DNA of 64,000 nucleotides, taken from positions 3,402,001-3,466,000 of the forward strand of contig NZ_CP041614.1 in NCBI RefSeq assembly GCF_007197555.1. Direction: 5' to 3'. A program made the position numbers and the translations under genes. Source of the DNA: Shewanella psychropiezotolerans. GTDB taxonomy: Bacteria > Pseudomonadota > Gammaproteobacteria > Enterobacterales > Shewanellaceae. The notes beneath the pieces are model-generated. The model made no database searches. It saw only the letters and a program-made list of their open reading frames with translations, and was not told where the DNA came from. This document shows positions 1 through 64,000 of this stretch, in pieces (within the stretch, counting starts at the first letter, position 1; each line of letters starts with the position of its first letter).

Positions 1-36
1 CATTGATATAAGGGCTGGCTTGTTACGCTTATATGC

Positions 37-849
37 TTACTCCGGTGAAACGGATTCTTCGACATAACCCAACTCTGCAGATAACGCCTTACCTGCCACA
101 ATTAAATCATGTACCCATTCATCCTTTCGCCGCTCGATGGGAGCAGACACAGACAAACCAGCGACCACTTCACCATATCTGTCATGCAACAAGACACCGA
201 TACAGCCGACACCCATCTCTGCTTCTTCATTATCGAAAGCATAACCTTGCTCGACACATGCCATACATTCATCCATCAGAGTATCGAATGACGAAAATGT
301 CTTACGTGTATAGGTAGGTAAATTAGTCCGTTGAACGTAGCCTTTAATCCCTTCCTTACCAGCCATACCCAACATCATTTTACCCACCCCAGTAACATGC
401 AATGGAGCACGACTACCAATAATCTGTTGCACATGCATCATCCTATTTGGAATCGCTTTTTCAATGTAAATAACCACATCACCCTCACGTGTCGTGAGGT
501 TGATGGTTTCGCCAAAGTTATCCCTTAGTTTTTCCATATAGGGTATGGCAATTTTACGAAAGTCGACATTTGTATTTGGGTAATTACTCAGCCTTAATAG
601 CCTGCCACTTAATAGATATTTCCCCGTACCGTCTCTTTCAACAAAGCGATTATCGATTAACGAATGCAGTATGCGAAAGGCCGTAGACGGCGCTAAGTTG
701 GTATCGGCACTCAAGGCTTTAAGTGTGACTGGCATGGAGTAGCGTGATATTGCATCTAGCAACATAGCAGCCCTATCAATCACTTGAATTCGAGTTTTAG
801 TTTTAGTTTTAGTTTTAGTTTTAGTTTTTTCAAGATTATTACTGCTCAT
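37..849 (-). CDS. bhcR: IclR-family regulator, BhcR-like
   Basis: This is an IclR-type transcription factor of about 270 residues with an N-terminal winged helix (VIDRAAMLLDAISRYSMPVTLKAL...APSTAFRILHSL) and a C-terminal effector domain (HVTGVGKMMLG, GCIGVLLHD). It is divergent from the dehydratase, aldolase and reductase genes of the beta-hydroxyaspartate cycle, the usual place of BhcR, which senses glyoxylate in Paracoccus. I chose the ATG at 849 because the 22 residues upstream of it look like translated promoter DNA, whereas MSSNNLEK leads straight into the domain. A run of six hexamers after residue 6 encodes a Lys-Thr repeat. The IclR family is certain; the BhcR role is inferred from its neighbours. 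Confidence 0.8.
   Translation of the reverse strand: MSSNNLEKTKTKTKTKTKTRIQVIDRAAMLLDAISRYSMPVTLKALSADTNLAPSTAFRILHSLIDNRFVERDGTGKYLLSGRLLRLSNYPNTNVDFRKIAIPYMEKLRDNFGETINLTTREGDVVIYIEKAIPNRMMHVQQIIGSRAPLHVTGVGKMMLGMAGKEGIKGYVQRTNLPTYTRKTFSSFDTLMDECMACVEQGYAFDNEEAEMGVGCIGVLLHDRYGEVVAGLSVSAPIERRKDEWVHDLIVAGKALSAELGYVEESVSPE
793..828. repeat. Hexanucleotide tandem repeat, (AGTTTT)6
   Basis: There are six perfect copies of AGTTTT on the plus strand, read as AAAACT in the regulator gene and encoding alternating Lys and Thr close to its N terminus. A six-base unit keeps the frame, so slippage would change the length of the basic tail and not switch the gene off. Confidence 0.95.
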
Positions 850-1193
850 AATCACAACGCTTATTTTGAATAATGTAGTTAAAACTACAATAAAACGAAT
901 TCCAAATTGATGCAAATTAATTCCACATTATGAAAGCACTGGAATTTCTTATTCCCCCACAAAGAAAAATACCTATATTTTCAATCTGATAACTTGATCA
1001 CCTAGTGGTGACGCTTCAAAGATTCCACTATACGAAATTTAAACCGATTGCGTGAAATTAGTAGCTTCCATAAAGTGAAATTGAAATTTATTAACTCAAA
1101 GTAATAACTTGCATCGATTAAGAATCGCCGCCCACCCTGGTGAATCGATGTTTATCTATACGCAACGAGCAGGATGAGTATTGAGAGGAAAAT
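850..1193. promoter_or_regulatory. Divergent promoter region of the beta-hydroxyaspartate cluster
   Basis: This AT-rich gap separates the regulator from the catabolic genes and should hold both promoters and the IclR operator. The best palindrome is GGAAT-N5-ATTCC at 941-955, with related GAATTCC and AATTCC half-sites between 897 and 924. A GAGAGG Shine-Dalgarno precedes the ATG at 1194. The operator assignment is a guess from symmetry and position. Confidence 0.35.
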
Positions 1194-2170
1194 ATGAGTA
1201 GTGCAACCGAATCGACTATGTACATTCCAACCTATGATGATGTGCTTGTAGCTCATGAACGCATTAAACCTTACATTCATGAAACACCAGTATTAACTTC
1301 TCGTTTCTTGAATGAATTAACAGGTGCAGAGTTATTTTTTAAATGCGAAAACTTACAAAAAGCAGCCGCATTTAAAGTACGCGGAGCCTGTAATGCAGTA
1401 TTTGGCTTAACCGACGAAGAAGCAAAAATCGGTGTCGCCACCCACTCTTCGGGAAATCATGCACTGTCTTTGGCATACGCCGCGGGACAACGTGGGATTG
1501 ACGTTACTGTAGTGATGCCAAGAACGGCTCCCCAAGCAAAGAAAGATGCCGTGATAGGTTATGGCGGTACCATAGTCGAATGTGAGCCATCCACCAGCTC
1601 TCGTGAAGCGGTGTTTAGCGAAGTTGTGGCACAGTCTGGTGCTGATTTTGTTCATCCTTATAACGATCCACGAGTTATCGCAGGTCAAGCAACCTGCTCT
1701 AAAGAGCTGATTAGTCAGGTTGATAATTTAGATATTGTGATTGCCCCAATTGGTGGCGGAGGCATGATATCAGGCACATGTCTCACCTTATCGACAATTG
1801 CCCCAGAAATTAACGTTTATGCGGCAGAGCCCCTCAATGCAGATGATGCCGCGCGTTCATTAAAAGCCGGATACATCATCGCCGATGATGCCCCAATACC
1901 GTTGCCGATGGCCTTAAAGTGCCCTTAAAAGATCTGACTTGGCACTTCGTAAAAAACCATGTAACCGATATTTTAACCGCTACCGAAGAAGAGATAGTAG
2001 CAGCGATGAAACTGATTTGGATGCGCATGAAACTGGTTATAGAGCCTAGCAGCGCAGTGACTCTGGCGACGATTTTGAAGAACCCTGAGGTATTTAGAGG
2101 CAAGCGAGTTGGGATCATTATTACCGGCGGAAATGTTGATTTAGACAAGCTTCCCTGGATGGATAAATAA
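1194..2170 (+). pseudogene. bhcB: Beta-hydroxyaspartate dehydratase (BhcB-like), frameshifted
   Basis: This is a PLP-dependent dehydratase of the serine/threonine dehydratase fold that would convert erythro-3-hydroxyaspartate to iminosuccinate. The first part keeps the PLP lysine motif (AAFKVRGA), THSSGNH and the glycine loop PIGGGGMISG. The first frame ends at 1928, while homologous sequence (ADGLKVPLKDLTWHFVKNHV...GGNVDLDKLPW) continues to 2170 in another frame. Adding one base in the run CCCCAA at 1891-1896 would restore a continuous protein of about 325 residues through D-D-A-P-N-T-V-A-D-G-L. The lesion is therefore a single-base loss in a short homopolymer: either a recent inactivating mutation or a sequencing error. 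The gene lies directly upstream of the aldolase gene, as in known bhc clusters. Confidence 0.8.
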
Positions 2171-2219
2171 GGCCGATCCGCGTTGGTTAACTAATAACTA
2201 TTAATAGATGGAGATTAAC

Positions 2220-3368
2220 ATGACAACAACAAACAATTTAGAAGTGGGTTATGACGTTCCGGCATTACCGGGGATGGCAGAAGCCGATATTCAAACCCCC
2301 TGCTTGGTGGTCGATCTAGATGCGCTAGAGCGCAATATTCGTAAAATGGGCCAGTTTGCTAAAGAGATGGGAGTTCGCCATCGAGTGCATGGCAAGATGC
2401 ATAAATCTGTAGATATTGCCCTACTACAAGAGCGTTTAGGTAATAGCTGTGGAGTATGTTGTCAAAAGGTGTCAGAAGCAGAAGTGTTTGCTCGTGGGGG
2501 GATCAAAGATGTTTTGGTATCAAACCAGGTGCGTGATCCGGCTAAAATTGACCGTTTAGCCCGCTTGCCAAAATTAGGGGCTCGTACCCTCTGCTGCGTC
2601 GATGATATAGACAATGTCGCTGAACTCGGTGCGGCCGTTAAAAAGCACAATACTGAAATTGAATGTTTAGTCGAGATTGACTGTGGAGCCGGTCGTTGTG
2701 GTGTCAGCGAAGGTCAACCGGTTGTTGATATCGCCAAAGCTATTGCCGCAACCCCAGGGCTAAAATTTGCAGGAATTCAAGCTTATCAAGGCGCGATGCA
2801 GCACATGGAAAACTTCCTTGAACGCAAAGAAAAAATCGATATCGCCTGCGCCATGGTCGCTCGGACGGTAGATATGCTCAAAGCCGAAGGCTTGGAATGT
2901 GACATTGTGGGTGGTGGTGGCACAGGTTCCTATTACTTCGAAGGTAATTCTGGCGTATTTAATGAGCTACAGTGCGGTTCTTATGCATTTATGGATGCTG
3001 ATTATCAACGTATTCATGATGCAAAAGGTCAAAAAATATCAGAATTCGAAAACTCATTATTCATATTAACCTCAGTGATGAGCCATACCAAAGCCGATAA
3101 GGCAATTTGTGATGCTGGACTTAAAGCACAATCCGTCGACAGTGGTTTACCCTATATCTATGGACGTGATGATGTGGAATACATCAAATGTTCAGATGAA
3201 CACGGTGTAATTTCTGACCCGAGCGGTGCGCTAAAAATTAATGAAAAATTAAGACTGGTGCCAGGGCACTGCGATCCAACCTGTAATGTTCATGATTACT
3301 ACGTAGGAGTTCGTAACGGTAAAGTGGAAACACTCTGGCCAGTGTCTGCTCGCGGAAAAGCCTACTAA
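2220..3368 (+). CDS. bhcC: 3-hydroxy-D-aspartate aldolase (BhcC-like)
   Basis: This is a DSD1/D-threonine-aldolase-type PLP enzyme of about 382 residues. In the beta-hydroxyaspartate cycle the enzyme condenses glycine and glyoxylate to erythro-3-hydroxyaspartate. Visible features are the N-terminal TPCLVVDLDALERNI, the lysine motif VHGKMHKS (candidate PLP lysine), the barrel segment VEIDCGAGRCG, and a C-terminal metal-binding pattern PGHCDPTCNVHDYYVG. I placed the start at 2220 because GGAG at 2210-2213 lies six bases before this ATG; an in-frame ATG at 2208 overlaps that ribosome binding site. It follows the broken dehydratase by about 50 bp. A different D-threo-hydroxyaspartate or D-threonine specificity remains possible. 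Confidence 0.82.
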   Translation: MTTTNNLEVGYDVPALPGMAEADIQTPCLVVDLDALERNIRKMGQFAKEMGVRHRVHGKMHKSVDIALLQERLGNSCGVCCQKVSEAEVFARGGIKDVLVSNQVRDPAKIDRLARLPKLGARTLCCVDDIDNVAELGAAVKKHNTEIECLVEIDCGAGRCGVSEGQPVVDIAKAIAATPGLKFAGIQAYQGAMQHMENFLERKEKIDIACAMVARTVDMLKAEGLECDIVGGGGTGSYYFEGNSGVFNELQCGSYAFMDADYQRIHDAKGQKISEFENSLFILTSVMSHTKADKAICDAGLKAQSVDSGLPYIYGRDDVEYIKCSDEHGVISDPSGALKINEKLRLVPGHCDPTCNVHDYYVGVRNGKVETLWPVSARGKAY

Positions 3369-3476
3369 TCCCGATGACCAAAAGTCTATAAACAAGCAAT
3401 AAAAGTTTCACGTTTCTCCCGAGAGCGAGGATAAAAGAGTTTTTGCTAACGCTTCATTAGTTCCCAACTAAATCTG

Positions 3477-3499
3477 TGCCCCTGTATTTATCAGGGGCA
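3477..3499 (+). terminator. Stem-loop between bhcC and bhcD
   Basis: A perfect 8-bp stem (TGCCCCTG / CAGGGGCA) with a 7-base loop lies in the 282-bp gap between the aldolase and reductase genes. No T-run follows, so it may be an RNA-processing or partial-termination element rather than a classical terminator. Nothing else is recognisable in the gap apart from a weak CTC...GAG hairpin before a T-run near 3541. Confidence 0.4.
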
Positions 3500-3650
3500 G
3501 TATCGAAGTATTACAGCCTTTTAAACTCGCCTTTGGGAGCTTTTTTAGTCGTCCTCGAACATAGCCGGGAGACTAACAATAAACTTACTTTTCCATCTTC
3601 CTCCCTTAATATTGATCTAGGGGGATTGCCATTATTCTAGGAAATAAACA

Positions 3651-4649
3651 ATGAGTCATTCAAATCAAAATGATAATAAAGGCGTAACTGTAGTATCAGA
3701 AGCAGTATGTCAACAGATCATGGGCAGGGCTGATGCCTTCACCGCCGTAGAAAACGTATTTTCAGCTATGGCTAAGGACACAGCCTATAACTTCCCAGTG
3801 ATCCGTGAAGCCATTGGTCATGCTGATGCCCTTTATGGATTCAAATCAGGCTTTGACCGCGTCGGTATGGTGTTAGGATTAAAGTCAGGTGGTTATTGGC
3901 CAGGTAATATCGACAAAGGAATAACTAATCATCAATCGACAGTTATTTTATTCGATCCAGATACTGGAAAGCTCAAAGCCCTGGTTGGCGGGAACTATTT
4001 AACAGCAATACGAACAGCGGCGTCATCAGCAGTCTCAATCGCTCATCTGGCCCGTAAAGATGCAAAAGTATTAGGAATGGTCGGTGCAGGACACCAATCA
4101 ACATTTCAATTACGGGCAGCTCTTGAGCAGCGCAATTTTGAAAAGGTTGTTGCATGGAACAAGGAGCCAGAAAAACTGACTGCACTCGCCGTAATATGTG
4201 AAGAATTATCATTGCCTTTTGAGTCTGTCAGCCGTGAATCACTTTGCGCTCAAGCTGACGTTATCATCACCATAACGTCGGCATTTGAAGCATTAATCGA
4301 CCAAAGTTGGATTAAACCAGGTACGCATATCGCCTGTATGGGCACAGACACCAAAGGCAAGCAAGAAGTTGATGCCCATCTACTCGCTAAAGCAAGAGTT
4401 TTTACCGATGAATTAGCGCAATCGACCACAATTGGTGAAGCCCAACACGCGATAGCAGAGGGATTAATTAACCAAGCTGACATTATACCTATTGGTGATG
4501 TCATCAATGGTACTAAAGCAGGCCGAACGTCCGATGATGAAATCACCTTATTCGATGGCACAGGTGTGGGTTTACAAGATTTAGCCGTTGCCTCGGTAGC
4601 ATCTGAGTTAGCCGAAGCAAAGGGCCTAGCGACCTGCTTTAACTTATAA
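3651..4649 (+). CDS. bhcD: Iminosuccinate reductase (BhcD-like), ornithine cyclodeaminase family
   Basis: This 332-residue protein belongs to the ornithine cyclodeaminase/mu-crystallin family, with the Rossmann segment KVLGMVGAGHQSTFQLRAAL near residue 140 and the family motif LVGGNYLTAIRTAASSAVS before it. In the beta-hydroxyaspartate cycle BhcD reduces iminosuccinate to aspartate with NADH. The assignment rests on its position after the dehydratase and aldolase genes; the fold alone would also fit alanine dehydrogenase, ketimine reductase or ornithine cyclodeaminase. A GGAA ribosome binding site precedes the ATG, and a strong terminator follows the gene. Confidence 0.75.
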   Translation: MSHSNQNDNKGVTVVSEAVCQQIMGRADAFTAVENVFSAMAKDTAYNFPVIREAIGHADALYGFKSGFDRVGMVLGLKSGGYWPGNIDKGITNHQSTVILFDPDTGKLKALVGGNYLTAIRTAASSAVSIAHLARKDAKVLGMVGAGHQSTFQLRAALEQRNFEKVVAWNKEPEKLTALAVICEELSLPFESVSRESLCAQADVIITITSAFEALIDQSWIKPGTHIACMGTDTKGKQEVDAHLLAKARVFTDELAQSTTIGEAQHAIAEGLINQADIIPIGDVINGTKAGRTSDDEITLFDGTGVGLQDLAVASVASELAEAKGLATCFNL

Positions 4650-4668
4650 CCTCACATGGGGATGACAC

Positions 4669-4690
4669 AAAGCCTGCCTGACAGGCTTTT
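4669..4690 (+). terminator. Rho-independent terminator after bhcD
   Basis: An 8-bp stem AAAGCCTG / CAGGCTTT with a 5-base loop runs into a short T-run. It closes the beta-hydroxyaspartate transcription unit. Confidence 0.75.
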
Positions 4691-4748
4691 ACAAATTCAA
4701 CTTTCTGGTTTAAGTTTGCTGCGTTGATAATAATAAGGTGTAGAAGTA

Positions 4749-5201
4749 ATGATGAAATTAAATGTGTATCTTTCTGGTGAAATTCATACGGATTGGCGAG
4801 ATCAGATTATTCAAGGCTGCCAAGATACCGATTTAAATATCGAGTTTTCTTCGGCTATCACAGATCATGAAGAAAGTGACAGCGCCGGGGATATACTGGG
4901 TGAAGTACTGGCTGGTGATAAGCAAGGCTTTTGGCGAGATCATAAATCAGCAAAGGTAAACGCAATAAGAACGAAAACATTGATAGCCGCATGCGATATC
5001 GCCATTATTCGCTTTGGTGATAAATACAAGCAGTGGAATGCAGCCTTCGATGCAGGCTACTGCGCCGCCCTCAATAAGCCCTATATCACGCTACACAGTA
5101 CAGATATCATCCACCCTCTTAAAGAGGTCGACGCCGCAGCTCATGCCTGGGCAACCGATGTTGATCAAGTAGTGGCAAGTCTGAAGTACCTTTGCAAGTA
5201 G
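4749..5201 (+). CDS. YtoQ-family protein
   Basis: This 150-residue soluble protein starts with LNVYLSGEIHTDWRDQI and contains SAITDHEESD, GFWRDHKSAKVNAIRTKTLI and QWNAAFDAGYCAALNKPYITLH, which I recognise as the YtoQ family. The family is distantly like nucleoside 2-deoxyribosyltransferases (note YLSG and the Asp/Glu-rich loop), and its biochemical role is not known to me. Start codons at 4749 and 4752 are equally possible. It has its own promoter space after the bhcD terminator, so co-function with the bhc genes is not shown. Confidence 0.75.
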   Translation: MMKLNVYLSGEIHTDWRDQIIQGCQDTDLNIEFSSAITDHEESDSAGDILGEVLAGDKQGFWRDHKSAKVNAIRTKTLIAACDIAIIRFGDKYKQWNAAFDAGYCAALNKPYITLHSTDIIHPLKEVDAAAHAWATDVDQVVASLKYLCK

Positions 5202-5271
5202 TCATCAGTTAAATCCATTGACTAGAATTGGACGCTCGAGTCATGCTGAGTTATTCGAAGAATATACCACT

Positions 5272-5388
5272 GGATATCTTTATTTTATTTCTTTAGCGCA
5301 AATGGTGGAGGGAGAAGGATTCGAACCTTCGAAGGCTGAGCCGTCAGATTTACAGTCTGATCCCTTTGGCCACTCGGGAACCCCTCCT
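5272..5388. repeat. Inverted copy of the first tRNA-Tyr unit at 50295-50411
   Basis: The tRNA-Tyr plus its 3' spacer, ending in GATATCC, is identical in reverse complement to 50295-50411. The repeat is essentially one complete array unit (85-nt tRNA plus 31-nt spacer). The two copies bracket 45 kb in opposite orientation. Confidence 0.9.
5303..5387 (-). tRNA. tRNA-Tyr (GTA), solitary copy
   Basis: An 85-nt class II tRNA with encoded CCA, a GTA anticodon in the loop CTGTAAA, and a long variable arm (CGGCTCAGCCTTCG region). The acceptor stem GGAGGGG pairs fully, with one G-T at 7-66. It is identical to the four plus-strand copies at 50.3-50.9 kb. Confidence 0.97.
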
Positions 5389-5402
5389 CAATTGCGGCGG
5401 CA

Positions 5403-5431
5403 ATAGTAGTCACAAACTACTAGCGTGTAAA
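5403..5431 (-). promoter_or_regulatory. Promoter of the solitary tRNA-Tyr
   Basis: Read on the minus strand, TTTACA and TACTAT are separated by 17 bp and followed by a GC-rich discriminator (TGCCGCCGC), the pattern of stable-RNA promoters. The start point would fall about 8-10 bases before the mature tRNA. Confidence 0.65.
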
Positions 5432-5511
5432 GCCTCTATTTGAAAAAAAGCTAAAGTTTTGGTTTAAGCGGTCGATTAACTATCAACGAGTTGATTTATT
5501 GATGTTTTTTT

Positions 5512-6024
5512 ATGCTATCGAGTTCAGTATTAGTAAATGAGTCACAATTAGGCACTAGGCTTAATCATGCGATAGATAATGGTCGTCGGGGAGAGTTTGC
5601 CCTGTTATTAGCCATGTTATCTACCGATGCGCGTGATATGGCTCAATTTCAAACTGATCAGCTGGGAAAAAACAGTGATGACCAACTGAGAGCAAAGTTT
5701 GATATCGCAAAACCTCAGCAATTAGTTAGCGATCTGTCAGTGGATAGCTCGCCGATAGAACACAGTCGTATATTTAGAGAGGGCGGTGCTCGCGCTTTTC
5801 AATTGGCCCAAGCTATTCAAGCCGAAGCTATGGTCACCCGAGGAATTGAACCCGTGGAGATGCAAGAGGTACTGACAAATTGTGATCTATTAACACGAGA
5901 AAAGTTTATCAGGTCAAAATCGAATGACCTTGACTATGGTTATTCAATAGATCTCGACCTCCCTCATTTTGTCGATATTCTTTCTCAGCAAAGACAGATG
6001 AGTCGAATCATTGAGACATGTTAA
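5512..6024 (+). CDS. VC2046/SO_2500-family protein
   Basis: This conserved gammaproteobacterial protein of 170 residues has no assigned function. It begins MLSSSVLVNESQLGTRLNHAI and contains the run GRRGEFALLLAMLSTDARDMAQF. No signal peptide or membrane segment is visible. I recognise it as the family NCBI calls VC2046/SO_2500. It stands next to a DUF406 protein and a GGDEF/EAL protein, which agrees with its expected Shewanella neighbourhood. No clear Shine-Dalgarno precedes the ATG. Confidence 0.65.
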   Translation: MLSSSVLVNESQLGTRLNHAIDNGRRGEFALLLAMLSTDARDMAQFQTDQLGKNSDDQLRAKFDIAKPQQLVSDLSVDSSPIEHSRIFREGGARAFQLAQAIQAEAMVTRGIEPVEMQEVLTNCDLLTREKFIRSKSNDLDYGYSIDLDLPHFVDILSQQRQMSRIIETC

Positions 6025-6204
6025 CCAGCGCTTATCATCTTAGGATTCAGTCAAGTGAAATCCTGATACCCTAGTCGTATTTAGAATGACTTAATGGCCA
6101 CTAAATTTATTGCTTTTTATTGTTGAAATTTGAGGTATCTGACAATGCCTCAATGACATTGGCGTATAATGCTGAATAATGTTCATTTACGAGACTGATG
6201 TTCC

Positions 6205-6492
6205 ATGAAAAATATTCAGAATGCACAATCCGCCCTAGTTAATGATACCTGTAATGATTGCGGTAGTTATGCCGATATTGGCGCCGTGATCGATGAACAC
6301 GATAGGCAATTGGTCGTTTGCTTCACCGGAGAAGAAGCCTTGGCTGAGTCAGAGTTATTGCGAGATAAAGTTCAAGCCAGATTCGATAATGTCAGGGTCG
6401 AGTTAATGAGTGTAGATTCTGATATTAGCCTAACGATTGATTTTGCTTTTAGTGCAGAAAAAATGATTTTCCAATTAGAAAATTCGATATAA
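6205..6492 (+). CDS. DUF406 (YfcZ/YiiS family) protein
   Basis: This 95-residue protein has the family pattern: CNDCGSYADIGAVIDEHDRQL near the N terminus and FAFSAEKMIFQLE at the C terminus. YfcZ/YiiS proteins are small cytosolic proteins of unknown function. It has its own upstream space of about 180 bp and is followed by a 116-bp AT-rich gap. Confidence 0.85.
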   Translation: MKNIQNAQSALVNDTCNDCGSYADIGAVIDEHDRQLVVCFTGEEALAESELLRDKVQARFDNVRVELMSVDSDISLTIDFAFSAEKMIFQLENSI

Positions 6493-6608
6493 CATTATAG
6501 CCTTGTTGCTCAAAAGTAATATTGTGTGTAGGCTAAATCAAAAATAATAATACCAATAATAGTTTCAATAACTTTGAATATATTAATCATAATTATATGA
6601 AGCTTTGA

Positions 6609-8810
6609 GTGGGCAATTTTGCTTACTTTTTAGGGATATTCTTGAAGAAGCGTGAGTATCAAGATTTATTAGAGTGCATCGTTAACTCTGCAGAAAAACA
6701 AGTTGGTGATTTTCAGAAAACGACTGAGTTGGCGACTGAATTACTCTGTCAGCAACTTGCTGTCACCTATGTGGGTGTCTGTATGCTCTCTTGTAAAGAT
6801 AACCAAATTAGCTCGACTGCTAGTTATGGTCCCTTGCTGTCTGCTGTTTATTCACGTCCCGCCCCCTCAGATTGTCCAGATTATATTGCTGAACTCAGAA
6901 GCAAATGTTTGATAGATATAAGCGATGTGAATCTGGATCCCAGAGTCACAGAGATTGCTGATGTCTATTTCAAGCCTAAAGGGATCATGTCCTCCCTGGA
7001 TGTCGCCATTAGAATTAACGGCCATCTCGAAGGTGTCTTGTATCTTGAAAGAACATCTGCGGCTTCTTGGACCGATAGTGAGATTCATATCGCGACTCAT
7101 GTCGCCGATCAACTCGCGCTGACTCTGGCAACGCGCAATGCTTATGAAAAAGATGAGAGACTAACCTTACTGCTCAGTGCCGATGAAGAGTCAGAGCAGG
7201 TGAGTATGTTGATTAACTTGAAAACAGATTTGATCGAATATGTAAACCAAGCTCATGAGTTTGTCTCGGGTATCCCTAAGCATCAAATCATCGGGGAGTC
7301 ATTCAAACGACTCGACTTTATTAAACAACACCCGGAACAGGCAAAACTCGTCTTAGAAAAGGTGTCAATGGGCTCAGTGGCTAAAGGAGAGAGCCAAGTT
7401 GTACGTGCAGATGGGAGGCAGTACTGGCTCAGGTATTCAGTGAAACAATTTATTACCGAACGAGGTAATCATTACGCACTGGTTAAAGCCGATGATATCT
7501 CAGAAGAAAAGCAGTATCAGGCCAAATTAGAGCATTTAGCTTGGCGTTGTGGCTTGACTGGGCTCTATAACCGCAGCTATTTCAATAAAGAGTTAGAGCA
7601 CTGTAAATCGGGTCAGCTGATCCTGATCGACCTCTGTGGTTTTAAACGTTTCAATGATGCCTATGGTCATAAAAGTGGTGATGCATTACTGATTGAAGTA
7701 GCCAGACGCCTGAAGCATTGCGCTAATGTCAATAAAACCGAACAACTTGCCAGAGTTGGCAGCGATGAGTTTGCGATTATTCTTCCCAAGCAAAATCAAA
7801 TTGATATGGACTATATTACCGCCAGATTATACAGTCAGCTGACTCTACCGGTAATCATAGGCCGTGAACAGATCCAACCTAAACCGGCTCTGGCTATTGT
7901 AGATATCGAGTCTGTCGAAGACAGCTTCGCTCCCTTAGCCTGTGCCGATATAGCGCTACAATACGCGAAGAAAAAACAAAGCGATAAGATCCAAGTTTTT
8001 AATAATGCTTTACTCAATAGCTTCAAAGAAGACGCGCAGATAGAGCGTGACCTGAAAACTGCGCTTAGGGGCAGAGAGTTCGAGCTTTACTATCAACCCC
8101 TTAAAGATCTTAAAAGCAAAAAATATATCGGTGCGGAGGCCTTGATTCGTTGGCACCACCCTAAGAAAGGGGTGCTGTATCCAGGCGCTTTTATCAATAT
8201 TGCCGAGCAAACAGGCTTGATAAATGCGATTGGAGCTTGGGTGTTGGAAGCAGCGTGCAGGCAACTTAATTTGTGGCAACATCATCAAATTAATATTTCT
8301 ATGCATGTGAATGTGTCTGCTCGTCAATTCTTCAGTGGTAACCTTTTCGAACAGGTGTGGAATTTAATATCGCGCTATCGACTTCAACCCGATTCGCTGA
8401 TTTTGGAGATCACAGAGACAGAGCTGATGGAAGACATAAATTATGCGACTAACTTATGTACTGAGCTCTCTGAACTCGGTGTAGGATTAGCTATCGATGA
8501 CTTTGGTACTGGCTACAGCTCGATGCGCTATCTGAAACAGTTCCCCATCAGTAAGCTTAAAATTGACCGTTCGTTTATTTCTGATCTTACAGTAAGCCGA
8601 GAGAGTCGTGAGATTGTGAGCGCCATCATAGCGATGGCTTCGGCGCTGAACATATCCTTAACTGCCGAGGGGGTAGAGACTAAGGAGCAAGAAGATTTCT
8701 TATCGGAACATCGATGTCATCAGGCTCAAGGGTTTCTTTACAGTCCCGCCTTGAGAGAGTCTGATTTTAGCCAGTTTTTATTTAAATCCAATCCCGAGCT
8801 GGTTCATTAA
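6609..8810 (+). CDS. GAF-PAS-GGDEF-EAL cyclic-di-GMP protein
   Basis: This 733-residue protein has a GAF-like sensor (about 35-180), a PAS domain (about 190-305), a GGDEF domain (about 310-465) and an EAL domain (about 475-725). The cyclase signature is GSDEF (384-388) and the metal site reads IDLCGF where active enzymes have two aspartates, so cyclase activity is doubtful. The EAL domain keeps GAEALIRW, IDDFGTGYSS and TAEGVET and should act as a cyclic-di-GMP phosphodiesterase. There is no membrane segment, so it is probably cytoplasmic. A TTG at 6642, preceded by TAGGGA, is an alternative start to the GTG at 6609. Confidence 0.88.
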   Translation: MGNFAYFLGIFLKKREYQDLLECIVNSAEKQVGDFQKTTELATELLCQQLAVTYVGVCMLSCKDNQISSTASYGPLLSAVYSRPAPSDCPDYIAELRSKCLIDISDVNLDPRVTEIADVYFKPKGIMSSLDVAIRINGHLEGVLYLERTSAASWTDSEIHIATHVADQLALTLATRNAYEKDERLTLLLSADEESEQVSMLINLKTDLIEYVNQAHEFVSGIPKHQIIGESFKRLDFIKQHPEQAKLVLEKVSMGSVAKGESQVVRADGRQYWLRYSVKQFITERGNHYALVKADDISEEKQYQAKLEHLAWRCGLTGLYNRSYFNKELEHCKSGQLILIDLCGFKRFNDAYGHKSGDALLIEVARRLKHCANVNKTEQLARVGSDEFAIILPKQNQIDMDYITARLYSQLTLPVIIGREQIQPKPALAIVDIESVEDSFAPLACADIALQYAKKKQSDKIQVFNNALLNSFKEDAQIERDLKTALRGREFELYYQPLKDLKSKKYIGAEALIRWHHPKKGVLYPGAFINIAEQTGLINAIGAWVLEAACRQLNLWQHHQINISMHVNVSARQFFSGNLFEQVWNLISRYRLQPDSLILEITETELMEDINYATNLCTELSELGVGLAIDDFGTGYSSMRYLKQFPISKLKIDRSFISDLTVSRESREIVSAIIAMASALNISLTAEGVETKEQEDFLSEHRCHQAQGFLYSPALRESDFSQFLFKSNPELVH

Positions 8811-8856
8811 AAAGGCCTGTTCATCTATCTGTCGTTTCAGTGCTGTGATTGAGACA

Positions 8857-9339
8857 TCATAGGCAACACTGTTTGAATTTCTTACCACTGCCACAGAGGC
8901 AAGCTTGGTTACGTTTAGGGAAAATTGCGTCGAACTGCTCTCCCTGAGTATAAAGCCACTCTCCTTCGATACACTGGAAATCTGAGCGCTCGTGAATCGC
9001 GTTGATACTTGTGTCATCTTTATACCAAGCTTGGAATTCAACTTGCCCTTGTAGGTCAGTGCCTGATGAAGAGATGATTTCCAGTGACAACCAGTGAGTT
9101 TCCGGACTTTGAGCTAAGCTGTTAGCCGTGAGACCATGCAAGTATTCGGGATGATGAGTGGCAATTAAATAGTCATACAGTTTCATGACGAAAGCCGTAT
9201 AGCGACTTCGCATCAAGTGTTCAGGACTGGCTGCTTTTAGGGAGTTAGAATGAAATGGTCTACAGCAAGTGTGATATAAAAGCGCTGTGTGCTGGGTGCT
9301 ATTACCACAAGGGCAGGCAATGTTAGTGTTGTTCGACAT
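8857..9339 (-). CDS. ychJ: YchJ-family SEC-C motif protein
   Basis: This 160-residue UPF0225-type protein has an N-terminal zinc-knuckle-like motif CPCGN...CCRPF, the core SPEHLMRSRYTAFVMKLYDYLIATHHP, and a C-terminal SEC-C motif CLCGSGKKFKQCC. The family has an NTF2-like core and no firm function. The gene overlaps the end of the upstream secreted NTF2-like gene by 17 bp, so the two are likely cotranscribed. Confidence 0.88.
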   Translation of the reverse strand: MSNNTNIACPCGNSTQHTALLYHTCCRPFHSNSLKAASPEHLMRSRYTAFVMKLYDYLIATHHPEYLHGLTANSLAQSPETHWLSLEIISSSGTDLQGQVEFQAWYKDDTSINAIHERSDFQCIEGEWLYTQGEQFDAIFPKRNQACLCGSGKKFKQCCL

Positions 9340-9898
9340 GGATCTCGGCTGTTAGCGGTGAAAATTGACGGCCATAATACAGATCTGGGGAGGGTTTTGC
9401 ATTGTAGTAAAATGGCGTCTCTGAACGATTGTTGGTGTCGACGGTCAGATACCACTTACCATCGGCATTCTTTTTAGAGACATTGACAAATTTTCCGGCA
9501 AATTCACTGATAGGCTCTTCGGCATCTTTAGCTGGGTGAAATCGGATCAGGTAGTAGCCTACATCTGTCGCGTTATTGGTTTCCATTTGACGCTCTACGA
9601 CTCTAAAGTCGACTTCGATACGGGCTTCTTTGTGTTTAATCTTACCAAAAAACGTCTTATAAACCGCGATGATGTTGTCACGGCCCATGGTGATGCCCTT
9701 ACTTTGATTTTCAGGGACATAGCAGGCATCTTCAGCATAGATATTCTCAACTATTCCTGCATCTAGCTGATTAAATGCCTGTGCAAACTGGGTATATAGT
9801 TGATTAATTGCTTTATTGTCTTCTGACAGCGCCATTGCCGGCTGTATCATATACAGAAAAGAGAATAGACCAACTAAGATAACTTTTATTAATGACAT
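9323..9898 (-). CDS. Secreted SgcJ/DUF4440-type NTF2-like protein
   Basis: This 191-residue protein has a Sec signal peptide (MSLIKVILVGLFSFLYMIQPAMA, cleavage after AMA). The rest resembles the SnoaL/SgcJ/DUF4440 fold: NKAINQLYTQFAQAFNQLD, EDACYVPENQ, GRDNIIAVYKTFF and a C-terminal strand KWYLTVDTNNR. It should be exported to the periplasm. Enzymatic function is unknown; the fold serves both as a binding protein and as isomerase. It is cotranscribed with ychJ. Confidence 0.72.
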   Translation of the reverse strand: MSLIKVILVGLFSFLYMIQPAMALSEDNKAINQLYTQFAQAFNQLDAGIVENIYAEDACYVPENQSKGITMGRDNIIAVYKTFFGKIKHKEARIEVDFRVVERQMETNNATDVGYYLIRFHPAKDAEEPISEFAGKFVNVSKKNADGKWYLTVDTNNRSETPFYYNAKPSPDLYYGRQFSPLTAEIHVEQH

Positions 9899-10011
9899 TA
9901 AATTTTTCTAATCCACCATTACTTATGTCACTATAATAGATGACCTTGATTATCTAAAGTTTTAGTTCTTAACAAAGTGTGTCCAGTGGAGGCGAGCGTG
10001 GTTTGTCATAG

Positions 10012-10038
10012 AAAAAGGGCGCTGTAATAAAGCGCCCT
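10012..10038 (-). terminator. Rho-independent terminator of the M2 peptidase gene
   Basis: An 8-bp stem AGGGCGCT / AGCGCCCT with a 7-base loop is followed, on the minus strand, by TTTTT. Confidence 0.85.
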
Positions 10039-10099
10039 AAATCGTTTATGTCATTAATCTGAATGACTCAAGTGTTTAATTCCTATCGGCTTAACAGAA

Positions 10100-11938
10100 T
10101 CACCATCCACATTGGCGGTTAGCCTGAGTGTTTTGCTCATTTAACCAAACTTGTAACGGGGCAAAGTAATCGAGTACGGCACTGGCATCCATCTCTGGGT
10201 TACCGGTAACCACTTTCAATGCTTCCGGCCATGGACGGCTCAGCCCCATCTCCAGCATGGTATTGAGTTTACTGCCAGCTTCTTTATTGCCATAGATGCT
10301 ACATCTGTGCACGGGACCCGTATCACCTGCAGTCTCACACAGCGACTTGTGGAATTGAAACTGTAAAATGTGGGCGAGGAAATAACGCGTATAAGGGACA
10401 TTGCCCGGTACATGGTATTTAGCACCTGGGTCGAAGTCATCTTCACTTCTCTCGATGGGAGCCTTCACTCCCTGGTATTTCTCTCTGAGACCCCACCAGG
10501 CTTGGTTGTACTGAGCCGGTGATATTTCACCGCTGAACACTTTCCAGCGCCACTGATCGATCATCAAGCCAAAAGGCATAAAGGCAACTTTATCTAATGC
10601 TTGCTTGAGTAACAGGCCGATATCTTTCGACGCATCCGGGACTTCATCGAGTAGACCTATCTGTTTCAGATAACTCGGAGTGATAGATAATGCAATCGTG
10701 TCACCTATGGCCTCATGAAAACCGTCATTCGCACTATTTTTGAAGATAAATGGCTGGTTCTTATAGGCACGTTGATAATAGTTGTGACCTAACTCATGAT
10801 GAATAACGGTAAAATCTTCAGCCGTTTTCTGAATGCACATCTTGATCCGTATATCATCCAGGTTATCCAGATCCCAAGCAGATGCATGACACACCACATC
10901 ACGATCTTTGGGTTGGACGAATAATGAGCGCTCCCAGAATGAGTCGGGTAGCTCATCGAAACCGAGTGAACTGAAGAAGCTTTCGGCTTGTTTAACCATT
11001 TTGATTTCATCATAGTCATGCTCGGCTAGCAGCTGAGTGACATCATAGCCAGGATCTGCATCTTGTGGCGAGACTTTATCATAGACATTGCCCCAACTTT
11101 GCGCCCACATATTACCCAGCAGATGAGCCGGAATAGGTCCATTGGCCGGTACAACTTCATCGCCATAGGCTTCATTGAGCTCGCCACGAACATAACAGTG
11201 CAATGAATCATAGAGGGGCTTAACTTGGCCCCATAGTCTGTCTAATTCATTGGAGAACTCATCGGGCTTCATGTCATATTGACTGCGCCATAATACAGAT
11301 AAATTTTCGTAGCCAAGATCTTTGGCGCCTTCATTGGCTAATTCCACCTCACGCTCAAATAAAGGGCGCATGGGTTTAGCGATTTCACGCCAACCTTTCC
11401 ACACTTCGAGCAATAATTTTGGATCGCTGGACTCTGCCATGATTGCCGACAGTTCCGGTTGAGTTAAACAGCGGCCGTCATCGAAACAATATTTCCCCTT
11501 GCCGTACAAGCCATTGAGTTGTGAACTTATCCCGGCTAGTTCGGCATTTTTTTCCGGATCGAGTGGGGCGGGAAGGACCAATGAGCTGCGTAATATATTG
11601 AGTTTACGCAGACTCACATCATCCAGGTTTAAATCGCTATACTGAGCGGCCTGAGTTGCTAACCTGACTGAGGTTGCGGTGAGTTTTTCAGCCGCAGACG
11701 CTGACAGGGCCGCCGTATCGTCGGTAATGAAATTACTGTAGATCCACTCGGCGCGGTTTATCTCGACTGACAGCTCGCTTAATGTTTGTTCAGACTGCTT
11801 TAGAAATTGCTTAGCCTCTTCAGCTTTAGATAAATCTGAGTGATTTTCATCATTTTGAGAGGAGTTACAGGCGGATATTCCCAGTGAAAGCGCAATAACC
11901 AGCGAAAGATGGGAAAGCTGTGGCTTAGAAAGTGACAT
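10100..11938 (-). CDS. Peptidase family M2 lipoprotein (ACE-like dipeptidyl carboxypeptidase)
   Basis: This 612-residue protein starts with a lipoprotein signal (LSLVIALSLGISAC, lipobox before the first Cys), so it should be membrane-anchored in the periplasm. The zinc motif HELGH sits in TVIHHELGHNYYQRAY, followed by the downstream Glu region GFHEAIGDTIALS, as in angiotensin-converting-enzyme-like M2 metallopeptidases, which remove C-terminal dipeptides. Its length matches bacterial M2 enzymes. It is divergent from psrA and has its own terminator. The natural substrate is unknown. Confidence 0.88.
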   Translation of the reverse strand: MSLSKPQLSHLSLVIALSLGISACNSSQNDENHSDLSKAEEAKQFLKQSEQTLSELSVEINRAEWIYSNFITDDTAALSASAAEKLTATSVRLATQAAQYSDLNLDDVSLRKLNILRSSLVLPAPLDPEKNAELAGISSQLNGLYGKGKYCFDDGRCLTQPELSAIMAESSDPKLLLEVWKGWREIAKPMRPLFEREVELANEGAKDLGYENLSVLWRSQYDMKPDEFSNELDRLWGQVKPLYDSLHCYVRGELNEAYGDEVVPANGPIPAHLLGNMWAQSWGNVYDKVSPQDADPGYDVTQLLAEHDYDEIKMVKQAESFFSSLGFDELPDSFWERSLFVQPKDRDVVCHASAWDLDNLDDIRIKMCIQKTAEDFTVIHHELGHNYYQRAYKNQPFIFKNSANDGFHEAIGDTIALSITPSYLKQIGLLDEVPDASKDIGLLLKQALDKVAFMPFGLMIDQWRWKVFSGEISPAQYNQAWWGLREKYQGVKAPIERSEDDFDPGAKYHVPGNVPYTRYFLAHILQFQFHKSLCETAGDTGPVHRCSIYGNKEAGSKLNTMLEMGLSRPWPEALKVVTGNPEMDASAVLDYFAPLQVWLNEQNTQANRQCGW

Positions 11939-12096
11939 TAATTCAGTTCCTTTGTTGTTTTTGTGTTGAGCATTTTAACCAAAAACCAACTATTTAAAAG
12001 TAGAAGGGACTAAAAGAACTGGAATTGAGTGTAAATCTAGCTGTAGCCTGCAATTGGCGAATAATTTTGTTTGACAAAATGTGAACCAATGTTTAA

Positions 12097-12114
12097 TTTA
12101 AACGAGTGTTTAAA
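12097..12114 (+). promoter_or_regulatory. PsrA-type operator upstream of psrA-fadE
   Basis: The 18-bp site TTTAAACGAGTGTTTAAA is a perfect 7-bp inverted repeat around GAGT, 19 bp before the regulator's start codon. It fits the GTTTAAAC-like half-sites known for PsrA fatty-acid regulators. Autoregulation and control of fadE are inferred. Confidence 0.65.
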
Positions 12115-12133
12115 ATAGAGTTAAGGTCACGGA

Positions 12134-12772
12134 ATGGCAAATCGATCCGATACAAAAACAAGAATACTGGATGCTGCAGAAAAATTATTTGCAGAGCGAG
12201 GCTTTTCTGAAACCTCCTTACGTCTGATCACCAGTAAGGCTGAAGTTAATCTTGCTTCAGTGAATTATCATTTTGGTTCAAAAAAAGAGTTAATACGGGC
12301 TGTTTTAGCGCGTTATCTCGATGTTTTTATGCCTGCAGCCTCGTCTGAAATAGTGAGTCTACAGAGTTCTGACAAAGATGCATCGCTTAATGATATTTTT
12401 TCAACCTTAGTCAAACCTTTGTTAGACCTAAATCAACTAAGGTCAGAGGGTACCCGTACTTTTTTACAGTTACTGGGTAGAGGCTATATCGAGAGTCAGG
12501 GGCACCTCAGGTGGTTTATCACCACGCATTACGGTGACCATCTCACTCAATTTGTAAAAGCGGTAGCCGACAGTGCGCCTCATATTCCTCCCGCGGAAAT
12601 GTTTTGGCGTTTACACTTTACCTTAGGCACTGTGGTCTTCACCATGGCCTCGGCGGATGCGTTAACAGAAATCGCGGCTGCTGATTTCGGTGAACATAAT
12701 GATATCGAAGCCGTTATACGTAAAGTTATCCCTTATCTTTCAGCTGGTGTGGCAGTTCCGGTAACGGCTTAG
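12134..12772 (+). CDS. psrA: TetR-family regulator of fatty-acid degradation (PsrA-like)
   Basis: This 212-residue TetR protein has the helix-turn-helix at residues 8-55 (KTRILDAAEKLFAERGFSETSLRLITSKAEVNLASVNYHFGSK). Its gene sits directly upstream of a fadE-type acyl-CoA dehydrogenase, with a perfect PsrA-like palindrome just before it. In Shewanella the TetR protein at this position has been described as PsrA, which represses beta-oxidation genes and responds to long-chain fatty acids or acyl-CoA. The start ATG at 12134 follows AAGGTCACGG. Confidence 0.78.
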   Translation: MANRSDTKTRILDAAEKLFAERGFSETSLRLITSKAEVNLASVNYHFGSKKELIRAVLARYLDVFMPAASSEIVSLQSSDKDASLNDIFSTLVKPLLDLNQLRSEGTRTFLQLLGRGYIESQGHLRWFITTHYGDHLTQFVKAVADSAPHIPPAEMFWRLHFTLGTVVFTMASADALTEIAAADFGEHNDIEAVIRKVIPYLSAGVAVPVTA

Positions 12773-12803
12773 CTTCAGCTTCAATAGAATAAAAGGTAAA
12801 ATC

Positions 12804-15080
12804 ATGACTCTGTTTATACTTGCACTCTTGATTATTATTGTGCTCTTTGGTGTCAAAAATATCAGGATGCAGTTCATCACACGCCCTGTCTTTTCATTTT
12901 TTAAGAAGGTCCTCCCGCCTTTATCCGATACAGAGAAGGAAGCGATGGAGGCCGGCGATGTCTGGTGGGAAGGTGAGCTTTTCAGAGGTAAACCCAATTG
13001 GGAAACCCTACATAGTTATGGAAAGCCTACACTCACTTCAGAAGAGCAAGCCTTTCTCGATAATCAGGTGGTGACTGCACTGACTATGATCGATGATTAT
13101 GACATAGTGCAAAATCGTAAAGATCTCCCACCTGAACTTTGGCAATATTTTAAGGATGAAGGTTTCTTCGCCCTGATCATTCCAAAGCAGTATGGCGGTA
13201 AGGCCTTTTCTGCTTATGCTAACTCGACCATAGTCAGTAAGCTCGCCAGTCGCAGCGTCAGTGCCGCTGTTACTGTGATGGTGCCGAACTCTTTAGGTCC
13301 TGGCGAACTGCTCACCCATTACGGTACACAGGAACAGAGAGAGCACTGGTTGCCTAAACTGGCCAGTGGAGAAGCAGTTCCTTGTTTTGCCCTGACGGGA
13401 CCCGAAGCTGGATCCGACGCTGGTGCGATTCCTGATGAAGGCATCGTCTGTCGCCAGGAGTTTGAAGGCGAAGAGGTTCTGGGTCTTAAACTTAACTGGG
13501 ATAAGCGCTATATCACCTTAGCTCCGGTGGCGACGGTACTCGGTCTGGCCTTTCAGATGCGTGACCCTGACGGCTTATTAGGTGATAAAGAGGCTCTGGG
13601 GATCACCTGTGCCTTGATACCGACAGATCACGCCGGTGTGAAGATTGGACAGAGACATAATCCGCTCAATATGGCATTCATGAATGGCACGACTCAAGGG
13701 GAAGATGTCTTTATTCCCTTGGATTGGATCATAGGTGGACCTCAATATGCTGGCCGTGGTTGGCGCATGTTGGTGGAATGTTTATCTGCAGGGCGGGGAA
13801 TATCATTACCTGCACTGGCGACGGCCTCTGGTCACACGGCGACGAAAACAACGACTGCATACAGCTATGTCAGGCATCAGTTTGGTCTTTCTATCGGTAA
13901 TTTTGAAGGTGTGCAAGAAGCGCTCGCCCGCATCATAGCCAATACCTATCAGTTAGAAGCGGCGAGACGCTTGACGACAACGGGTATCGATCTGAAAGTG
14001 AAGCCATCGGTCGTGACAGCGATTGCAAAATATCACATGACTGAAATGAGCCGTGATGTGCTTAACGATGCTATGGATATTCAATCGGGTAAGGGGATTC
14101 AACTCGGTCCGAAAAACTATCTGGGTCATCCCTATATGGCGAACCCCATCTCAATTACGGTCGAAGGGGCGAACATTCTTACTCGTAGCCTGATGATATT
14201 CGGTCAGGGGGCGACTCGTTGTCATCCCTACGTGCTTGCTGAGATGGAAACTGCGGCGATGGACGATAACGAGGCCGCATTGGAACGCTTTGACTCGCTT
14301 TTGCTCGGTCATATCGGCTACGCAGCCCGTAATGCATTCAGTTCTGTGTTTTGTGCGTTAACGGCCAGTCGTTTTAATCAGACTCCGGTGAGCGGTGAGA
14401 CCCAGCAGTATTATAAAGACATGTCGAGACTCTCATCGGCGTTAGCATTTATGACCGATGTCTCTATGTTGATCATGGGTGGGGATCTCAAGCGAAAAGA
14501 GATGTTATCGGCAAGGATGGGTGATGTGCTCAGTGAGCTCTATTTAGGCTCAGCGACCCTGAAACTTTTCGAAGACAACGGTCGTCAACATGATGATCTT
14601 CCTGCGGTGCGCTATGTGATGGCCACCCGATTACACAAAGCGGCTAAGGCTCTGGAAGCTACGCTACGTAATTTCCCTAACCGTCCAGTTGCTTGGGTGA
14701 TGAGGGCATTGATATTCCCTCTGGGCAACCATTTTAATGGTGTGACCGACAAGATGGCCATCGATCTCGTTCAAGGCATGTTAAAGCCAGGACCTGCACG
14801 TGATCGTATTACCTTCTTATGTCCTGAATTCGAGGGCGATACCAGTGGTATTGCCGAAGTTGAAGCTGCCTTTATTGCGCAGTTTAACTGTAAGCAGATC
14901 CATAAGAAGATAAAAACGGCCCAGAGAAACGGGGCTTTGCCTAAGAAGATGAGTAACCTGCCACTATTTCAGCTTGCCCATGAGACACAAGTTATCGATG
15001 CGGTTGAATTGGAGTCGGTGCTTGCTGCCGATAAGCTGCGGCTGGCTGCAATCAATGTCGATGATTTCAGCTCTTTGTAA
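12804..15080 (+). CDS. fadE: Acyl-CoA dehydrogenase FadE
   Basis: This 758-residue protein matches the long FadE form: one N-terminal membrane segment (LFILALLIIIVLFGV), acyl-CoA dehydrogenase N, middle and C domains (ALTGPEAGSDAG, HTATKTTTAYSYVRHQFG, VTVEGANILTRSLMIFGQGA) and a C-terminal FadE-specific domain of about 250 residues. It catalyses the first FAD-dependent step of fatty-acid beta-oxidation at the inner membrane. It lies 32 bp after psrA and ends at a good terminator, so the two form an operon. Confidence 0.92.
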   Translation: MTLFILALLIIIVLFGVKNIRMQFITRPVFSFFKKVLPPLSDTEKEAMEAGDVWWEGELFRGKPNWETLHSYGKPTLTSEEQAFLDNQVVTALTMIDDYDIVQNRKDLPPELWQYFKDEGFFALIIPKQYGGKAFSAYANSTIVSKLASRSVSAAVTVMVPNSLGPGELLTHYGTQEQREHWLPKLASGEAVPCFALTGPEAGSDAGAIPDEGIVCRQEFEGEEVLGLKLNWDKRYITLAPVATVLGLAFQMRDPDGLLGDKEALGITCALIPTDHAGVKIGQRHNPLNMAFMNGTTQGEDVFIPLDWIIGGPQYAGRGWRMLVECLSAGRGISLPALATASGHTATKTTTAYSYVRHQFGLSIGNFEGVQEALARIIANTYQLEAARRLTTTGIDLKVKPSVVTAIAKYHMTEMSRDVLNDAMDIQSGKGIQLGPKNYLGHPYMANPISITVEGANILTRSLMIFGQGATRCHPYVLAEMETAAMDDNEAALERFDSLLLGHIGYAARNAFSSVFCALTASRFNQTPVSGETQQYYKDMSRLSSALAFMTDVSMLIMGGDLKRKEMLSARMGDVLSELYLGSATLKLFEDNGRQHDDLPAVRYVMATRLHKAAKALEATLRNFPNRPVAWVMRALIFPLGNHFNGVTDKMAIDLVQGMLKPGPARDRITFLCPEFEGDTSGIAEVEAAFIAQFNCKQIHKKIKTAQRNGALPKKMSNLPLFQLAHETQVIDAVELESVLAADKLRLAAINVDDFSSL

Positions 15081-15108
15081 CTGCATCAAATACGAGTTTT
15101 AAACAGAG

Positions 15109-15133
15109 AAGGACGCCGAGGCGTCCTTTTTAT
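15109..15133 (+). terminator. Rho-independent terminator after fadE
   Basis: The stem AAGGACGC / GCGTCCTT with a 4-base loop (CGAG) is followed by TTT(A)T. Confidence 0.88.
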
Positions 15134-15186
15134 TTGTGTTTAAATCGACCGCGATAGTAGATATAAACGAGTAGGGGATCTCCCTA

Positions 15187-15209
15187 CAAAAAAGCACGCT
15201 TTCGCGTGC
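15187..15209 (-). terminator. Rho-independent terminator after pykA
   Basis: On the minus strand GCACGC-GAAA-GCGTGC is followed by TTTTTT. It lies 23 bp after the pykA stop codon. Confidence 0.9.
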
Positions 15210-15231
15210 CCTTTTACTGAAGGATGAGAAA

Positions 15232-16671
15232 TTAAGCGACGATCAACACCTTACAGGTATTGGTTCCGCCAATTGTTTCCATCGAATCACCTTTAGTCAT
15301 CAGGACCATGTCACCGCTCTTGAGGTAACCAGCTGATGTTAGTGTTTCTAACGCTTTACGAGCAACGTCTTCAGCACTGACATTGGTAGAGTCAAAATGT
15401 ACTGCCTGCACCCCACGATACACGGCCATCTTGGCTAATGTCACTTCATGGCGTGACAAAGCAAAAATAGGCAAAGCTGAGCTGATACGAGACATCAACT
15501 GAGGAGTCGCACCGGATTCAGTTAACGCAACAATAGCCTTGATACCTTTAAGGTGGTTTGCCGCATACATAGTTGATAGCGCAATAGTTTCTTCAACTGA
15601 ATCGAAACTTTCATCGAGTCTATGTTTAGAGACTTGTACACTTGGGTGTAATTCCGCACCAAGACAGACTTCAGCCATTGCCTTGACGGTTTCTTCCGGG
15701 AAGTCGCCAGCTGCAGTTTCTGCCGATAACATCACAGCATCAGTACCATCGAGAACGGCGTTAGCCACATCCATGACTTCAGCACGAGTAGGCATTGGGC
15801 TGGTGATCATAGATTCCATCATCTGAGTCGCTGTGATCACGCTCTTGTTGAGCTGGCGAGCTCGGCTGATGAGTCTCTTCTGTACGGCGACGAGAGCTGG
15901 ATCGCCAATCTCGACACCTAGGTCACCACGGGCAACCATGACAACATCAGATGCTCTGATCACATCATCCATAGCTTCGTCAGTCGCTACGGCTTCAGCG
16001 CGTTCAACTTTAGACACAATAAGTGCCTTACTGCCGGCTTTAAGGGCGAGTTCACGTGCATAATCAAGATCAGCACCCGTACGAGGGAAAGAAACTGCAA
16101 GATAATCAACCTGAATTTCAGCAGCGGTTATAATGTCGCGCTTATCTTTTTCGGTTAGCGCTGCAGCAGACAGACCACCACCTTGCTTATTGATGCCCTT
16201 GTTATTCGATAAAGGTCCGGCAACGGTGACTATGGTGTGTACCTTATTGCCTGAAACACTTTCGACTCTTAGTTGTACACGACCATCGTCCAGCATAAGG
16301 ATATCGCCGATGCAGACATCGTTTGGCAACTCTTTATAGTCGATACCTACTTGCTTCTCATCGCCTTCACCCTTGGGAAGATCAGCATCTAAGACAAAGC
16401 TTTGACCTAAGTCTAGTTGAACTTTTTTGTTGTCTTTAAAGGTAGAAACCCGAATTTTTGGACCTTGAAGATCGCCCAATACAGCGATATGAACACCGAG
16501 TTCAGCGGCTATTCTGCGTGTATCTTTAGCACGTTTGATATGATCTTCAGGTGAGCCGTGGGAGAAGTTTAGTCGAACAACATTAGCGCCAGCTTTTATG
16601 ATGCGGCGTAAGTTGTCATCGCGGTCGGTAGCGGGACCTAAAGTGGTTACAATTTTGGTTCTGCGGAACAT
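15232..16671 (-). CDS. pykA: Pyruvate kinase
   Basis: This 479-residue pyruvate kinase converts phosphoenolpyruvate and ADP to pyruvate and ATP. Visible signatures are the N-terminal [26 protein letters not shown], the Mg/substrate region [13 protein letters not shown] and [15 protein letters not shown], and the regulatory C domain ending in [10 protein letters not shown]. The length fits PykA. It is the first metabolic gene beside hexR, and a HexR-like box lies about 62 bp upstream of its start. It has its own terminator. Confidence 0.95.
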
Positions 16672-16732
16672 GACATACTCCGTTAAGTTTTAAATAAATT
16701 CTGACACTATATTAACAGAGGATTTTAGTTTA

Positions 16733-16747
16733 TGTAGGAAAATTACA
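16733..16747 (-). promoter_or_regulatory. HexR-like operator upstream of pykA
   Basis: TGTAGGAAAATTACA matches 12 of 15 positions of the HexR consensus TGTAATTAAATTACA as I remember it. It lies between hexR and pykA, where Shewanella HexR is reported to act. Confidence 0.65.
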
Positions 16748-16856
16748 AACAAAGTGATCTAAAACAATATAATAATTTTGTGAAGTGAAACTGAAAATGG
16801 AGGGTGAAAAGGCAGTAAACAGAAAGTGTACTGCCGTGGAAGCTAAAGAAAGTCAG

Positions 16857-17711
16857 TTACAGTATAGAATCTTTGTCTATCCTTGACTCTTTTAACACCT
16901 CTTTCACTCGCTTTAAACTCTCTCTGAATCTAGGTCCGCGGCGTAAAGTAAAGCCAGTCGCTAATACGTCAATGACAACCAATTGTGCTAAGCGGGATGC
17001 CATGGGTAGGTACATATCTGTATCTTCCGGCACTTCCATGGTAATTGGCAGTGTGCATTCACTCGATAGCGGCGAGTTGTGGGTTGTTATACCTATGACG
17101 GCTGCGCCGTTTTCACGGGCAATCCTGGCGATATCAATCATAGACTTGGTGCGGCCTGTATGTGAGATAAGCACGATAACGTCACCTTCTCCACTGTTGA
17201 TGCAGCTCATTCGTTGCATTAACACGTCATCGAAACAGATGACGGGCACGTTAAATCGAAAGAACTTATTTTGTGCATCATGAGCCACAGAAGCCGAAGC
17301 ACCGAGACCAAAGAAAGAGATCTTTTTAGCCTGAGTCAGAATATCGACGGCCTTATTGATGGCACTGGTATCTATGCTCTGCCTAGCAGTGTCGAGAGAA
17401 GCCATTGATGATTCGAATATTTTTGTAGTATAGGAATCAGGAGTGTCATCTTCTTCCACATGCCGGCTGACATAGGGGGTCCCGTTAGCTAAACTTTGAG
17501 CTAGGTGGAGTTTAAAGTCCGGGAAGCCCTTGGTGTCTAGTCGACGGCAAAAGCGGTTAACAGTGGGCTCACTCACGTCGGCCATCTTGGCAAGAGTCGC
17601 GATACTTGAGTGGATAGCCGTCTGTGGAGAAGCCAGAATGACTTCTGCAACTTTGCGCTCTGATTTACTAAAATGGGTGAGGCTTTTTTGAACCTTTTCT
17701 AGGGTATTCAT
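16857..17711 (-). CDS. hexR: HexR, RpiR-family regulator of central carbon metabolism
   Basis: This 284-residue protein has an N-terminal RpiR helix-turn-helix (residues about 1-77, including MADVSEPTVNRFCRRL) and a SIS sugar-phosphate domain (about 125-255, FFGLGASASVAHDAQNKFFRF, VIVLISHTGRTKSMIDIA). HexR senses 2-keto-3-deoxy-6-phosphogluconate and controls Entner-Doudoroff and glycolytic genes. It is divergent from zwf-pgl-edd-eda, and HexR-like boxes stand before zwf, pykA and itself (TGTAATTTTATTATT at 17737-17751, 11 of 15). Confidence 0.94.
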   Translation of the reverse strand: MNTLEKVQKSLTHFSKSERKVAEVILASPQTAIHSSIATLAKMADVSEPTVNRFCRRLDTKGFPDFKLHLAQSLANGTPYVSRHVEEDDTPDSYTTKIFESSMASLDTARQSIDTSAINKAVDILTQAKKISFFGLGASASVAHDAQNKFFRFNVPVICFDDVLMQRMSCINSGEGDVIVLISHTGRTKSMIDIARIARENGAAVIGITTHNSPLSSECTLPITMEVPEDTDMYLPMASRLAQLVVIDVLATGFTLRRGPRFRESLKRVKEVLKESRIDKDSIL

Positions 17712-17821
17712 ATGCGTACGTCCACTCGAAAAAATATGTAATTTTATTATTTCTTTTCTGTCATTTTAGAAAGCTTCTATAAATGAGAAACTTGACCGCT
17801 ATGACGGATTATAACTTTGCT

Positions 17822-17860
17822 GTGATTAAAAGTTCCTACTGTATATAGTAATTTAATCAC
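17822..17860. promoter_or_regulatory. Wide inverted repeat in the hexR-zwf intergenic region
   Basis: GTGATTAAA at 17822-17830 and TTTAATCAC at 17852-17860 form a perfect 9-bp inverted repeat across 21 bp. Each arm resembles a HexR half-site (AATTAAATTAC-like). It may be a second regulatory site for the divergent promoters. Confidence 0.4.
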
Positions 17861-17943
17861 GAAAAGCATACCAGATTATAGGGTGATATGCCTAGTTTAC
17901 AAATAGGTGTTATTTGCAAATTTAAGATGCAATTAACAATTTC

Positions 17944-17958
17944 TGTTGTTATATTACA
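17944..17958 (+). promoter_or_regulatory. HexR-like operator upstream of zwf
   Basis: TGTTGTTATATTACA matches 12 of 15 positions of the HexR consensus and is part of a symmetric TGTTGT...ACAACA element. It lies about 60 bp before the zwf start. Confidence 0.65.
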
Positions 17959-18019
17959 ACAAATATGTGAAATTCATATCGAATCGATTGAACACAGTGA
18001 GATAGGAGATTGAGAAGCT

Positions 18020-19492
18020 ATGGGCATAACAACACCAGAAGCCAAAGCTTGTGATTTTGTATTGTTTGGTACTAAAGGTGATTTAGCACGGCGTAAATTA
18101 CTTCCCTCTTTATATCAGCTAGACAAAGCTGGCCTGCTGAATGTTGATACTAAGGTCATTGGCGTAGCGAAAGATGCCTTTACTCAAGAAGAATTTAAAG
18201 CGTTAGTCGATAAAGCCCTGAAGACCTTCGTGAAAGAGGATCTTTGTGGGGAGACGGTCGAGCGCTTCTTACTACGATGCCATTATATAGGGGCTAACTT
18301 TACTGAGTCTGAAGGTTACAAACCTTTCCATGACATACTCGAGCCCGAGAAAAGGGTGATGGTCAGTTATTTTGCGACGCCACCCGCAATCTTCGGTGAT
18401 ATCTGTCGCTGCCTTAATGAGCAAAACTTGATCTATCCCGACTCTCGTGTCGTATTAGAAAAACCCATAGGTTACGATCTCGAATCTTCTAAAGTCATCA
18501 ACGACAATGTTTCTGCCTTCTTCAATGAAAATCAAATCTATCGTATCGATCACTATCTAGGTAAAGAAACCGTTCAGAATCTTATCGCACTTCGTTTTGC
18601 CAATTCATTGTTTGCCTCGAAATGGGATAACCGTACCATAGACCATGTACAGATCACCGTTGCCGAAGAGGTAGGTATCGAAGGTCGTTGGGGTTACTTC
18701 GATAAGGCGGGACAGATGCGTGACATGATCCAGAATCATCTGTTGCAGGTATTGACACTGGTCGCCATGGATCCTCCTTTAGACTTAGATGCCGACAGTA
18801 TACGTGATGAGAAAGTGAAAGTGCTCAAATCACTTCGTCCTATTAATTCAGATAATATCTATGAGAATACGGTCCGTGGTCAATACGCATCCGGATTCTT
18901 GCAAGGTTCACCGGTTCCCGGATACCTCGAAGAGGAGGGCGCTAATACTCAGTCCAATGCTGAGACGTTTGTTGCCTTAAGGATTGATATCGATAACTGG
19001 CGTTGGGCCGGCGTACCATTCTACCTTCGCAGTGGTAAACGTATGCCAGCCAAGAGTTCTGAAATTGTCGTCTATTTCAAGAACCCGCCTCATAACCTCT
19101 ATCGCTCAAGTTATAGAAACTTGCCGCCAAATAAATTGACGATTCGACTTCAGCCCCATGAAGGTGTCGAAATTCAGATGATGAATAAAGTTCCGGGTCT
19201 TGAGCAAAAGCAACGACTACAGACGACTAAACTCGATTTAAGTTTCTCCGATACCTTTAAAAATGAGCGTATCGCAGATGCCTATGAACGTCTGTTACTC
19301 GAAGCTATGTTGGGTAATCAGGCGTTATTTGTACGTCGTGATGAAGTCGAACAGGCTTGGACTTGGGTCGATGGAATCATTCAAGCTTGGGAAGATAGCA
19401 ACGAGAAGCCAAAACCCTATCCTGCAGGCAGCTGGGGTCCTGTTGCATCCGTTGCTTTGATCGCTAAAGACGGCCGTTCTTGGGATGAGTAA
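18020..19492 (+). CDS. zwf: Glucose-6-phosphate 1-dehydrogenase
   Basis: This 490-residue enzyme oxidises glucose 6-phosphate to 6-phosphogluconolactone with NADP+. Clear motifs are the nucleotide-binding FGTKGDLARRKLLPSLYQL, the active-site RIDHYLGKE (about residue 173) and RSGKRMPAK. GGAG lies ahead of the ATG at 18020. It heads a four-gene Entner-Doudoroff operon with 12 bp to pgl. Confidence 0.96.
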   Translation: MGITTPEAKACDFVLFGTKGDLARRKLLPSLYQLDKAGLLNVDTKVIGVAKDAFTQEEFKALVDKALKTFVKEDLCGETVERFLLRCHYIGANFTESEGYKPFHDILEPEKRVMVSYFATPPAIFGDICRCLNEQNLIYPDSRVVLEKPIGYDLESSKVINDNVSAFFNENQIYRIDHYLGKETVQNLIALRFANSLFASKWDNRTIDHVQITVAEEVGIEGRWGYFDKAGQMRDMIQNHLLQVLTLVAMDPPLDLDADSIRDEKVKVLKSLRPINSDNIYENTVRGQYASGFLQGSPVPGYLEEEGANTQSNAETFVALRIDIDNWRWAGVPFYLRSGKRMPAKSSEIVVYFKNPPHNLYRSSYRNLPPNKLTIRLQPHEGVEIQMMNKVPGLEQKQRLQTTKLDLSFSDTFKNERIADAYERLLLEAMLGNQALFVRRDEVEQAWTWVDGIIQAWEDSNEKPKPYPAGSWGPVASVALIAKDGRSWDE

Positions 19493-19504
19493 GAGGATTT
19501 AGTC

Positions 19505-20203
19505 ATGATTAAAGAAAGTGTGTTCAAATCATTCGATGATAAAACATCATTAGAAAACCAGCTTGCGGAGCGTATTGCTAAGCAACTGCAGGAAGCGGTA
19601 GATACTCGAGGTAAAGCGAGTCTGATTATGTCTGGTGGCTCGACCCCGGTAAAACTCTTTCAACTGCTTAGTCATAAAAATGTTGAATGGAGTGAGGTGT
19701 ATATCACCTTGGCCGACGAGCGTTGGGTCGACAATGACTCCGATGCTTCTAACGAGAAGCTTGTTAGGACTCACCTGTTACAAAATAAGGCCCACACCGC
19801 CAAATTTCGTGGCCTTAAAAATATGTTCTCTTCACCAGAAGAGGGCTGTGCAATGGCCATAGAACAACTGGCTAATTTCCCGAGTCCATTCGATGTCGTC
19901 GTTTTGGGGATGGGTAATGACGGTCATACTTGCTCCTGGTTCCCATGCTCTAAGGAGATAGAAGAAGCGCTATCGACTGAGAAGTTATGCGTGGCGGTCA
20001 ACCCTGGTTCTGCACCTAACCCCAGGTTGTCTCTGTCAAAAACGGCGATCTTGGCCAGTCGTCAAATATACCTACATATCGTCGGTGAGCAGAAGTTATC
20101 TGTTTATCGTCAAGCGCTTGAAAACGAAGACGCTAACAGTATGCCAATCCGAGCCGTATTGGCACAACATAAGACACCAGTCGACGTTTACTGGAGCGCT
20201 TAA
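19505..20203 (+). CDS. pgl: 6-phosphogluconolactonase
   Basis: This 232-residue DevB-type lactonase hydrolyses 6-phosphogluconolactone. Motifs include LIMSGGSTPVKLFQLLS, TLADERWVDNDSDASNE and VVLGMGNDGHTCSWFPCS. It is the second gene of the zwf-pgl-edd-eda operon and ends 9 bp before edd. Confidence 0.94.
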   Translation: MIKESVFKSFDDKTSLENQLAERIAKQLQEAVDTRGKASLIMSGGSTPVKLFQLLSHKNVEWSEVYITLADERWVDNDSDASNEKLVRTHLLQNKAHTAKFRGLKNMFSSPEEGCAMAIEQLANFPSPFDVVVLGMGNDGHTCSWFPCSKEIEEALSTEKLCVAVNPGSAPNPRLSLSKTAILASRQIYLHIVGEQKLSVYRQALENEDANSMPIRAVLAQHKTPVDVYWSA

Positions 20204-20212
20204 GGAGTTATT

Positions 20213-22039
20213 ATGCACGCAGTTGTACAATCTGTAACCGATAGGATTATCGAACGCAGTAAAGTGTCACGGGCTAAATACCTGGCGGCGCTCAATGAAG
20301 CAAAACAAAATGGTGTCCATCGTAGCTCGTTGAGCTGTGGTAACTTAGCCCATGGATTTGCAGCCTGTAAGCCAGATGATAAGCAATCAATTAAAGGCTT
20401 AACTAAGGCTAACATAGGCATAGTTACGTCATTTAATGACATGCTCTCGGCTCACCAGCCCTATGAAACCTACCCGGACCTATTGAAGCAAGCTTGCGCC
20501 GAAGTTGGTAGCGTGGCTCAGGTCGCAGCCGGCGTGCCAGCCATGTGTGACGGTGTGACTCAAGGCCAGCCCGGTATGGAGCTCAGTCTTCTCAGCCGCG
20601 AAGTGATTGCCATGTCTACTGCGATAGGCCTGTCGCATAACATGTTCGATGGTGCCTTGTTACTCGGTATATGTGACAAAATCGTACCTGGCTTATTGAT
20701 CGGCGCGCTCAGTTTCGGTCATCTACCTATGTTATTCGTGCCAGCCGGCCCGATGAAATCGGGTATCCCCAATAAAGAGAAGGCGCGTATTCGGCAGAAG
20801 TTTGCTCAAGGGCTCGTCGATAGAGCGGCGCTGCTTGAAGCTGAATCGGCCTCTTACCACAGTGCCGGTACTTGTACTTTCTATGGCACGGCTAACAGTA
20901 ACCAGTTGATGCTCGAAGTCATGGGACTGCAGCTACCTGGCTCATCGTTTGTTAATCCAGACGACCCATTAAGAGAAGTGTTAAGCAAGACAGCTGCTAA
21001 GCAAGTTTGTCGTCTGACTGAGATGGGCACGCAATACACACCTATCGGTGAGATTGTAAATGAGAAATCCATCGTGAACGGTATAGTTGCGCTACTGGCG
21101 ACAGGCGGTTCGACTAACTTGACCATGCATATTGTTGCCGCGGCTCGTGCTGCCGGCGTCATCATTAACTGGGATGATTTCTCAGAGTTATCAGACGCTG
21201 TGCCACTCGTTGCTCGTGTGTATCCAAATGGTCATGCTGACATCAACCATTTCCACGCCGCCGGCGGTATGGCTTTCTTAATAAAAGAGCTACTCGATGC
21301 CGGGATGCTCCATGAAGATGTCGACACTGTTGCCGGTCATGGACTTCGTCGTTATACCCAAGAGCCTAGATTATTTGATGGTGAAATCAAGTGGGTAGAA
21401 GGTCAAGTCACCAGTCTGGACACAGAGGTATTGACTTCGGTCGATCAACCTTTCCAGGCCAACGGTGGTTTGAAGCTACTCAAAGGTAATTTGGGCCGAG
21501 CTGTTATCAAGGTGTCTGCTGTATCTGAGCAACATAGAGTTGTCGAGGCGCCGGCCGTTGTTATCGATGATCAAAATAAGCTCGAAGCCATCTTTAAAGC
21601 AGGCGATCTTGACAAAGACTGTGTTGTTGTCGTTAAGGGCCAGGGCCCTAAGGCTGTCGGTATGCCTGAGTTACATAAGCTCACTCCAATACTTGGCACA
21701 CTTCAAGACCGTGGCTTTAAGGTCGCTCTGTTGACCGATGGTCGTATGTCCGGTGCCTCAGGGAAAGTCCCAGCAGCCATTCATCTTACGCCAGAAGCGC
21801 TCGATGGTGGCTTGATTGCCAAGGTGCAATCCGGTGACATGATCCGTGTCGATGCGTTAACTGGCGAGCTCATTCTATTAGTCACTGACGCCGAGTTAGC
21901 GACGCGCGTGGCGGAAAAAGTGGAGCTTCGTAAAACGAATTACGGTATGGGCCGAGAATTATTCGGTGCATTAAGATCAAATTTAAGTAGTCCTGAAACG
22001 GGTGCTCGCTGCACCAGTGCCATCGATGAAATCTATTAA
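20213..22039 (+). CDS. edd: 6-phosphogluconate dehydratase
   Basis: This 608-residue IlvD/Edd-family iron-sulfur dehydratase forms 2-keto-3-deoxy-6-phosphogluconate. It shows [48 protein letters not shown] and [19 protein letters not shown]. The cysteines in MCDG, ICDK and GTCTFYGT provide the cluster ligands of the family. It is the third gene of the operon. Confidence 0.96.
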
Positions 22040-22053
22040 AGGAAGAGTAAAGA

Positions 22054-22695
22054 ATGCCTGAGAATAACTGGTCATTACAACCACAAGATATTTTTAAACG
22101 CAGCCCTATTGTTCCTGTCATGGTGATCAATAAGATAGAAGATGCAGTTCCCTTGGCTAAGGCGCTCGTTGCCGGTGGGATCAGTGTGCTGGAAGTGACC
22201 TTACGTACGCCTTGTGCGCTAGAAGCTATCACAAAAATTGCTAAAGAAGTTCCTGATGCACTTGTCGGTGCGGGCACTATCTTAAATGAAGAACAACTAC
22301 AGCAAGCTGTCGATGCCGGTGCCCAATTTGTTATCACACCCGGTGCGACACCTAGCTTACTTAAAGCGGCAATGGCGGGGAGTATCCCTTTAATACCGGG
22401 CGTTGCCAGTATTTCTGAAGTGATGGTGGGTATGTCACTTGGTTATACCAATTTCAAGTTTTTCCCAGCCGAAGCATCGGGCGGAGTCAATGCCCTCAAG
22501 GCCTTCTCTGGTCCACTTGCAGATATTCGTTTCTGCCCGACAGGTGGGATCACACCGAGCAGTTACCGTGATTACCTAGCGCTTAAGAATGTTGATTGTA
22601 TCGGTGGCAGCTGGATAGCACCGACGGATGCGATGGAGCAGGGGGATTGGGCTCGTATTACCGAACTCTGTAAAGAAGCCATTAGCGGTATATAA
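22054..22695 (+). CDS. eda: KDPG aldolase
   Basis: This 213-residue class I aldolase cleaves 2-keto-3-deoxy-6-phosphogluconate to pyruvate and glyceraldehyde 3-phosphate. The Schiff-base lysine is in [12 protein letters not shown], and the general base Glu is in [15 protein letters not shown] precedes the ATG. It ends the operon, and a strong terminator follows about 90 bp downstream. Confidence 0.96.
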
Positions 22696-22781
22696 AGCCT
22701 AGCTAGATAATAAGCCACTAATGGGTGGCTTATAGCAGGAATAAGGTAAAGACTCATTCCTGGAGTGTGATTTAATGATGT

Positions 22782-22809
22782 AAGGCTGCCTAATTGGCAG
22801 CCTTTTTTT
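22782..22809 (+). terminator. Rho-independent terminator of the Entner-Doudoroff operon
   Basis: A 9-bp stem AAGGCTGCC / GGCAGCCTT with a 5-base loop is followed by a run of T. Confidence 0.92.
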
Positions 22810-22882
22810 ATGCTTAAAGCTAATGAAACAGGCAAATTGTTCTGCTTCACAAATTAAAAGAAAAGAGGGCACATCTATATAC

Positions 22883-22927
22883 TTTGATGGTCAAACTATA
22901 TTAAAATTATTATGTTTGATAATCAAA
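22883..22927. promoter_or_regulatory. Paired TTTGA-N3-TCAAA palindromes before dmeF
   Basis: TTTGATGGTCAAA at 22883-22895 and TTTGATAATCAAA at 22915-22927 are two near-identical operators whose centres are 32 bp apart, about three helical turns. They resemble operators bound by MarR-family dimers, and a MarR gene lies two genes downstream. Otherwise the gap between eda and dmeF holds only the terminator. Confidence 0.5.
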
Positions 22928-23048
22928 GTAACTAGCCGGACACTCGATCTGTACAAGTTAACACCAGAACGGTTGTTGCATGCTGGATGAGTCGTTTGCT
23001 ATCGACCCGGTTATTTACATTTAATTTTCCATCTGGTTAAGGTTTAAG

Positions 23049-24020
23049 ATGAATAAAATAAGTCATGCTTCAGAAAAATGGCAACACACACACAACTTTG
23101 CTTCGGTCAGTGATGCCGGAGAGCGTAATACCCGATATGTGCTCTACTTGACAGTTGTGACCATGATCGTCGAAATCGCCGCAGGAACCGTTTATGGTTC
23201 GATGGCATTACTGGCCGATGGCTGGCATATGGGCACCCATGCAGCCGCATTCATGATCACGCTTTTTGCTTATCATTACGCAAGAAAACATGCTAATAAC
23301 CCAGCATTTTCCTTTGGCACGGGAAAAGTCAGTGTGTTAGGTGGATTTACCAGCGCCATTGCTTTAGGGCTAGTGGCGATCATCATGTTGGTTGAATCTG
23401 TCATGCGGGTTTTCAGTCCACATCAGATTCATTTTAACGAAGCTATCATGGTGGCCATTATTGGGCTTACCGTGAATGTGATCAGTGTTTTCTTATTAAA
23501 GGACCATCATACACATGATCATGGGCATGCCCATTCCCATAGTCACAGCGCAGAGGATGCCCATGAACATACTCAGACGCATGACCATAATTTAAAGGCC
23601 GCGTATTTTCATGTGCTGGCGGATGCATTGACGTCGATACTCGCCATCGGCGCCCTATTACTGGGTAAATTTTATGGATTAAACTGGCTTGATCCTATCA
23701 TGGGGATTGTCGGCTCGATTATCATCACCAGGTGGGCCTGGCAGTTATTAAAACAAACGGCGCCGATACTCTTAGATGCGAGTATTGAAACTGACTATAA
23801 ACAGGAGATAGTCCTGGCTATCGAGTCTGATACTCAAGATAAAATTTCGGATATCCATGTATGGCGAATAAGCGCCGATCACTATGCTGCAGAAATTGCC
23901 ATAGTAACAACAGCGCCCAAAGATATCGCTTTTTACAAAGGTAAATTGAGTCAGTTTACCCGTCTTAATCATTTGACCATTGAAGTTAATACCTCACATC
24001 AGGCAAAATGTAGCGGGTAA
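23049..24020 (+). CDS. dmeF: CDF-family metal efflux protein (DmeF-like)
   Basis: This 323-residue inner-membrane cation diffusion facilitator has about six membrane segments. The metal site residues appear as LLADGWHMGTHA in the second helix and FHVLADALTSI in the fifth. A His-rich cytoplasmic loop (DHHTHDHGHAHSHSHS) lies between helices four and five. DmeF proteins export cobalt and nickel by proton exchange. It is followed by a MarR regulator gene, with paired palindromes in front. Zinc specificity cannot be excluded. Confidence 0.85.
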   Translation: MNKISHASEKWQHTHNFASVSDAGERNTRYVLYLTVVTMIVEIAAGTVYGSMALLADGWHMGTHAAAFMITLFAYHYARKHANNPAFSFGTGKVSVLGGFTSAIALGLVAIIMLVESVMRVFSPHQIHFNEAIMVAIIGLTVNVISVFLLKDHHTHDHGHAHSHSHSAEDAHEHTQTHDHNLKAAYFHVLADALTSILAIGALLLGKFYGLNWLDPIMGIVGSIIITRWAWQLLKQTAPILLDASIETDYKQEIVLAIESDTQDKISDIHVWRISADHYAAEIAIVTTAPKDIAFYKGKLSQFTRLNHLTIEVNTSHQAKCSG

Positions 24021-24090
24021 AGTTAATATGTGCTTATGGCTGTTTGCCATAAGCACATACATCTCGCAGCGATCATATTAAGAGAAGCAA

Positions 24091-24510
24091 ATGAAGTCTA
24101 CTGAAGATCAGTTAAATCATGTCATGGTTGAATTTTATGAGAAACTTTCTTCATGGGAGCAAGCCGTGGTGAAAGATAATGGCTACAGTCTGCCACAGAT
24201 CCACACGGTAGAGATCTTAGGTGGACATGGTCCTATGAGGATGAAGGAACTGGCAGAGAAAATAGGGGTAACCACAGGTACACTGACGGTACAAATAGAT
24301 AAGATGGTTAAATCTGATCTGGTGACTCGTATGCCCCACGAGTCAGATAGACGCTCGATTTTAGTTGCACTCACCCAAAAAGGACAAGCGCTGTATCGAG
24401 AGCATGATGCTTTACATCTGCAACTTACGGGAGAGCTTACGGCTGAATTTTCTGATGCAGAGAGAGTACAGTTGCTGAGCTTTATGAAACGTATCAATGC
24501 CGAATTTTAG
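24091..24510 (+). CDS. MarR-family transcriptional regulator
   Basis: This 139-residue winged-helix protein has MRMKELAEKIGVTTGTLTVQIDKMVKSDLVTRMPHESDRRSILVALTQKG, the MarR recognition helix and wing with the DxR(R) motif. It follows dmeF by 70 bp and probably belongs to the same unit, acting on the palindromes at 22883-22927. Its ligand is unknown; a metal or oxidant is likely given the neighbour. It is the last intact gene before the insertion-sequence-rich island. Confidence 0.8.
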   Translation: MKSTEDQLNHVMVEFYEKLSSWEQAVVKDNGYSLPQIHTVEILGGHGPMRMKELAEKIGVTTGTLTVQIDKMVKSDLVTRMPHESDRRSILVALTQKGQALYREHDALHLQLTGELTAEFSDAERVQLLSFMKRINAEF

Positions 24511-24530
24511 TTCTGTGTCCCTTACTAGAT

Positions 24531-25380
24531 GGCGTTGTTGCAAAAACAGATTATAGTGGTGAATATACTCGTTTACTTCCTAGAGTAGTTACACCATGAG
24601 CAACCCTGAATTTAAATGAAAACATTTTGCTGCTGAGTGCTCCTTTGGTCTGTTGGTTGGCATGGCTCCACTCCAATGAGTTATGCCAACCTCAGTGACA
24701 TGTTATCAGAGCGAGGAATATCCGTGCATCGCACGACACTCTATCGCTGGTTCATCGAATATAGCCCAGCACTATGTAGAAGCCCTGTCGGTATCTGTTT
24801 ATCCAAAAGACTCATCAAGGCAACTTGATGAATCCTACGCCAAAGTGAAAGGCCAATGGTTTTACCTGTACCGCGCCATTAATAAGCAAGGTGAAACCTT
24901 GGATTTTTACTTTTCCAAAAACGAAAGAAACACGCTGCTTATCGGTTTCTTAAACGTTGCTTGAAGCTTTACACACTTGATAAGCAACTTAACACGCTAA
25001 ATACAGACAAACATTCCTCTTATGCTAATGCCATTGAACGACTAAAAAAGGAGGAAGGTTTACGAGGTGATGTTAAGCAACGGTAAGTAAAGTCACTCAA
25101 TAATGGTATTGAATCAGATCATGCTCCTATAAAAAAGCTAATAGGCGTACAGGTGGCTTTGAAGTGCACAATCGCGCTTGGTCAAGCATTCAAGATTTTG
25201 AGTCATTACGAATGCTAAATAAAGGCCTGTTTGATTTTTTGCTGCGAGGTGACAAATTATTCCGTGGTGCGGGAGAGATCCGATTTTATGAATAGGTTAT
25301 TCAATGTTGAGGTTATTTACACATCGTTAGCCGGAAATAACAGGTGAAATCGGCCTCCTAATCTTATTTGCAACACCCCC
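24531..25380 (+). mobile_element. Decayed IS6-family element
   Basis: The ends GGCGTTGTTGCAAA at 24531-24544 and TTTGCAACACC at 25367-25377 are inverted and of IS6/IS26 type. Between them an IS6 transposase can be followed through several frames: SYANLSDMLSERGISVHRTTLYRWF, LDESYAKVKGQWFYLYRAINKQGETLDFYFS, NTDKHSSYANAIERL, NNGIESDHAPIKKL and SLRMLNKGLFDFLLRGD. Multiple frameshifts and stops make it inactive. It marks the left edge of the isonitrile/PKS island. Confidence 0.85.
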
Positions 25381-25501
25381 GGTTAAAGCATCTTTCGCTG
25401 CATAAGTTGTGCGGTAAGTTCACCACACTCCTGCTCATGGACTTCATATCCAACAATTTTACGGCTGTAAATATCTTCAAACATATACAGATAATAAAAC
25501 T
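25381..25501 (-). mobile_element. IS3-family transposase fragment
   Basis: On the minus strand this reads FYYLYMFEDIYSRKIVGYEVHEQE followed by CGELTAQLMQRKML, a piece of the IS3 OrfB integrase core. It is cut off by the IS6 end on one side and by a small palindrome-ended element on the other. Confidence 0.75.
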
Positions 25502-25629
25502 GGCATGGTTCAAAAATAGTAGTTTTGAGTGAACACTTTATGAAAGTAAAAAATGGTTGTAGCTATGACTCAGTCTAGGTTTTTACCATTTATTGAATTG
25601 AAAACTGTTCACTTTATCTGAACCATGCC
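25502..25629. repeat. 128-bp MITE-like element
   Basis: Perfect 11-bp terminal inverted repeats GGCATGGTTCA / TGAACCATGCC enclose 106 bp without coding capacity. Subterminal GTGAACA and CTGTTCAC motifs also face each other. It lies just after the isonitrile synthase stop codon and interrupts an IS3 fragment. The parental transposase is not in this window. Confidence 0.6.
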
Positions 25630-25642
25630 GATTTAAGGACGT

Positions 25643-26704
25643 TTACCTTACAACAGAGCCAGTTGTGCTCTGAGATCTAGAATACGGTGTTTGTGGGTCG
25701 GTGACGGAGGAAGGAGGGGTCTCAAAATGACTGGGGTGCCCGTTGTCGTAGACCAATATGAATGAACGCTTTACGGCCTCCGCTTTAGGCATCAGACGGA
25801 ATTGACCTTTTTCTTTTACCAGCACAGCATGCCAGGGTGTGGTCCATTGATCGTCTTTTGAAATCAGGTAAATCCCGATTTTCTCTGACACCAACTCCTG
25901 TGGATGAATAGAAAGACGCAGTGCAAATGGTAGGTGTTTTTGGAGTAACCGACTCCATGCATTACTTCTCTGAATTACCCGATAGGCGGTGAGTCGAGCC
26001 ATTTTATGTAAGGCGGTCCGGCTGAGATGGGACAACTTGTCGATGCCAGAAAAATCTTCCAGCATGAACCGTGTTATCCCAAGATACATGGTGGAGGCTT
26101 GTCTTTCTTCTTTGATATGCTTTCTCAAGGACTGGAGTGTTTCCCCAAACTCGATCATCATCTCTTCCCGCAAGGAATCATAGGCGCCGATTTTGGTGAA
26201 TACATCTTCGAGGTTGAAGAAATCAAAATAGTCCGGGTAATGGTGCATGGCATAGCGGCGGAGTTCGTGGACATAGTCGGACACATGTTCATCTTTGACA
26301 TGAATAATATCTGCGAACACACGGCCATCCGAACAAATGATGACTTTTGCGCCTGGCGCGTAGATGTTCTCAATCTCCTGACACAGGCCGACCAGATTTT
26401 CGAGTGCCAAAAACTCACCTTTGTCCGGTAGATGACTCATCGTCTTATTACGATTAGGTGATTTGGCCGGAAAAGCGGGCAATACCATCACAATCGGCTG
26501 CTGGTTATCGACAAAGGTCTGGACTTTCTCAAGATGGGGCGCAATTTGCGCTTCAAATTTCACGGGTTCCTGATTGGGTAGTAAACGTCGCTGCTCTAAA
26601 ATCAGGCGTAAGATACGGTGTGCAATATGCGCTGTGGATTCATTCACTGTTTCTTTACTGGCACTGTCACTTTTTGGTGCGTGTTTCATTGCTGTCTTAT
26701 TCAT
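25643..26704 (-). CDS. isnA: Isonitrile synthase, PvcA/IsnA (DIT1_PvcA) family
   Basis: This 353-residue protein matches the DIT1/PvcA family, which turns the amine of tyrosine or tryptophan into an isonitrile using ribulose 5-phosphate. The family core is visible: VMVLPAFPAKSPNRNKTMSHLPDKGE, EIENIYAPGAKVIICSDGRVFADII and DDQWTTPWHAVLV. It is the third gene of an overlapping operon; its ATG overlaps the stop of the monooxygenase gene by 8 bp. The amino-acid substrate cannot be read from the sequence. A MITE-like element and insertion-sequence debris follow immediately. Confidence 0.88.
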   Translation of the reverse strand: MNKTAMKHAPKSDSASKETVNESTAHIAHRILRLILEQRRLLPNQEPVKFEAQIAPHLEKVQTFVDNQQPIVMVLPAFPAKSPNRNKTMSHLPDKGEFLALENLVGLCQEIENIYAPGAKVIICSDGRVFADIIHVKDEHVSDYVHELRRYAMHHYPDYFDFFNLEDVFTKIGAYDSLREEMMIEFGETLQSLRKHIKEERQASTMYLGITRFMLEDFSGIDKLSHLSRTALHKMARLTAYRVIQRSNAWSRLLQKHLPFALRLSIHPQELVSEKIGIYLISKDDQWTTPWHAVLVKEKGQFRLMPKAEAVKRSFILVYDNGHPSHFETPPSSVTDPQTPYSRSQSTTGSVVR

Positions 26705-28193
26705 GATTTTGTCCTGTGATACTGGTAGCTTTGGCTGATACGGGGTGAAATGTAGTGGATAGCATTTGATGGATTAGTTGCTGTGCTTGCCCACTGGGAA
26801 CAAGTGCATGGATATAGGCATCCGGTCGAACGAGAATCGACTGGTCACGATAATAAATTTGTGTTGACCATAACTCAGCACCGGAATTTTCGGCGATCCG
26901 AAGCACTTTCACGTAAGGCGGGACCGTTAATTCAGTTTCATCATCACCAAAGATAAGCAGGGTGAATTTGCTGTAATCCAGAAGTGTATAGAGGCGGGTA
27001 GTGTGATGCCCTTGGTAAATTTCAAAGTCATAAATCCGGGTACCGTTCAGGCCTGCTTCTCCATAACGAACCCCCATACCGGTGATATTACCAGCTCGTT
27101 TTTCAATAATTTTGACGTAGTCCTGGGCATGGGTACCGGTTTCCGAGTATTTGGTGGAACGCACCAGTTCCCCTGAGCTTTCAATTACGCTCATTGCGAC
27201 AGGCTGGCGCTCATCCTCATAGCTTTGTAACAGGCTGAGGGGGGCGCCATGTTGAATCACCATGTTGAGTTTCCACATCAGATTGAAAGCATCAGCAAGC
27301 CCGGTATTCATGCCTTGGCCCCCATTCACAGAATGGATATGGCAGGCATCGCCGGCAAGGAAAACACTATTCTGGATGAAGAACTGCTCTGCCACCGATT
27401 CTTTGACCGAGAACTGGGAGTACCAAACCATGTCCTTAAAGCGCAAGGTATGTGGATGCATGGCACGATTAATTTTCTCGATCGCTTCTTCCATGGTGAA
27501 ATTATTGGTATCCATCCGGACATAGAAACGGTCAATATTACCTTCCCTGGGGATCCAGGCCACATCGGAGGTTTCTGCCTGAAATACAATGATTTCTGGG
27601 ACTTTTTCAAAGTCTGTCTCTAAGACGCCATCCAAGACGGCCCACACAATTTGTGGCCGAACAATTTCAAAGGGGACCGCAAAGCGTTGACGGACATACG
27701 ATTGTGAGCCATCGGCGCCGATGATGTAGCTTGAGGTGATCACATCGCCATTAGTGAGAGTGGTTTTGCAGCCATGCTCTTTCAGTTCAATGGCTTCAAC
27801 AGCGGTTTGGCGAAGCACTCCGGCGTTGGCCTGAGTGAGGCGTTTGTCCAGCAATTGTTCGACGAAAGATTGTCCCAGCATCAGGAAATGTTTGTGGAAA
27901 CAGCCCTCAAGTACATCCCACCAGGCAGTTTGGCGTGAAACAAAGGCGCCATTTGCCCAGACTGAACTGGTATTGCAGGGTTTGCCTTGCGGGTAGAGCT
28001 CATCAAATGCATTGATCACTTCCATCAACTGAAGGGTTCGGGCATTGAGTGCATCAGCACGACCCACTTGCAAGGGTTCTGCGGACTTGTCGAGAACCAG
28101 AGTATTTAAACCGCATTGCTGACCTAGATAAGCCAACAGTAACCCGACGGGACCGGCACCGATGATTAAAATATCTGTGGTTTTATGATTCAT
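26697..28193 (-). CDS. FAD-dependent aromatic monooxygenase (PHBH class)
   Basis: This 498-residue group A flavin monooxygenase shows the FAD dinucleotide motif ILIIGAGPVGLLLAYLG, the DG motif IGADGSQSYVR (about residue 150) and the GD motif VFLAGDACHIHSVNGGQGMNTGLADAFNL, with a thioredoxin-like C-terminal domain as in the phenol hydroxylase/PheA-TfdB subfamily. It probably hydroxylates an aromatic ring or an oxidised isonitrile intermediate. Its start overlaps the stop of the upstream oxygenase gene as ATGA, so translation is coupled. Classical pvc clusters use a different flavoprotein type (PvcC), so this enzyme is unusual here. Confidence 0.85.
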   Translation of the reverse strand: MNHKTTDILIIGAGPVGLLLAYLGQQCGLNTLVLDKSAEPLQVGRADALNARTLQLMEVINAFDELYPQGKPCNTSSVWANGAFVSRQTAWWDVLEGCFHKHFLMLGQSFVEQLLDKRLTQANAGVLRQTAVEAIELKEHGCKTTLTNGDVITSSYIIGADGSQSYVRQRFAVPFEIVRPQIVWAVLDGVLETDFEKVPEIIVFQAETSDVAWIPREGNIDRFYVRMDTNNFTMEEAIEKINRAMHPHTLRFKDMVWYSQFSVKESVAEQFFIQNSVFLAGDACHIHSVNGGQGMNTGLADAFNLMWKLNMVIQHGAPLSLLQSYEDERQPVAMSVIESSGELVRSTKYSETGTHAQDYVKIIEKRAGNITGMGVRYGEAGLNGTRIYDFEIYQGHHTTRLYTLLDYSKFTLLIFGDDETELTVPPYVKVLRIAENSGAELWSTQIYYRDQSILVRPDAYIHALVPSGQAQQLIHQMLSTTFHPVSAKATSITGQNHE

Positions 28194-29026
28194 TGGTAAG
28201 ACTCTAGGTTGGGGTTTTCAAAAACAGGGTTGGCATTGATATGCACGCGTCGTAAGTGACGCGGGGTATTGGAAGTAAATGCTTCACGGCCATGAAGCAG
28301 GTTGAAATTATCCGAGATGACCAAATCCCCGGTTTGCCATTCATGCGCGTAAAAACATCGGGGGTCATAGAGTGAAGCACGCAAGCTGGCATGAAATTCT
28401 TGCGATTCTGTCTCTGTAATGCCGGAAAATGCCATATTCGATGGGTTGATAAAAACGCCTTTCTCTTCAAGATGAGGCTCGTTGTAGCGAATCACCGCAT
28501 GATTGAGATAGGGGTGTTGAGTAATGATTAGCGAGGTTGTCCGGCTATTATAGAATGCCATCTCTCGTTCATAGGTTGCCGTGATTTTTTCCCAGAGTGC
28601 AATCTCGGTTTCACTGGCATATTCAAGGGCCAGTACGGTATGAGAGAAAGTGGTCCGACCGCCATGGCCTGTTTCTGGGGCCGACACACACTGGAAAATC
28701 TGGTATTCAGGCACTTGTGGACGATACATCCCATCCCAGTGCATCGGCATATAGTTGTTGTCAAAAATATGATCGTCTGGTTTATCTTGCTGCACAAGCT
28801 CAAGGACCTTGCCAAACGGCCAGATACTGATATCTCCCCACTGCTCACAATAAGTGGCGAGATCATCATTGGTGGCAAAACTGTCAAAGCCTCTGAGCAA
28901 GACAAGCTGATGTATTTTGAACAAGGCGCGAAGGGCTTCAATATCGATGATTTGAACCGAAGCAGGTTGAGCGATGGGTTCAACCATGACGCCAAATGGG
29001 TCTAAACGTGTTATGTTATAGTGCAT
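28190..29026 (-). CDS. isnB: TauD-type Fe(II)/2-oxoglutarate oxygenase, PvcB/IsnB-like
   Basis: This 278-residue TauD/TfdA-fold oxygenase has the metal-binding motif H-W-D in NYMPMHWDGMYRPQVPEYQIF and the distal His in NFNLLHGREAFTSN, with the 2-oxoglutarate-binding Arg downstream (PRHLRRVHIN). In pvc/isn clusters PvcB/IsnB oxidises the isonitrile acid, often with decarboxylation, to a vinyl isonitrile or cyclised product. It is the first gene of the operon, with GGAG before the ATG. Recruitment into an isonitrile pathway is inferred from the synthase two genes downstream. Confidence 0.83.
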   Translation of the reverse strand: MHYNITRLDPFGVMVEPIAQPASVQIIDIEALRALFKIHQLVLLRGFDSFATNDDLATYCEQWGDISIWPFGKVLELVQQDKPDDHIFDNNYMPMHWDGMYRPQVPEYQIFQCVSAPETGHGGRTTFSHTVLALEYASETEIALWEKITATYEREMAFYNSRTTSLIITQHPYLNHAVIRYNEPHLEEKGVFINPSNMAFSGITETESQEFHASLRASLYDPRCFYAHEWQTGDLVISDNFNLLHGREAFTSNTPRHLRRVHINANPVFENPNLESYQ

Positions 29027-29688
29027 TGTTTAACGTTCTCCGACTGTACTGGCCAAGTATAACCAGACACTTTTAAAAGGGAATTTTCATAGCTAACAGG
29101 TGATTTATCTCCGTTAGCGGTGTGTAACCTTTCAACGTTGTAATACTTCATATAACTAGTCACATTTATGCTTCATATGCGCTCTAGTTGGCTGAGCTAC
29201 TTTAAATATCTAATCATGCTTCAAAAAACTTCCAAAGAATCGTTCTACCACAGCATTGACACTTCTATGTCAACACCCGTTGAGAATTAGCTAGAACTCG
29301 GCATATAATCGGAAATAACTCTCTGACAATATATCGTTTAAAACATCGCTGAATTTCTTTAACCGTTAGTCCTTCTGTTGTTCGCTCTTTTCTGAATTAT
29401 ATTTTAACCTTAATGATTGACGATCATTTTCCTTATTAAAGTGGTCCGGTTTCATTAGACTAGTACAGGCATAACAGTGTTAACGATTTCATCCTCACGT
29501 TTTTCTATTAAAAGAATAAAGTCAATGATTTAACCTGTGGCGACAAGTTTGTTGTATTTTAGGTAACGTAATACTCTTAAATTAGTAACATTAACTTTAA
29601 TGTGCCCGTTCATCTGGTGGAAATGTTTAATTCTATTAAGGTACTATTAAAAAGTATCCACAAATCTTTGTTATAACGTCATCTAAAG
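29027..29688 (-). mobile_element. Decayed IS3-family remnant and unassigned AT-rich DNA
   Basis: On the minus strand from about 29290 to 29044, broken frames still read NAVVERFFGSF, LKHD, KVAQPTRAHMKHKCD, LYEVLQR and KFPF...KVSGYTWP, the C-terminal part of an IS3 OrfB. From 29300 to 29688 I see only AT-rich sequence with stops in all frames. No promoter for the isonitrile operon was found with confidence beyond its GGAG ribosome binding site. Confidence 0.6.
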
Positions 29689-29980
29689 GTTTACCTGAAG
29701 TATGAAAGTAGTTTGTTTTGTTTTTAAATCCAACAATATTTACATTGGCAATATGAAGGTAGGGGGTATTGTAAATAATATTAGGAGGCCTGTTCCATCT
29801 GTTGTTCCCAGCTAACTATGTGTAAAACACCTAGTTTACCTGAAGTATGAAAGTAGTTTGTTTTGTTTTTAAATCTAACAACATTTACATTAATAATATA
29901 AAGGTGGGGGTTGTTGTAAATAATGTTAGCAGGCCGATTTCGCCTGTTGTTTCCGGCTAACTATGTGTAAATCACCTCAA
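29689..29980. repeat. 145-bp direct duplication containing an IS6 end
   Basis: The sequence starting GTTTACCTGAAGTATGAAAG at 29689 recurs at 29834, giving two diverged 145-bp copies. Each has about 70 bp of unknown flank followed by the right end of an IS6 element (AGGAGGCCTGTT...). The second copy continues into a longer IS6 remnant. The divergence between copies shows the duplication is old. Confidence 0.8.
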
Positions 29981-30478
29981 CATTGAATAACCTATTCATA
30001 AAATCTGATTTCTCCCTCACCAGGGAATAATTTTGTCACTTCGTAGAAAAAATAAAACTGACCTTTATTTAACATTCGTAATGACTCAAAACCTTGAATG
30101 CTTGACCAAGCGCGATTGTGCACTCTAAAGCCCCCTGTAGCGCCTATTATATTTTTTATGGGAGCATGTTCTCAATACCATTATTGAGTGACTTTACTTG
30201 CCGTTGCTTAACATCACCTCGTAAACGTTCCCCCTTTTTTAAATCGTTCGATGGAATTAGTATAAGAGAAATGTTTGTCTGTATTTAGCGTGTTAGGTTG
30301 CTTATCAAGCGTGTAAAGCTTCAATCAACGTTTAAGAAACCGATAGGCTGAGTGTTTATTTTGTTTATTTTGTTTATTTGTAAAAATAAAATTTCAAGGT
30401 TTCACCTTGCTTATTAATGGTTCGGTACAGGTAAAACCATTGGTCTTTCACTTTGACGTAGGTTTCATCAAGTTGCTA
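29906..30478 (-). mobile_element. Truncated IS6-family remnant, minus strand
   Basis: Its reverse complement follows the transposase of the element at 24531-25380 from LDETYVKVKDQWFYLYR to the right-hand inverted repeat, with frameshifts and a small GTTTATTTT expansion near 30355. The first third of the element is missing. It faces the element at 24531, so the isonitrile operon lies between inverted IS6 copies. Confidence 0.8.
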
Positions 30479-30540
30479 GGATGAGTCTTGGCTGTCAGGC
30501 GAACACACAAAATGATATCCAAACATTCGGAGGTAATGCA

Positions 30541-30717
30541 ATGACAAACTCAATCGCAGTACACACGACTTCCACTACGGTAGTTGACAGCAACAAGACA
30601 CAAGCAGGCTCCAAAAAATCCGATATCCTCAAAAATTCATGTTGGGCCAAGGTTAAAATTTCACATTGCTCAGCATTATTGAAATGTCACAATAATTTAC
30701 AAAAAGACAATCCTTAA
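30541..30717 (+). CDS. Small peptide of 58 residues, unknown
   Basis: A strong Shine-Dalgarno (GGAGGT at 30529-30534) precedes this ATG by six bases. The product begins MTNSIAVHTTSTTVVDSNKT and ends with a Cys- and Lys-rich tail (CWAKVKISHCSALLKC...). It has no signal peptide and no family I recognise. It stands between an IS6 remnant and the type III polyketide synthase, in the same orientation as the latter. It could be a free peptide, a peptide precursor, or the surviving 5' end of a lost gene. Confidence 0.45.
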   Translation: MTNSIAVHTTSTTVVDSNKTQAGSKKSDILKNSCWAKVKISHCSALLKCHNNLQKDNP

Positions 30718-30736
30718 AACTCTAAAGTAAAAGGGA

Positions 30737-30809
30737 TTCCATAATGAAAACACTATGGACTTTAAATGGTTAATTAATACATTTTGTACTAATTAACCAT
30801 TCTATGGAA
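30737..30809 (+). promoter_or_regulatory. Possible leader peptide and alternating hairpins before the PKS gene
   Basis: AAGGGA at 30731 precedes a ten-codon ORF at 30744-30773 reading MKTLWTLNG. Its stop lies in a perfect 12-bp hairpin (AATGGTTAATTA at 30765-30776 with TAATTAACCATT at 30790-30801). TTCCATA at 30737-30743 can pair either with TATGGA at 30754-30759 or with TATGGAA at 30803-30809, so two structures exclude each other. This looks like an attenuation or translational-control leader; no T-run terminator follows. The remaining gap to the PKS start holds no gene. Confidence 0.4.
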
Positions 30810-30974
30810 CGCTCGATATAATTGTATCACTATGTGCATCTCGGCTGAAGGAGGGGATGGTTGCTCGAATGTGTTGTTTTTAAATTAGCTGGTTTTTAAT
30901 TTACGATCGATGAAAGTTTAATTGATTTAAACCTGTCTTGTTGTAACAGTATAAATAATAAGGTAGATTTTGTT

Positions 30975-32018
30975 ATGACGATTTTATGTGAACCCATGGT
31001 GTATTACCCAGAGCATGTAATAACAAATGAAGATACTATTTTCTTTTTGGATGAACTACATCCGGACACGCCAAATAAAGAAAAAGCCTTTCGAATGATT
31101 AGAAATTCAACCATAGAAAAAAGACATTTAATACTCCCATTAGATAAAACTATTGAATTGGGTGATTTTGGTGAAAGAGCCACTATCTACAGCGAAGAAG
31201 CACGAAAGCAATCCACATTAGTCTCACAGCAAGCAATTAAAAAGTCAGGGGCAGCTACTAAAGATATTTCAATGGTTATAGTGACCTCATGCACAGGTTT
31301 TATGATGCCATCTTTAACTGCACATTTGATTAATTCTCTTAAATTATCTAACAGTACGATTCAACTGCCAATCGCACAGATGGGATGTGCTGCAGGTGCC
31401 TCAGCCATTAATAGAGCCTATGAACATTGCCAACAGAATTCTAGCAACAATGTTCTTATAGTTGCATTAGAAACAGCATCCTTGTGTTTCCACCGCGAAG
31501 CCAACAGACTTCAAGATTTTATTACTAATTCGTTATTTGGAGATGGCGTCGCTGCAGTAGTCATGAAAGGGGATGATAATGGTAGTGGCTTTAAATTATC
31601 AAATACCCAAAGTCATTTTATGAATAACTCTGAGGAATACATCACGTATTCTATAACCAGCAATGGATTTCATTTTTCATTAGATAAAGATGTTATGCAT
31701 TCAATTAGTAAAGTTGCACCTAAAATAGTTCAGTTTATCGAAGACTCTTTTGATAAGAAGCCTCATGAGCTGGATTCATACATTTTTCATACTGGCGGTA
31801 AAAGAATTTTGGATGAAGTAGAACGTTGTTTATCTCTTAACTCTAGTAGTCTTGATAATTCAAGAAACTGTTTACGTGATACTGGTAACACATCAAGTGT
31901 TGCTGTAATTGATGTATTAAAAAGGCATTTTAAGCAAAGAAAAGTTGGAGGTTTAGGGGTTTTAGTCGCCTTTGGCCCTGGGTTTACCACTGAAATGTCT
32001 GCAGGTGAATGGGTTTAG
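30975..32018 (+). CDS. Type III polyketide synthase (chalcone synthase-like)
   Basis: This 347-residue homodimer-type enzyme keeps the full catalytic triad: Cys138 in LPIAQMGCAAGASAI, His272 in YIFHTGGKRIL and Asn305 in LRDTGNTSSVAV, plus the C-terminal GPGFTTE loop. Such enzymes condense a CoA starter with malonyl-CoA units to pyrones or phloroglucinol/resorcinol-type phenols. Length and motifs indicate an active enzyme. AAGGTAG precedes the ATG. Base composition is visibly lower in GC than the flanking core genes, and IS6 remnants lie on both sides, which suggests transfer. Starter unit and product cannot be predicted. Confidence 0.92.
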   Translation: MTILCEPMVYYPEHVITNEDTIFFLDELHPDTPNKEKAFRMIRNSTIEKRHLILPLDKTIELGDFGERATIYSEEARKQSTLVSQQAIKKSGAATKDISMVIVTSCTGFMMPSLTAHLINSLKLSNSTIQLPIAQMGCAAGASAINRAYEHCQQNSSNNVLIVALETASLCFHREANRLQDFITNSLFGDGVAAVVMKGDDNGSGFKLSNTQSHFMNNSEEYITYSITSNGFHFSLDKDVMHSISKVAPKIVQFIEDSFDKKPHELDSYIFHTGGKRILDEVERCLSLNSSSLDNSRNCLRDTGNTSSVAVIDVLKRHFKQRKVGGLGVLVAFGPGFTTEMSAGEWV

Positions 32019-32177
32019 GTGTTGCTTAGACTATTTTGTACAGCATTTGAATGCTGCTGGCCCTCCGTCAGCTGAAATTCACGATACTCAATTATGGTAG
32101 ATTAGGGAGGAGACCATCTCATCATAATATTACGAACGGGTGCCTAGAAAGACAGCAGATATAATTCCTACGCCCCT

Positions 32178-32211
32178 AACTCTTTACAATATGCACATTA
32201 TGTAAAGAGTT
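32178..32211 (+). terminator. Stem-loop downstream of the PKS gene
   Basis: A perfect 11-bp inverted repeat (AACTCTTTACA / TGTAAAGAGTT) with a 12-base loop lies 160 bp after the stop codon. No T-run follows, so termination is uncertain. Confidence 0.45.
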
Positions 32212-32242
32212 GGCCTATTTGGGTCTGAAGTGGCATAGTGAA

Positions 32243-32388
32243 TTTTGGCTGCGAGGTGACAAAAATTATTCCTTGGTGCGGGAGAGATCCGATTTTATGA
32301 ATAGGTTATTCAATGTTGAGGTGATTTATACATAGTTAGCCGGAAACAACAGGCGAAATCGGCCTCCTAATATTATTTGCAACACCCC
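32243..32388 (+). mobile_element. IS6-family right-end remnant
   Basis: This 146-bp piece matches the 3' end of the element at 24531-25380 (TTTTGGCTGCGAGGTGAC... to TTTGCAACACC) and lies in the same orientation. It marks the right edge of the PKS segment. Confidence 0.82.
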
Positions 32389-32711
32389 TTGCTAGACACT
32401 GTCACTGCTCGTTAAGTTAAAACTCCTCCGCTTCTTAGTGGACAGTGTTATTTATATGTACACACATTTTTTTCACAACGCTAGAGCTAAACTTAGTTAT
32501 TGTTTTAGCTTAGTGTCGATGCCCTTATCTCGACGAGACCTAAAGCAGTGATCCACTTCAATACACTTGGGGTTGGATGTTATTTTTGTTGTGGTTCAGC
32601 TTGGAGCGGCCTTGATAGCTAGCTCCAATGACTTGCACAAAGTATTAGGGCTGCATAAGCATTAGGTTTGCAATTTTTATGAACTGCATGCTTGTTTTTA
32701 TCATCTAGTGA
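32389..32711. other. Gene-free gap with an inverted repeat
   Basis: ACACTGTC at 32396-32403 and GACAGTGT at 32441-32448 form an 8-bp inverted repeat around a 37-bp interior, probably another insertion-sequence end. From 32450 to 32711 nothing beyond the likely promoter area of the next gene was seen. Confidence 0.4.
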
Positions 32712-34355
32712 GTGAGAATCAGTGTGCTAACTCGTTTAAAAAATCCAACTGTCATCCAATTTACCCTATTTATCTCCATTTTCTATGTTGCTATTTTTAA
32801 CATTCCATTTTTTAGAATCGTACAAACCGGCATAGAAAAGCAAGGGGAAGTCGACCCTCTGTTCATTGCAACGATCCCTTTGTTTTTAATTTTCGCCTTG
32901 AGTTTTCTCTTCTCATTATTTAGCGTTAAATATCTGCTAAAGCCGTTCTTTATTGGCATCACCTTGCTCTCCTCCAGCGTCTTTTTCGCGGCGCTGCAAT
33001 ATAGTGTCGTGTTCGATTATGGGATGATTGAAAACACGGTGCAGACCAATTCTGCCGAGGCATTTACCTATATTAATTTCTCCTCTGTGGTCAACTTCTT
33101 GTTAACGGGTCTATTGCCTTCCTACTTGATATTAAAACTGAACATCAGGTATAAACCTGTGTTAACGGAGCTATTGTACAAATTTGCATTCATGTTGTTA
33201 ATGCTGGTTGGAATAGGGGTCATAGGTTTCTTTTATTACCAAAATTATGTGTCTTTTGGTCGAAATAACGATGAGTTAAAACGTTTCATCATACCAACTT
33301 ATGTACTTGGCTCGATCGCTAAATATACTAATATTAACTATCTACAGACTCCACTCGAGTATAAGCAGATTGGGTTAGATGCGGTTAACGAGACTCAAGA
33401 CACTAACAAGAAACCTAACCTTGTGGTGATGGTTCTAGGCGAAACGGCCAGATCGATGAACTATGAATATTATGGTTATGATAAACCCACTAACACGTAC
33501 ACAAAGCCGTACGATATGACAGCATTTATGAATACAACGTCGTGTGGGACGGCTACCGCAGTTTCTGTGCCTTGTATGTTTTCTAATATGACCCGCAAAG
33601 ACTATGATAGCCGGGAAGCCAAGGCGCAAGACGGTGTCATGGATGTATTACAGCATGGTGGCATACAGCTGCTTTGGCTCGATAATGACAGTGGTTGTAA
33701 AGGGGTATGTGATAGGGTGCCACATCTGATGGTGAAGCTAGACAGCGATCCTAAGCTTTGTAATGGGCAATTCTGTTTGGATCAGGTGCTGTTGAATGAG
33801 TTGGATAAAGCACTGGCAGAGCTTAAGCACAAGGATTCTTTGTTGGTATTACATATCATAGGCTCTCATGGGCCGACATATTATTTACGCTATCCAGAGG
33901 AACACAGAAAGTTCATTCCGGATTGCCAAAGAAGTGATATCCAAAATTGCAGTGATGAAGAATTGATGAACACCTATGATAATACCATTGTTTATACCGA
34001 CTATATTGTTGCTCAAGTCGTCGAGAGGCTCATCTCTGAGCAAGAAAGATTTGATACTGGGATGATCTATGTGTCGGACCATGGGGAATCTTTGGGTGAA
34101 AAAGGCATGTACCTCCATGGCGCACCTTATGCTATCGCTCCAGACGAGCAGATACAGATCCCTATGTTGACCTGGTTTTCTGATGACTTTGCCTCTGAAA
34201 ATAGCTTAGACCTGACATGTCTCAAGGCCAAGGCTCGAGTCGGTGGCTTTTCTCATGACAATATTTTTGATTCTTTACTCGGAATAATGAATGTAAAATC
34301 AGAAATATACGACAAAAAATTGGACATCTTCAGCTCATGTAGGCTGCCTAAATAA
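32712..34355 (+). CDS. eptA: Phosphoethanolamine-lipid A transferase, EptA family
   Basis: This 547-residue inner-membrane enzyme has five N-terminal membrane segments and a periplasmic alkaline-phosphatase-fold domain. The nucleophile Thr is in VMVLGETARSMNYEYYGY; zinc ligands appear in YVSDHGESLGE and HGAPYAIAP; paired cysteines (SCGTATAVSVPC, CKGVC, CNGQFC) fit the family's disulfides. It transfers phosphoethanolamine to lipid A and lowers susceptibility to cationic peptides. Start is GTG at 32712 or GTG at 32724, neither with a strong ribosome binding site. It is related to MCR proteins, but no mobilisation of this gene is shown. Confidence 0.92.
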   Translation: MRISVLTRLKNPTVIQFTLFISIFYVAIFNIPFFRIVQTGIEKQGEVDPLFIATIPLFLIFALSFLFSLFSVKYLLKPFFIGITLLSSSVFFAALQYSVVFDYGMIENTVQTNSAEAFTYINFSSVVNFLLTGLLPSYLILKLNIRYKPVLTELLYKFAFMLLMLVGIGVIGFFYYQNYVSFGRNNDELKRFIIPTYVLGSIAKYTNINYLQTPLEYKQIGLDAVNETQDTNKKPNLVVMVLGETARSMNYEYYGYDKPTNTYTKPYDMTAFMNTTSCGTATAVSVPCMFSNMTRKDYDSREAKAQDGVMDVLQHGGIQLLWLDNDSGCKGVCDRVPHLMVKLDSDPKLCNGQFCLDQVLLNELDKALAELKHKDSLLVLHIIGSHGPTYYLRYPEEHRKFIPDCQRSDIQNCSDEELMNTYDNTIVYTDYIVAQVVERLISEQERFDTGMIYVSDHGESLGEKGMYLHGAPYAIAPDEQIQIPMLTWFSDDFASENSLDLTCLKAKARVGGFSHDNIFDSLLGIMNVKSEIYDKKLDIFSSCRLPK

Positions 34356-34368
34356 GTAAATAGTTAAC

Positions 34369-34396
34369 AAAAGGGGATGGCAACATCCTCTTTTTT
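34369..34396 (+). terminator. Rho-independent terminator after eptA
   Basis: An 11-bp stem AAAAGGGGATG / CATCCTCTTTT (one G-T pair) with loop GCAA continues into a run of T. Confidence 0.88.
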
Positions 34397-34500
34397 GTTT
34401 ATTGTTAGTAATTAAGTCTTACTCAATTGTGAACGGATCCTCTGTGCTAATGAGATCCACATAAAATTCTACTAACAATTATTCACAGGGCGGTGGAAGC

Positions 34501-35532
34501 ATGAACTTAGCGAAGCACCTGACAGATACAGAACTGTCTGCCAAAATTCTTAGGCATGCAGTGCCTAAAATGTCTGAACTCAATATTCCCGTCACACCTG
34601 TTAATTATGCTGTTTGGTATGAATATTATCTCGGTATTAATTTAGATCTTAAACGTGCCATCGATGGCCTTATCTCAAATGGAATCACTTTTTGTACGGA
34701 AGTGAATGATGGGCTTCACAAGAATTTCATTCAAGAAAAATCAGCAGAAGTGATTGAGAATGTTCAAATTGAAACTCAGATAATCATCAATGCTTTACTC
34801 AGTAAAGTCAGTAGGTTGACTCAAGGTACAGACAGTTTTTCCGACACCTTATCTGACTTCAGCCAAGAGCTAAAACAAAAGCCCGATGTTGAAGTTCTTA
34901 ACACCTTGGTAAATCGCTTAGTCGATAATATACAAGGTGTGATTTTAAGTAATAAACAGATACAAGGGAGCTTAAACATCATGCGTGATGAGGTGAGCTC
35001 GTTAAAAAGCGAGATGGAAAATCTAAATCAGGTTGCCATGACAGATCAACTCACATCACTTAACAATCGGCGTAGCTTCGAGGATGAGGTGATGAAACAC
35101 ATGCAAGCATATACTCAAGCTCAGTCTCCAAGTTGTTTGCTCTTAATCGATATCGATCATTTTAAACTGTTTAATGACACCCATGGTCACTTAGTTGGGG
35201 ATAAAGTGCTTGCCTATGTGGCATTAGCGCTGAAACAAGCGGTGAAAGGGACTGATTTTGTTGCCCGATATGGAGGCGAAGAGTTTGTTATCTTGCTACC
35301 TAATACACGTCTAACAGACGCATTGATAGTGGCAGAGCAGTTACGTAAAGTGATATCAGAACGCAAATTAACCATAGGTAAGGATAAGAAATTATCTTTG
35401 GGCTCCATTACCGTTTCTTTGGGAGTATCGACTCTCAATATCAGTGACGATCGTGAAAGCTATTTTGTCAGGGCCGATGAAGCCCTGTATCGTGCCAAGT
35501 CGTCGGGAAGGAACTGTGTTTGTAGCGAATAA
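34501..35532 (+). CDS. Diguanylate cyclase (GGEEF)
   Basis: This 343-residue soluble protein has an N-terminal helical region (1-170, including a coiled-coil-like SLNIMRDEVSSLKSEMENLNQ) and a C-terminal GGDEF domain. The active-site motif is ARYGGEEFVILLP with the metal pair in LLIDIDHFKLFND, so it should make cyclic di-GMP. The inhibitory site position reads KGTD where RxxD is usual, which suggests weaker product inhibition. GGCGG/GGAAG lies before the ATG. The N-terminal part resembles sensor regions of Shewanella and Vibrio cyclases but is not a named domain to me. Confidence 0.9.
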   Translation: MNLAKHLTDTELSAKILRHAVPKMSELNIPVTPVNYAVWYEYYLGINLDLKRAIDGLISNGITFCTEVNDGLHKNFIQEKSAEVIENVQIETQIIINALLSKVSRLTQGTDSFSDTLSDFSQELKQKPDVEVLNTLVNRLVDNIQGVILSNKQIQGSLNIMRDEVSSLKSEMENLNQVAMTDQLTSLNNRRSFEDEVMKHMQAYTQAQSPSCLLLIDIDHFKLFNDTHGHLVGDKVLAYVALALKQAVKGTDFVARYGGEEFVILLPNTRLTDALIVAEQLRKVISERKLTIGKDKKLSLGSITVSLGVSTLNISDDRESYFVRADEALYRAKSSGRNCVCSE

Positions 35533-35539
35533 TACTGGA

Positions 35540-35571
35540 AGATATCAGGTTTAAAAGCGAACCTGATATCT
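35540..35571. terminator. Bidirectional stem-loop between the cyclase and acetyltransferase genes
   Basis: A perfect 12-bp stem (AGATATCAGGTT / AACCTGATATCT) with an 8-base loop lies between convergent genes. No long T-run, so strength is uncertain. Confidence 0.6.
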
Positions 35572-35580
35572 GATGCTTGA

Positions 35581-38271
35581 TTACTTTAGTTGCATATCCA
35601 TTTTAATCAGGTGCTCTTCCATATCGAACGTCACGGTAAAACCAAGACGTTTCGCTAGATTTGCCATACTGCGATTCTCAAACATGGTAAATCCTGTGAG
35701 GACTTGAGTGTCATTAGTCTTGTAATAAGCGATCAGCTTTTCCAATAACAGCCTACCTAATCCTTGACCTTGATGATCGCTCCTCACCGCCATGGCAAAC
35801 TCAGCTTCGGTATTATCCGGATCGATTGAGGCGCGTATCGCACCTAAGGTAATATCTTCACCATCTTCGCCTTTGGACGTAGCAATAAAGGCCATCTCCC
35901 GGGCGTAATCGATCTGAGTTAACACTGCCATCTCTTCGTGGGTCATTTTTGAACGAACACCGAAGTAGCGCTTATATCTGTCTTCATCAGAAAGTGAGTT
36001 GTCGAACGCCAGATGCTTAGGTTCATCTTCCGGCAAAATGGGCCTCAACATCACTTCTTGACCATTTTTCAATGTAGCGATTTGCTCTAGTTCCTTTGGG
36101 TAGGGAGAAATGGCGAGACGAGAGGTGTTATCGAGGGGATGTTCATTGAGCTGTATGTTCACATCCAGCATAGTAATATTTTCCCCCGCGCACAGCACAG
36201 GGTTAAGATCGATACTGGCGATTTCGGGACAATCGATCACCAGATGAGATATCTGGGTCAACATGACACAGAGTGCGTTCATATTCAGACCCAAAGGAAG
36301 ATGACGATCTTTAAGCTTCTTAGTCTTCAGTGCCTGGATCACCATGTATCTTGCTAAGGTCATATTCAAGGGGGGCAGGGCTACCACTGCATCTGTTGAG
36401 GGTTCCCATTCAGAGCCTCCCTCGCCGAGTAAAATAGCTGGTCCAAAAACAGGATCATTGATGACCGCAACACGGATCTCCTGGGCTCCGGCTGTTAATG
36501 CCATCTTCTGTACTAACAGTCCTTCGATACGAGCATCTGGATGGGTTGATAACACACGCGCTTTAATGGCTATTGCAGCCTGTATCACCTCATCTTTACT
36601 GTTTAAGTTGAGCATGACTCCATGGACATCGGATTTATGATGTATATCGGGAGATTGCACCTTTAAGGCTACAGGATAGCCAATAGTCTGTGCTATCTCG
36701 GCAGCTGTGTGTGGATCTTGGGCGACATAGGTGTCTATGGTTTTCAATCCGTAGGCACTTAAGATCTCTTGTGACTCATGGGTCTCCAAGATTGTTTTGC
36801 CCCGTTCTTTGGCTTTCGCCAGTGCAGCTTTCGCCTTGCAAGCATCTGTTGGAATATTGTCAGGTATCGATTGAGGCACTTCCTGCAGGAGTTTCTGGTT
36901 TCTGCGGTACTCGACCATATGCATAAAGGCACCAACGGCACCCTCGGCTGTACGATACGTTGGCAGTCCGGCTTTATTAAACCTTTTACGAGCCTGATAA
37001 GCGGCATCTTCACCACTCCAATTAGTGAGGATATTAATCCTATTTCTGTTGGGGTGTTTGGCTACCATCTTAGCCAATTGGTCGGCTATTTCGACGCTAT
37101 CTCCCAGTGCCGAAGGTGAGTGCAGCACCAAGATTGCATCAGCCAGTTGGCTGTTCATCATGATCTCTACTGCCTTGGTATAGCGCTCTGCATCGGCATC
37201 TCCGCCAATGTCTATCGGGTTTTGCCCTGACCAGGTCGAGGGAAGCAGTCGATTGAGGGCTTGGTAAGTTTCATCATCTAACGCTGCCGACTTACCGCCC
37301 CTTAGCATGAGTTGATCTAAGGCGAGTACGGCGGGTCCGCCTCCATTAGTGATAATGGCTAACCGCTCACCAAGAAGAGGGGAGGAGTGGGCTAAGGTTT
37401 CAACGGCGGCAAAGAGTTCGATTAAGTCATTGACTCTTAGCATACCAGCGCGTCTAAACGCGGCTTCATAAACCGCATCGTTTCCCGTGAGTCCGCCGGT
37501 GTGCAGCTTGGCAGCATTCGTCCCCTCAAGGCTACGTCCAGACTTGATCACCAATATGGGTTTGTTACGGGACGCCGCGCGTGCAGCAGAGAGGAAATGG
37601 CGCTTCTCATTAATGGAATCGATGTAGAGCATGATGGCACTGGTGCGTGAGTCTCTGCCTAAATAGTCGAGTAGCTCATCAAAATCGATATCTGTGGTGT
37701 CGCCCAGAGAAATAAAAGAGGAGAAGCCGATACCCTTGTTATTGGCCCAATCGAGTACCGTCGTGCATATTGCCGCCGATTGCGACACTAAGGCTATTTT
37801 CCCTGGTAGGGCACTGGTATGAGCCAAGCTGGCATTTAATCCTAAATTTGGCAGCATCATACCTAAGCTGTTTGGCCCAAGGAGACGCATGCCGTAGCGC
37901 TTAGCATTATTCTTGGCCAGTGTTAGCAGATCAATCCCCATATCATTCAACTGCTGTCCCATACCCGAGGCATTGATTATCGCTGTTTTACAACCAAACT
38001 GGGCTAAGGTTTCGACAATGCCAGGTACCTTTTCGGCGGCGGTACAGATAATGGCTAAATCGGGTTTTAACGGAAGAGCTTCAATATTGGGGTAGGCGAG
38101 GACTCCGAGTACAGCTTGGTATTTTGGGGTTACCGGCATGATAGGACCGGAAAATCCGCCTGCGAGCAAGTTCCTCATGATGACGTTACCGGCACGTTTT
38201 TCTGTATTCGAGGCACCAATAATGGCTACAGATTTGGGATTAAAGAGGCTATGTAACGTACGCTGACTCAT
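35581..38271 (-). CDS. Pat/PatZ-type protein acetyltransferase
   Basis: This 896-residue protein has the ADP-forming acyl-CoA synthetase-like arrangement (CoA-binding domain 1-130, ligase domains to about 460, ATP-grasp about 490-700) and a C-terminal GNAT domain (about 735-896, MAVRSDHQGQGLGRLLLEKLI). Proteins of this layout acetylate lysines, for example in acetyl-CoA synthetase. His257 in KLHTGGLTGND occupies the phospho-histidine position of ADP-forming synthetases, which enterobacterial Pat lacks as far as I recall. It is monocistronic. Confidence 0.88.
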   Translation of the reverse strand: MSQRTLHSLFNPKSVAIIGASNTEKRAGNVIMRNLLAGGFSGPIMPVTPKYQAVLGVLAYPNIEALPLKPDLAIICTAAEKVPGIVETLAQFGCKTAIINASGMGQQLNDMGIDLLTLAKNNAKRYGMRLLGPNSLGMMLPNLGLNASLAHTSALPGKIALVSQSAAICTTVLDWANNKGIGFSSFISLGDTTDIDFDELLDYLGRDSRTSAIMLYIDSINEKRHFLSAARAASRNKPILVIKSGRSLEGTNAAKLHTGGLTGNDAVYEAAFRRAGMLRVNDLIELFAAVETLAHSSPLLGERLAIITNGGGPAVLALDQLMLRGGKSAALDDETYQALNRLLPSTWSGQNPIDIGGDADAERYTKAVEIMMNSQLADAILVLHSPSALGDSVEIADQLAKMVAKHPNRNRINILTNWSGEDAAYQARKRFNKAGLPTYRTAEGAVGAFMHMVEYRRNQKLLQEVPQSIPDNIPTDACKAKAALAKAKERGKTILETHESQEILSAYGLKTIDTYVAQDPHTAAEIAQTIGYPVALKVQSPDIHHKSDVHGVMLNLNSKDEVIQAAIAIKARVLSTHPDARIEGLLVQKMALTAGAQEIRVAVINDPVFGPAILLGEGGSEWEPSTDAVVALPPLNMTLARYMVIQALKTKKLKDRHLPLGLNMNALCVMLTQISHLVIDCPEIASIDLNPVLCAGENITMLDVNIQLNEHPLDNTSRLAISPYPKELEQIATLKNGQEVMLRPILPEDEPKHLAFDNSLSDEDRYKRYFGVRSKMTHEEMAVLTQIDYAREMAFIATSKGEDGEDITLGAIRASIDPDNTEAEFAMAVRSDHQGQGLGRLLLEKLIAYYKTNDTQVLTGFTMFENRSMANLAKRLGFTVTFDMEEHLIKMDMQLK

Positions 38272-38756
38272 TAGTGCTTCCTTTTATCACTGCGTGACTC
38301 ACTTTCACACCAGTCACATAAAAAATCACCTCAATAATCACATATTTAAGCAACCAGGTCTAATGCCATAACGGGCTAAACTTCCCAATTTAACGCTATT
38401 TTATCGTTGCTAGTTTGTTGCGGGTTTAGGGCTTTATTTAGGCTTTCAGTTTTATTCCATGATAAGGAACAAATTGTAGCGGAAAAATTAAATTATTATT
38501 GTGAGGTGTTTAATCGTTAATTTAATGCATTCTTAATTTTATCTATCTCGCTGTTATTCATCTGCTTTCACCTATTTTTTACGGGGTTGGATTATGATTT
38601 TTAGCTTAGTTATCATCCATCAATATTCAAAGTTGTGTTAATGGAATGTAGCTCATTTTTATAATTGACACTTGTGTCAGGTTTTTGGTTCTGATATACC
38701 TAAATTAGCAATAAGTGAGCACACACCGAATTACAAGATCAAGTACGGGACAAATT
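38272..38756. promoter_or_regulatory. Divergent control region between pat and xdhA, with a palindromic operator
   Basis: The 485-bp AT-rich gap contains the 14-bp perfect palindrome TGACACTTGTGTCA at 38666-38679. With the preceding T it overlaps a consensus -35 hexamer TTGACA; a matching -10 at 17 bp is not clear, but GATATA lies further on. The geometry (TTGACAC-N2-GTGTCA) resembles RutR-type TetR operators (TTGACCA-N2-TGGTCAA), and a RutR-like gene stands at the end of the cluster. No coding region was found here. Confidence 0.45.
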
Positions 38757-40214
38757 ATGACAATGAGTACAGTTCGTTTCTTATTCAATAATGACGTAGT
38801 GACATTAGAAAACATCGACCCAAATTTGACGGTTCTGCAGTACCTGCGCGAAAAGCAATTCAGTACTGGCACCAAGGAAGGTTGTTGTTCTGGTGACTGC
38901 GGAGCTTGTACCGTCGTAGTCGCAGAATTAGAAAATAATCAACAAGATTTAAATTACAAATCGATAAACTCGTGTATCAGCTTTGTGGGTAGCCTACATG
39001 GCAAGCAGCTCATTACGGTGGAAGATCTTAAAGATGGCGCTAAATTACACCATGTGCAGCAATCTATAGTGGATAACCATGGCTCACAGTGTGGTTTTTG
39101 TACACCTGGTTTTGTGATGTCATCGTTCGCCTTACATAAGACAAACAACAAGCCAAGTAGAGCCGATGTTATCGAAGCTCTTGCCGGTAATTTATGTCGC
39201 TGTACCGGATATCGCTCGATAATCGATGCGGCCATGGAGTCTAGTGAGCATAAACAGGTCGACTCATTTGCCACGAACTATAAACAAACAGTGCAGCAGC
39301 TCAATAATTTCAAACAATTACCATCTGCAAAGTTATCAGACAATCAACATCGCTATTTTGCCCCCAAGAACGTTACTGAACTTGCGCAAAAACTGATAGA
39401 AGACCCCAAGGCAACCTTAGTCGCGGGTGGTACCGATTTAGCGTTATCAGTCACTCAACATTTTAATATCATCGAAGATTTAGTGTATCTGGGTGATGTC
39501 TCAGAGCTACTCACCCTTGAGAACAATGATGATCAGTTTGTGATTGGTTCGGCAGTACCCTACAGTGAATTTACGCCAATGCTACACGATGAATATCATG
39601 AACTCGGTGAGATGATAGAACGTATCGGCTCAAGACAAGTGCGCAATAACGGCACCTTAGGTGGCAATGTTGGCAACGCCTCCCCAATCGGTGATATGCC
39701 GCCAGCTCTCATTGCCTTAGGGGCCGAAATGACCCTTCAGCGTGGGGATACAGAGCGTAAAATTGCGGTCGAAGATTACTTCGTCGCCTATAAAAAAACC
39801 GTACTGAAAGATTCAGAGTTTATTAAGGATTTCTACATTCCCAAAGCTAAACCCGGGCAGTTTCTTAAGTTATATAAGATTTCAAAACGCATAGATGATG
39901 ACATTTCTGCAGTATTAGCCGCCTTCTTTATCGAGCTAAAAGATAATATTATCACTGACCTGCGAATTGCTTTTGGGGGAATGGCAGGCATTCCAATGCG
40001 AGCTAAACATTGTGAAGCGGCCTTATTGAATAAACCATTTAACCAAGACAATATCACTGCTGCTCAGCAAGCATTAACAGTGGATTTCCAACCTATGTCA
40101 GATGTACGCGCCTCGGACAAATATCGAATGAAAGTTACGCAAAACTTAATGCAGAAATGTTATCTCGAATTACAAAATCGAACTATTGAAACACGGGTGG
40201 TTAACTATGCGTAG
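38757..40214 (+). CDS. xdhA: Xanthine dehydrogenase small subunit (FeS and FAD)
   Basis: This 485-residue subunit carries two [2Fe-2S] clusters (CCSGDCGACTV and CGFCTPGF...CRCTGYRSI) in the first 160 residues and a FAD domain (LVAGGTDLALS, NGTLGGNVGNASPIGDMPP) after residue 190. It passes electrons from the molybdenum subunit to NAD+. The ATG at 38757 has CGGGA six bases upstream; an upstream GTG extension would translate promoter DNA. Its end overlaps xdhB by 8 bp. Confidence 0.95.
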   Translation: MTMSTVRFLFNNDVVTLENIDPNLTVLQYLREKQFSTGTKEGCCSGDCGACTVVVAELENNQQDLNYKSINSCISFVGSLHGKQLITVEDLKDGAKLHHVQQSIVDNHGSQCGFCTPGFVMSSFALHKTNNKPSRADVIEALAGNLCRCTGYRSIIDAAMESSEHKQVDSFATNYKQTVQQLNNFKQLPSAKLSDNQHRYFAPKNVTELAQKLIEDPKATLVAGGTDLALSVTQHFNIIEDLVYLGDVSELLTLENNDDQFVIGSAVPYSEFTPMLHDEYHELGEMIERIGSRQVRNNGTLGGNVGNASPIGDMPPALIALGAEMTLQRGDTERKIAVEDYFVAYKKTVLKDSEFIKDFYIPKAKPGQFLKLYKISKRIDDDISAVLAAFFIELKDNIITDLRIAFGGMAGIPMRAKHCEAALLNKPFNQDNITAAQQALTVDFQPMSDVRASDKYRMKVTQNLMQKCYLELQNRTIETRVVNYA

Positions 40215-42567
40215 TCTTATCGAAATCAATAAAACCAATTTATCAGACACAAATTTACGTAGCGTAGGATTAGGTGGAGTTGGTCGTTCAAAAAAACATG
40301 AAAGTGCCGAAAAGCATGTCAGTGGTGAAGCGATATATATCGATGACAGGCCCGAACTGAGAGGTCAGTTACATGCTGCTATTGGCCAAAGCAGTGTCGC
40401 ACACGCCAATATTAAGTCGATGGATCTTTCTGCGGTAAGCGCAGCCGAAGGTGTTATAGCAGTCATCACGGTAGACAATGTCCCCGGTCATACCGATATT
40501 GGTCCTGTGTTTCCTGGCGATCCTGTACTGGCTATCGGTAAGGTTGAATATGTGGGTCAGCCAATCTTTGCTGTCGCCGCAACCAGTCATGACTTGGCAA
40601 ACCGAGCGGTCAAGCTTGCTAAAATTGAGTATGAAGAACTCGAAGCCGTGCTAAGCGTCAAAGATGCCTTAGCGAAGCAAAGTTTTGTTCGTCCTCCTTA
40701 CAGCATGAAGCGAGGCGATTCAGAAACGGCCATTGCCAATGCCGAGCACCAATTATCGGGTGAAATTAAAGTGGGCGGCCAGGAGCACTTTTATCTGGAA
40801 GGTCAAATCTCTTCGGCAGAGCCGACTGAAGAAGGTGGCATGCTGGTGTTTTCCTCTTCCCAGCACCCGAGTGAAGTGCAAAAGCTGGTGGCTGAAGTAT
40901 TGGATATTCCACTCAATATCGTGGTTGTTGATACTCGCCGTATGGGCGGAGGCTTCGGCGGTAAAGAGACTCAGGCTGCGCCTTGGGCCTGTATCGCAGC
41001 ACTGCTTGCCAATGAAAGTAAGCGTCCGGTTAAGCTTAAACTGAACCGCTCAGACGATATGTGCATGACAGGTAAGCGTCACCCGTTTGAAAACGACTAT
41101 ACCGTGGGCTTCGATAGCAAAGGACAAATCAAAGGCATTAACATCAATGTCAATGGTAACTGTGGTTACTCGCCGGATCTTTCCGATGCTATTGTTGACA
41201 GAGCCATGTTTCATTCTGATAACGCTTATTACTTAGACCAAGCCACTGTGACGGGGAATCGGTGTAAACTCAATACCGTATCCCATACAGCGTATCGTGG
41301 TTTTGGTGGTCCACAAGGCATGATGACCATAGAGATGGTCATGGACGATATCGCCCGTCATTTGGGTAAGGATCCCTTAGAGATACGTAAGATTAATCTC
41401 TATGGCACGGAGGACCGCAATGAAACTCACTATCATCAGAAGGTAGAGCATAACAAGATCTCTGAGCTGATTGCTTCATTAGAGCAAAGCTCTGATTATC
41501 GGGTTCGTCGTGAAAGCATCAATCTGTTCAATCGTGAAAATACGATTTTGAAGAAAGGGATAGCATTAACCCCTGTTAAATTCGGCATCTCTTTTACCGT
41601 CCAGCACCTGAACCAGGCCGGTGCACTCGTGCATGTGTATACCGATGGCACGATTCACTTAAACCATGGTGGCACTGAGATGGGGCAAGGGTTATTTACC
41701 AAGGTAGCCCAAATCGTTGCCGAAGAATTTCAGGTTGATGTCGACACTGTTGGCGTATCTGCAACCAGAACCGATAAAGTGCCCAATACTTCACCCACAG
41801 CAGCCTCGTCTGGTACTGACTTAAATGGTAAGGCGGCTCAGGCTGCGGCTAAGATAATTAAACAGCGCCTGATTGAGTTTGCTTGTGAAAAATACAATGT
41901 TAACCAAGATGAGGTCATCTTTGCTGAAAGCCAAGTCCATGTCGGCGTGGAGAGATTCAGCTTCGCTGAATTTGTGCAACAAGCGTATATGGGCCGAGTT
42001 GGGCTATCGGCGACAGGTTTTTATAAAACACCTAAAATTCACTACGATCGTGCAACGGGTAAGGGTCGTCCATTCTTCTATTATTCGACTGGCGCTGCGG
42101 TATCTGAAGTGCTTATCGATACCTTGACCGGTGAATATAAACTACTGCGTACAGATATCTTGCATGATGTAGGTCATTCACTCAACCCGGCGATCGATAT
42201 TGGCCAAATCGAAGGTGCCTTTATTCAAGGCATGGGTTGGTTGACCACCGAAGAGTTGGTTTGGAATGAGCAAGGCCGGCTGTTATCCAATAACCCTGCA
42301 ACCTATAAGATCCCCGCAATCAGTGATGCCCCCGCTGATTTTCGTGTCAACTTAGTTCCCGACGATCCAAACCGTGAGCAAACCATCTATAACTCGAAGG
42401 CGGTTGGTGAGCCACCATTTATGTTAGGTATATCGGTTTGGTCTGCATTGAAAGATGCCATTTCAAGTGTGTCTGATCACAGGTTAAGTCCAGCACTCGA
42501 TACGCCAGCGACGCCAGAGCGGGTTCTTTGGGCAGTCGAATCGATGAAAGCAAGCGAACTTAACTAG
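40207..42567 (+). CDS. xdhB: Xanthine dehydrogenase large subunit (molybdopterin)
   Basis: This 786-residue subunit oxidises hypoxanthine and xanthine to urate. Molybdopterin-domain motifs are RRMGGGFGGKETQ, TAYRGFGGPQGMM, GTEMGQGLFTKVAQI and the active-site Glu motif KAVGEPPFML. I chose ATG at 40207 (MRSLIEIN), which overlaps the xdhA stop and has GGGTGG upstream, over an in-frame TTG 21 bases earlier. Translation is coupled to xdhA. Confidence 0.95.
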   Translation: MRSLIEINKTNLSDTNLRSVGLGGVGRSKKHESAEKHVSGEAIYIDDRPELRGQLHAAIGQSSVAHANIKSMDLSAVSAAEGVIAVITVDNVPGHTDIGPVFPGDPVLAIGKVEYVGQPIFAVAATSHDLANRAVKLAKIEYEELEAVLSVKDALAKQSFVRPPYSMKRGDSETAIANAEHQLSGEIKVGGQEHFYLEGQISSAEPTEEGGMLVFSSSQHPSEVQKLVAEVLDIPLNIVVVDTRRMGGGFGGKETQAAPWACIAALLANESKRPVKLKLNRSDDMCMTGKRHPFENDYTVGFDSKGQIKGININVNGNCGYSPDLSDAIVDRAMFHSDNAYYLDQATVTGNRCKLNTVSHTAYRGFGGPQGMMTIEMVMDDIARHLGKDPLEIRKINLYGTEDRNETHYHQKVEHNKISELIASLEQSSDYRVRRESINLFNRENTILKKGIALTPVKFGISFTVQHLNQAGALVHVYTDGTIHLNHGGTEMGQGLFTKVAQIVAEEFQVDVDTVGVSATRTDKVPNTSPTAASSGTDLNGKAAQAAAKIIKQRLIEFACEKYNVNQDEVIFAESQVHVGVERFSFAEFVQQAYMGRVGLSATGFYKTPKIHYDRATGKGRPFFYYSTGAAVSEVLIDTLTGEYKLLRTDILHDVGHSLNPAIDIGQIEGAFIQGMGWLTTEELVWNEQGRLLSNNPATYKIPAISDAPADFRVNLVPDDPNREQTIYNSKAVGEPPFMLGISVWSALKDAISSVSDHRLSPALDTPATPERVLWAVESMKASELN

Positions 42568-42575
42568 GGGATACC

Positions 42576-43487
42576 ATGATGATGACGAACTGGAGCAGCG
42601 CCGCTAATCAATTAAGTAAGCAGGGCAGTGTCTATGTCTTAGTGACATTAGTGGGAGTCTCTGGTTCAACCCCAAGAAACAGCGGCACTAAAATGGTGAT
42701 AAGCCAAGCTGACATCTTCGATACCATAGGGGGGGGGCACCTTGAGCATAAAACCATTAAACACGCCAGAACCATGCTAGCTGTCGGTAAGAATTGCCAA
42801 CATTTAGAGCATTTTCAACTTGGCAGCAATTTAGGTCAATGTTGTGGTGGTAATGCCAGTGTGTTGTTTGAATGTTTTGCCGCCGTTGGCGTCAACATCA
42901 TGTTGTTTGGCGCCGGCCATGTGGGCAAGGCCTTGATACCAATATTGGCTCAACTGCCTTGTCACGTCACTTGGGTCGACAGTCGTGAAGAGCAATTTCC
43001 TGCCAATATAGAAATGTACCCCAATGTGACTAAAGTTGTCACTGAGGAGCCTGAGTTTGAAGTCGGATCTATGCCCGAACATAGCTACTTTGTGGTGATG
43101 ACCCATAACCATCAAATGGATTTTGAAATATCACAAGCCATTCTCAAACGTGCAGATTTTAGTTACTTAGGCCTAATCGCCTCTGACACTAAATGGCGCC
43201 GTTTCAAGCAGCGCTATAAGCATAGAGATGTGGATCAAAACCAAGTGGCTCGTATGAGCTGCCCAATTGGACTCGAGCAGGTGGGCGGTAAGTTACCCAT
43301 TGAAGTTGCCGTGTCTGTATCGGCTGAAATTATTAACAAGTATCAAGCCGAAGAACAAAACCGCCAGGTTGAGCAAGTGCTGGAGCAGAGACTAGATACC
43401 GGTTCACCAGCAGCGCCCAGAGCACGGCCTAGCTCACAACAGGGTATTAACTGGAAAGAATTAAAGCAATTACTTAACGCAGATTAG
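42576..43487 (+). CDS. xdhC: XdhC molybdenum cofactor insertion chaperone
   Basis: This 303-residue protein has the XdhC/CoxI N-terminal motif VLVTLVGVSGSTPRNSGTKMVI, GGGHLEHKTI, and a C-terminal Rossmann part (NIMLFGAGHVGKALIPILAQL, SYLGLIASDTKWRRF). XdhC delivers sulfurated molybdenum cofactor to xanthine dehydrogenase. It starts 8 bp after xdhB. The last 50 residues are Gln-rich and variable. Confidence 0.93.
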   Translation: MMMTNWSSAANQLSKQGSVYVLVTLVGVSGSTPRNSGTKMVISQADIFDTIGGGHLEHKTIKHARTMLAVGKNCQHLEHFQLGSNLGQCCGGNASVLFECFAAVGVNIMLFGAGHVGKALIPILAQLPCHVTWVDSREEQFPANIEMYPNVTKVVTEEPEFEVGSMPEHSYFVVMTHNHQMDFEISQAILKRADFSYLGLIASDTKWRRFKQRYKHRDVDQNQVARMSCPIGLEQVGGKLPIEVAVSVSAEIINKYQAEEQNRQVEQVLEQRLDTGSPAAPRARPSSQQGINWKELKQLLNAD

Positions 43488-43562
43488 CCATGTGTTTAAG
43501 CATTAAATAGGAGTCACGAGCTGACTCATTTTACCCTTACAGAGTAAAAAGGAAAATAAGCA

Positions 43563-44621
43563 ATGATGTTAGATATAGATACCCAACAACAAAACAAGCT
43601 AAGCGGTACGCCTCTCGAATTAGAGCGTAAATTTAAAACTCATTGTGTCGATCTCGCCAGCGAGGCGGTTGGCGGTGAGACACTGTCTTGCAGTGATGAT
43701 TTTTTTGCAGGAATGGAAAACCTGATTAAACCGGGCCGAGGTATTTTTATTGATGATAAATTTACCGATCGCGGTAAGTGGATGGACGGTTGGGAATCTC
43801 GTCGTAGCTATGGTCGTGATGATGGCCGTGAGTTCGATTGGTGCATTATCAGACTTGGCATAAAAGGGGTTATTCGGGGTCTCGATATCGATACCAACTA
43901 TTTCCGCGGCAACGCGCCAGAGTCTGTGTCGGTAGAAGCATGCGTGAGCGAAGTTGAACCTGGCGCGGATACTGTTTGGCATACCGTCTTGCAACGAATT
44001 TCAGTCGAAGCCCATAGCCAAAATATCTTTTCGATTAGCAATGATACTGCCTGGACCCATATTCGTTTTAACATGTTCCCCGATGGTGGCGTGGCTCGCA
44101 TACGCGTTTATGGCGAGGCCGATGTAAATTGGGAGCATTTCATTGGGGGTGAGTTAATCGATTTGGCCTACATCAAAAATGGCGCTAAAGCTTTATTGGT
44201 CAGCGATATGTTCTTTAGTGATAAGAATAACTTAATCATGCCTGGTCGAGGTAAAAATATGGGAGATGGCTGGGAAACAAAACGCCGTCGAGATCTCGGT
44301 CCCGACTGGTCTATTGTCAAGCTTGCCAGCCGTGGCAGTATAGAAAAAGTGATCATAGATACCTGTCATTTTAAAGGTAACTTTCCAGATACATTTAACC
44401 TCGAAGGTATGGTGACTGACAGCGATGACTTCAGTAATGGGCAACAAGAAGAACAATGGCAGCCCATTATTGCTCGCACCAAACTCTATGCTCATCGCGA
44501 ACACCTCTTTATTAATGAAATTCTTGCAGATGAGGAACAAACCTATACTCATGTACGATTAAATATCTTCCCTGATGGTGGGATATCACGTATGCGAGTG
44601 TTTGGTAAACGTAAAGTTTAA
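43563..44621 (+). CDS. alc: Allantoicase
   Basis: This 352-residue enzyme hydrolyses allantoate to ureidoglycolate and urea. It consists of two similar halves of about 160 residues with repeated motifs: DRGKWMDGWESRRSYGRDDG and GDGWETKRRRDLGPDWSIVKL, each followed by IDTNYFRGNAPESV or IDTCHFKGNFPDTF and HIRFNMFPDGGVARIRVYG or HVRLNIFPDGGISRMRVFG. This duplication is typical of the family. The substrate would need allantoinase, which is not in this window. It follows xdhC by 75 bp. Confidence 0.94.
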   Translation: MMLDIDTQQQNKLSGTPLELERKFKTHCVDLASEAVGGETLSCSDDFFAGMENLIKPGRGIFIDDKFTDRGKWMDGWESRRSYGRDDGREFDWCIIRLGIKGVIRGLDIDTNYFRGNAPESVSVEACVSEVEPGADTVWHTVLQRISVEAHSQNIFSISNDTAWTHIRFNMFPDGGVARIRVYGEADVNWEHFIGGELIDLAYIKNGAKALLVSDMFFSDKNNLIMPGRGKNMGDGWETKRRRDLGPDWSIVKLASRGSIEKVIIDTCHFKGNFPDTFNLEGMVTDSDDFSNGQQEEQWQPIIARTKLYAHREHLFINEILADEEQTYTHVRLNIFPDGGISRMRVFGKRKV

Positions 44622-44632
44622 GTGGAATTAAA

Positions 44633-45133
44633 ATGAATTTAGAACAGTTAAATCGTTTATCCGTTGAAGAAGCTACGCATACTTTTATGCAGTGTTGTAC
44701 GGCATCTAGCTGGGTTGAGGCAATGGTACTTGCGCGTCCTTTTATTGATGAACAAGCCTTAGCTTACCAAGCCGATCTCGCTTGGGCTGGATCCATAGAA
44801 GCTGACTATATCGAGGCCTTTGAAGGTCATCCACAAATCGGTAATGTGGATACCCTTAGGAAAAAGTATGCCAATACTAAAGAGCTAGCCAGTGGTGAAC
44901 AAAGTTCAGTCAATCATGCGTCTGAGCAAGTGTTACTCGATTTGGCCCAAGGTAATTCTGATTACCTCGACAAGTTTGGATTCATTTTTATTGTTTGTGC
45001 CACTGGCAAGAGTGCAGAGCAGATGCTTGCTTTGCTACTTGCACGCTTGCCCAATAATAAAATTACAGAATTAGCCAATGCTGCACAAGAGCAGCGTAAA
45101 ATCTTCCACCTGAGGTTAAATAAACTAATATGA
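44633..45133 (+). CDS. uraD: OHCU decarboxylase
   Basis: This 166-residue enzyme converts 2-oxo-4-hydroxy-4-carboxy-5-ureidoimidazoline to S-allantoin. The family active-site motif HPQIG is in FEGHPQIGNVDTL, and the region EQSSVNHASEQVLLDLAQGNSDYLDKFGFIF is characteristic. It lies 11 bp after the allantoicase gene, and its stop overlaps the ATG of uraH. Confidence 0.93.
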   Translation: MNLEQLNRLSVEEATHTFMQCCTASSWVEAMVLARPFIDEQALAYQADLAWAGSIEADYIEAFEGHPQIGNVDTLRKKYANTKELASGEQSSVNHASEQVLLDLAQGNSDYLDKFGFIFIVCATGKSAEQMLALLLARLPNNKITELANAAQEQRKIFHLRLNKLI

Positions 45134-45471
45134 GCCAAATAACCACTCATGTCCTAGACATCACTCGTGGACTTCCTGCGCGGGGACTGCCCATCACCTT
45201 ATTTGCTCAAACAGGGGATGCTTGGCAAGAACTTGCCTCGGGTATCACCAATTCCGATGGTCGAATTGCTGGCCTTTTAGCCGATGGCGTCGTACTCGAT
45301 GCGGGGGTTTATCGTATGCATTTTGAGACTAAATGTTACTTCAATGCCAATAACGAAAAGGGTTTTTACCCTTTTGTTGATATCGTATTCGAACTCGATG
45401 GCACAAATAGTCATTACCATATCCCTTTGTTATTAACTGCATTTGGTTATTCAACTTACCGCGGCAGCTAA
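45130..45471 (+). CDS. uraH: 5-hydroxyisourate hydrolase
   Basis: This 113-residue transthyretin-like enzyme hydrolyses 5-hydroxyisourate to OHCU. It has the N-terminal signature HVLDITRGLPARGLPITLF, a central FFPFVDIVFEL-like strand (GFYPFVDIVFEL), and the diagnostic C-terminal tetrapeptide YRGS. ATG overlaps the uraD stop as ATGA, so translation is coupled. There is no signal peptide, so it is cytoplasmic. Confidence 0.95.
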   Translation: MSQITTHVLDITRGLPARGLPITLFAQTGDAWQELASGITNSDGRIAGLLADGVVLDAGVYRMHFETKCYFNANNEKGFYPFVDIVFELDGTNSHYHIPLLLTAFGYSTYRGS

Positions 45472-45484
45472 GGGAGCACTTTTA

Positions 45485-46003
45485 ATGGAAAACAGCATAA
45501 CTGATAAATTGCGGATTATCACGGCAAAACCCCTAACTCGGGAAGCCTTTAGTGCTTTTGGTGATGTAATTGAAGCCAGCACAGAGGCAAAAAACTTTGC
45601 AATTAATGGTGGCCTGACGCATCGCTATCACGACTTGGCCAAGATAGATGTCAATGATAATGATGGTCATACCTTGATCAGTATTTTTCGCTCAAACCCA
45701 TTAGAGCAGCCCATAGCCATAAAGATGATGGAGCGTCACCCTCATGGGAGTCAGGCATTTATTCCTTTGGGAAACAATCCTTTCTTAGTGGTCGTGGCTC
45801 CTGCTGGTGAATTTAATATCAATAATATTGAAGTCTTTATCGCGAGCTCGAGTCAAGGTGTGAATTACCACAAGGGGACCTGGCATCATTTCTGTCTAAC
45901 ATTAAATAGTGAAAGTGATTTTTTGGTGATTGATAGAGGGGGCGAGGGGGATAACTGTGACGCACTGGAGTTAGATGGTTCACTCTTAATAGTGCAAGAG
46001 TGA
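45485..46003 (+). CDS. allA: Ureidoglycolate lyase
   Basis: This 172-residue cupin-like enzyme splits ureidoglycolate to glyoxylate and urea. Family motifs are KPLTREAFSAFGDVIE, MMERHPHGSQAFIPLGNNPFLVVVAPAG and VNYHKGTWHHFCLTL. I chose ATG at 45485, with AGGGAG eight bases upstream; the longer in-frame extension overlaps uraH. Its products feed the urea transporter and, by inference, the glyoxylate-using enzymes at the left end of the window. Confidence 0.93.
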   Translation: MENSITDKLRIITAKPLTREAFSAFGDVIEASTEAKNFAINGGLTHRYHDLAKIDVNDNDGHTLISIFRSNPLEQPIAIKMMERHPHGSQAFIPLGNNPFLVVVAPAGEFNINNIEVFIASSSQGVNYHKGTWHHFCLTLNSESDFLVIDRGGEGDNCDALELDGSLLIVQE

Positions 46004-46084
46004 GTATGTGATTTTGCAATGTAATGTATAAATATCGTAATGAGATAATAAGAACTTAAAGATACGATGAGAAGGTGAAGGATA

Positions 46085-47395
46085 ATGATAAAAGTTTATC
46101 GGGGAGAGTTACTGCATTTTTTGGCTGACCCCGCCAAAGTTGCCCTACAAGAAAGCTACCAGCATATAGAAGATGGATTGTTAATCATTAAAGATGGCTT
46201 GGTAGAACAAGTGGGAGAAGCATCTGAGTTATTACCTCTGTTAGATGATGGTATTGAGGTGATTCATTATGAGAATGGACTCATGATGCCAGGCTTTATC
46301 GACACTCATGTGCATTACCCGCAAACTGAGATGATCGCCTCATATGGCGAACAACTACTTGAATGGTTACAAAATTATACCTTCCCGTTTGAGCGTCAAT
46401 TTTCAGATTTAGAGCACGGTAAAAAAATCGCTGAGTTTTTCTTAACTCAACTTCTTGACGCTGGAACGACCACAGCACTCGTATTCGGTACGGTACATAA
46501 AGAATCCGTGGAGGCTTTTTTTACTATTGCCCAACAGAAAAAATTACGCATGATCTGTGGCAAGGTATTGATGGATCAAAACTGCCCTGATTATCTGTCA
46601 GATACGGCGCAAACTGGTTATGAAGACAGCAAAGCACTGATTGAAAAGTGGCATAAAACAGATAGATTGCAATACGCAATCACGCCAAGGTTCGCACCGA
46701 CATGCTCAACTGAGCAATTAAATAAAGCCGGTCAATTACTGGCAGAAAACCCAAGCGTCTATTTACACACACACATCAGTGAAAACACCAATGAAATTGC
46801 GTGGGTGAGTGAACTGTTTCCTGACTCAAAAGGTTACCTCGATGTGTACGACCAAAGTAACTTACTCGGTCGTCGAAGTGTCTTCGCTCACGGCGTGCAC
46901 TTACATGATCATGAATGTAAGCGATTAGGTGAAACAGAGTCTTCCATTGCATTTTGCCCAAGCTCTAACCTGTTTTTAGGCAGCGGGTTATTTAACCTGA
47001 AACAAGCGCAAAAATATGACGTTAATGTAGGTTACGGCACAGATATAGGCGCTGGTACCACATTTTCAATGCTAAGTACCCTGAACGAAGGCTATAAGAC
47101 ACAACAGCTTCGCGCTGAAAAACTCAGCCCATTCCAATCGTTCTACTTAGCCACTCTAGGCGGGGCAAGAGCGTTAGATCTCGAAGGCACCATCGGCAAC
47201 TTCACTAAAGGTGCAGAAGCTGACTTTATTTTCCTCGATTACCACGCAACCCCGCTTATGGATAGACGTATGCACCATTGCAAAGATCTGTCAGAAAAGC
47301 TGTTTACATTAAGCATGTTAGGCGACGAACGTCATGTCAAGGCGACTCATATTATGGGCGAACGAGTACAGACTGCTATTGCTGTAACAACATAA
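46085..47395 (+). CDS. guaD: Guanine deaminase
   Basis: This 436-residue amidohydrolase deaminates guanine to xanthine. Zinc-site motifs are MPGFIDTHVHYPQTEMIASYG, YLHTHISENTNEIAWV and FAHGVHLHDHECKRL, with the final Asp in GYGTDIGAGTTFSM. It supplies xanthine to XdhAB. An 81-bp gap after allA is AT-rich and could contain an internal promoter; GAAGG precedes the ATG. Confidence 0.94.
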   Translation: MIKVYRGELLHFLADPAKVALQESYQHIEDGLLIIKDGLVEQVGEASELLPLLDDGIEVIHYENGLMMPGFIDTHVHYPQTEMIASYGEQLLEWLQNYTFPFERQFSDLEHGKKIAEFFLTQLLDAGTTTALVFGTVHKESVEAFFTIAQQKKLRMICGKVLMDQNCPDYLSDTAQTGYEDSKALIEKWHKTDRLQYAITPRFAPTCSTEQLNKAGQLLAENPSVYLHTHISENTNEIAWVSELFPDSKGYLDVYDQSNLLGRRSVFAHGVHLHDHECKRLGETESSIAFCPSSNLFLGSGLFNLKQAQKYDVNVGYGTDIGAGTTFSMLSTLNEGYKTQQLRAEKLSPFQSFYLATLGGARALDLEGTIGNFTKGAEADFIFLDYHATPLMDRRMHHCKDLSEKLFTLSMLGDERHVKATHIMGERVQTAIAVTT

Positions 47396-47419
47396 ATATT
47401 AAAAGAATTGAGGAAGGTT

Positions 47420-48616
47420 ATGGATCCCTATATTAATGAATGGTTAAATTTAATCATTCGATTTGCACATGTCATTACAGGTATTGCCTGGATTGGCGCA
47501 TCATTTTACTTCGTATGGTTAGATAATCATTTGGAAACACCGCCAAAATGGAAAGAAGATAAAGGTATTGGCGGTGATCTTTGGGCTATTCACGGTGGTG
47601 GATTTTACGAGGTGGCTAAATACAAATTGGCACCACCAAAGATGCCAACCACTTTGCATTGGTTTAAATGGGAGGCTTACACCACCTGGTTAACTGGTTT
47701 CCTTTTACTGTCGCTGATGTTTTATGTGGGTGCAGATTCCTACTTAATCGACAAACGAGTCGCTGACTTAACCCAATTTCAAGCCATTGGCATAGGCGTG
47801 GGGTCAATTGTGCTTGGTGTAGGTAGTTACGAGTTGTTAGTGCGCACTAAATTAAGAGAGCATGGAATAGTTTTAGGTCTTATTTTAATCCTTATTGCCA
47901 CCGCTTTATCCTACGGTCTAACACATGTGTTTAGTGCTCGTGGCGCATATATGCACATGGGCGCGATCATAGGCACCATTATGGCGGGTAACGTATTTTT
48001 TGGCATCATGCCGTCACAACGTGCCTTAGTGAAAGCGGTTGAAGAGGGGACAACACCTGATCCAGCTTATGGATTAAATGCAAAATTACGTTCAACTCAT
48101 AATACATATACTACGCTACCGATCATTTTTATTATGATCTCAAACCACTATCCGATGACCTACGCCCATAGCGCGAACTGGTTAGTACTCATCGCTATCA
48201 TTTTAATCACCGCTGCGGTCCGTCAATACTTTGTATTACGTCATTTTGGTAAGCAGAAACCCTTAGTGTTAGTCGGCTCGGTTGTGGCGACGGTTATTCT
48301 CGCTTTTGTAATAGCCCCAGCTTCGACTGAGTTGACCGCGGAGCAAAAACAACAAACGGTAAATACCAGCCAAGTACAAAAGATCATTGAACAAAGGTGC
48401 AGTAGTTGTCATTCAGTGACACCGACCGACGATGTCTTTACCATTGCACCAGCTGGTATCGTATTTTCCGATGAAGCTAGCATTATACGATTGGCACCTC
48501 GTATTCAAGCGCGAGTGGTAGACTCTAAAGATATGCCGTTTATGAATAAGACTCATATGACAGATGAAGAGCGCACGACATTAGCGATCTGGTTGGCAAA
48601 CACCAGTCGTCAGTAA
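47420..48616 (+). CDS. puuD: Membrane-bound urate hydroxylase PuuD with cytochrome c domain
   Basis: This 398-residue protein has about eight membrane segments, starting NLIIRFAHVITGIAWIGASFYFVWLDNHL, and a C-terminal cytochrome c domain with CSSCH after residue 320. PuuD oxidises urate to 5-hydroxyisourate and passes electrons to the respiratory chain, replacing soluble uricase. ATG at 47420 has GAGGAAGG upstream; the in-frame TTG earlier is unlikely. It completes the step between xanthine dehydrogenase and HIU hydrolase. Two strong stem-loops follow. Confidence 0.93.
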   Translation: MDPYINEWLNLIIRFAHVITGIAWIGASFYFVWLDNHLETPPKWKEDKGIGGDLWAIHGGGFYEVAKYKLAPPKMPTTLHWFKWEAYTTWLTGFLLLSLMFYVGADSYLIDKRVADLTQFQAIGIGVGSIVLGVGSYELLVRTKLREHGIVLGLILILIATALSYGLTHVFSARGAYMHMGAIIGTIMAGNVFFGIMPSQRALVKAVEEGTTPDPAYGLNAKLRSTHNTYTTLPIIFIMISNHYPMTYAHSANWLVLIAIILITAAVRQYFVLRHFGKQKPLVLVGSVVATVILAFVIAPASTELTAEQKQQTVNTSQVQKIIEQRCSSCHSVTPTDDVFTIAPAGIVFSDEASIIRLAPRIQARVVDSKDMPFMNKTHMTDEERTTLAIWLANTSRQ

Positions 48617-48618
48617 AT

Positions 48619-48642
48619 TAGAGAGGTCTGCAGACCTCTCTA
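48619..48642. terminator. 24-bp perfect palindrome after puuD
   Basis: TAGAGAGGTCTG is followed at once by its exact reverse complement. It sits three bases after the puuD stop; no T-run follows, so it may be a processing hairpin or part of the tandem terminator with the next stem. Confidence 0.6.
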
Positions 48643-48679
48643 GTTGTAAAAAATTGACTTTTACTATCTAATGATCGAA

Positions 48680-48714
48680 AAATCAGTGGCATGGTATAAC
48701 CATGCCACTGATTT
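48680..48714. terminator. Long stem-loop, probable bidirectional terminator
   Basis: A 16-bp perfect stem (AAATCAGTGGCATGGT / ACCATGCCACTGATTT) with a 3-base loop leads into T- and A-rich sequence. It separates the purine operon from the regulator gene. Confidence 0.75.
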
Positions 48715-48772
48715 ATTATTTACAGTGCTGAAATGGAATGGTGCTGGTTAACTTTTATGACTGGGAGTGTTT

Positions 48773-49399
48773 GTGGCAAAGTCTAAAGCCTCGGAAGGCA
48801 ATATTCGGCAAAAGAATAAGGCTGTCATCTTCGATGCAGCAAAGAAAGAGTTTGTCACTTATGGTTTTAAAGGTGCTTCCATTAAGCGCATTGCCGAGCG
48901 AGCGAATATTGCACGAGCGAATATCCATTACTACTTTCAAGATAAAACTGACCTATATCAACAGCTGCTCAGCAATATCATAGAAGTGTGGAATAGAGAC
49001 TACGATACCTTAAGTGTCCATAAAGGACCCAAACAAGCGCTTAGTGCGTATATTCGGGCAAAAGTCATGCATTCTAAGGATGACCCGGATTCTTCGAGAA
49101 TTTTTGCTAGTGAATTAATTCATGGTGCGCCGGTGTTGAATCAATACCTTTATGGGGACTTTAAAGACTGGTTACAAAGCCAGGTTAGTGTGATCGAGAC
49201 TTGGATTGAGCAAGGCTTGATGGATAAGGTCAATCCACATCATTTATTGTTCTTAATTTGGAGCTCGACTCAACATTACGCCGACTTTAATGTGCAAGTG
49301 GTAGCAGCATTAAATAAAGAAACAATGAGCGATGATGACTTTGAAGATGTGGTGACTTTTCTCACTCAAATAATTCTTAAAGGCTGCGGTATTCACTGA
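48773..49399 (+). CDS. TetR-family regulator, RutR-like
   Basis: This 208-residue regulator has a helix-turn-helix in AVIFDAAKKEFVTYGFKGASIKRIAERANIARANIHYYFQDK and a C-terminal domain resembling RutR/YcdC (SSRIFASELIHGAPVLNQYL, LLFLIWSSTQHYADF). RutR controls pyrimidine and purine degradation in enterobacteria. I chose GTG at 48773, five bases after GGGAG. It lies at the end of the purine cluster, and a RutR-like palindrome precedes xdhA. Its tail overlaps the convergent urea transporter gene by 23 bp. Confidence 0.72.
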   Translation: MAKSKASEGNIRQKNKAVIFDAAKKEFVTYGFKGASIKRIAERANIARANIHYYFQDKTDLYQQLLSNIIEVWNRDYDTLSVHKGPKQALSAYIRAKVMHSKDDPDSSRIFASELIHGAPVLNQYLYGDFKDWLQSQVSVIETWIEQGLMDKVNPHHLLFLIWSSTQHYADFNVQVVAALNKETMSDDDFEDVVTFLTQIILKGCGIH

Positions 49400-50249
49400 G
49401 ACGATTTTTTATCCCCATCATACCTATGATCAACCAAGTAGTCAGAACAAAAGGGGCGGTTAACGCTGGCAGGGAAACCACCTCAAAAGCCCTCGTGAGC
49501 AGCACAGATAGCATGACTCCCAACACTGCTGGTATTGGTGTGTTTGGATAGCGTGCAGTAAGGGCGAGGGCAACCAGACTCGCGTTGAACCCATAAGCTC
49601 CCATCAGCACATTAGACTCAGAAAAGCTCCCCACCCGCGCCGTTAGCATTCCTAATCCTGAGCCGATAACCGCCCATATGGCGGCCTGGTATGAATGAAA
49701 TAACAGTCCGATAATAAATATGACACCCGATAGCCAATACCCCTGAAACATCACCTGACCTAGGCCTCGTGTTAGCGAGTAAAAGTCTGAGCTGGCTTGG
49801 GTTGAAAAGGGGGCCACGGATGTGTTTATGCCGGCCATGTCAATCAGGAGTAACACTAACCAAGTTGAGATGATAAAAGGCGTGGTAAATACACTATTTA
49901 CCGGTATTAGTCTTAGCAAATAATGCATTATGATAGTGGATAGGGCACTTGCAAACACAAGAAGTACAAGAGAAAGCTGGCTGAGAGGGAGAAAATAAAA
50001 CAGCGCTATTCCAACGAGCGCGGCATTGTAACCATAGATGCCATTGCCAATAAGCTCGCTGTCATATCGGCAGAGTTTCGCTATGATTAGGCCTGATAGC
50101 GTGGCAATGATCCCCCCTAACATCATAGTCAAAGAGTTAATGCCAATTCCAATCACAAAGAATAGGCCGGTGACCGCACTCTTTTGTAGCATTATTTGAG
50201 AAAAACCATGCAGTAAACGTGGGATAAGGTTAAAAATAGGGGACGTCAA
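49377..50249 (-). CDS. Urea transporter
   Basis: This roughly 290-residue inner-membrane protein has about ten membrane segments in two similar halves (LIGNGIYGYNAALVGIALFY; SNVLMGAYGFNASLVALALTARY), typical of the UT/Yut urea channel family. Urea is produced twice in the adjacent pathway, by allantoicase and ureidoglycolate lyase, so a channel fits. The true start is uncertain: TTG at 50249 or ATG at 50192; longer readings run into the tRNA-Tyr gene and are artefacts. No urease was seen, so export or uptake cannot be told apart. Confidence 0.82.
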   Translation of the reverse strand: MTSPIFNLIPRLLHGFSQIMLQKSAVTGLFFVIGIGINSLTMMLGGIIATLSGLIIAKLCRYDSELIGNGIYGYNAALVGIALFYFLPLSQLSLVLLVFASALSTIIMHYLLRLIPVNSVFTTPFIISTWLVLLLIDMAGINTSVAPFSTQASSDFYSLTRGLGQVMFQGYWLSGVIFIIGLLFHSYQAAIWAVIGSGLGMLTARVGSFSESNVLMGAYGFNASLVALALTARYPNTPIPAVLGVMLSVLLTRAFEVVSLPALTAPFVLTTWLIIGMMGIKNRLSEYRSL

Positions 50250-50295
50250 ATTTTCTGCCTGTTTTAGATGCTTATACCGATCGGTATTATCGTTA

Positions 50296-50380
50296 GGAGG
50301 GGTTCCCGAGTGGCCAAAGGGATCAGACTGTAAATCTGACGGCTCAGCCTTCGAAGGTTCGAATCCTTCTCCCTCCACCA
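50296..50380 (+). tRNA. tRNA-Tyr (GTA), array copy 1
   Basis: An 85-nt class II tRNA with GTA anticodon and encoded CCA. Together with its spacer it is the inverted partner of the copy at 5303-5387. The 46 bp between it and the urea transporter start hold no clear promoter: a TATTAT lies only six bases before the tRNA. Confidence 0.97.
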
Positions 50381-50411
50381 TTTGCGCTAAAGAAATAAAA
50401 TAAAGATATCC

Positions 50412-50496
50412 GGAGGGGTTCCCGAGTGGCCAAAGGGATCAGACTGTAAATCTGACGGCTCAGCCTTCGAAGGTTCGAATCCTTCTCCCTCCACCA
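50412..50496 (+). tRNA. tRNA-Tyr (GTA), array copy 2
   Basis: Identical to copy 1, after a 31-bp spacer. Confidence 0.97.
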
Positions 50497-50590
50497 TCTT
50501 TGTTTAGTGACTTTAGACCTGTGAAAGCTAATATTATTTCCAGCTGTGATCACTCACACTAGAATGATATTCGTGAAAGAATAAAAATGT

Positions 50591-50675
50591 GGAGGGGTTC
50601 CCGAGTGGCCAAAGGGATCAGACTGTAAATCTGACGGCTCAGCCTTCGAAGGTTCGAATCCTTCTCCCTCCACCA
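50591..50675 (+). tRNA. tRNA-Tyr (GTA), array copy 3
   Basis: Identical to copies 1 and 2, after a 94-bp spacer that resembles the spacer before copy 4 (both end in AATGATAT...AAAAATGT). Confidence 0.97.
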
Positions 50676-50771
50676 TCTTTATTCAGTTAGTTTGGACGTG
50701 TATAAAGCTAATGTTTTGTCCTGCAGTGATGGCTCGCTGTAGAATGATATTTAGTCAGAAGAGAAAAATGT

Positions 50772-50856
50772 GGAGGGGTTCCCGAGTGGCCAAAGGGATC
50801 AGACTGTAAATCTGACGGCTCAGCCTTCGAAGGTTCGAATCCTTCTCCCTCCACCA
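50772..50856 (+). tRNA. tRNA-Tyr (GTA), array copy 4
   Basis: Identical to the other copies, after a 96-bp spacer. A T-rich run (CTTCTCTC) follows but no terminator stem was found. Confidence 0.97.
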
Positions 50857-51049
50857 CTTCTCTCAAAAACTGCTTACCTCATCTGTACATCCCCTTGTAA
50901 TCTCAATTCCATTTGTAAATATCCCAACCTGAACCCCATATCTATCTAGGTCTACCGCATCCAGCCTCAGATTCAACTTTCACGATTTATTCAATTTAGT
51001 TATTATCTGCTACATTCCGTTATATTTACCTTCAACAATCAGGGGCAGC

Positions 51050-52111
51050 ATGGCATCTTCTTGGATAAATCAGGCAATCGCAATCATAGACGCTGATTAT
51101 CAGCGTAGTGCTGACACACATTTGATTAAGTTAGACCTCCCGGTGCTTATGGGAATCGACATCTACTTGAAAGATGAAAGCACTCATCCAACGGGAAGCT
51201 TGAAGCATAGACTGGCTCGTTCACTCTTCCTATATGCATTATGTAATGGTTGGATTAGCGAAGGGACCACAGTCATAGAATCCTCATCGGGGAGCACGGC
51301 GATATCTGAAGCCTATTTTGCCCGACTATTAGGCTTACCCTTTATCGCAGTAATGCCTCGCACCACAGCGAAGAAGAAGGTGCAACAAATCGAATTCTAT
51401 GGTGGCAAGTGCCATTTTGTCGATCATTCCAATCAGATCTACGCAGAATCTGAACGTTTAGCCAGTGAATTGAAGGGCCATTACATGGATCAATTTACCT
51501 ACGCTGAACGGGCGACAGATTGGCGTGGCAATAACAATATTGCTAATTCCATTTTTGAGCAGATGAACAGGGAACCCCACCCTATACCTAAGTGGATTGT
51601 GATGAGTCCAGGCACAGGTGGCACATCGGCAACGATCGGGCGTTATATTCGTTATCAACAACTCGATACGCAACTGTGTGTAGTGGATCCCGACAACTCA
51701 GTTTTCTATGATTACTACACCAGTGGCGACAACTCGATCACATCGGTCAACGGCAGTAAGATTGAGGGCATAGGCAGACCCCGCGTCGAGCCTTCTTTCA
51801 TACCTGGGGTTATCGACCATATGGAAAAGATACCTGACACAGCGTCAGTGGCAACCATCTACTGGTTAGAGAAGCTTATCGGCCGTAAAGCCGGAGCATC
51901 TACCGGAACCAACCTTTATGGGGTATTACAGATAGCCGCTAGGATGCACGCTAAGGGCGAAACAGGCTCACTGGTCACTCTGCTGTGTGATTCCGGTGAA
52001 CGTTATCTGGACACTTACTACAACCCTGAGTGGATTAAGGAAAACATAGGTGATCTCAGCGAGTTTGACAACCAACTCAAGAATTTTGACCTCACCGGTC
52101 AGTTAACCTAG
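51050..52111 (+). CDS. PLP-dependent cysteine synthase-family enzyme
   Basis: This 353-residue fold type II PLP enzyme has the lysine motif [15 protein letters not shown] (Lys near residue 53), [19 protein letters not shown] and the glycine loop [15 protein letters not shown], with C-terminal [16 protein letters not shown] as in cysteine synthases. HPTGSLKHR in place of NPxGSxKDR separates it from CysK/CysM; homologues are usually labelled PLP-dependent cysteine synthase family protein. The substrate is unknown; cysteine or cystathionine metabolism is likely. It stands alone after the tRNA array. Confidence 0.82.
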
Positions 52112-52118
52112 ACATCAA

Positions 52119-52190
52119 ATACTGTAACCCAGAGTGCACTTGAATAAGCTAAGGAAGACATTGGTGCGCTCAGCTAAGGTAGTAATAAAT
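52119..52190 (+). repeat. Degenerate tandem copy of the preceding gene's 3' end
   Basis: This segment (TACTGTAACCCAGAGTG...AAGGAAGACATTGGTG) resembles 52017-52083 within the upstream gene, with small insertions and in-frame stops. It looks like an old partial duplication of the coding tail. The rest of the gap up to queE holds nothing recognisable. Confidence 0.55.
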
Positions 52191-52264
52191 TTAACCGCTT
52201 CGATGTGACATACGTTAGCGCCTAGGTATTAACACAAGTTAGCTATCTAGGCTCAACGGCTGAA

Positions 52265-52933
52265 TTAATCTATATCGAGGTATTTATGAGTCTGTATCGA
52301 TAAGCGCCAGTTACGCTCGATACAGGTTTTCATTGCAAGCTCTGTGGCACGAGGTTTCTGACTAATGGGTTGCAGGCAGACTGTTTTACCATCGAGTTCG
52401 ATCCCCTCGAGCAGTTCATCCAAATCATCAATATGTTGAGATGTGGCTACCGGATGCTTAATCTCATCGGCTCGCTCGAGCGCCTGAGTCAATACAGCCA
52501 TGCCCGCTTTCATATTCACTTTAGGTGACACTGTGACCCAAGTCTTATCTGAACAGCTCACCTCGAACGTACCACTGGTCTCAATTTGAGTCCCGTATCC
52601 TTGACTGTTAAGCTTTGATGTTAATTCTGTCAGATCATGGATACATGGCTCTCCACCGGTGATCACAACATGTTTAGCATTGAAGCCTTTGCATGTAAAA
52701 AAGTTAATCAGCTCTATCGCGGTCAACTCGGACCAGCGGCCAATCTCTCCATCAACCTGGATAACCAATTCTGGGGCGACTCGGTTTTGCTCAAGAACAT
52801 CCCACGTATGTTTAGTATCACACCATGAACACCCAACCGGGCACCCCTGAAGTCTCACAAAGATAGCAGGTACGCCGGTAAAAACACCTTCCCCCTGGAT
52901 GGTCTCGAAAACTTCATTCACTGGATACTTCAT
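52265..52933 (-). CDS. queE: 7-carboxy-7-deazaguanine synthase
   Basis: This 222-residue radical SAM enzyme makes CDG in queuosine biosynthesis. The cluster motif is CPVGCSWCDTKHTW, with the substrate part VFTGVPAIFVRLQG before it and GGEPCIHDL after it. AGAGGT precedes the ATG. It is divergent from queC, the next enzyme of the same pathway, with about 170 bp between them. Confidence 0.94.
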   Translation of the reverse strand: MKYPVNEVFETIQGEGVFTGVPAIFVRLQGCPVGCSWCDTKHTWDVLEQNRVAPELVIQVDGEIGRWSELTAIELINFFTCKGFNAKHVVITGGEPCIHDLTELTSKLNSQGYGTQIETSGTFEVSCSDKTWVTVSPKVNMKAGMAVLTQALERADEIKHPVATSQHIDDLDELLEGIELDGKTVCLQPISQKPRATELAMKTCIERNWRLSIQTHKYLDID

Positions 52934-53101
52934 GGTCTACCTCTACAAGGATGGCCGGCATTTATAGTGTATTTTGAGTTTACAGGCAAGCTTTAAAGTG
53001 TCTATAGAATGAGTAAAAAGCCGATAACCGTACACGTGATATTATACAAGCGAAGGTCTGTCAGTTAAAATGATGACAATTTAAATACTTGAGTGATCAA
53101 T

Positions 53102-53791
53102 ATGTCAAAAGCAGTCGTCGTTTTTAGTGGTGGACAAGATTCAACAACCTGTTTAATCCAAGCACTCGAGCAATATGATGAAGTCCATGGTATCACCTTC
53201 GATTATGGACAACGTCATAGTCAGGAAATTGAAGTCGCTAAGGAACTAGGTAAACGTCTTGGTCTAGCGAGTCATAAAGTTCTGGATGTCACCATGTTAA
53301 ACGAACTCGCCATTTCGGCATTAACCAGAGACGATATCGCCGTATCGAACACCCTCATGGACAATGGTTTGCCCAATACTTTTGTGCCGGGTCGTAATAT
53401 CTTGTTTCTCACTTTAGCCGGGATTTTTGCCTACCAACTGGGTGCAGAAGCAGTGATAACAGGCGTGTGTGAAACGGACTATTCTGGCTATCCCGATTGC
53501 CGTGATGACTTTGTTAAGGCGATGGCATCGGCGCTCGTTCAGGGAATGGACAGGCAGCTTGAGCTTGTTACTCCTTTGATGTGGCTAAATAAGGCCGAAA
53601 CCTGGGCACTTGCCGATAAGTATAATAGCCTGGACTTAGTCCGAGATGAGACCTTGACCTGTTATAACGATATCATTGGATCAGGCTGTGGTACCTGCCC
53701 AGCTTGTTTATTAAGACAAACAGGGTTAGATGACTACTTGAATAATAAGGCGCAAGTACAGTTAGATTTAACCGCCAAAATAGCTCAATAG
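53102..53791 (+). CDS. queC: 7-cyano-7-deazaguanine synthase
   Basis: This 229-residue enzyme converts CDG to preQ0 with ATP and ammonia. It has the PP-loop [13 protein letters not shown] at the N terminus, [12 protein letters not shown], and the zinc site [11 protein letters not shown] near the C terminus with an upstream Cys in ETLTCYNDI. The ATG at 53102 fits the family; an in-frame GTG nine bases upstream is less likely. Tyr and Asn tRNAs, which lie near it, are substrates of queuosine modification. Confidence 0.95.
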
Positions 53792-53793
53792 CT

Positions 53794-54420
53794 ATGACGC
53801 TTATCGCCCCCACAAAAATCAGGCAGTGGTTATCTTCGAGTTATTGTCTGGTCACTCTGGTCACGCTCCTATGCATAGGGCTCTATTGGTTAAACCTGGC
53901 TGACTCCCTCGCTTATAGAAGAGTGGAGATAGGTGAAGGTGAGTATTGGCGACTACTGAGCGGCAACTTGCTTCACACCAATGCCTGGCATTTACTCATG
54001 AATCTGGCGGGCCTCTGGGTCATAGTGCTGCTCCACCACACCCATTATCGTTTATTGCTGTTCACTTCGCTCTTCGTGCTCTGTTGTCTGCTTCAAGGTA
54101 TAGGCCTCTACCTGTTTTATCCAGGTTTGATCGGATATGTAGGATTGAGTGGCATGCTGCATGGATTGTTTACCTACGGCGCGATAAAAGACATCACCAC
54201 AGGATTAAAGTCAGGTTACCTATTGTTAGTTGGTGTCATCATCAAAGTGTCTTATGAGCAGGTTTATGGTGCCAGTCAGGAGGTCACTGAAATGATAGGA
54301 GCAAGAGTCGCGACAGAGGCTCATCTTGTGGGCGTTATCAGCGGCATAATCGTCTTCTTAATGCTTTACGCTATTAGCGCTTTGCGTAGACAAGGTGCAG
54401 ACAAGCCTGTTGATAAATAG
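53794..54420 (+). CDS. rrtA: Rhombosortase
   Basis: This 208-residue rhomboid-family intramembrane protease has about six membrane segments, catalytic Ser in GYVGLSGMLHGLF and catalytic His in EAHLVGVISG, with LLHTNAWHLLMNLAG early on. Short rhomboids of this form process proteins with GlyGly-CTERM signals in Shewanella and Vibrio. It starts 2 bp after queC and is cotranscribed with it. Its targets are not in this window. Confidence 0.85.
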   Translation: MTLIAPTKIRQWLSSSYCLVTLVTLLCIGLYWLNLADSLAYRRVEIGEGEYWRLLSGNLLHTNAWHLLMNLAGLWVIVLLHHTHYRLLLFTSLFVLCCLLQGIGLYLFYPGLIGYVGLSGMLHGLFTYGAIKDITTGLKSGYLLLVGVIIKVSYEQVYGASQEVTEMIGARVATEAHLVGVISGIIVFLMLYAISALRRQGADKPVDK

Positions 54421-54445
54421 CATTGAGCTTGAATGTGTATCAAAA

Positions 54446-54481
54446 TTAAGCCGCAATACTGGTTAGAGTATTGCGGCTTAA
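54446..54481. terminator. Bidirectional terminator between rrtA and uvrB
   Basis: A perfect 15-bp stem (TTAAGCCGCAATACT / AGTATTGCGGCTTAA) with a 6-base loop lies between the convergent genes. Confidence 0.8.
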
Positions 54482-54497
54482 TGTTAAGCTCTATTTA

Positions 54498-56513
54498 TCA
54501 AGCTTTAATAAAGGCATCTCTGAGCTTCATCACCTGATCTCTGACTGCCGCAGCCTGTTCAAATTCTAAGTTCTTCGCATGTTCATGCATCAGCTTCTCT
54601 AGTGCATCGATTTGATGGCTTAAACTTGCCGCATCCTGAACGACATATTTAGCCCTATTTTCTGCAACATTAAGACTACGGTAATCCCCTAAGATCCCCT
54701 TGTCTCTCTCGCCCACATCCATCACATCGGTAATTTTTTTCACTACACCTTTAGGCGTTATACCGTTATCGAGATTAAATTGATGCTGCATTTTACGCCG
54801 CCGCTCTGTTTCCCCCATGGCTGCCGCCATGGATTTAGTGATACGGTCAGCATACAAGATCACCTTGCCATTAATATTTCGGGCTGCGCGGCCCATAGTC
54901 TGAATTAACGAACGTTCGGAGCGCAAGAAGCCCTCTTTATCTGCATCGAGAATACACACCAGTGATACTTCCGGCATATCCAGGCCTTCACGCAGTAAGT
55001 TGATGCCAACCAGTACATCGAAGACGCCCAAACGCAGATCTCGAATTATCTCTACTCTTTCAACCGTATCGATATCTGAGTGCAGATATCTCACCTTGAT
55101 CCCATGCTCGTCTAGATATTCACTTAAGTCTTCCGACATGCGCTTTGTGAGTGTCGTGACCAACACCCGCTCATTGACCTTAATCCTTTTGCCTATCTCA
55201 GAAAGCAGATCATCGACCTGTGTCCCCACCGGCCTGACTTCCACTTCGGGATCCAGTAAACCTGTAGGTCTAACCACTTGCTCTGCAATCTCTCCATCGC
55301 ACTTATCGATCTCATATTGACTCGGAGTCGCTGAGACAAAAATGGTTTGAGGCATCAAGTTCTCAAACTCTTCAAATTTAAGAGGACGGTTATCGAGCGC
55401 AGAAGGTAGACGGAAACCATATTCCACCAGATTAGACTTCCTCGAGCGGTCGCCTTTATACATGGCACCGATTTGAGGCACTGTGACATGAGATTCATCG
55501 ATGATCAGCAAGCCATCATCGGGTAAATAGTCCAGCAATGTGGGCGGCCCCTCTCCGGTGGCTCTACCAGATAGGTATCGTGAATAATTTTCAATACCTG
55601 AGCAATAACCCAATTCCACCATCATTTCCAGGTCGTATTGAACTCGCTCAGATATTCGCTGAGCTTCAATTAACTTATTATTGTCCAGTAATTGCTGCTT
55701 GCGCTCTCTGAGCTCCACCTTTATCTCTTCTGTCGCCGCAATAATGTTTTCTCTGGGAGTAACATAATGGCTCTTGGGGTACACAGAGATCCTGGCTATA
55801 CGCTTTATAATATGGCCAGTGAGAGGATCGAACATGCTTAGCCGCTCAATCTCGTCATCAAAAAGTTCAACACGTATCGCATGCTTGTCAGAATCTGCCG
55901 GAAATATATCAATCACTTCCCCCCTGACTCGAAAAGTACCACGATCTAACGAAATATCGTTACGTGTGTATTGGAGTTCACTGAGACGTAAGAGAATATC
56001 CCTTTGCCCCATGAAGTCACCCTGTCTTAGATGTAACAACATCTTCAAATAAGATTTGGGGTCACCTAGACCATAGATAGCAGATACCGAAGCGATTAAG
56101 ACCACATCCTTTCGCTCTAGGAGTGCTTTCGTTGCAGAAAGGCGCATCTGTTCTATATGTGCATTCACCGATGCATCTTTCTCTATGAAGGTGTTGGTGG
56201 AGGGAACGTAGGCCTCGGGTTGATAATAATCGTAGTAAGAGACAAAATATTCTACAGCGTTGTGCGGGAAAAACTCTTTCATCTCTCCGTATAGCTGCGC
56301 CGCCAACGTTTTGTTCGGGGCCATGATGATCGTTGGCCTCCCCATCTGTTTGATAACATTGGCAATAGTAAATGTTTTACCTGAGCCCGTAACCCCAAGT
56401 AAAGTCTGAGTTGCAAGTCCAGCTTCAATGCCATCGACCAACTTAGCTATCGCCTTGGGTTGATCGCCTGCAGGCGTGTATTCTGATTCCAGCCGAAATG
56501 TTGATTCTGTCAC
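54498..56513 (-). CDS. uvrB: Excinuclease ABC subunit B
   Basis: This 671-residue DNA repair helicase-like protein has Walker [11 protein letters not shown], the beta-hairpin [21 protein letters not shown], the DESH box ([15 protein letters not shown]), motif VI (QTMGRAARN) and a C-terminal UVR domain ([24 protein letters not shown]). It loads damaged DNA with UvrA and recruits UvrC. Length is normal. I saw no good LexA box in the sequence upstream. Confidence 0.97.
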
Positions 56514-57546
56514 TAACCGAGTTCCTTTTTTAAGCAGCGCATTATTTTAAACCAATTAAGGGAGTCGTGTGAATAAAGATGAGATATATTTATCTCCATC
56601 GAGATAAATTGGAACAATAATGCGATAACGGAAACTTTAATCCCCTTAAACTTATCATTGACGCTAAAGTCGTAGCAGAAAATAATGACAATTCCATTTA
56701 TTTTTAATGAAATTTTAAAACATAGATTAAAAACAGTAGATAAGGTTAATAGTTAACCGGAAACCAATGAAACTGGCGGATTAATTCACAACTAGAACTA
56801 TCGCTACAGTTACATTATTGTAACGATGCACCGCTCGGTTACAATAAACACTTGCATTTGCTAACCTATTATTTTTAAATGATTTTACTGGAGGGTGAAA
56901 ATTTTGACGATTTTAAGTTCAACCCCCTGTATATGAGGCTTTGAAACACATTTTTAGACTTAACCCACAGGCTTATCCACAGATTTAGTGGATAACTCAA
57001 TCTAGCCCTTACCCTGCGGGGGTTTTAACACCTCCCTATAAAACCTGCTTAAAAACACCCTTAGATGTAATTTTACTACATATGAAAGTCTGCATCAGAT
57101 TTCAAGGCTTATAGTAGGAAGTGATAAAGAAGCAGATTGCACTTGAGCTCGTGCAGTAAGCAGAATGATAACGAGAACGATAATGCCTACTCACTGCCTC
57201 TCTTTAATAACCCTCTCTAATTACTATTCACTTATGAAACCACTCACCAATTCATTATTGTTAATGGTCATTAAAGCGCTAATTGATATAATTCAGTAAT
57301 TTCAGGGAGCTCATTAGGTCCGAACCAACCAGATAATCGACAAAAATAAGAGTCATGCAGTAAATCATGTTTCCCACACCATAAAAATTGCTCACACAAG
57401 CACCAAAATGAGCGAATCTACGTCAGGACGAACATTAGATGAGCACTTAACAGCATAATTACACTTTTTTTTCTTCCTCGAGTTGACTCATCATCAAGAG
57501 CGATTTAGTATGCGCTCCGTCTTCAACGACGAGTAGCTTTAACGTT
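56514..57546. other. 1-kb intergenic region between uvrB and the tRNA-Asn array
   Basis: No gene was found. It contains GTTACA-TTAT-TGTAAC at 56809-56824 with another GGTTACA at 56837, a perfect DnaA box TTATCCACA at 56973-56981 facing a near-match (AGTGGATAA) at 56987-56995, and a Fur-like run of three hexamers (GATAAC GAGAAC GATAAT) at about 57167-57184. A strong promoter for the tRNA array lies at its right end. Confidence 0.5.
57483..57511 (+). promoter_or_regulatory. Promoter of the tRNA-Asn array
   Basis: TTGACT and TAGTAT are separated by exactly 17 bp and followed by a GC-rich discriminator (GCGCTCC), a stable-RNA promoter. Transcription would start about 30 bases before the first tRNA. 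Confidence 0.75.
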
Positions 57547-57622
57547 TCCCCTGTAGTTCAGTTGGTAGAACGGCGGACTGTTAATCCGTATGTCACTGGT
57601 TCGAGTCCAGTCCGGGGAGCCA
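57547..57622 (+). tRNA. tRNA-Asn (GTT), copy 1
   Basis: A 76-nt tRNA with anticodon GTT (loop CTGTTAA) and encoded CCA. The acceptor stem TCCCCTG / CCGGGGA leaves a T-C mismatch at position 6-67. Confidence 0.97.
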
Positions 57623-57667
57623 AAGTTACCTAAATTGAAGACGTTCAGAATGATGTGTTAAAAGTAT

Positions 57668-57743
57668 TCCCCTGTAGTTCAGTTGGTAGAACGGCGGACT
57701 GTTAATCCGTATGTCACTGGTTCGAGTCCAGTCTGGGGAGCCA
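57668..57743 (+). tRNA. tRNA-Asn (GTT), copy 2
   Basis: Like copy 1 except C to T at position 67, giving a T-T mismatch with position 6. Confidence 0.97.
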
Positions 57744-57777
57744 TTTTTAATAGATATCTGAGTTGAATGAAAACGTT

Positions 57778-57853
57778 TCCCCTGTAGTTCAGTTGGTAGA
57801 ACGGCGGACTGTTAATCCGTATGTCACTGGTTCGAGTCCAGTCCGGGGAGCCA
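57778..57853 (+). tRNA. tRNA-Asn (GTT), copy 3
   Basis: Identical to copy 1; the preceding bases AAACGTT repeat those before copy 1. Confidence 0.97.
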
Positions 57854-57881
57854 TTTATTCAAGAAAATTATTTAAAGCGAT

Positions 57882-57957
57882 TCCCCTGTAGTTCAGTTGG
57901 TAGAACGGCGGACTGTTAATCCGTATGTCACTGGTTCGAGTCCAGTCCGGGGAGCCA
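57882..57957 (+). tRNA. tRNA-Asn (GTT), copy 4
   Basis: Identical to copy 1; preceded by TTAAAGCGAT, which recurs before copy 5. Confidence 0.97.
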
Positions 57958-57994
57958 TTTTAATTAAGTAGTTCAGTAGCATGTTTAAAGCGAT

Positions 57995-58070
57995 TCCCCT
58001 GTAGTTCAGTTGGTAGAACGGCGGACTGTTAATCCGTATGTCACTGGTTCGAGTCCAGTCCGGGGAGCCA
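57995..58070 (+). tRNA. tRNA-Asn (GTT), copy 5
   Basis: Identical to copy 1. Confidence 0.97.
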
Positions 58071-58101
58071 TTTTAAACCTATATATAAAAAGAAAAACGA
58101 T

Positions 58102-58177
58102 TCCCCTGTAGTTCAGTTGGTAGAACGGCGGACTGTTAATCCGTATGTCACTGGTTCGAGTCCAGTCCGGGGAGCCA
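58102..58177 (+). tRNA. tRNA-Asn (GTT), copy 6
   Basis: Identical to copy 1. A T-run (TCTTTTTTC) directly follows and may end the transcript. Confidence 0.97.
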
Positions 58178-58293
58178 ATCTTTTTTCACTACCTCCAATC
58201 TAGCTCTTTCTATTTATCCTCATTTAAGTTTAGAATAACGTTCAGAATTTACTAGAATAATAGATGTATTCTATCTCCGCGAACGGAACGCTT

Positions 58294-60198
58294 ATGAGCT
58301 TATCTAGACTCTTTCATGCCTTTTTATTTATCCTCTTTGCAGGTATCACTAGCCTTGTCTATCTAGACAGCAACAATTCGCTTCAAGCCAAATCCCAACA
58401 AAGACTCGCAACTTATCAAGCGGCCTTCGACAACACGACCTTTTCTGCAACAAACGGGAAAAAACTCTTAGCAGAGTTAAATAAGCATGCCTCTTTCCAA
58501 TTTTTTCAATATATCCATAAGGATGACAGCAGCAAAAATGTGACTCAAGGCACGCTTTTTCCTGAAAAAGAAACGACTTTGGAACGCCTCTTTCCCATAG
58601 ACCTTCCCGATACACGTGATATCAGTAACGGACGATTACAAGTTAAACTCTACACAGGTGATTTAATCGAACACACGACCAACAGGTTTATACAAATTCT
58701 GTTGGTTTTATGGCTAAGTTATCTATCAATAGCCCTCTTTTACCTGCTGGTTATGGCCCGTTTTAAAAAATCCATCAATTACGCCGCCAGTTACATAGAG
58801 AGCTTATCGAGCCAGTCATACGATGCATTAGCTTCGTCAAAGTTATCATTTGAGCTTCACCCCTTAGCCAAAGCCCTTGAGAAATGTAAATTAGAACTTA
58901 AACATCGCTCAGATGAATTGGCTAAAGAAAATGACAAATTGCAACGTGTTGCTTTTCAAGATGCTATTACAGGATTTGAAACCAGAATAAAGTTCACCCA
59001 AAAACTCGAATCATTCGCTACCTTAGGCAAGGAGCAAATTGGCCTCTTGGCTATGATAAAAGCCAGTGAGCTTGGGCCGATAAATCAAAACCATGGTCGG
59101 TCTGCCGGTGATGATTATCTAGCGAAAGTTGCTAACTGCATAAGAAAAGCCATAAATAAATACCCAAACTCACAATGCTATCGAATTTCAACCGCCGACT
59201 TTGCGGTTTTCATTCCCGATCTTATTTTGAAAGATGGCATTCCATTTCTCGAAAGTTTGAAGTCTTTGTTCGACGAATACCAACAAACATTAGAAACGGA
59301 TTCGATTGCACATGTTGGTCTTGTACCCTACCGGCATGATAGTGAGCCAATGAACTTACTCACCTTAGGTGACACAGCAGTCAGCATTGCACAAACCTTA
59401 GGCCCTAATTGTTTTCATATGCAAGATAGACTTAATGGCGATGAAGTCTACGGTGATACTCGCTGGAAATTAGCCATCGAAGATTTGATTAGAAGACGCG
59501 CAATAAAATTTTATCAGCAACCCATACAGCCCTGCCGAACCGAAGTTAAAGTCTATAAAGAGCTCTTTTCTCGCTTTTATAACAGTGAAGGGAAATTTTT
59601 GCCTACTGCAACAGTCATTGCAATGGCTGAACGTCATGGCATGATTTTAGAGTTAGATAAGTTGATTGTGATGAACACATTAAAAATACTGATGGATACC
59701 CCGGCACTTGAAGGGGCGTACGGCATCAACATCAGCTCGTCATCCATAATGCAAGAATCATTCGTCGCCTGGTTAAAAGATCAACTGATAAAGAGACGTC
59801 ATATCGCGGCAAGACTCGTTTTTGAAACCAATGAAGCGGGTATGCAATCTAATTTAGCCTCCAGTTACAAATTTGTTCAGGTCATGCACAGTGTCGGGGC
59901 CCGAGTGGCTGTGGAGCATTTTGGCATGGGCTTCAGCTCATTTAAGTTCTTCAGAGAAGTTCGCCCTGACTTCATCAAACTCGATGGGAGCTACACGGAA
60001 TCCATCGAGAAAGATACAAATAATATGTTTTTTATCAAGATGATAGTAGATATTTCACGTAGGCTTGGCATTCGAGTAATCGCCACCAGTGTAGAGCGAC
60101 AAGAGGAGAAGCTCACACTAGAAAAAATGCTTATCGATGGCTTACAAGGATATTATATTGCCCAACCTCAAGCCATACAGGTGTTGGAGCCTAAATGA
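58294..60198 (+). CDS. Membrane GGDEF-EAL protein with both domains degenerate (LapD/CsrD-like)
   Basis: This protein of about 634 residues has two membrane segments (about 5-23 and 133-155) around a small periplasmic domain resembling the LapD/MoxY N-terminal domain, then a HAMP-like linker, a GGDEF domain and an EAL domain. The cyclase signature is replaced by STADF (RISTADFAVF); EAL is replaced by KELFSRFY, and DDFGTG by EHFGMG. It should therefore bind cyclic di-GMP or a partner and not turn it over. ATG at 58294 has GGA upstream; an ATG at 58264 is an alternative. Confidence 0.8.
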   Translation: MSLSRLFHAFLFILFAGITSLVYLDSNNSLQAKSQQRLATYQAAFDNTTFSATNGKKLLAELNKHASFQFFQYIHKDDSSKNVTQGTLFPEKETTLERLFPIDLPDTRDISNGRLQVKLYTGDLIEHTTNRFIQILLVLWLSYLSIALFYLLVMARFKKSINYAASYIESLSSQSYDALASSKLSFELHPLAKALEKCKLELKHRSDELAKENDKLQRVAFQDAITGFETRIKFTQKLESFATLGKEQIGLLAMIKASELGPINQNHGRSAGDDYLAKVANCIRKAINKYPNSQCYRISTADFAVFIPDLILKDGIPFLESLKSLFDEYQQTLETDSIAHVGLVPYRHDSEPMNLLTLGDTAVSIAQTLGPNCFHMQDRLNGDEVYGDTRWKLAIEDLIRRRAIKFYQQPIQPCRTEVKVYKELFSRFYNSEGKFLPTATVIAMAERHGMILELDKLIVMNTLKILMDTPALEGAYGINISSSSIMQESFVAWLKDQLIKRRHIAARLVFETNEAGMQSNLASSYKFVQVMHSVGARVAVEHFGMGFSSFKFFREVRPDFIKLDGSYTESIEKDTNNMFFIKMIVDISRRLGIRVIATSVERQEEKLTLEKMLIDGLQGYYIAQPQAIQVLEPK

Positions 60199-60310
60199 TC
60201 GTTTTTTAGCTAGATGACCCAATTAATTAAAACCTTGTATTCTATGTGTTGTTTCTGGCACTGGAAAAGCTGATAATACCATTAATAATTATTCCCAAAA
60301 ATGAAATGAG

Positions 60311-60889
60311 ATGAGTGAGTATCTCCTATTGTTGATCGGCACAGTTCTGGTCAATAATTTTGTATTAGTAAAATTTCTTGGTCTCTGCCCTTTCATGGGA
60401 GTCTCCAGCAAGCTTGAGTCCGCCATAGGCATGTCAATGGCGACCACATTCGTGCTGACATTGGCCTCGGTATTAAGTTATCTGGTCAATCAATATCTGC
60501 TACTGCCGTTTGATCTCGATTACCTTAGAACCATGAGTTTCATTTTGGTTATCGCCGTAGTAGTGCAATTTACTGAAATGTTAGTTCAGAAAACCAGTGC
60601 ATCCCTCTATAGGGCACTCGGAATATATCTGCCATTGATCACCACAAACTGCGCCGTATTAGGTGTAGCGCTACTCAACATCAATGAAAAACATAATTTT
60701 ATCCAGTCTGCCGTATATGGTTTTGGCGCCGCTGTCGGCTTCTCACTCGTACTCATCCTGTTTTCAGCCATGCGCGAGCGTCTCGCAGCTGCAGATGTGC
60801 CCTTACCCTTTAGAGGTGGAGCCATTGCAATGATAACCGCGGGCTTGATGTCGCTGGCATTTATGGGATTCACGGGGTTAGTTAAATAG
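60311..60889 (+). CDS. rsxA: Electron transport complex subunit RsxA/RnfA
   Basis: This 192-residue inner-membrane protein has six membrane segments and the family start [30 protein letters not shown]. It is part of the Rnf/Rsx ferredoxin:NAD+ oxidoreductase. It heads the rsxABCD... operon, with a 2-bp gap to rsxB. The upstream sequence GATAATACCATTAATAAT could be a weak Fur-like site. Confidence 0.96.
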
Positions 60890-60891
60890 TC

Positions 60892-61461
60892 ATGTCTGGA
60901 ATATTTATCGCAATAATCTTACTGACTGTCCTCGCACTATTTTTTGGTCTCTTGCTTGGTTTCGCAGCAGAAAAATTTAAAGTCGAAGGCGATCCTCTGG
61001 TGGACCAGCTTGAAGCCTTACTGCCTCAAACACAATGTGGCCAATGTGGTTACCCGGGTTGCCGTCCCTATGCTGAAGCCATAGCGAATGGAGACAAGAT
61101 CAATAAATGTCCTCCCGGTGGCACCGCCACCATGGAAAAGCTGGCCGATATGGCTGGAGTTGATCCTGAGCCTCTGACTGCGACCGAGGAAGTACAGGTT
61201 AAAAAAATCGCATACATACGTGAAGATGAATGTATTGGCTGCACTAAATGCATTCAAGCCTGTCCTGTGGATGCCATTTTAGGCACAGGCAAGTTGATGC
61301 ACACCGTCATAACAGATTACTGTACGGGTTGTGATCTGTGTGTTGAGCCCTGCCCTGTCGATTGCATTGACATGCTACCGGTCACACAAAATATCAAAAA
61401 TTGGGATTGGAAGTTAAACGCTATCCCAGTGAAAACCATAGATGAGGATGTAAAGTGCTAA
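60892..61461 (+). CDS. rsxB: Electron transport complex subunit RsxB/RnfB
   Basis: This 189-residue protein has one N-terminal membrane anchor, a four-cysteine cluster motif ([16 protein letters not shown]...CPPGG) and two 4Fe-4S ferredoxin motifs ([24 protein letters not shown]). It accepts electrons within the Rnf complex. Its stop overlaps the GTG start of rsxC by 7 bp. Confidence 0.96.
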
Positions 61462-63905
61462 CTTTATTCGAACAAATTGATAAAGGGACACTTTGGCGGT
61501 CAATTGGCGGTATTCATCCTCCAGAGAGAAAAAAGCTCTCTAACAGAACACCGATCAAAACCTTGCCCCTGGCTGATGAGTATCTAGTCCCCCTGCCTCA
61601 GGTCGGCGAATCTGCAGTATTGATAGTAAAACAAGGTGATTATGTCGCTAAAGGTGCTGTTCTCACCAAGGGCACGCATTTTGGCCATCTATCGGCACAC
61701 GCACCGACTTCAGGCCATGTATCGTGCATTGAAACACGTCCGGGAAACCATGCCTCAGGATTAGCAGTATTGAGCTGCGTCATCAAGGCTGATGGGCTAG
61801 AGACTCATGATGGGAATATTCACCCAGCACTCTCTGCGGATGAAGTCGACCAGCTAACAGACAAACAACTGCTGACGAAAATACAGCAAGCGGGAATCGC
61901 TGGCCTTGGCGGCGCTGCATTTCCGACCCATATAAAACTCAGCCCAGCCAGTGATATTGAATTAGTCATCATCAATGGAATTGAATGTGAACCTTACATT
62001 ACTTCAGATGACATGATCATGCGTGAAAAGAGCGATGAGATCCTCAATGGTATCGCCATCATTCATAGGTTACTGACTCCAAAACGCCTAATCATCGCCA
62101 TTGAAGACAATAAACCAGAAGCCATTGAGGAGATGCAACATGCATTGAATCGAAGCTCGCTACCAAAAGGTGGCGTCAGGATCACAAGTGTACCGACACT
62201 TTATCCTTCCGGAGGCGAGAAACAACTTATTCAGATTTTGACGGGGCAAGAGGTCCCATCTGGGGCTATTCCAGCTCAACTTGGCATCGTGGTGCAGAAT
62301 GTTGCAACGGCTTATGCCATCAACGAGGCTATTCTGCGTAATTACCCTCTTATTGAGCGTGTAGTCACCGTCACTGGTGACAACACTCAGGAGCCAGGTA
62401 ATTACTGGATCCCCATCGGCACCCCAATCTCTCATGTCTTGACCCAAACTCAATTCATAGGCAATGAACATGACAAGGTGATCATAGGTGGGCCTATGAT
62501 GGGTTATGCCTTGCATAACGACAATGCCCCAACACTAAAGGGCTCTAATTGTATTCTGTTACCTGCTGGCGACGAACTCGCCCCCGAACAGAAAGAGCTC
62601 CCCTGTGTTCGTTGTGGTGAATGCGCTCACGTGTGTCCTGCCCAGCTCCTCCCCCAGCAGTTATTCTGGCATGCAAAGGCCCAAGAATACGATAAAGCCA
62701 CTAGCTATAACTTGGCCGACTGCATCGAATGTGGTTGTTGTACTTACGTTTGTCCCAGTGAAATCCCTTTAGTTGAATACTATCGTATCGCTAAGTCTGC
62801 GATAAAAGCCGAAGCCGAAGAAAAGAAACAGGCGGAACTGGCTAAACAAAGATTCGATCTTCGAACCCAACGCCTCGAAGATGAAAAACGGGCAAGAGAA
62901 GAGAAACAAAAAGCCTCAGCGGCAAGACGCAAGTCAAACATGTCCTCATCGGATAAAGATGCTGTCGCCCTTGCAATGGCAAGAATTAAAGCGAAGAAAG
63001 AAGCGGCAAACGCAGAAGCTAACTCGACTGCAGCCCCTCAAGTCACAGACTCGACAAGCGGCTCAAGCACAGCAGCGGGGTCTGAAACACAGAGCAAACG
63101 CAAAGATATTTCCGCCGCGGTGGCCCGTGCCAAGGCTAAGAAGGCTGCACAAAAAGAAGCCGCGATCCAAGACGACAAGGCAAGCAACATAACAAGTTCA
63201 ATGCCAGAAACTAACACTCCTGCTGACGAGCGGCAGGTAAAAATCGCCGCTGCCGTAGCGAGAGCCAAAGCCAAGAAAGCTGGCTTGAAACAAGACACAG
63301 CTGACTCTTCGGCAGGTATTAGCTCTGATGCAGCTAATATCAGTACCGTAAACACTCCTGTCGACGACAAGAAGGCTCGAATTGCAGCCACTGTGGCTAA
63401 AGCCAAGGCGAAGAAAGCTGCAGCGCAGCAAGGCGCTGATGAAGCCAATACCAATACAGTAAGTGATCCAGTCGATGATATAAAGGCTCGAATAGCTACC
63501 ACAGTGGCTAAAACCAAGGCGAAGAAGGCTGCAGCACAGCAAAACTCTGATGAAGCCGATACCAGTCCAGTCAGTGCTCCTGTCGACGATAAGAAAGCCC
63601 GAATAGCTGCCACTGTAGCAAGAGCCAAGGCAAAGAAAGCTGCTTTACAGCAAAGTGCAGATGAAGCCGATACCAATGCAGTCAGTGCTCCTGTCGACGA
63701 CAAGAAAGCTCGAATAGCAGCAACTATAGCAAGAGCCAAGGCCAAGAAGGCTGCAGCGCAGCAAGGCGCTGATGAAGCCGGTACCAGTCCAATAAGTGCT
63801 CCAGTCGATGATAAGAAAACTCGAATTGCTGCGACCATAGCTAAAGCCAAGGCGAAGAAAGCGGCCCTGAAAATCAGCACCGAAACAGAACATGATAAGG
63901 ATTAA
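61455..63905 (+). CDS. rsxC: Electron transport complex subunit RsxC/RnfC with long repeat tail
   Basis: This 816-residue subunit binds NADH/FMN in its first 360 residues ([27 protein letters not shown]) and carries two 4Fe-4S motifs ([28 protein letters not shown]). After residue 450 it turns into a charged coiled coil and then a repeat tail rich in Ala and Lys. The start is GTG at 61455, overlapping rsxB. The tail is much longer than in clostridial RnfC, but gammaproteobacterial RsxC commonly has such tails. Confidence 0.95.
63370..63880 (+). repeat. Tandem 111-bp repeats in the rsxC tail
   Basis: Five well-kept 37-residue units (pattern [17 protein letters not shown] followed by QQ, an acidic linker and PVDDK) follow two looser ones beginning near 63100. 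DNA similarity between units is high, so copy number is likely to vary between strains. Confidence 0.9.
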
Positions 63906-63908
63906 TTG

Positions 63909-64000
63909 ATGGCATTTAAGATTGCCTCTTCGCCTCATTTGAGTCGTCGATTCCAAACCAGTACCTTGATGCAAAGAGTGCTACTGTGCGCCTTACCTGG
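63909..64000 (+). CDS. rsxD: Electron transport complex subunit RsxD/RnfD, partial
   Basis: The first 30 codons read [31 protein letters not shown], the expected RsxD start with the first membrane segment beginning. It starts 3 bp after rsxC and is cut by the window end. RsxD carries covalent FMN in other species. Confidence 0.9.

Follow-up and report, generated by a model that had tools for sequence, protein, structure and literature searches.

An IS6-bounded island of Shewanella psychropiezotolerans that probably carries two functionally separate modules, an isonitrile operon and a solitary type III polyketide synthase

The IS6-bounded stretch at 24531-32388 of the window (the whole 64,000-nucleotide stretch of Shewanella psychropiezotolerans DNA that was analysed) is best read, with a probability of about 0.65, as two functionally separate modules, namely an isonitrile operon, which would make a ring-hydroxylated vinyl isonitrile, and a solitary type III polyketide synthase (PKS). 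A hybrid isonitrile-PKS pathway, claimed in the sequence-only reading, is weakened by our comparisons, and PvcB and a PHBH-type flavoenzyme emerge as a conserved pair that is found with different isonitrile synthases.

Organization of the island

All named parts of the island (IS6 copies, three-gene operon and type III PKS) were found in the sequence, between a MarR-like gene (24091-24510) and an EptA-like gene (32712-34355):

24522-24529, plus strand: TTACTAGA, abutting the IS6 end, may be the left copy of an 8-bp target duplication
24531-25380, plus strand: full-length IS6-family copy, 850 bp, transposase frame broken
25386-25562, minus strand: IS3-type transposase debris (rve, E 7e-4, under the curated cut-off)
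25497-25634, no strand: MITE-like imperfect inverted repeat, 24-nt arms 79% complementary, 90 nt between arms
25643-26704, minus strand: pvcA-like isonitrile synthase, 353 aa, operon gene 3 (PF05141)
26697-28193, minus strand: PHBH-type FAD monooxygenase, 498 aa, operon gene 2 (PF01494, NF005531)
28190-29026, minus strand: pvcB-like Fe/2OG oxygenase, 278 aa, operon gene 1 (PF02668)
29029-29172, minus strand: IS3-type transposase debris (rve_2, E 3e-4, slightly below the cut-off)
29689-29977, no strand: tandem duplication, 144 bp, 87%, containing an IS6 right end
29762-29832: further IS6 right-end remnant, 82% match
29907-30489, minus strand: IS6 copy, inverted and truncated, 87% to the copy at 24531-25380
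30975-32018, plus strand: type III PKS, 347 aa, near PhlD (C138, H272, N305 and C106 conserved)
32239-32388, plus strand: IS6 right end, 150 bp, 93% to the copy at 24531-25380
32389-32396, plus strand: TTGCTAGA, abutting the outer IS6 end, may be the right copy of that 8-bp duplication

The IS6 elements recognised from the letters alone, one of them inverted and truncated and one a third end, were confirmed at 24531-25380, 29907-30489 and 32239-32388; such elements match 13 places in the 6.45-Mb genome, four of them in the island. The sole transposase frame listed in the copy at 24531-25380 is a 93-aa fragment (24683-24964; PF13610 / NF033587). The outer IS6 ends are directly oriented and flanked by an 8-bp near-repeat, TTACTAGA and TTGCTAGA matching at 7 of 8 positions. 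These ends do not establish a strict IS6 composite transposon, the right copy comprising only 150 bp and the duplication matching at 7 of 8 positions. The MITE-like element likewise held up as an imperfect 24-nt inverted repeat, and the IS3 debris was seen as two fragments (rve and rve_2), a weak confirmation with both matches below the curated cut-offs. The operon and the PKS are divergent, their starts lying 1.95 kb apart across an interval that is mostly IS debris. The short frame upstream of the PKS (30490-30714) gave no match in a Pfam search, no RNA family was found in 22000-36000 at gathering cut-offs, and the island contains no transporter or resistance gene, a point against the two-module reading.

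Family searches bear out the proposed PvcA / PHBH-monooxygenase / PvcB operon, which is transcribed from the minus strand in the order pvcB-like, FAD monooxygenase, pvcA-like, with overlaps of 4 and 8 nt. The PvcB-like protein (PF02668 TauD, 174 bits) aligns with 3eat (PvcB, E 8.5e-86) and 7tcl (PIsnB, E 2.7e-72), Pseudomonas aeruginosa PvcB being the closest solved sequence by score. The monooxygenase matches PF01494 and NF005531 (873 bits, cut-off 530), and its nearest solved structures are VibO and phenol 2-monooxygenase. The PvcA-like protein, whose frame is intact, matches PF05141 (DIT1_PvcA family) with 279 bits (cut-off 26.4) and has the solved relatives 3e59, to which it was aligned, and 9dhm. 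The operon joins an intact PvcA synthase frame to a neighbouring Fe/2OG protein that groups with PvcB/IsnB, as expected of a PvcA/PvcB (IsnA/IsnB) system.

Lack of linkage between the operon and the PKS elsewhere

The two modules go apart wherever their relatives were compared locus by locus. None of the 80 related PKS loci encodes PvcA or PvcB in the fetched flanks, and no PKS match occurs in the 17-18 kb read at nine Vibrio loci and one Burkholderia plasmid locus that bear the PvcB-FAD pair. At the level of genomes, a PvcA match is missing from 41 of the 44 that bear the PKS. Conversely, this PKS is found in none of 13 further genomes that match PvcA (one of them over 56 residues only), six of which show only FabH-like matches of at most 32 bits. 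Plasmids added little: 13 match PvcA and 192 match the PKS, and between the 13 and the 20 of the 192 that were listed a single record is shared, that of Embleya sp. NBC_00896, in which the two places lie about 0.5 Mb apart.

A single pathway, in which the PKS and the isonitrile enzymes were joined here by IS6 and make one isonitrile-bearing phenolic or pyrone, is favoured by the shared IS6-bounded stretch with the near-repeat at its ends, and by Vibrio, where both modules are present in 4 of 227 genomes although chance would give only 0.28 (Fisher 3.9e-5; if three of the four genomes are treated as a single lineage, 0.008). However, the modules are unlinked in all four: they lie on separate contigs in two, at a distance of 2.68 Mb in the third and of 0.34 Mb in the fourth, and five of the nine FAD-bearing Vibrio genomes have no PKS. 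Moreover, the genes in the island are divergent and differ in GC3 (0.48-0.50 against 0.27). Flank linkage, presence in genomes in both directions and the two-way count in Vibrio thus led us to reject the joint pathway as the main reading, and we regard it as very unlikely. The joint product suggested earlier is not supported: the observations named in the sequence-only reading as refuting it were largely made, at the 10 operon loci and the 80 PKS loci, with the unlinked but more than random co-occurrence in Vibrio as the one result in its favour. Very unlikely too is a twofold reading, that the operon and the PKS cooperate in trans across genera toward a joint phenolic isonitrile, which their co-occurrence in Vibrio would reflect, mobile DNA having made them neighbours in this genome alone among those seen, and that the operon is in addition a hybrid whose PvcA-TauD fusion was replaced by a stand-alone PvcA of foreign origin.

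Predicted products of the two modules

In alignments to 3eat and 7tcl, the PvcB-like enzyme of the island has Arg in the place of PIsnB K107 and shares the Asn of PIsnB N188. As given in the relevant passages of the source, Lys/Arg at 107 together with Asn/His at 188 (PIsnB numbering) marks the vinyl-isonitrile or PIsnB type, and enzymes of the paerucumarin or PvcB type have Leu and Cys at these positions (PMC9467999), residues that are absent from both sites in the island enzyme. Both residues are of the vinyl-isonitrile type, so that the product is most likely a vinyl isonitrile with a hydroxylated ring, and the operon would probably make a small isonitrile phenol. This chemistry is a forecast, because single substitutions at the two residues left the product of one enzyme unswitched, according to the same passages (PMC9467999). 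In the route that we infer from the genes, PvcA would convert tyrosine (possibly tryptophan) to an isonitrile amino acid, the Fe/2OG enzyme would turn this into a vinyl isonitrile by desaturation with loss of CO2, and the flavoenzyme would hydroxylate the phenol ring, most simply giving 4-(2-isocyanovinyl)catechol.

An operon of the paerucumarin type, with an isonitrile coumarin as its product, would agree with a flavin hydroxylase that adjoins PvcA and PvcB homologues and with P. aeruginosa PvcB as the best-scoring solved relative. It is nonetheless decidedly unlikely: the two diagnostic positions carry PIsnB-type residues, the flavoenzyme is of the PHBH type (PF01494) and not a PvcC, which is HpaB-like, and no PvcD was seen.

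The type III PKS was confirmed between the inverted IS6 copy and the third IS6 end, with matches to PF00195 and PF02797; its catalytic triad is invariant in 30 aligned rows. The best NCBIfam model is DpgA-like, but its score of 139 bits stays below the cut-off of 425, and we rejected this assignment and place the protein near PhlD instead. The protein is most likely a phloroglucinol-type enzyme, which would condense malonyl-CoA into phloroglucinol or a related pyrone. To our knowledge, its Vibrio/Pseudoalteromonas clade has no tested product; the members are mostly without recognisable partner genes, and on a Photobacterium conjugative plasmid the homologue occurs alone with a hydrolase gene beside it.

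Acquisition and activity

The proposal that the modules were acquired together or in steps and may make one product stands in part: the joint product is not supported, and stepwise acquisition is plausible because of the IS6 copies, the outer near-repeat, the differing GC3 and the rarity of both modules in the genus. The FAD gene is present in 1 of 126 genomes of the genus, PKS matches in 129 genomes of the genus (own genome excluded) are all at most 31 bits, and a class-wide FAD search of 369 genomes returned the window's own gene as the only match.

The operon, and likewise the PKS, might also be an intact but silent passenger among IS6 and IS3 remnants, which lie on all sides, and promoter-like sites in 28950-32300 (14, against 13.5 in shuffles) show no excess. 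Yet the four frames are open, active-site residues are conserved and starts overlap, by contrast with the mere fragment left of the listed IS6 transposase frame, and we consider silence unlikely. Both modules are predicted to be expressed.

Comparison with known systems

The island PKS is 49% identical over its full length to Pseudomonas PhlD, the phloroglucinol synthase, and retains the triad and the second cysteine. It differs in belonging to a separate 15-row Vibrio/Pseudoalteromonas clade near PhlD (support 100/100), outside the Pseudomonas PhlD clade, in its tunnel residues (T/F/T against M/H/L) and in standing without phl gene neighbours. With pvcABCD of P. aeruginosa the operon shares PvcA and PvcB homologues followed by a predicted ring hydroxylation, whereas paerucumarin formation involves residues of the isocyanoacrylate type and other tailoring enzymes.

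The isnA-isnB genes of rhabduscin biosynthesis (Xenorhabdus, Photorhabdus; 7tcl) likewise pair a PvcA-type synthase with an Fe/2OG enzyme bearing vinyl-isonitrile residues. The island differs in its order (pvcB-FAD-pvcA) and in a PHBH-type flavoenzyme in the place of the glycosyltransferase, of which there is none among the frames listed in the island; in Photorhabdus luminescens this glycosyltransferase is described as located elsewhere in the genome, away from the isn genes (PMC6386379). The vinyl isonitriles rhabduscin and byelyankacin are described as tyrosinase inhibitors at nanomolar concentration (PMC6386379, PMC10420840).

The PvcB-FAD pair is adjacent at all nine Vibrio loci and at one Burkholderia plasmid locus. 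Vibrio operons have the two genes in the same adjacent order, with PvcB 59-64% (8 loci) and FAD 63-73% (6 compared) identical to the island proteins. They differ in carrying a PvcA-TauD fusion, to whose PvcA part the stand-alone island PvcA is 28-32% identical; the latter resembles the stand-alone PvcA of other bacteria. We know of no product of these Vibrio operons. The Burkholderia stagnalis plasmid operon also has a stand-alone PvcA, and its PvcB and FAD are 56% and 68% identical to those of the island, but its order is PvcA-PvcB-FAD and its PvcA only 39% identical. Since a PvcB-PHBH pair is conserved alongside such differing synthases, the Vibrio-type operons too are predicted to make a hydroxylated vinyl isonitrile, as yet uncharacterised.

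Layout and boundaries of the island

Within a genome of 6.45 Mb assembled as a single contig, the island (24531-32388) lies between a CDF transporter with a MarR-like gene on one side and an EptA-like phosphoethanolamine transferase on the other. It holds a three-gene operon of open frames on the minus strand, transcribed from the pvcB-like gene through the FAD monooxygenase to the pvcA-like gene, successive genes overlapping by 4 and 8 nt, and one type III polyketide synthase (PKS) gene on the plus strand.

24531-25380, IS6 copy, 850 bp
25643-26704, minus strand, pvcA-like gene
26697-28193, minus strand, PHBH-type FAD monooxygenase gene
28190-29026, minus strand, pvcB-like gene
30975-32018, plus strand, PhlD-like type III PKS gene

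Pfam matches of the island genes are far above the curated cut-offs; the FAD protein also passes its NCBIfam equivalog (873 bits, cut-off 530), and PvcA falls below its own (236 bits, cut-off 600). The sequence-only reading had described IS6 sequences around an isonitrile operon and a PKS, an observation that stands. The best reading of the island is a stretch bounded by IS6 that carries two modules differing in composition, one a variant isonitrile operon of a known kind and the other a PKS found elsewhere without that operon. The transferase directly after the island (32712-34355) has MCR-4 as its closest model, at 885 bits, well below the cut-off of 1225. Farther along the window, four tRNA-Tyr and six tRNA-Asn genes form arrays at 50296-50856 and 57547-58177, and AT skew is strong (0.35) at the end (63001-64000).

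The 850-bp IS6 copy has 13 matching places in the genome, four of them inside the island, and only 24531-25380 retains the full span. The inverted copy matches it at 87% identity and the right-hand end at 93%, so neither is a recent twin of it. The outer IS6 ends are abutted by TTACTAGA (24522-24529) and TTGCTAGA (32389-32396), and a 7-of-8 match occurred in two of the 110 tested pairs of end positions, both on one diagonal, where chance alone would give about 0.04 (our own estimate, assuming equal base frequencies). Across the window the pattern TTRCTAGA has five occurrences where 4.6 would be expected, so the weight of the 8-bp near-repeat lies in its position alone. IS3-type fragments in the island are weak matches, and a 144-bp tandem duplication (87%) at 29689-29977 contains an IS6 right end. 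Between 28950 and 32300, promoter-like sites were as frequent as in shuffled sequence (14 vs. 13.5) and terminator-like sites somewhat commoner (5 vs. 2.0, sd 1.6).

Origin of the isonitrile operon

The FAD protein, scored over the 7999 best candidates, is 64-71% identical to other homologues among the 120 matches listed, whose names include Vibrio cholerae and Legionella. Its gene was present in one of 126 genomes of the genus and one of 369 of the class, each time the source genome itself, and in nine of 227 Vibrio genomes. At all nine Vibrio loci a PvcB homologue adjoins it, followed by a 580-623-aa protein that includes a PvcA part, with an extra frame between at three (L172, L173, L174). 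In a Burkholderia stagnalis plasmid the gene order is PvcA, PvcB, FAD. The window PvcB shares 59-64% identity with its counterparts at eight Vibrio loci and 56% with that of Burkholderia; for the FAD protein the values are 63-73% (six Vibrio homologues) and 68% (Burkholderia). In one Vibrio locus (L177, genome G912) the pair is decaying: PvcB is split and the FAD gene is interrupted by in-frame stops.

Three of the nine Vibrio fusion proteins were scanned, giving DIT1_PvcA and TauD matches, one TauD lying just below the cut-off. By eye, the TauD halves of two fusions (L162:8764-10611 and L175:6098-7969) lack the Asp residue of the HxD motif that binds iron, so catalysis may have been lost in those halves.

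Against the PvcA portion of six Vibrio fusions the window PvcA reaches only 28-32% identity. Closest to it are an unplaced protein encoded on a contig of 3.2 kb (85%) and homologues from Pseudoalteromonas (66%), another species of the source genus (G087, 65%) and Aliikangiella (61%). The PvcB-like proteins adjoining PvcA in G087 and in G410, a genome that an identical protein ties to Aliikangiella, share only 36 and 30% identity with the window PvcB, and no FAD homologue was found in the 15-16 kb read around either PvcA. The operon thus combines a PvcB-FAD pair of the Vibrio type with a different type of synthase.

Other PvcA loci have different surroundings. In G410 (L155:5408-11280), PvcA and a PvcB-like gene are accompanied by two enoyl-CoA hydratase genes and one resembling HMG-CoA synthase, neighbors that suggest an isonitrile inside a larger polyketide-type cluster; in G087 (L154:1522-10293) their neighbors encode a tryptophan-halogenase-like flavoprotein, an MMPL-type transporter, a LolA-like protein and a TauE-like exporter. 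At L156 and L163, in G114 of the same genus and in a Pseudomonas, a PvcA-TauD fusion lies one gene away from a stand-alone PvcA. Homologues of PvcA/PvcB or isnAB are placed in Vibrio cholerae by two of four papers (PMC5126622, PMC3639982, PMC6386379, PMC10420840), and Legionella isnAB is described as always accompanied by a helix-turn-helix protein and a P450 (PMC5126622).

Predicted product of the operon

Enzymes forming vinyl isonitriles are reported to carry Lys/Arg at position 107 and Asn/His at position 188 of PIsnB, a vinyl-isonitrile Fe/2OG enzyme (7tcl), and isocyanoacrylate makers Leu and Cys (PMC9467999); the window PvcB-like protein aligns Arg and Asn there. The same source reports that single substitutions at these positions in another enzyme left the product unaltered (PMC9467999), so the vinyl-isonitrile assignment is a forecast. 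The flavoenzyme has VibO and phenol 2-monooxygenase as its best solved-structure matches, and the likeliest predicted product is a phenol that bears a vinyl isonitrile group and an extra ring hydroxyl. Our literature search found no paper on such a compound or on these Vibrio operons.

Relation between the two modules

The sequence-only reading had proposed that both modules may make one product. One result favors this idea: among 227 Vibrio genomes, nine carry the FAD gene, seven the PKS and four both (G859, G861, G1016, G1048; Fisher 3.9e-5, or 0.008 with the first three, grouped on near-identical PvcB, counted as one lineage). Against it, the modules are apart in all four, on different contigs in two and separated by 2.68 and 0.34 Mb in the others, and neither PvcA nor PvcB was found in the flanks of 80 PKS loci (up to 10 kb, shorter at contig ends), four of which, in Streptomyces, had a remote flavoprotein match. 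The association is therefore one of genomes rather than loci, and may stem from shared ancestry, large gene-rich genomes or a tie in trans. Among the genomes that carry the nearest PKS loci, 44 in all, three had a PvcA match (two Vibrio penaeicida, one Pseudomonas), that of both V. penaeicida being the fusion of the FAD operon. Conversely, none of the 13 other genomes in which PvcA was matched (over only 56 residues in G095) has a PKS of the window type; six of them gave FabH-like matches scoring no higher than 32 bits. Judged by titles and abstract openings, the literature found describes no pathway combining an isonitrile with a type III PKS.

The type III polyketide synthase

Seven homologues among the matches listed share 62-65% identity with the PKS, and those with names come from Vibrio and Pseudoalteromonas. 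In the neighborhoods printed no single neighbor is constant; three broad single-linkage families (F1, F2, F28) are found repeatedly in the vicinity of the PKS, either in both Vibrio and Pseudoalteromonas or in several Pseudoalteromonas, for the most part at a distance of kilobases. On a Photobacterium conjugative plasmid a PKS homologue comes after a gene for an alpha/beta hydrolase, and IS3 genes lie 4 kb off. A tree built from 36 selected rows puts the PKS in a 15-row clade (100/100), with named rows from Vibrio, Pseudoalteromonas and Enterovibrio, separate from the Pseudomonas PhlD rows and from Streptomyces rows, and it shares 49% identity with P. fluorescens PhlD. According to a review, the PhlD changes M21I, H24V and L59M reduce lauroyl-CoA use and leave phloroglucinol formation unaffected (PMC6274091); where PhlD has M21, H24 and L59, the window PKS has T, F and T.
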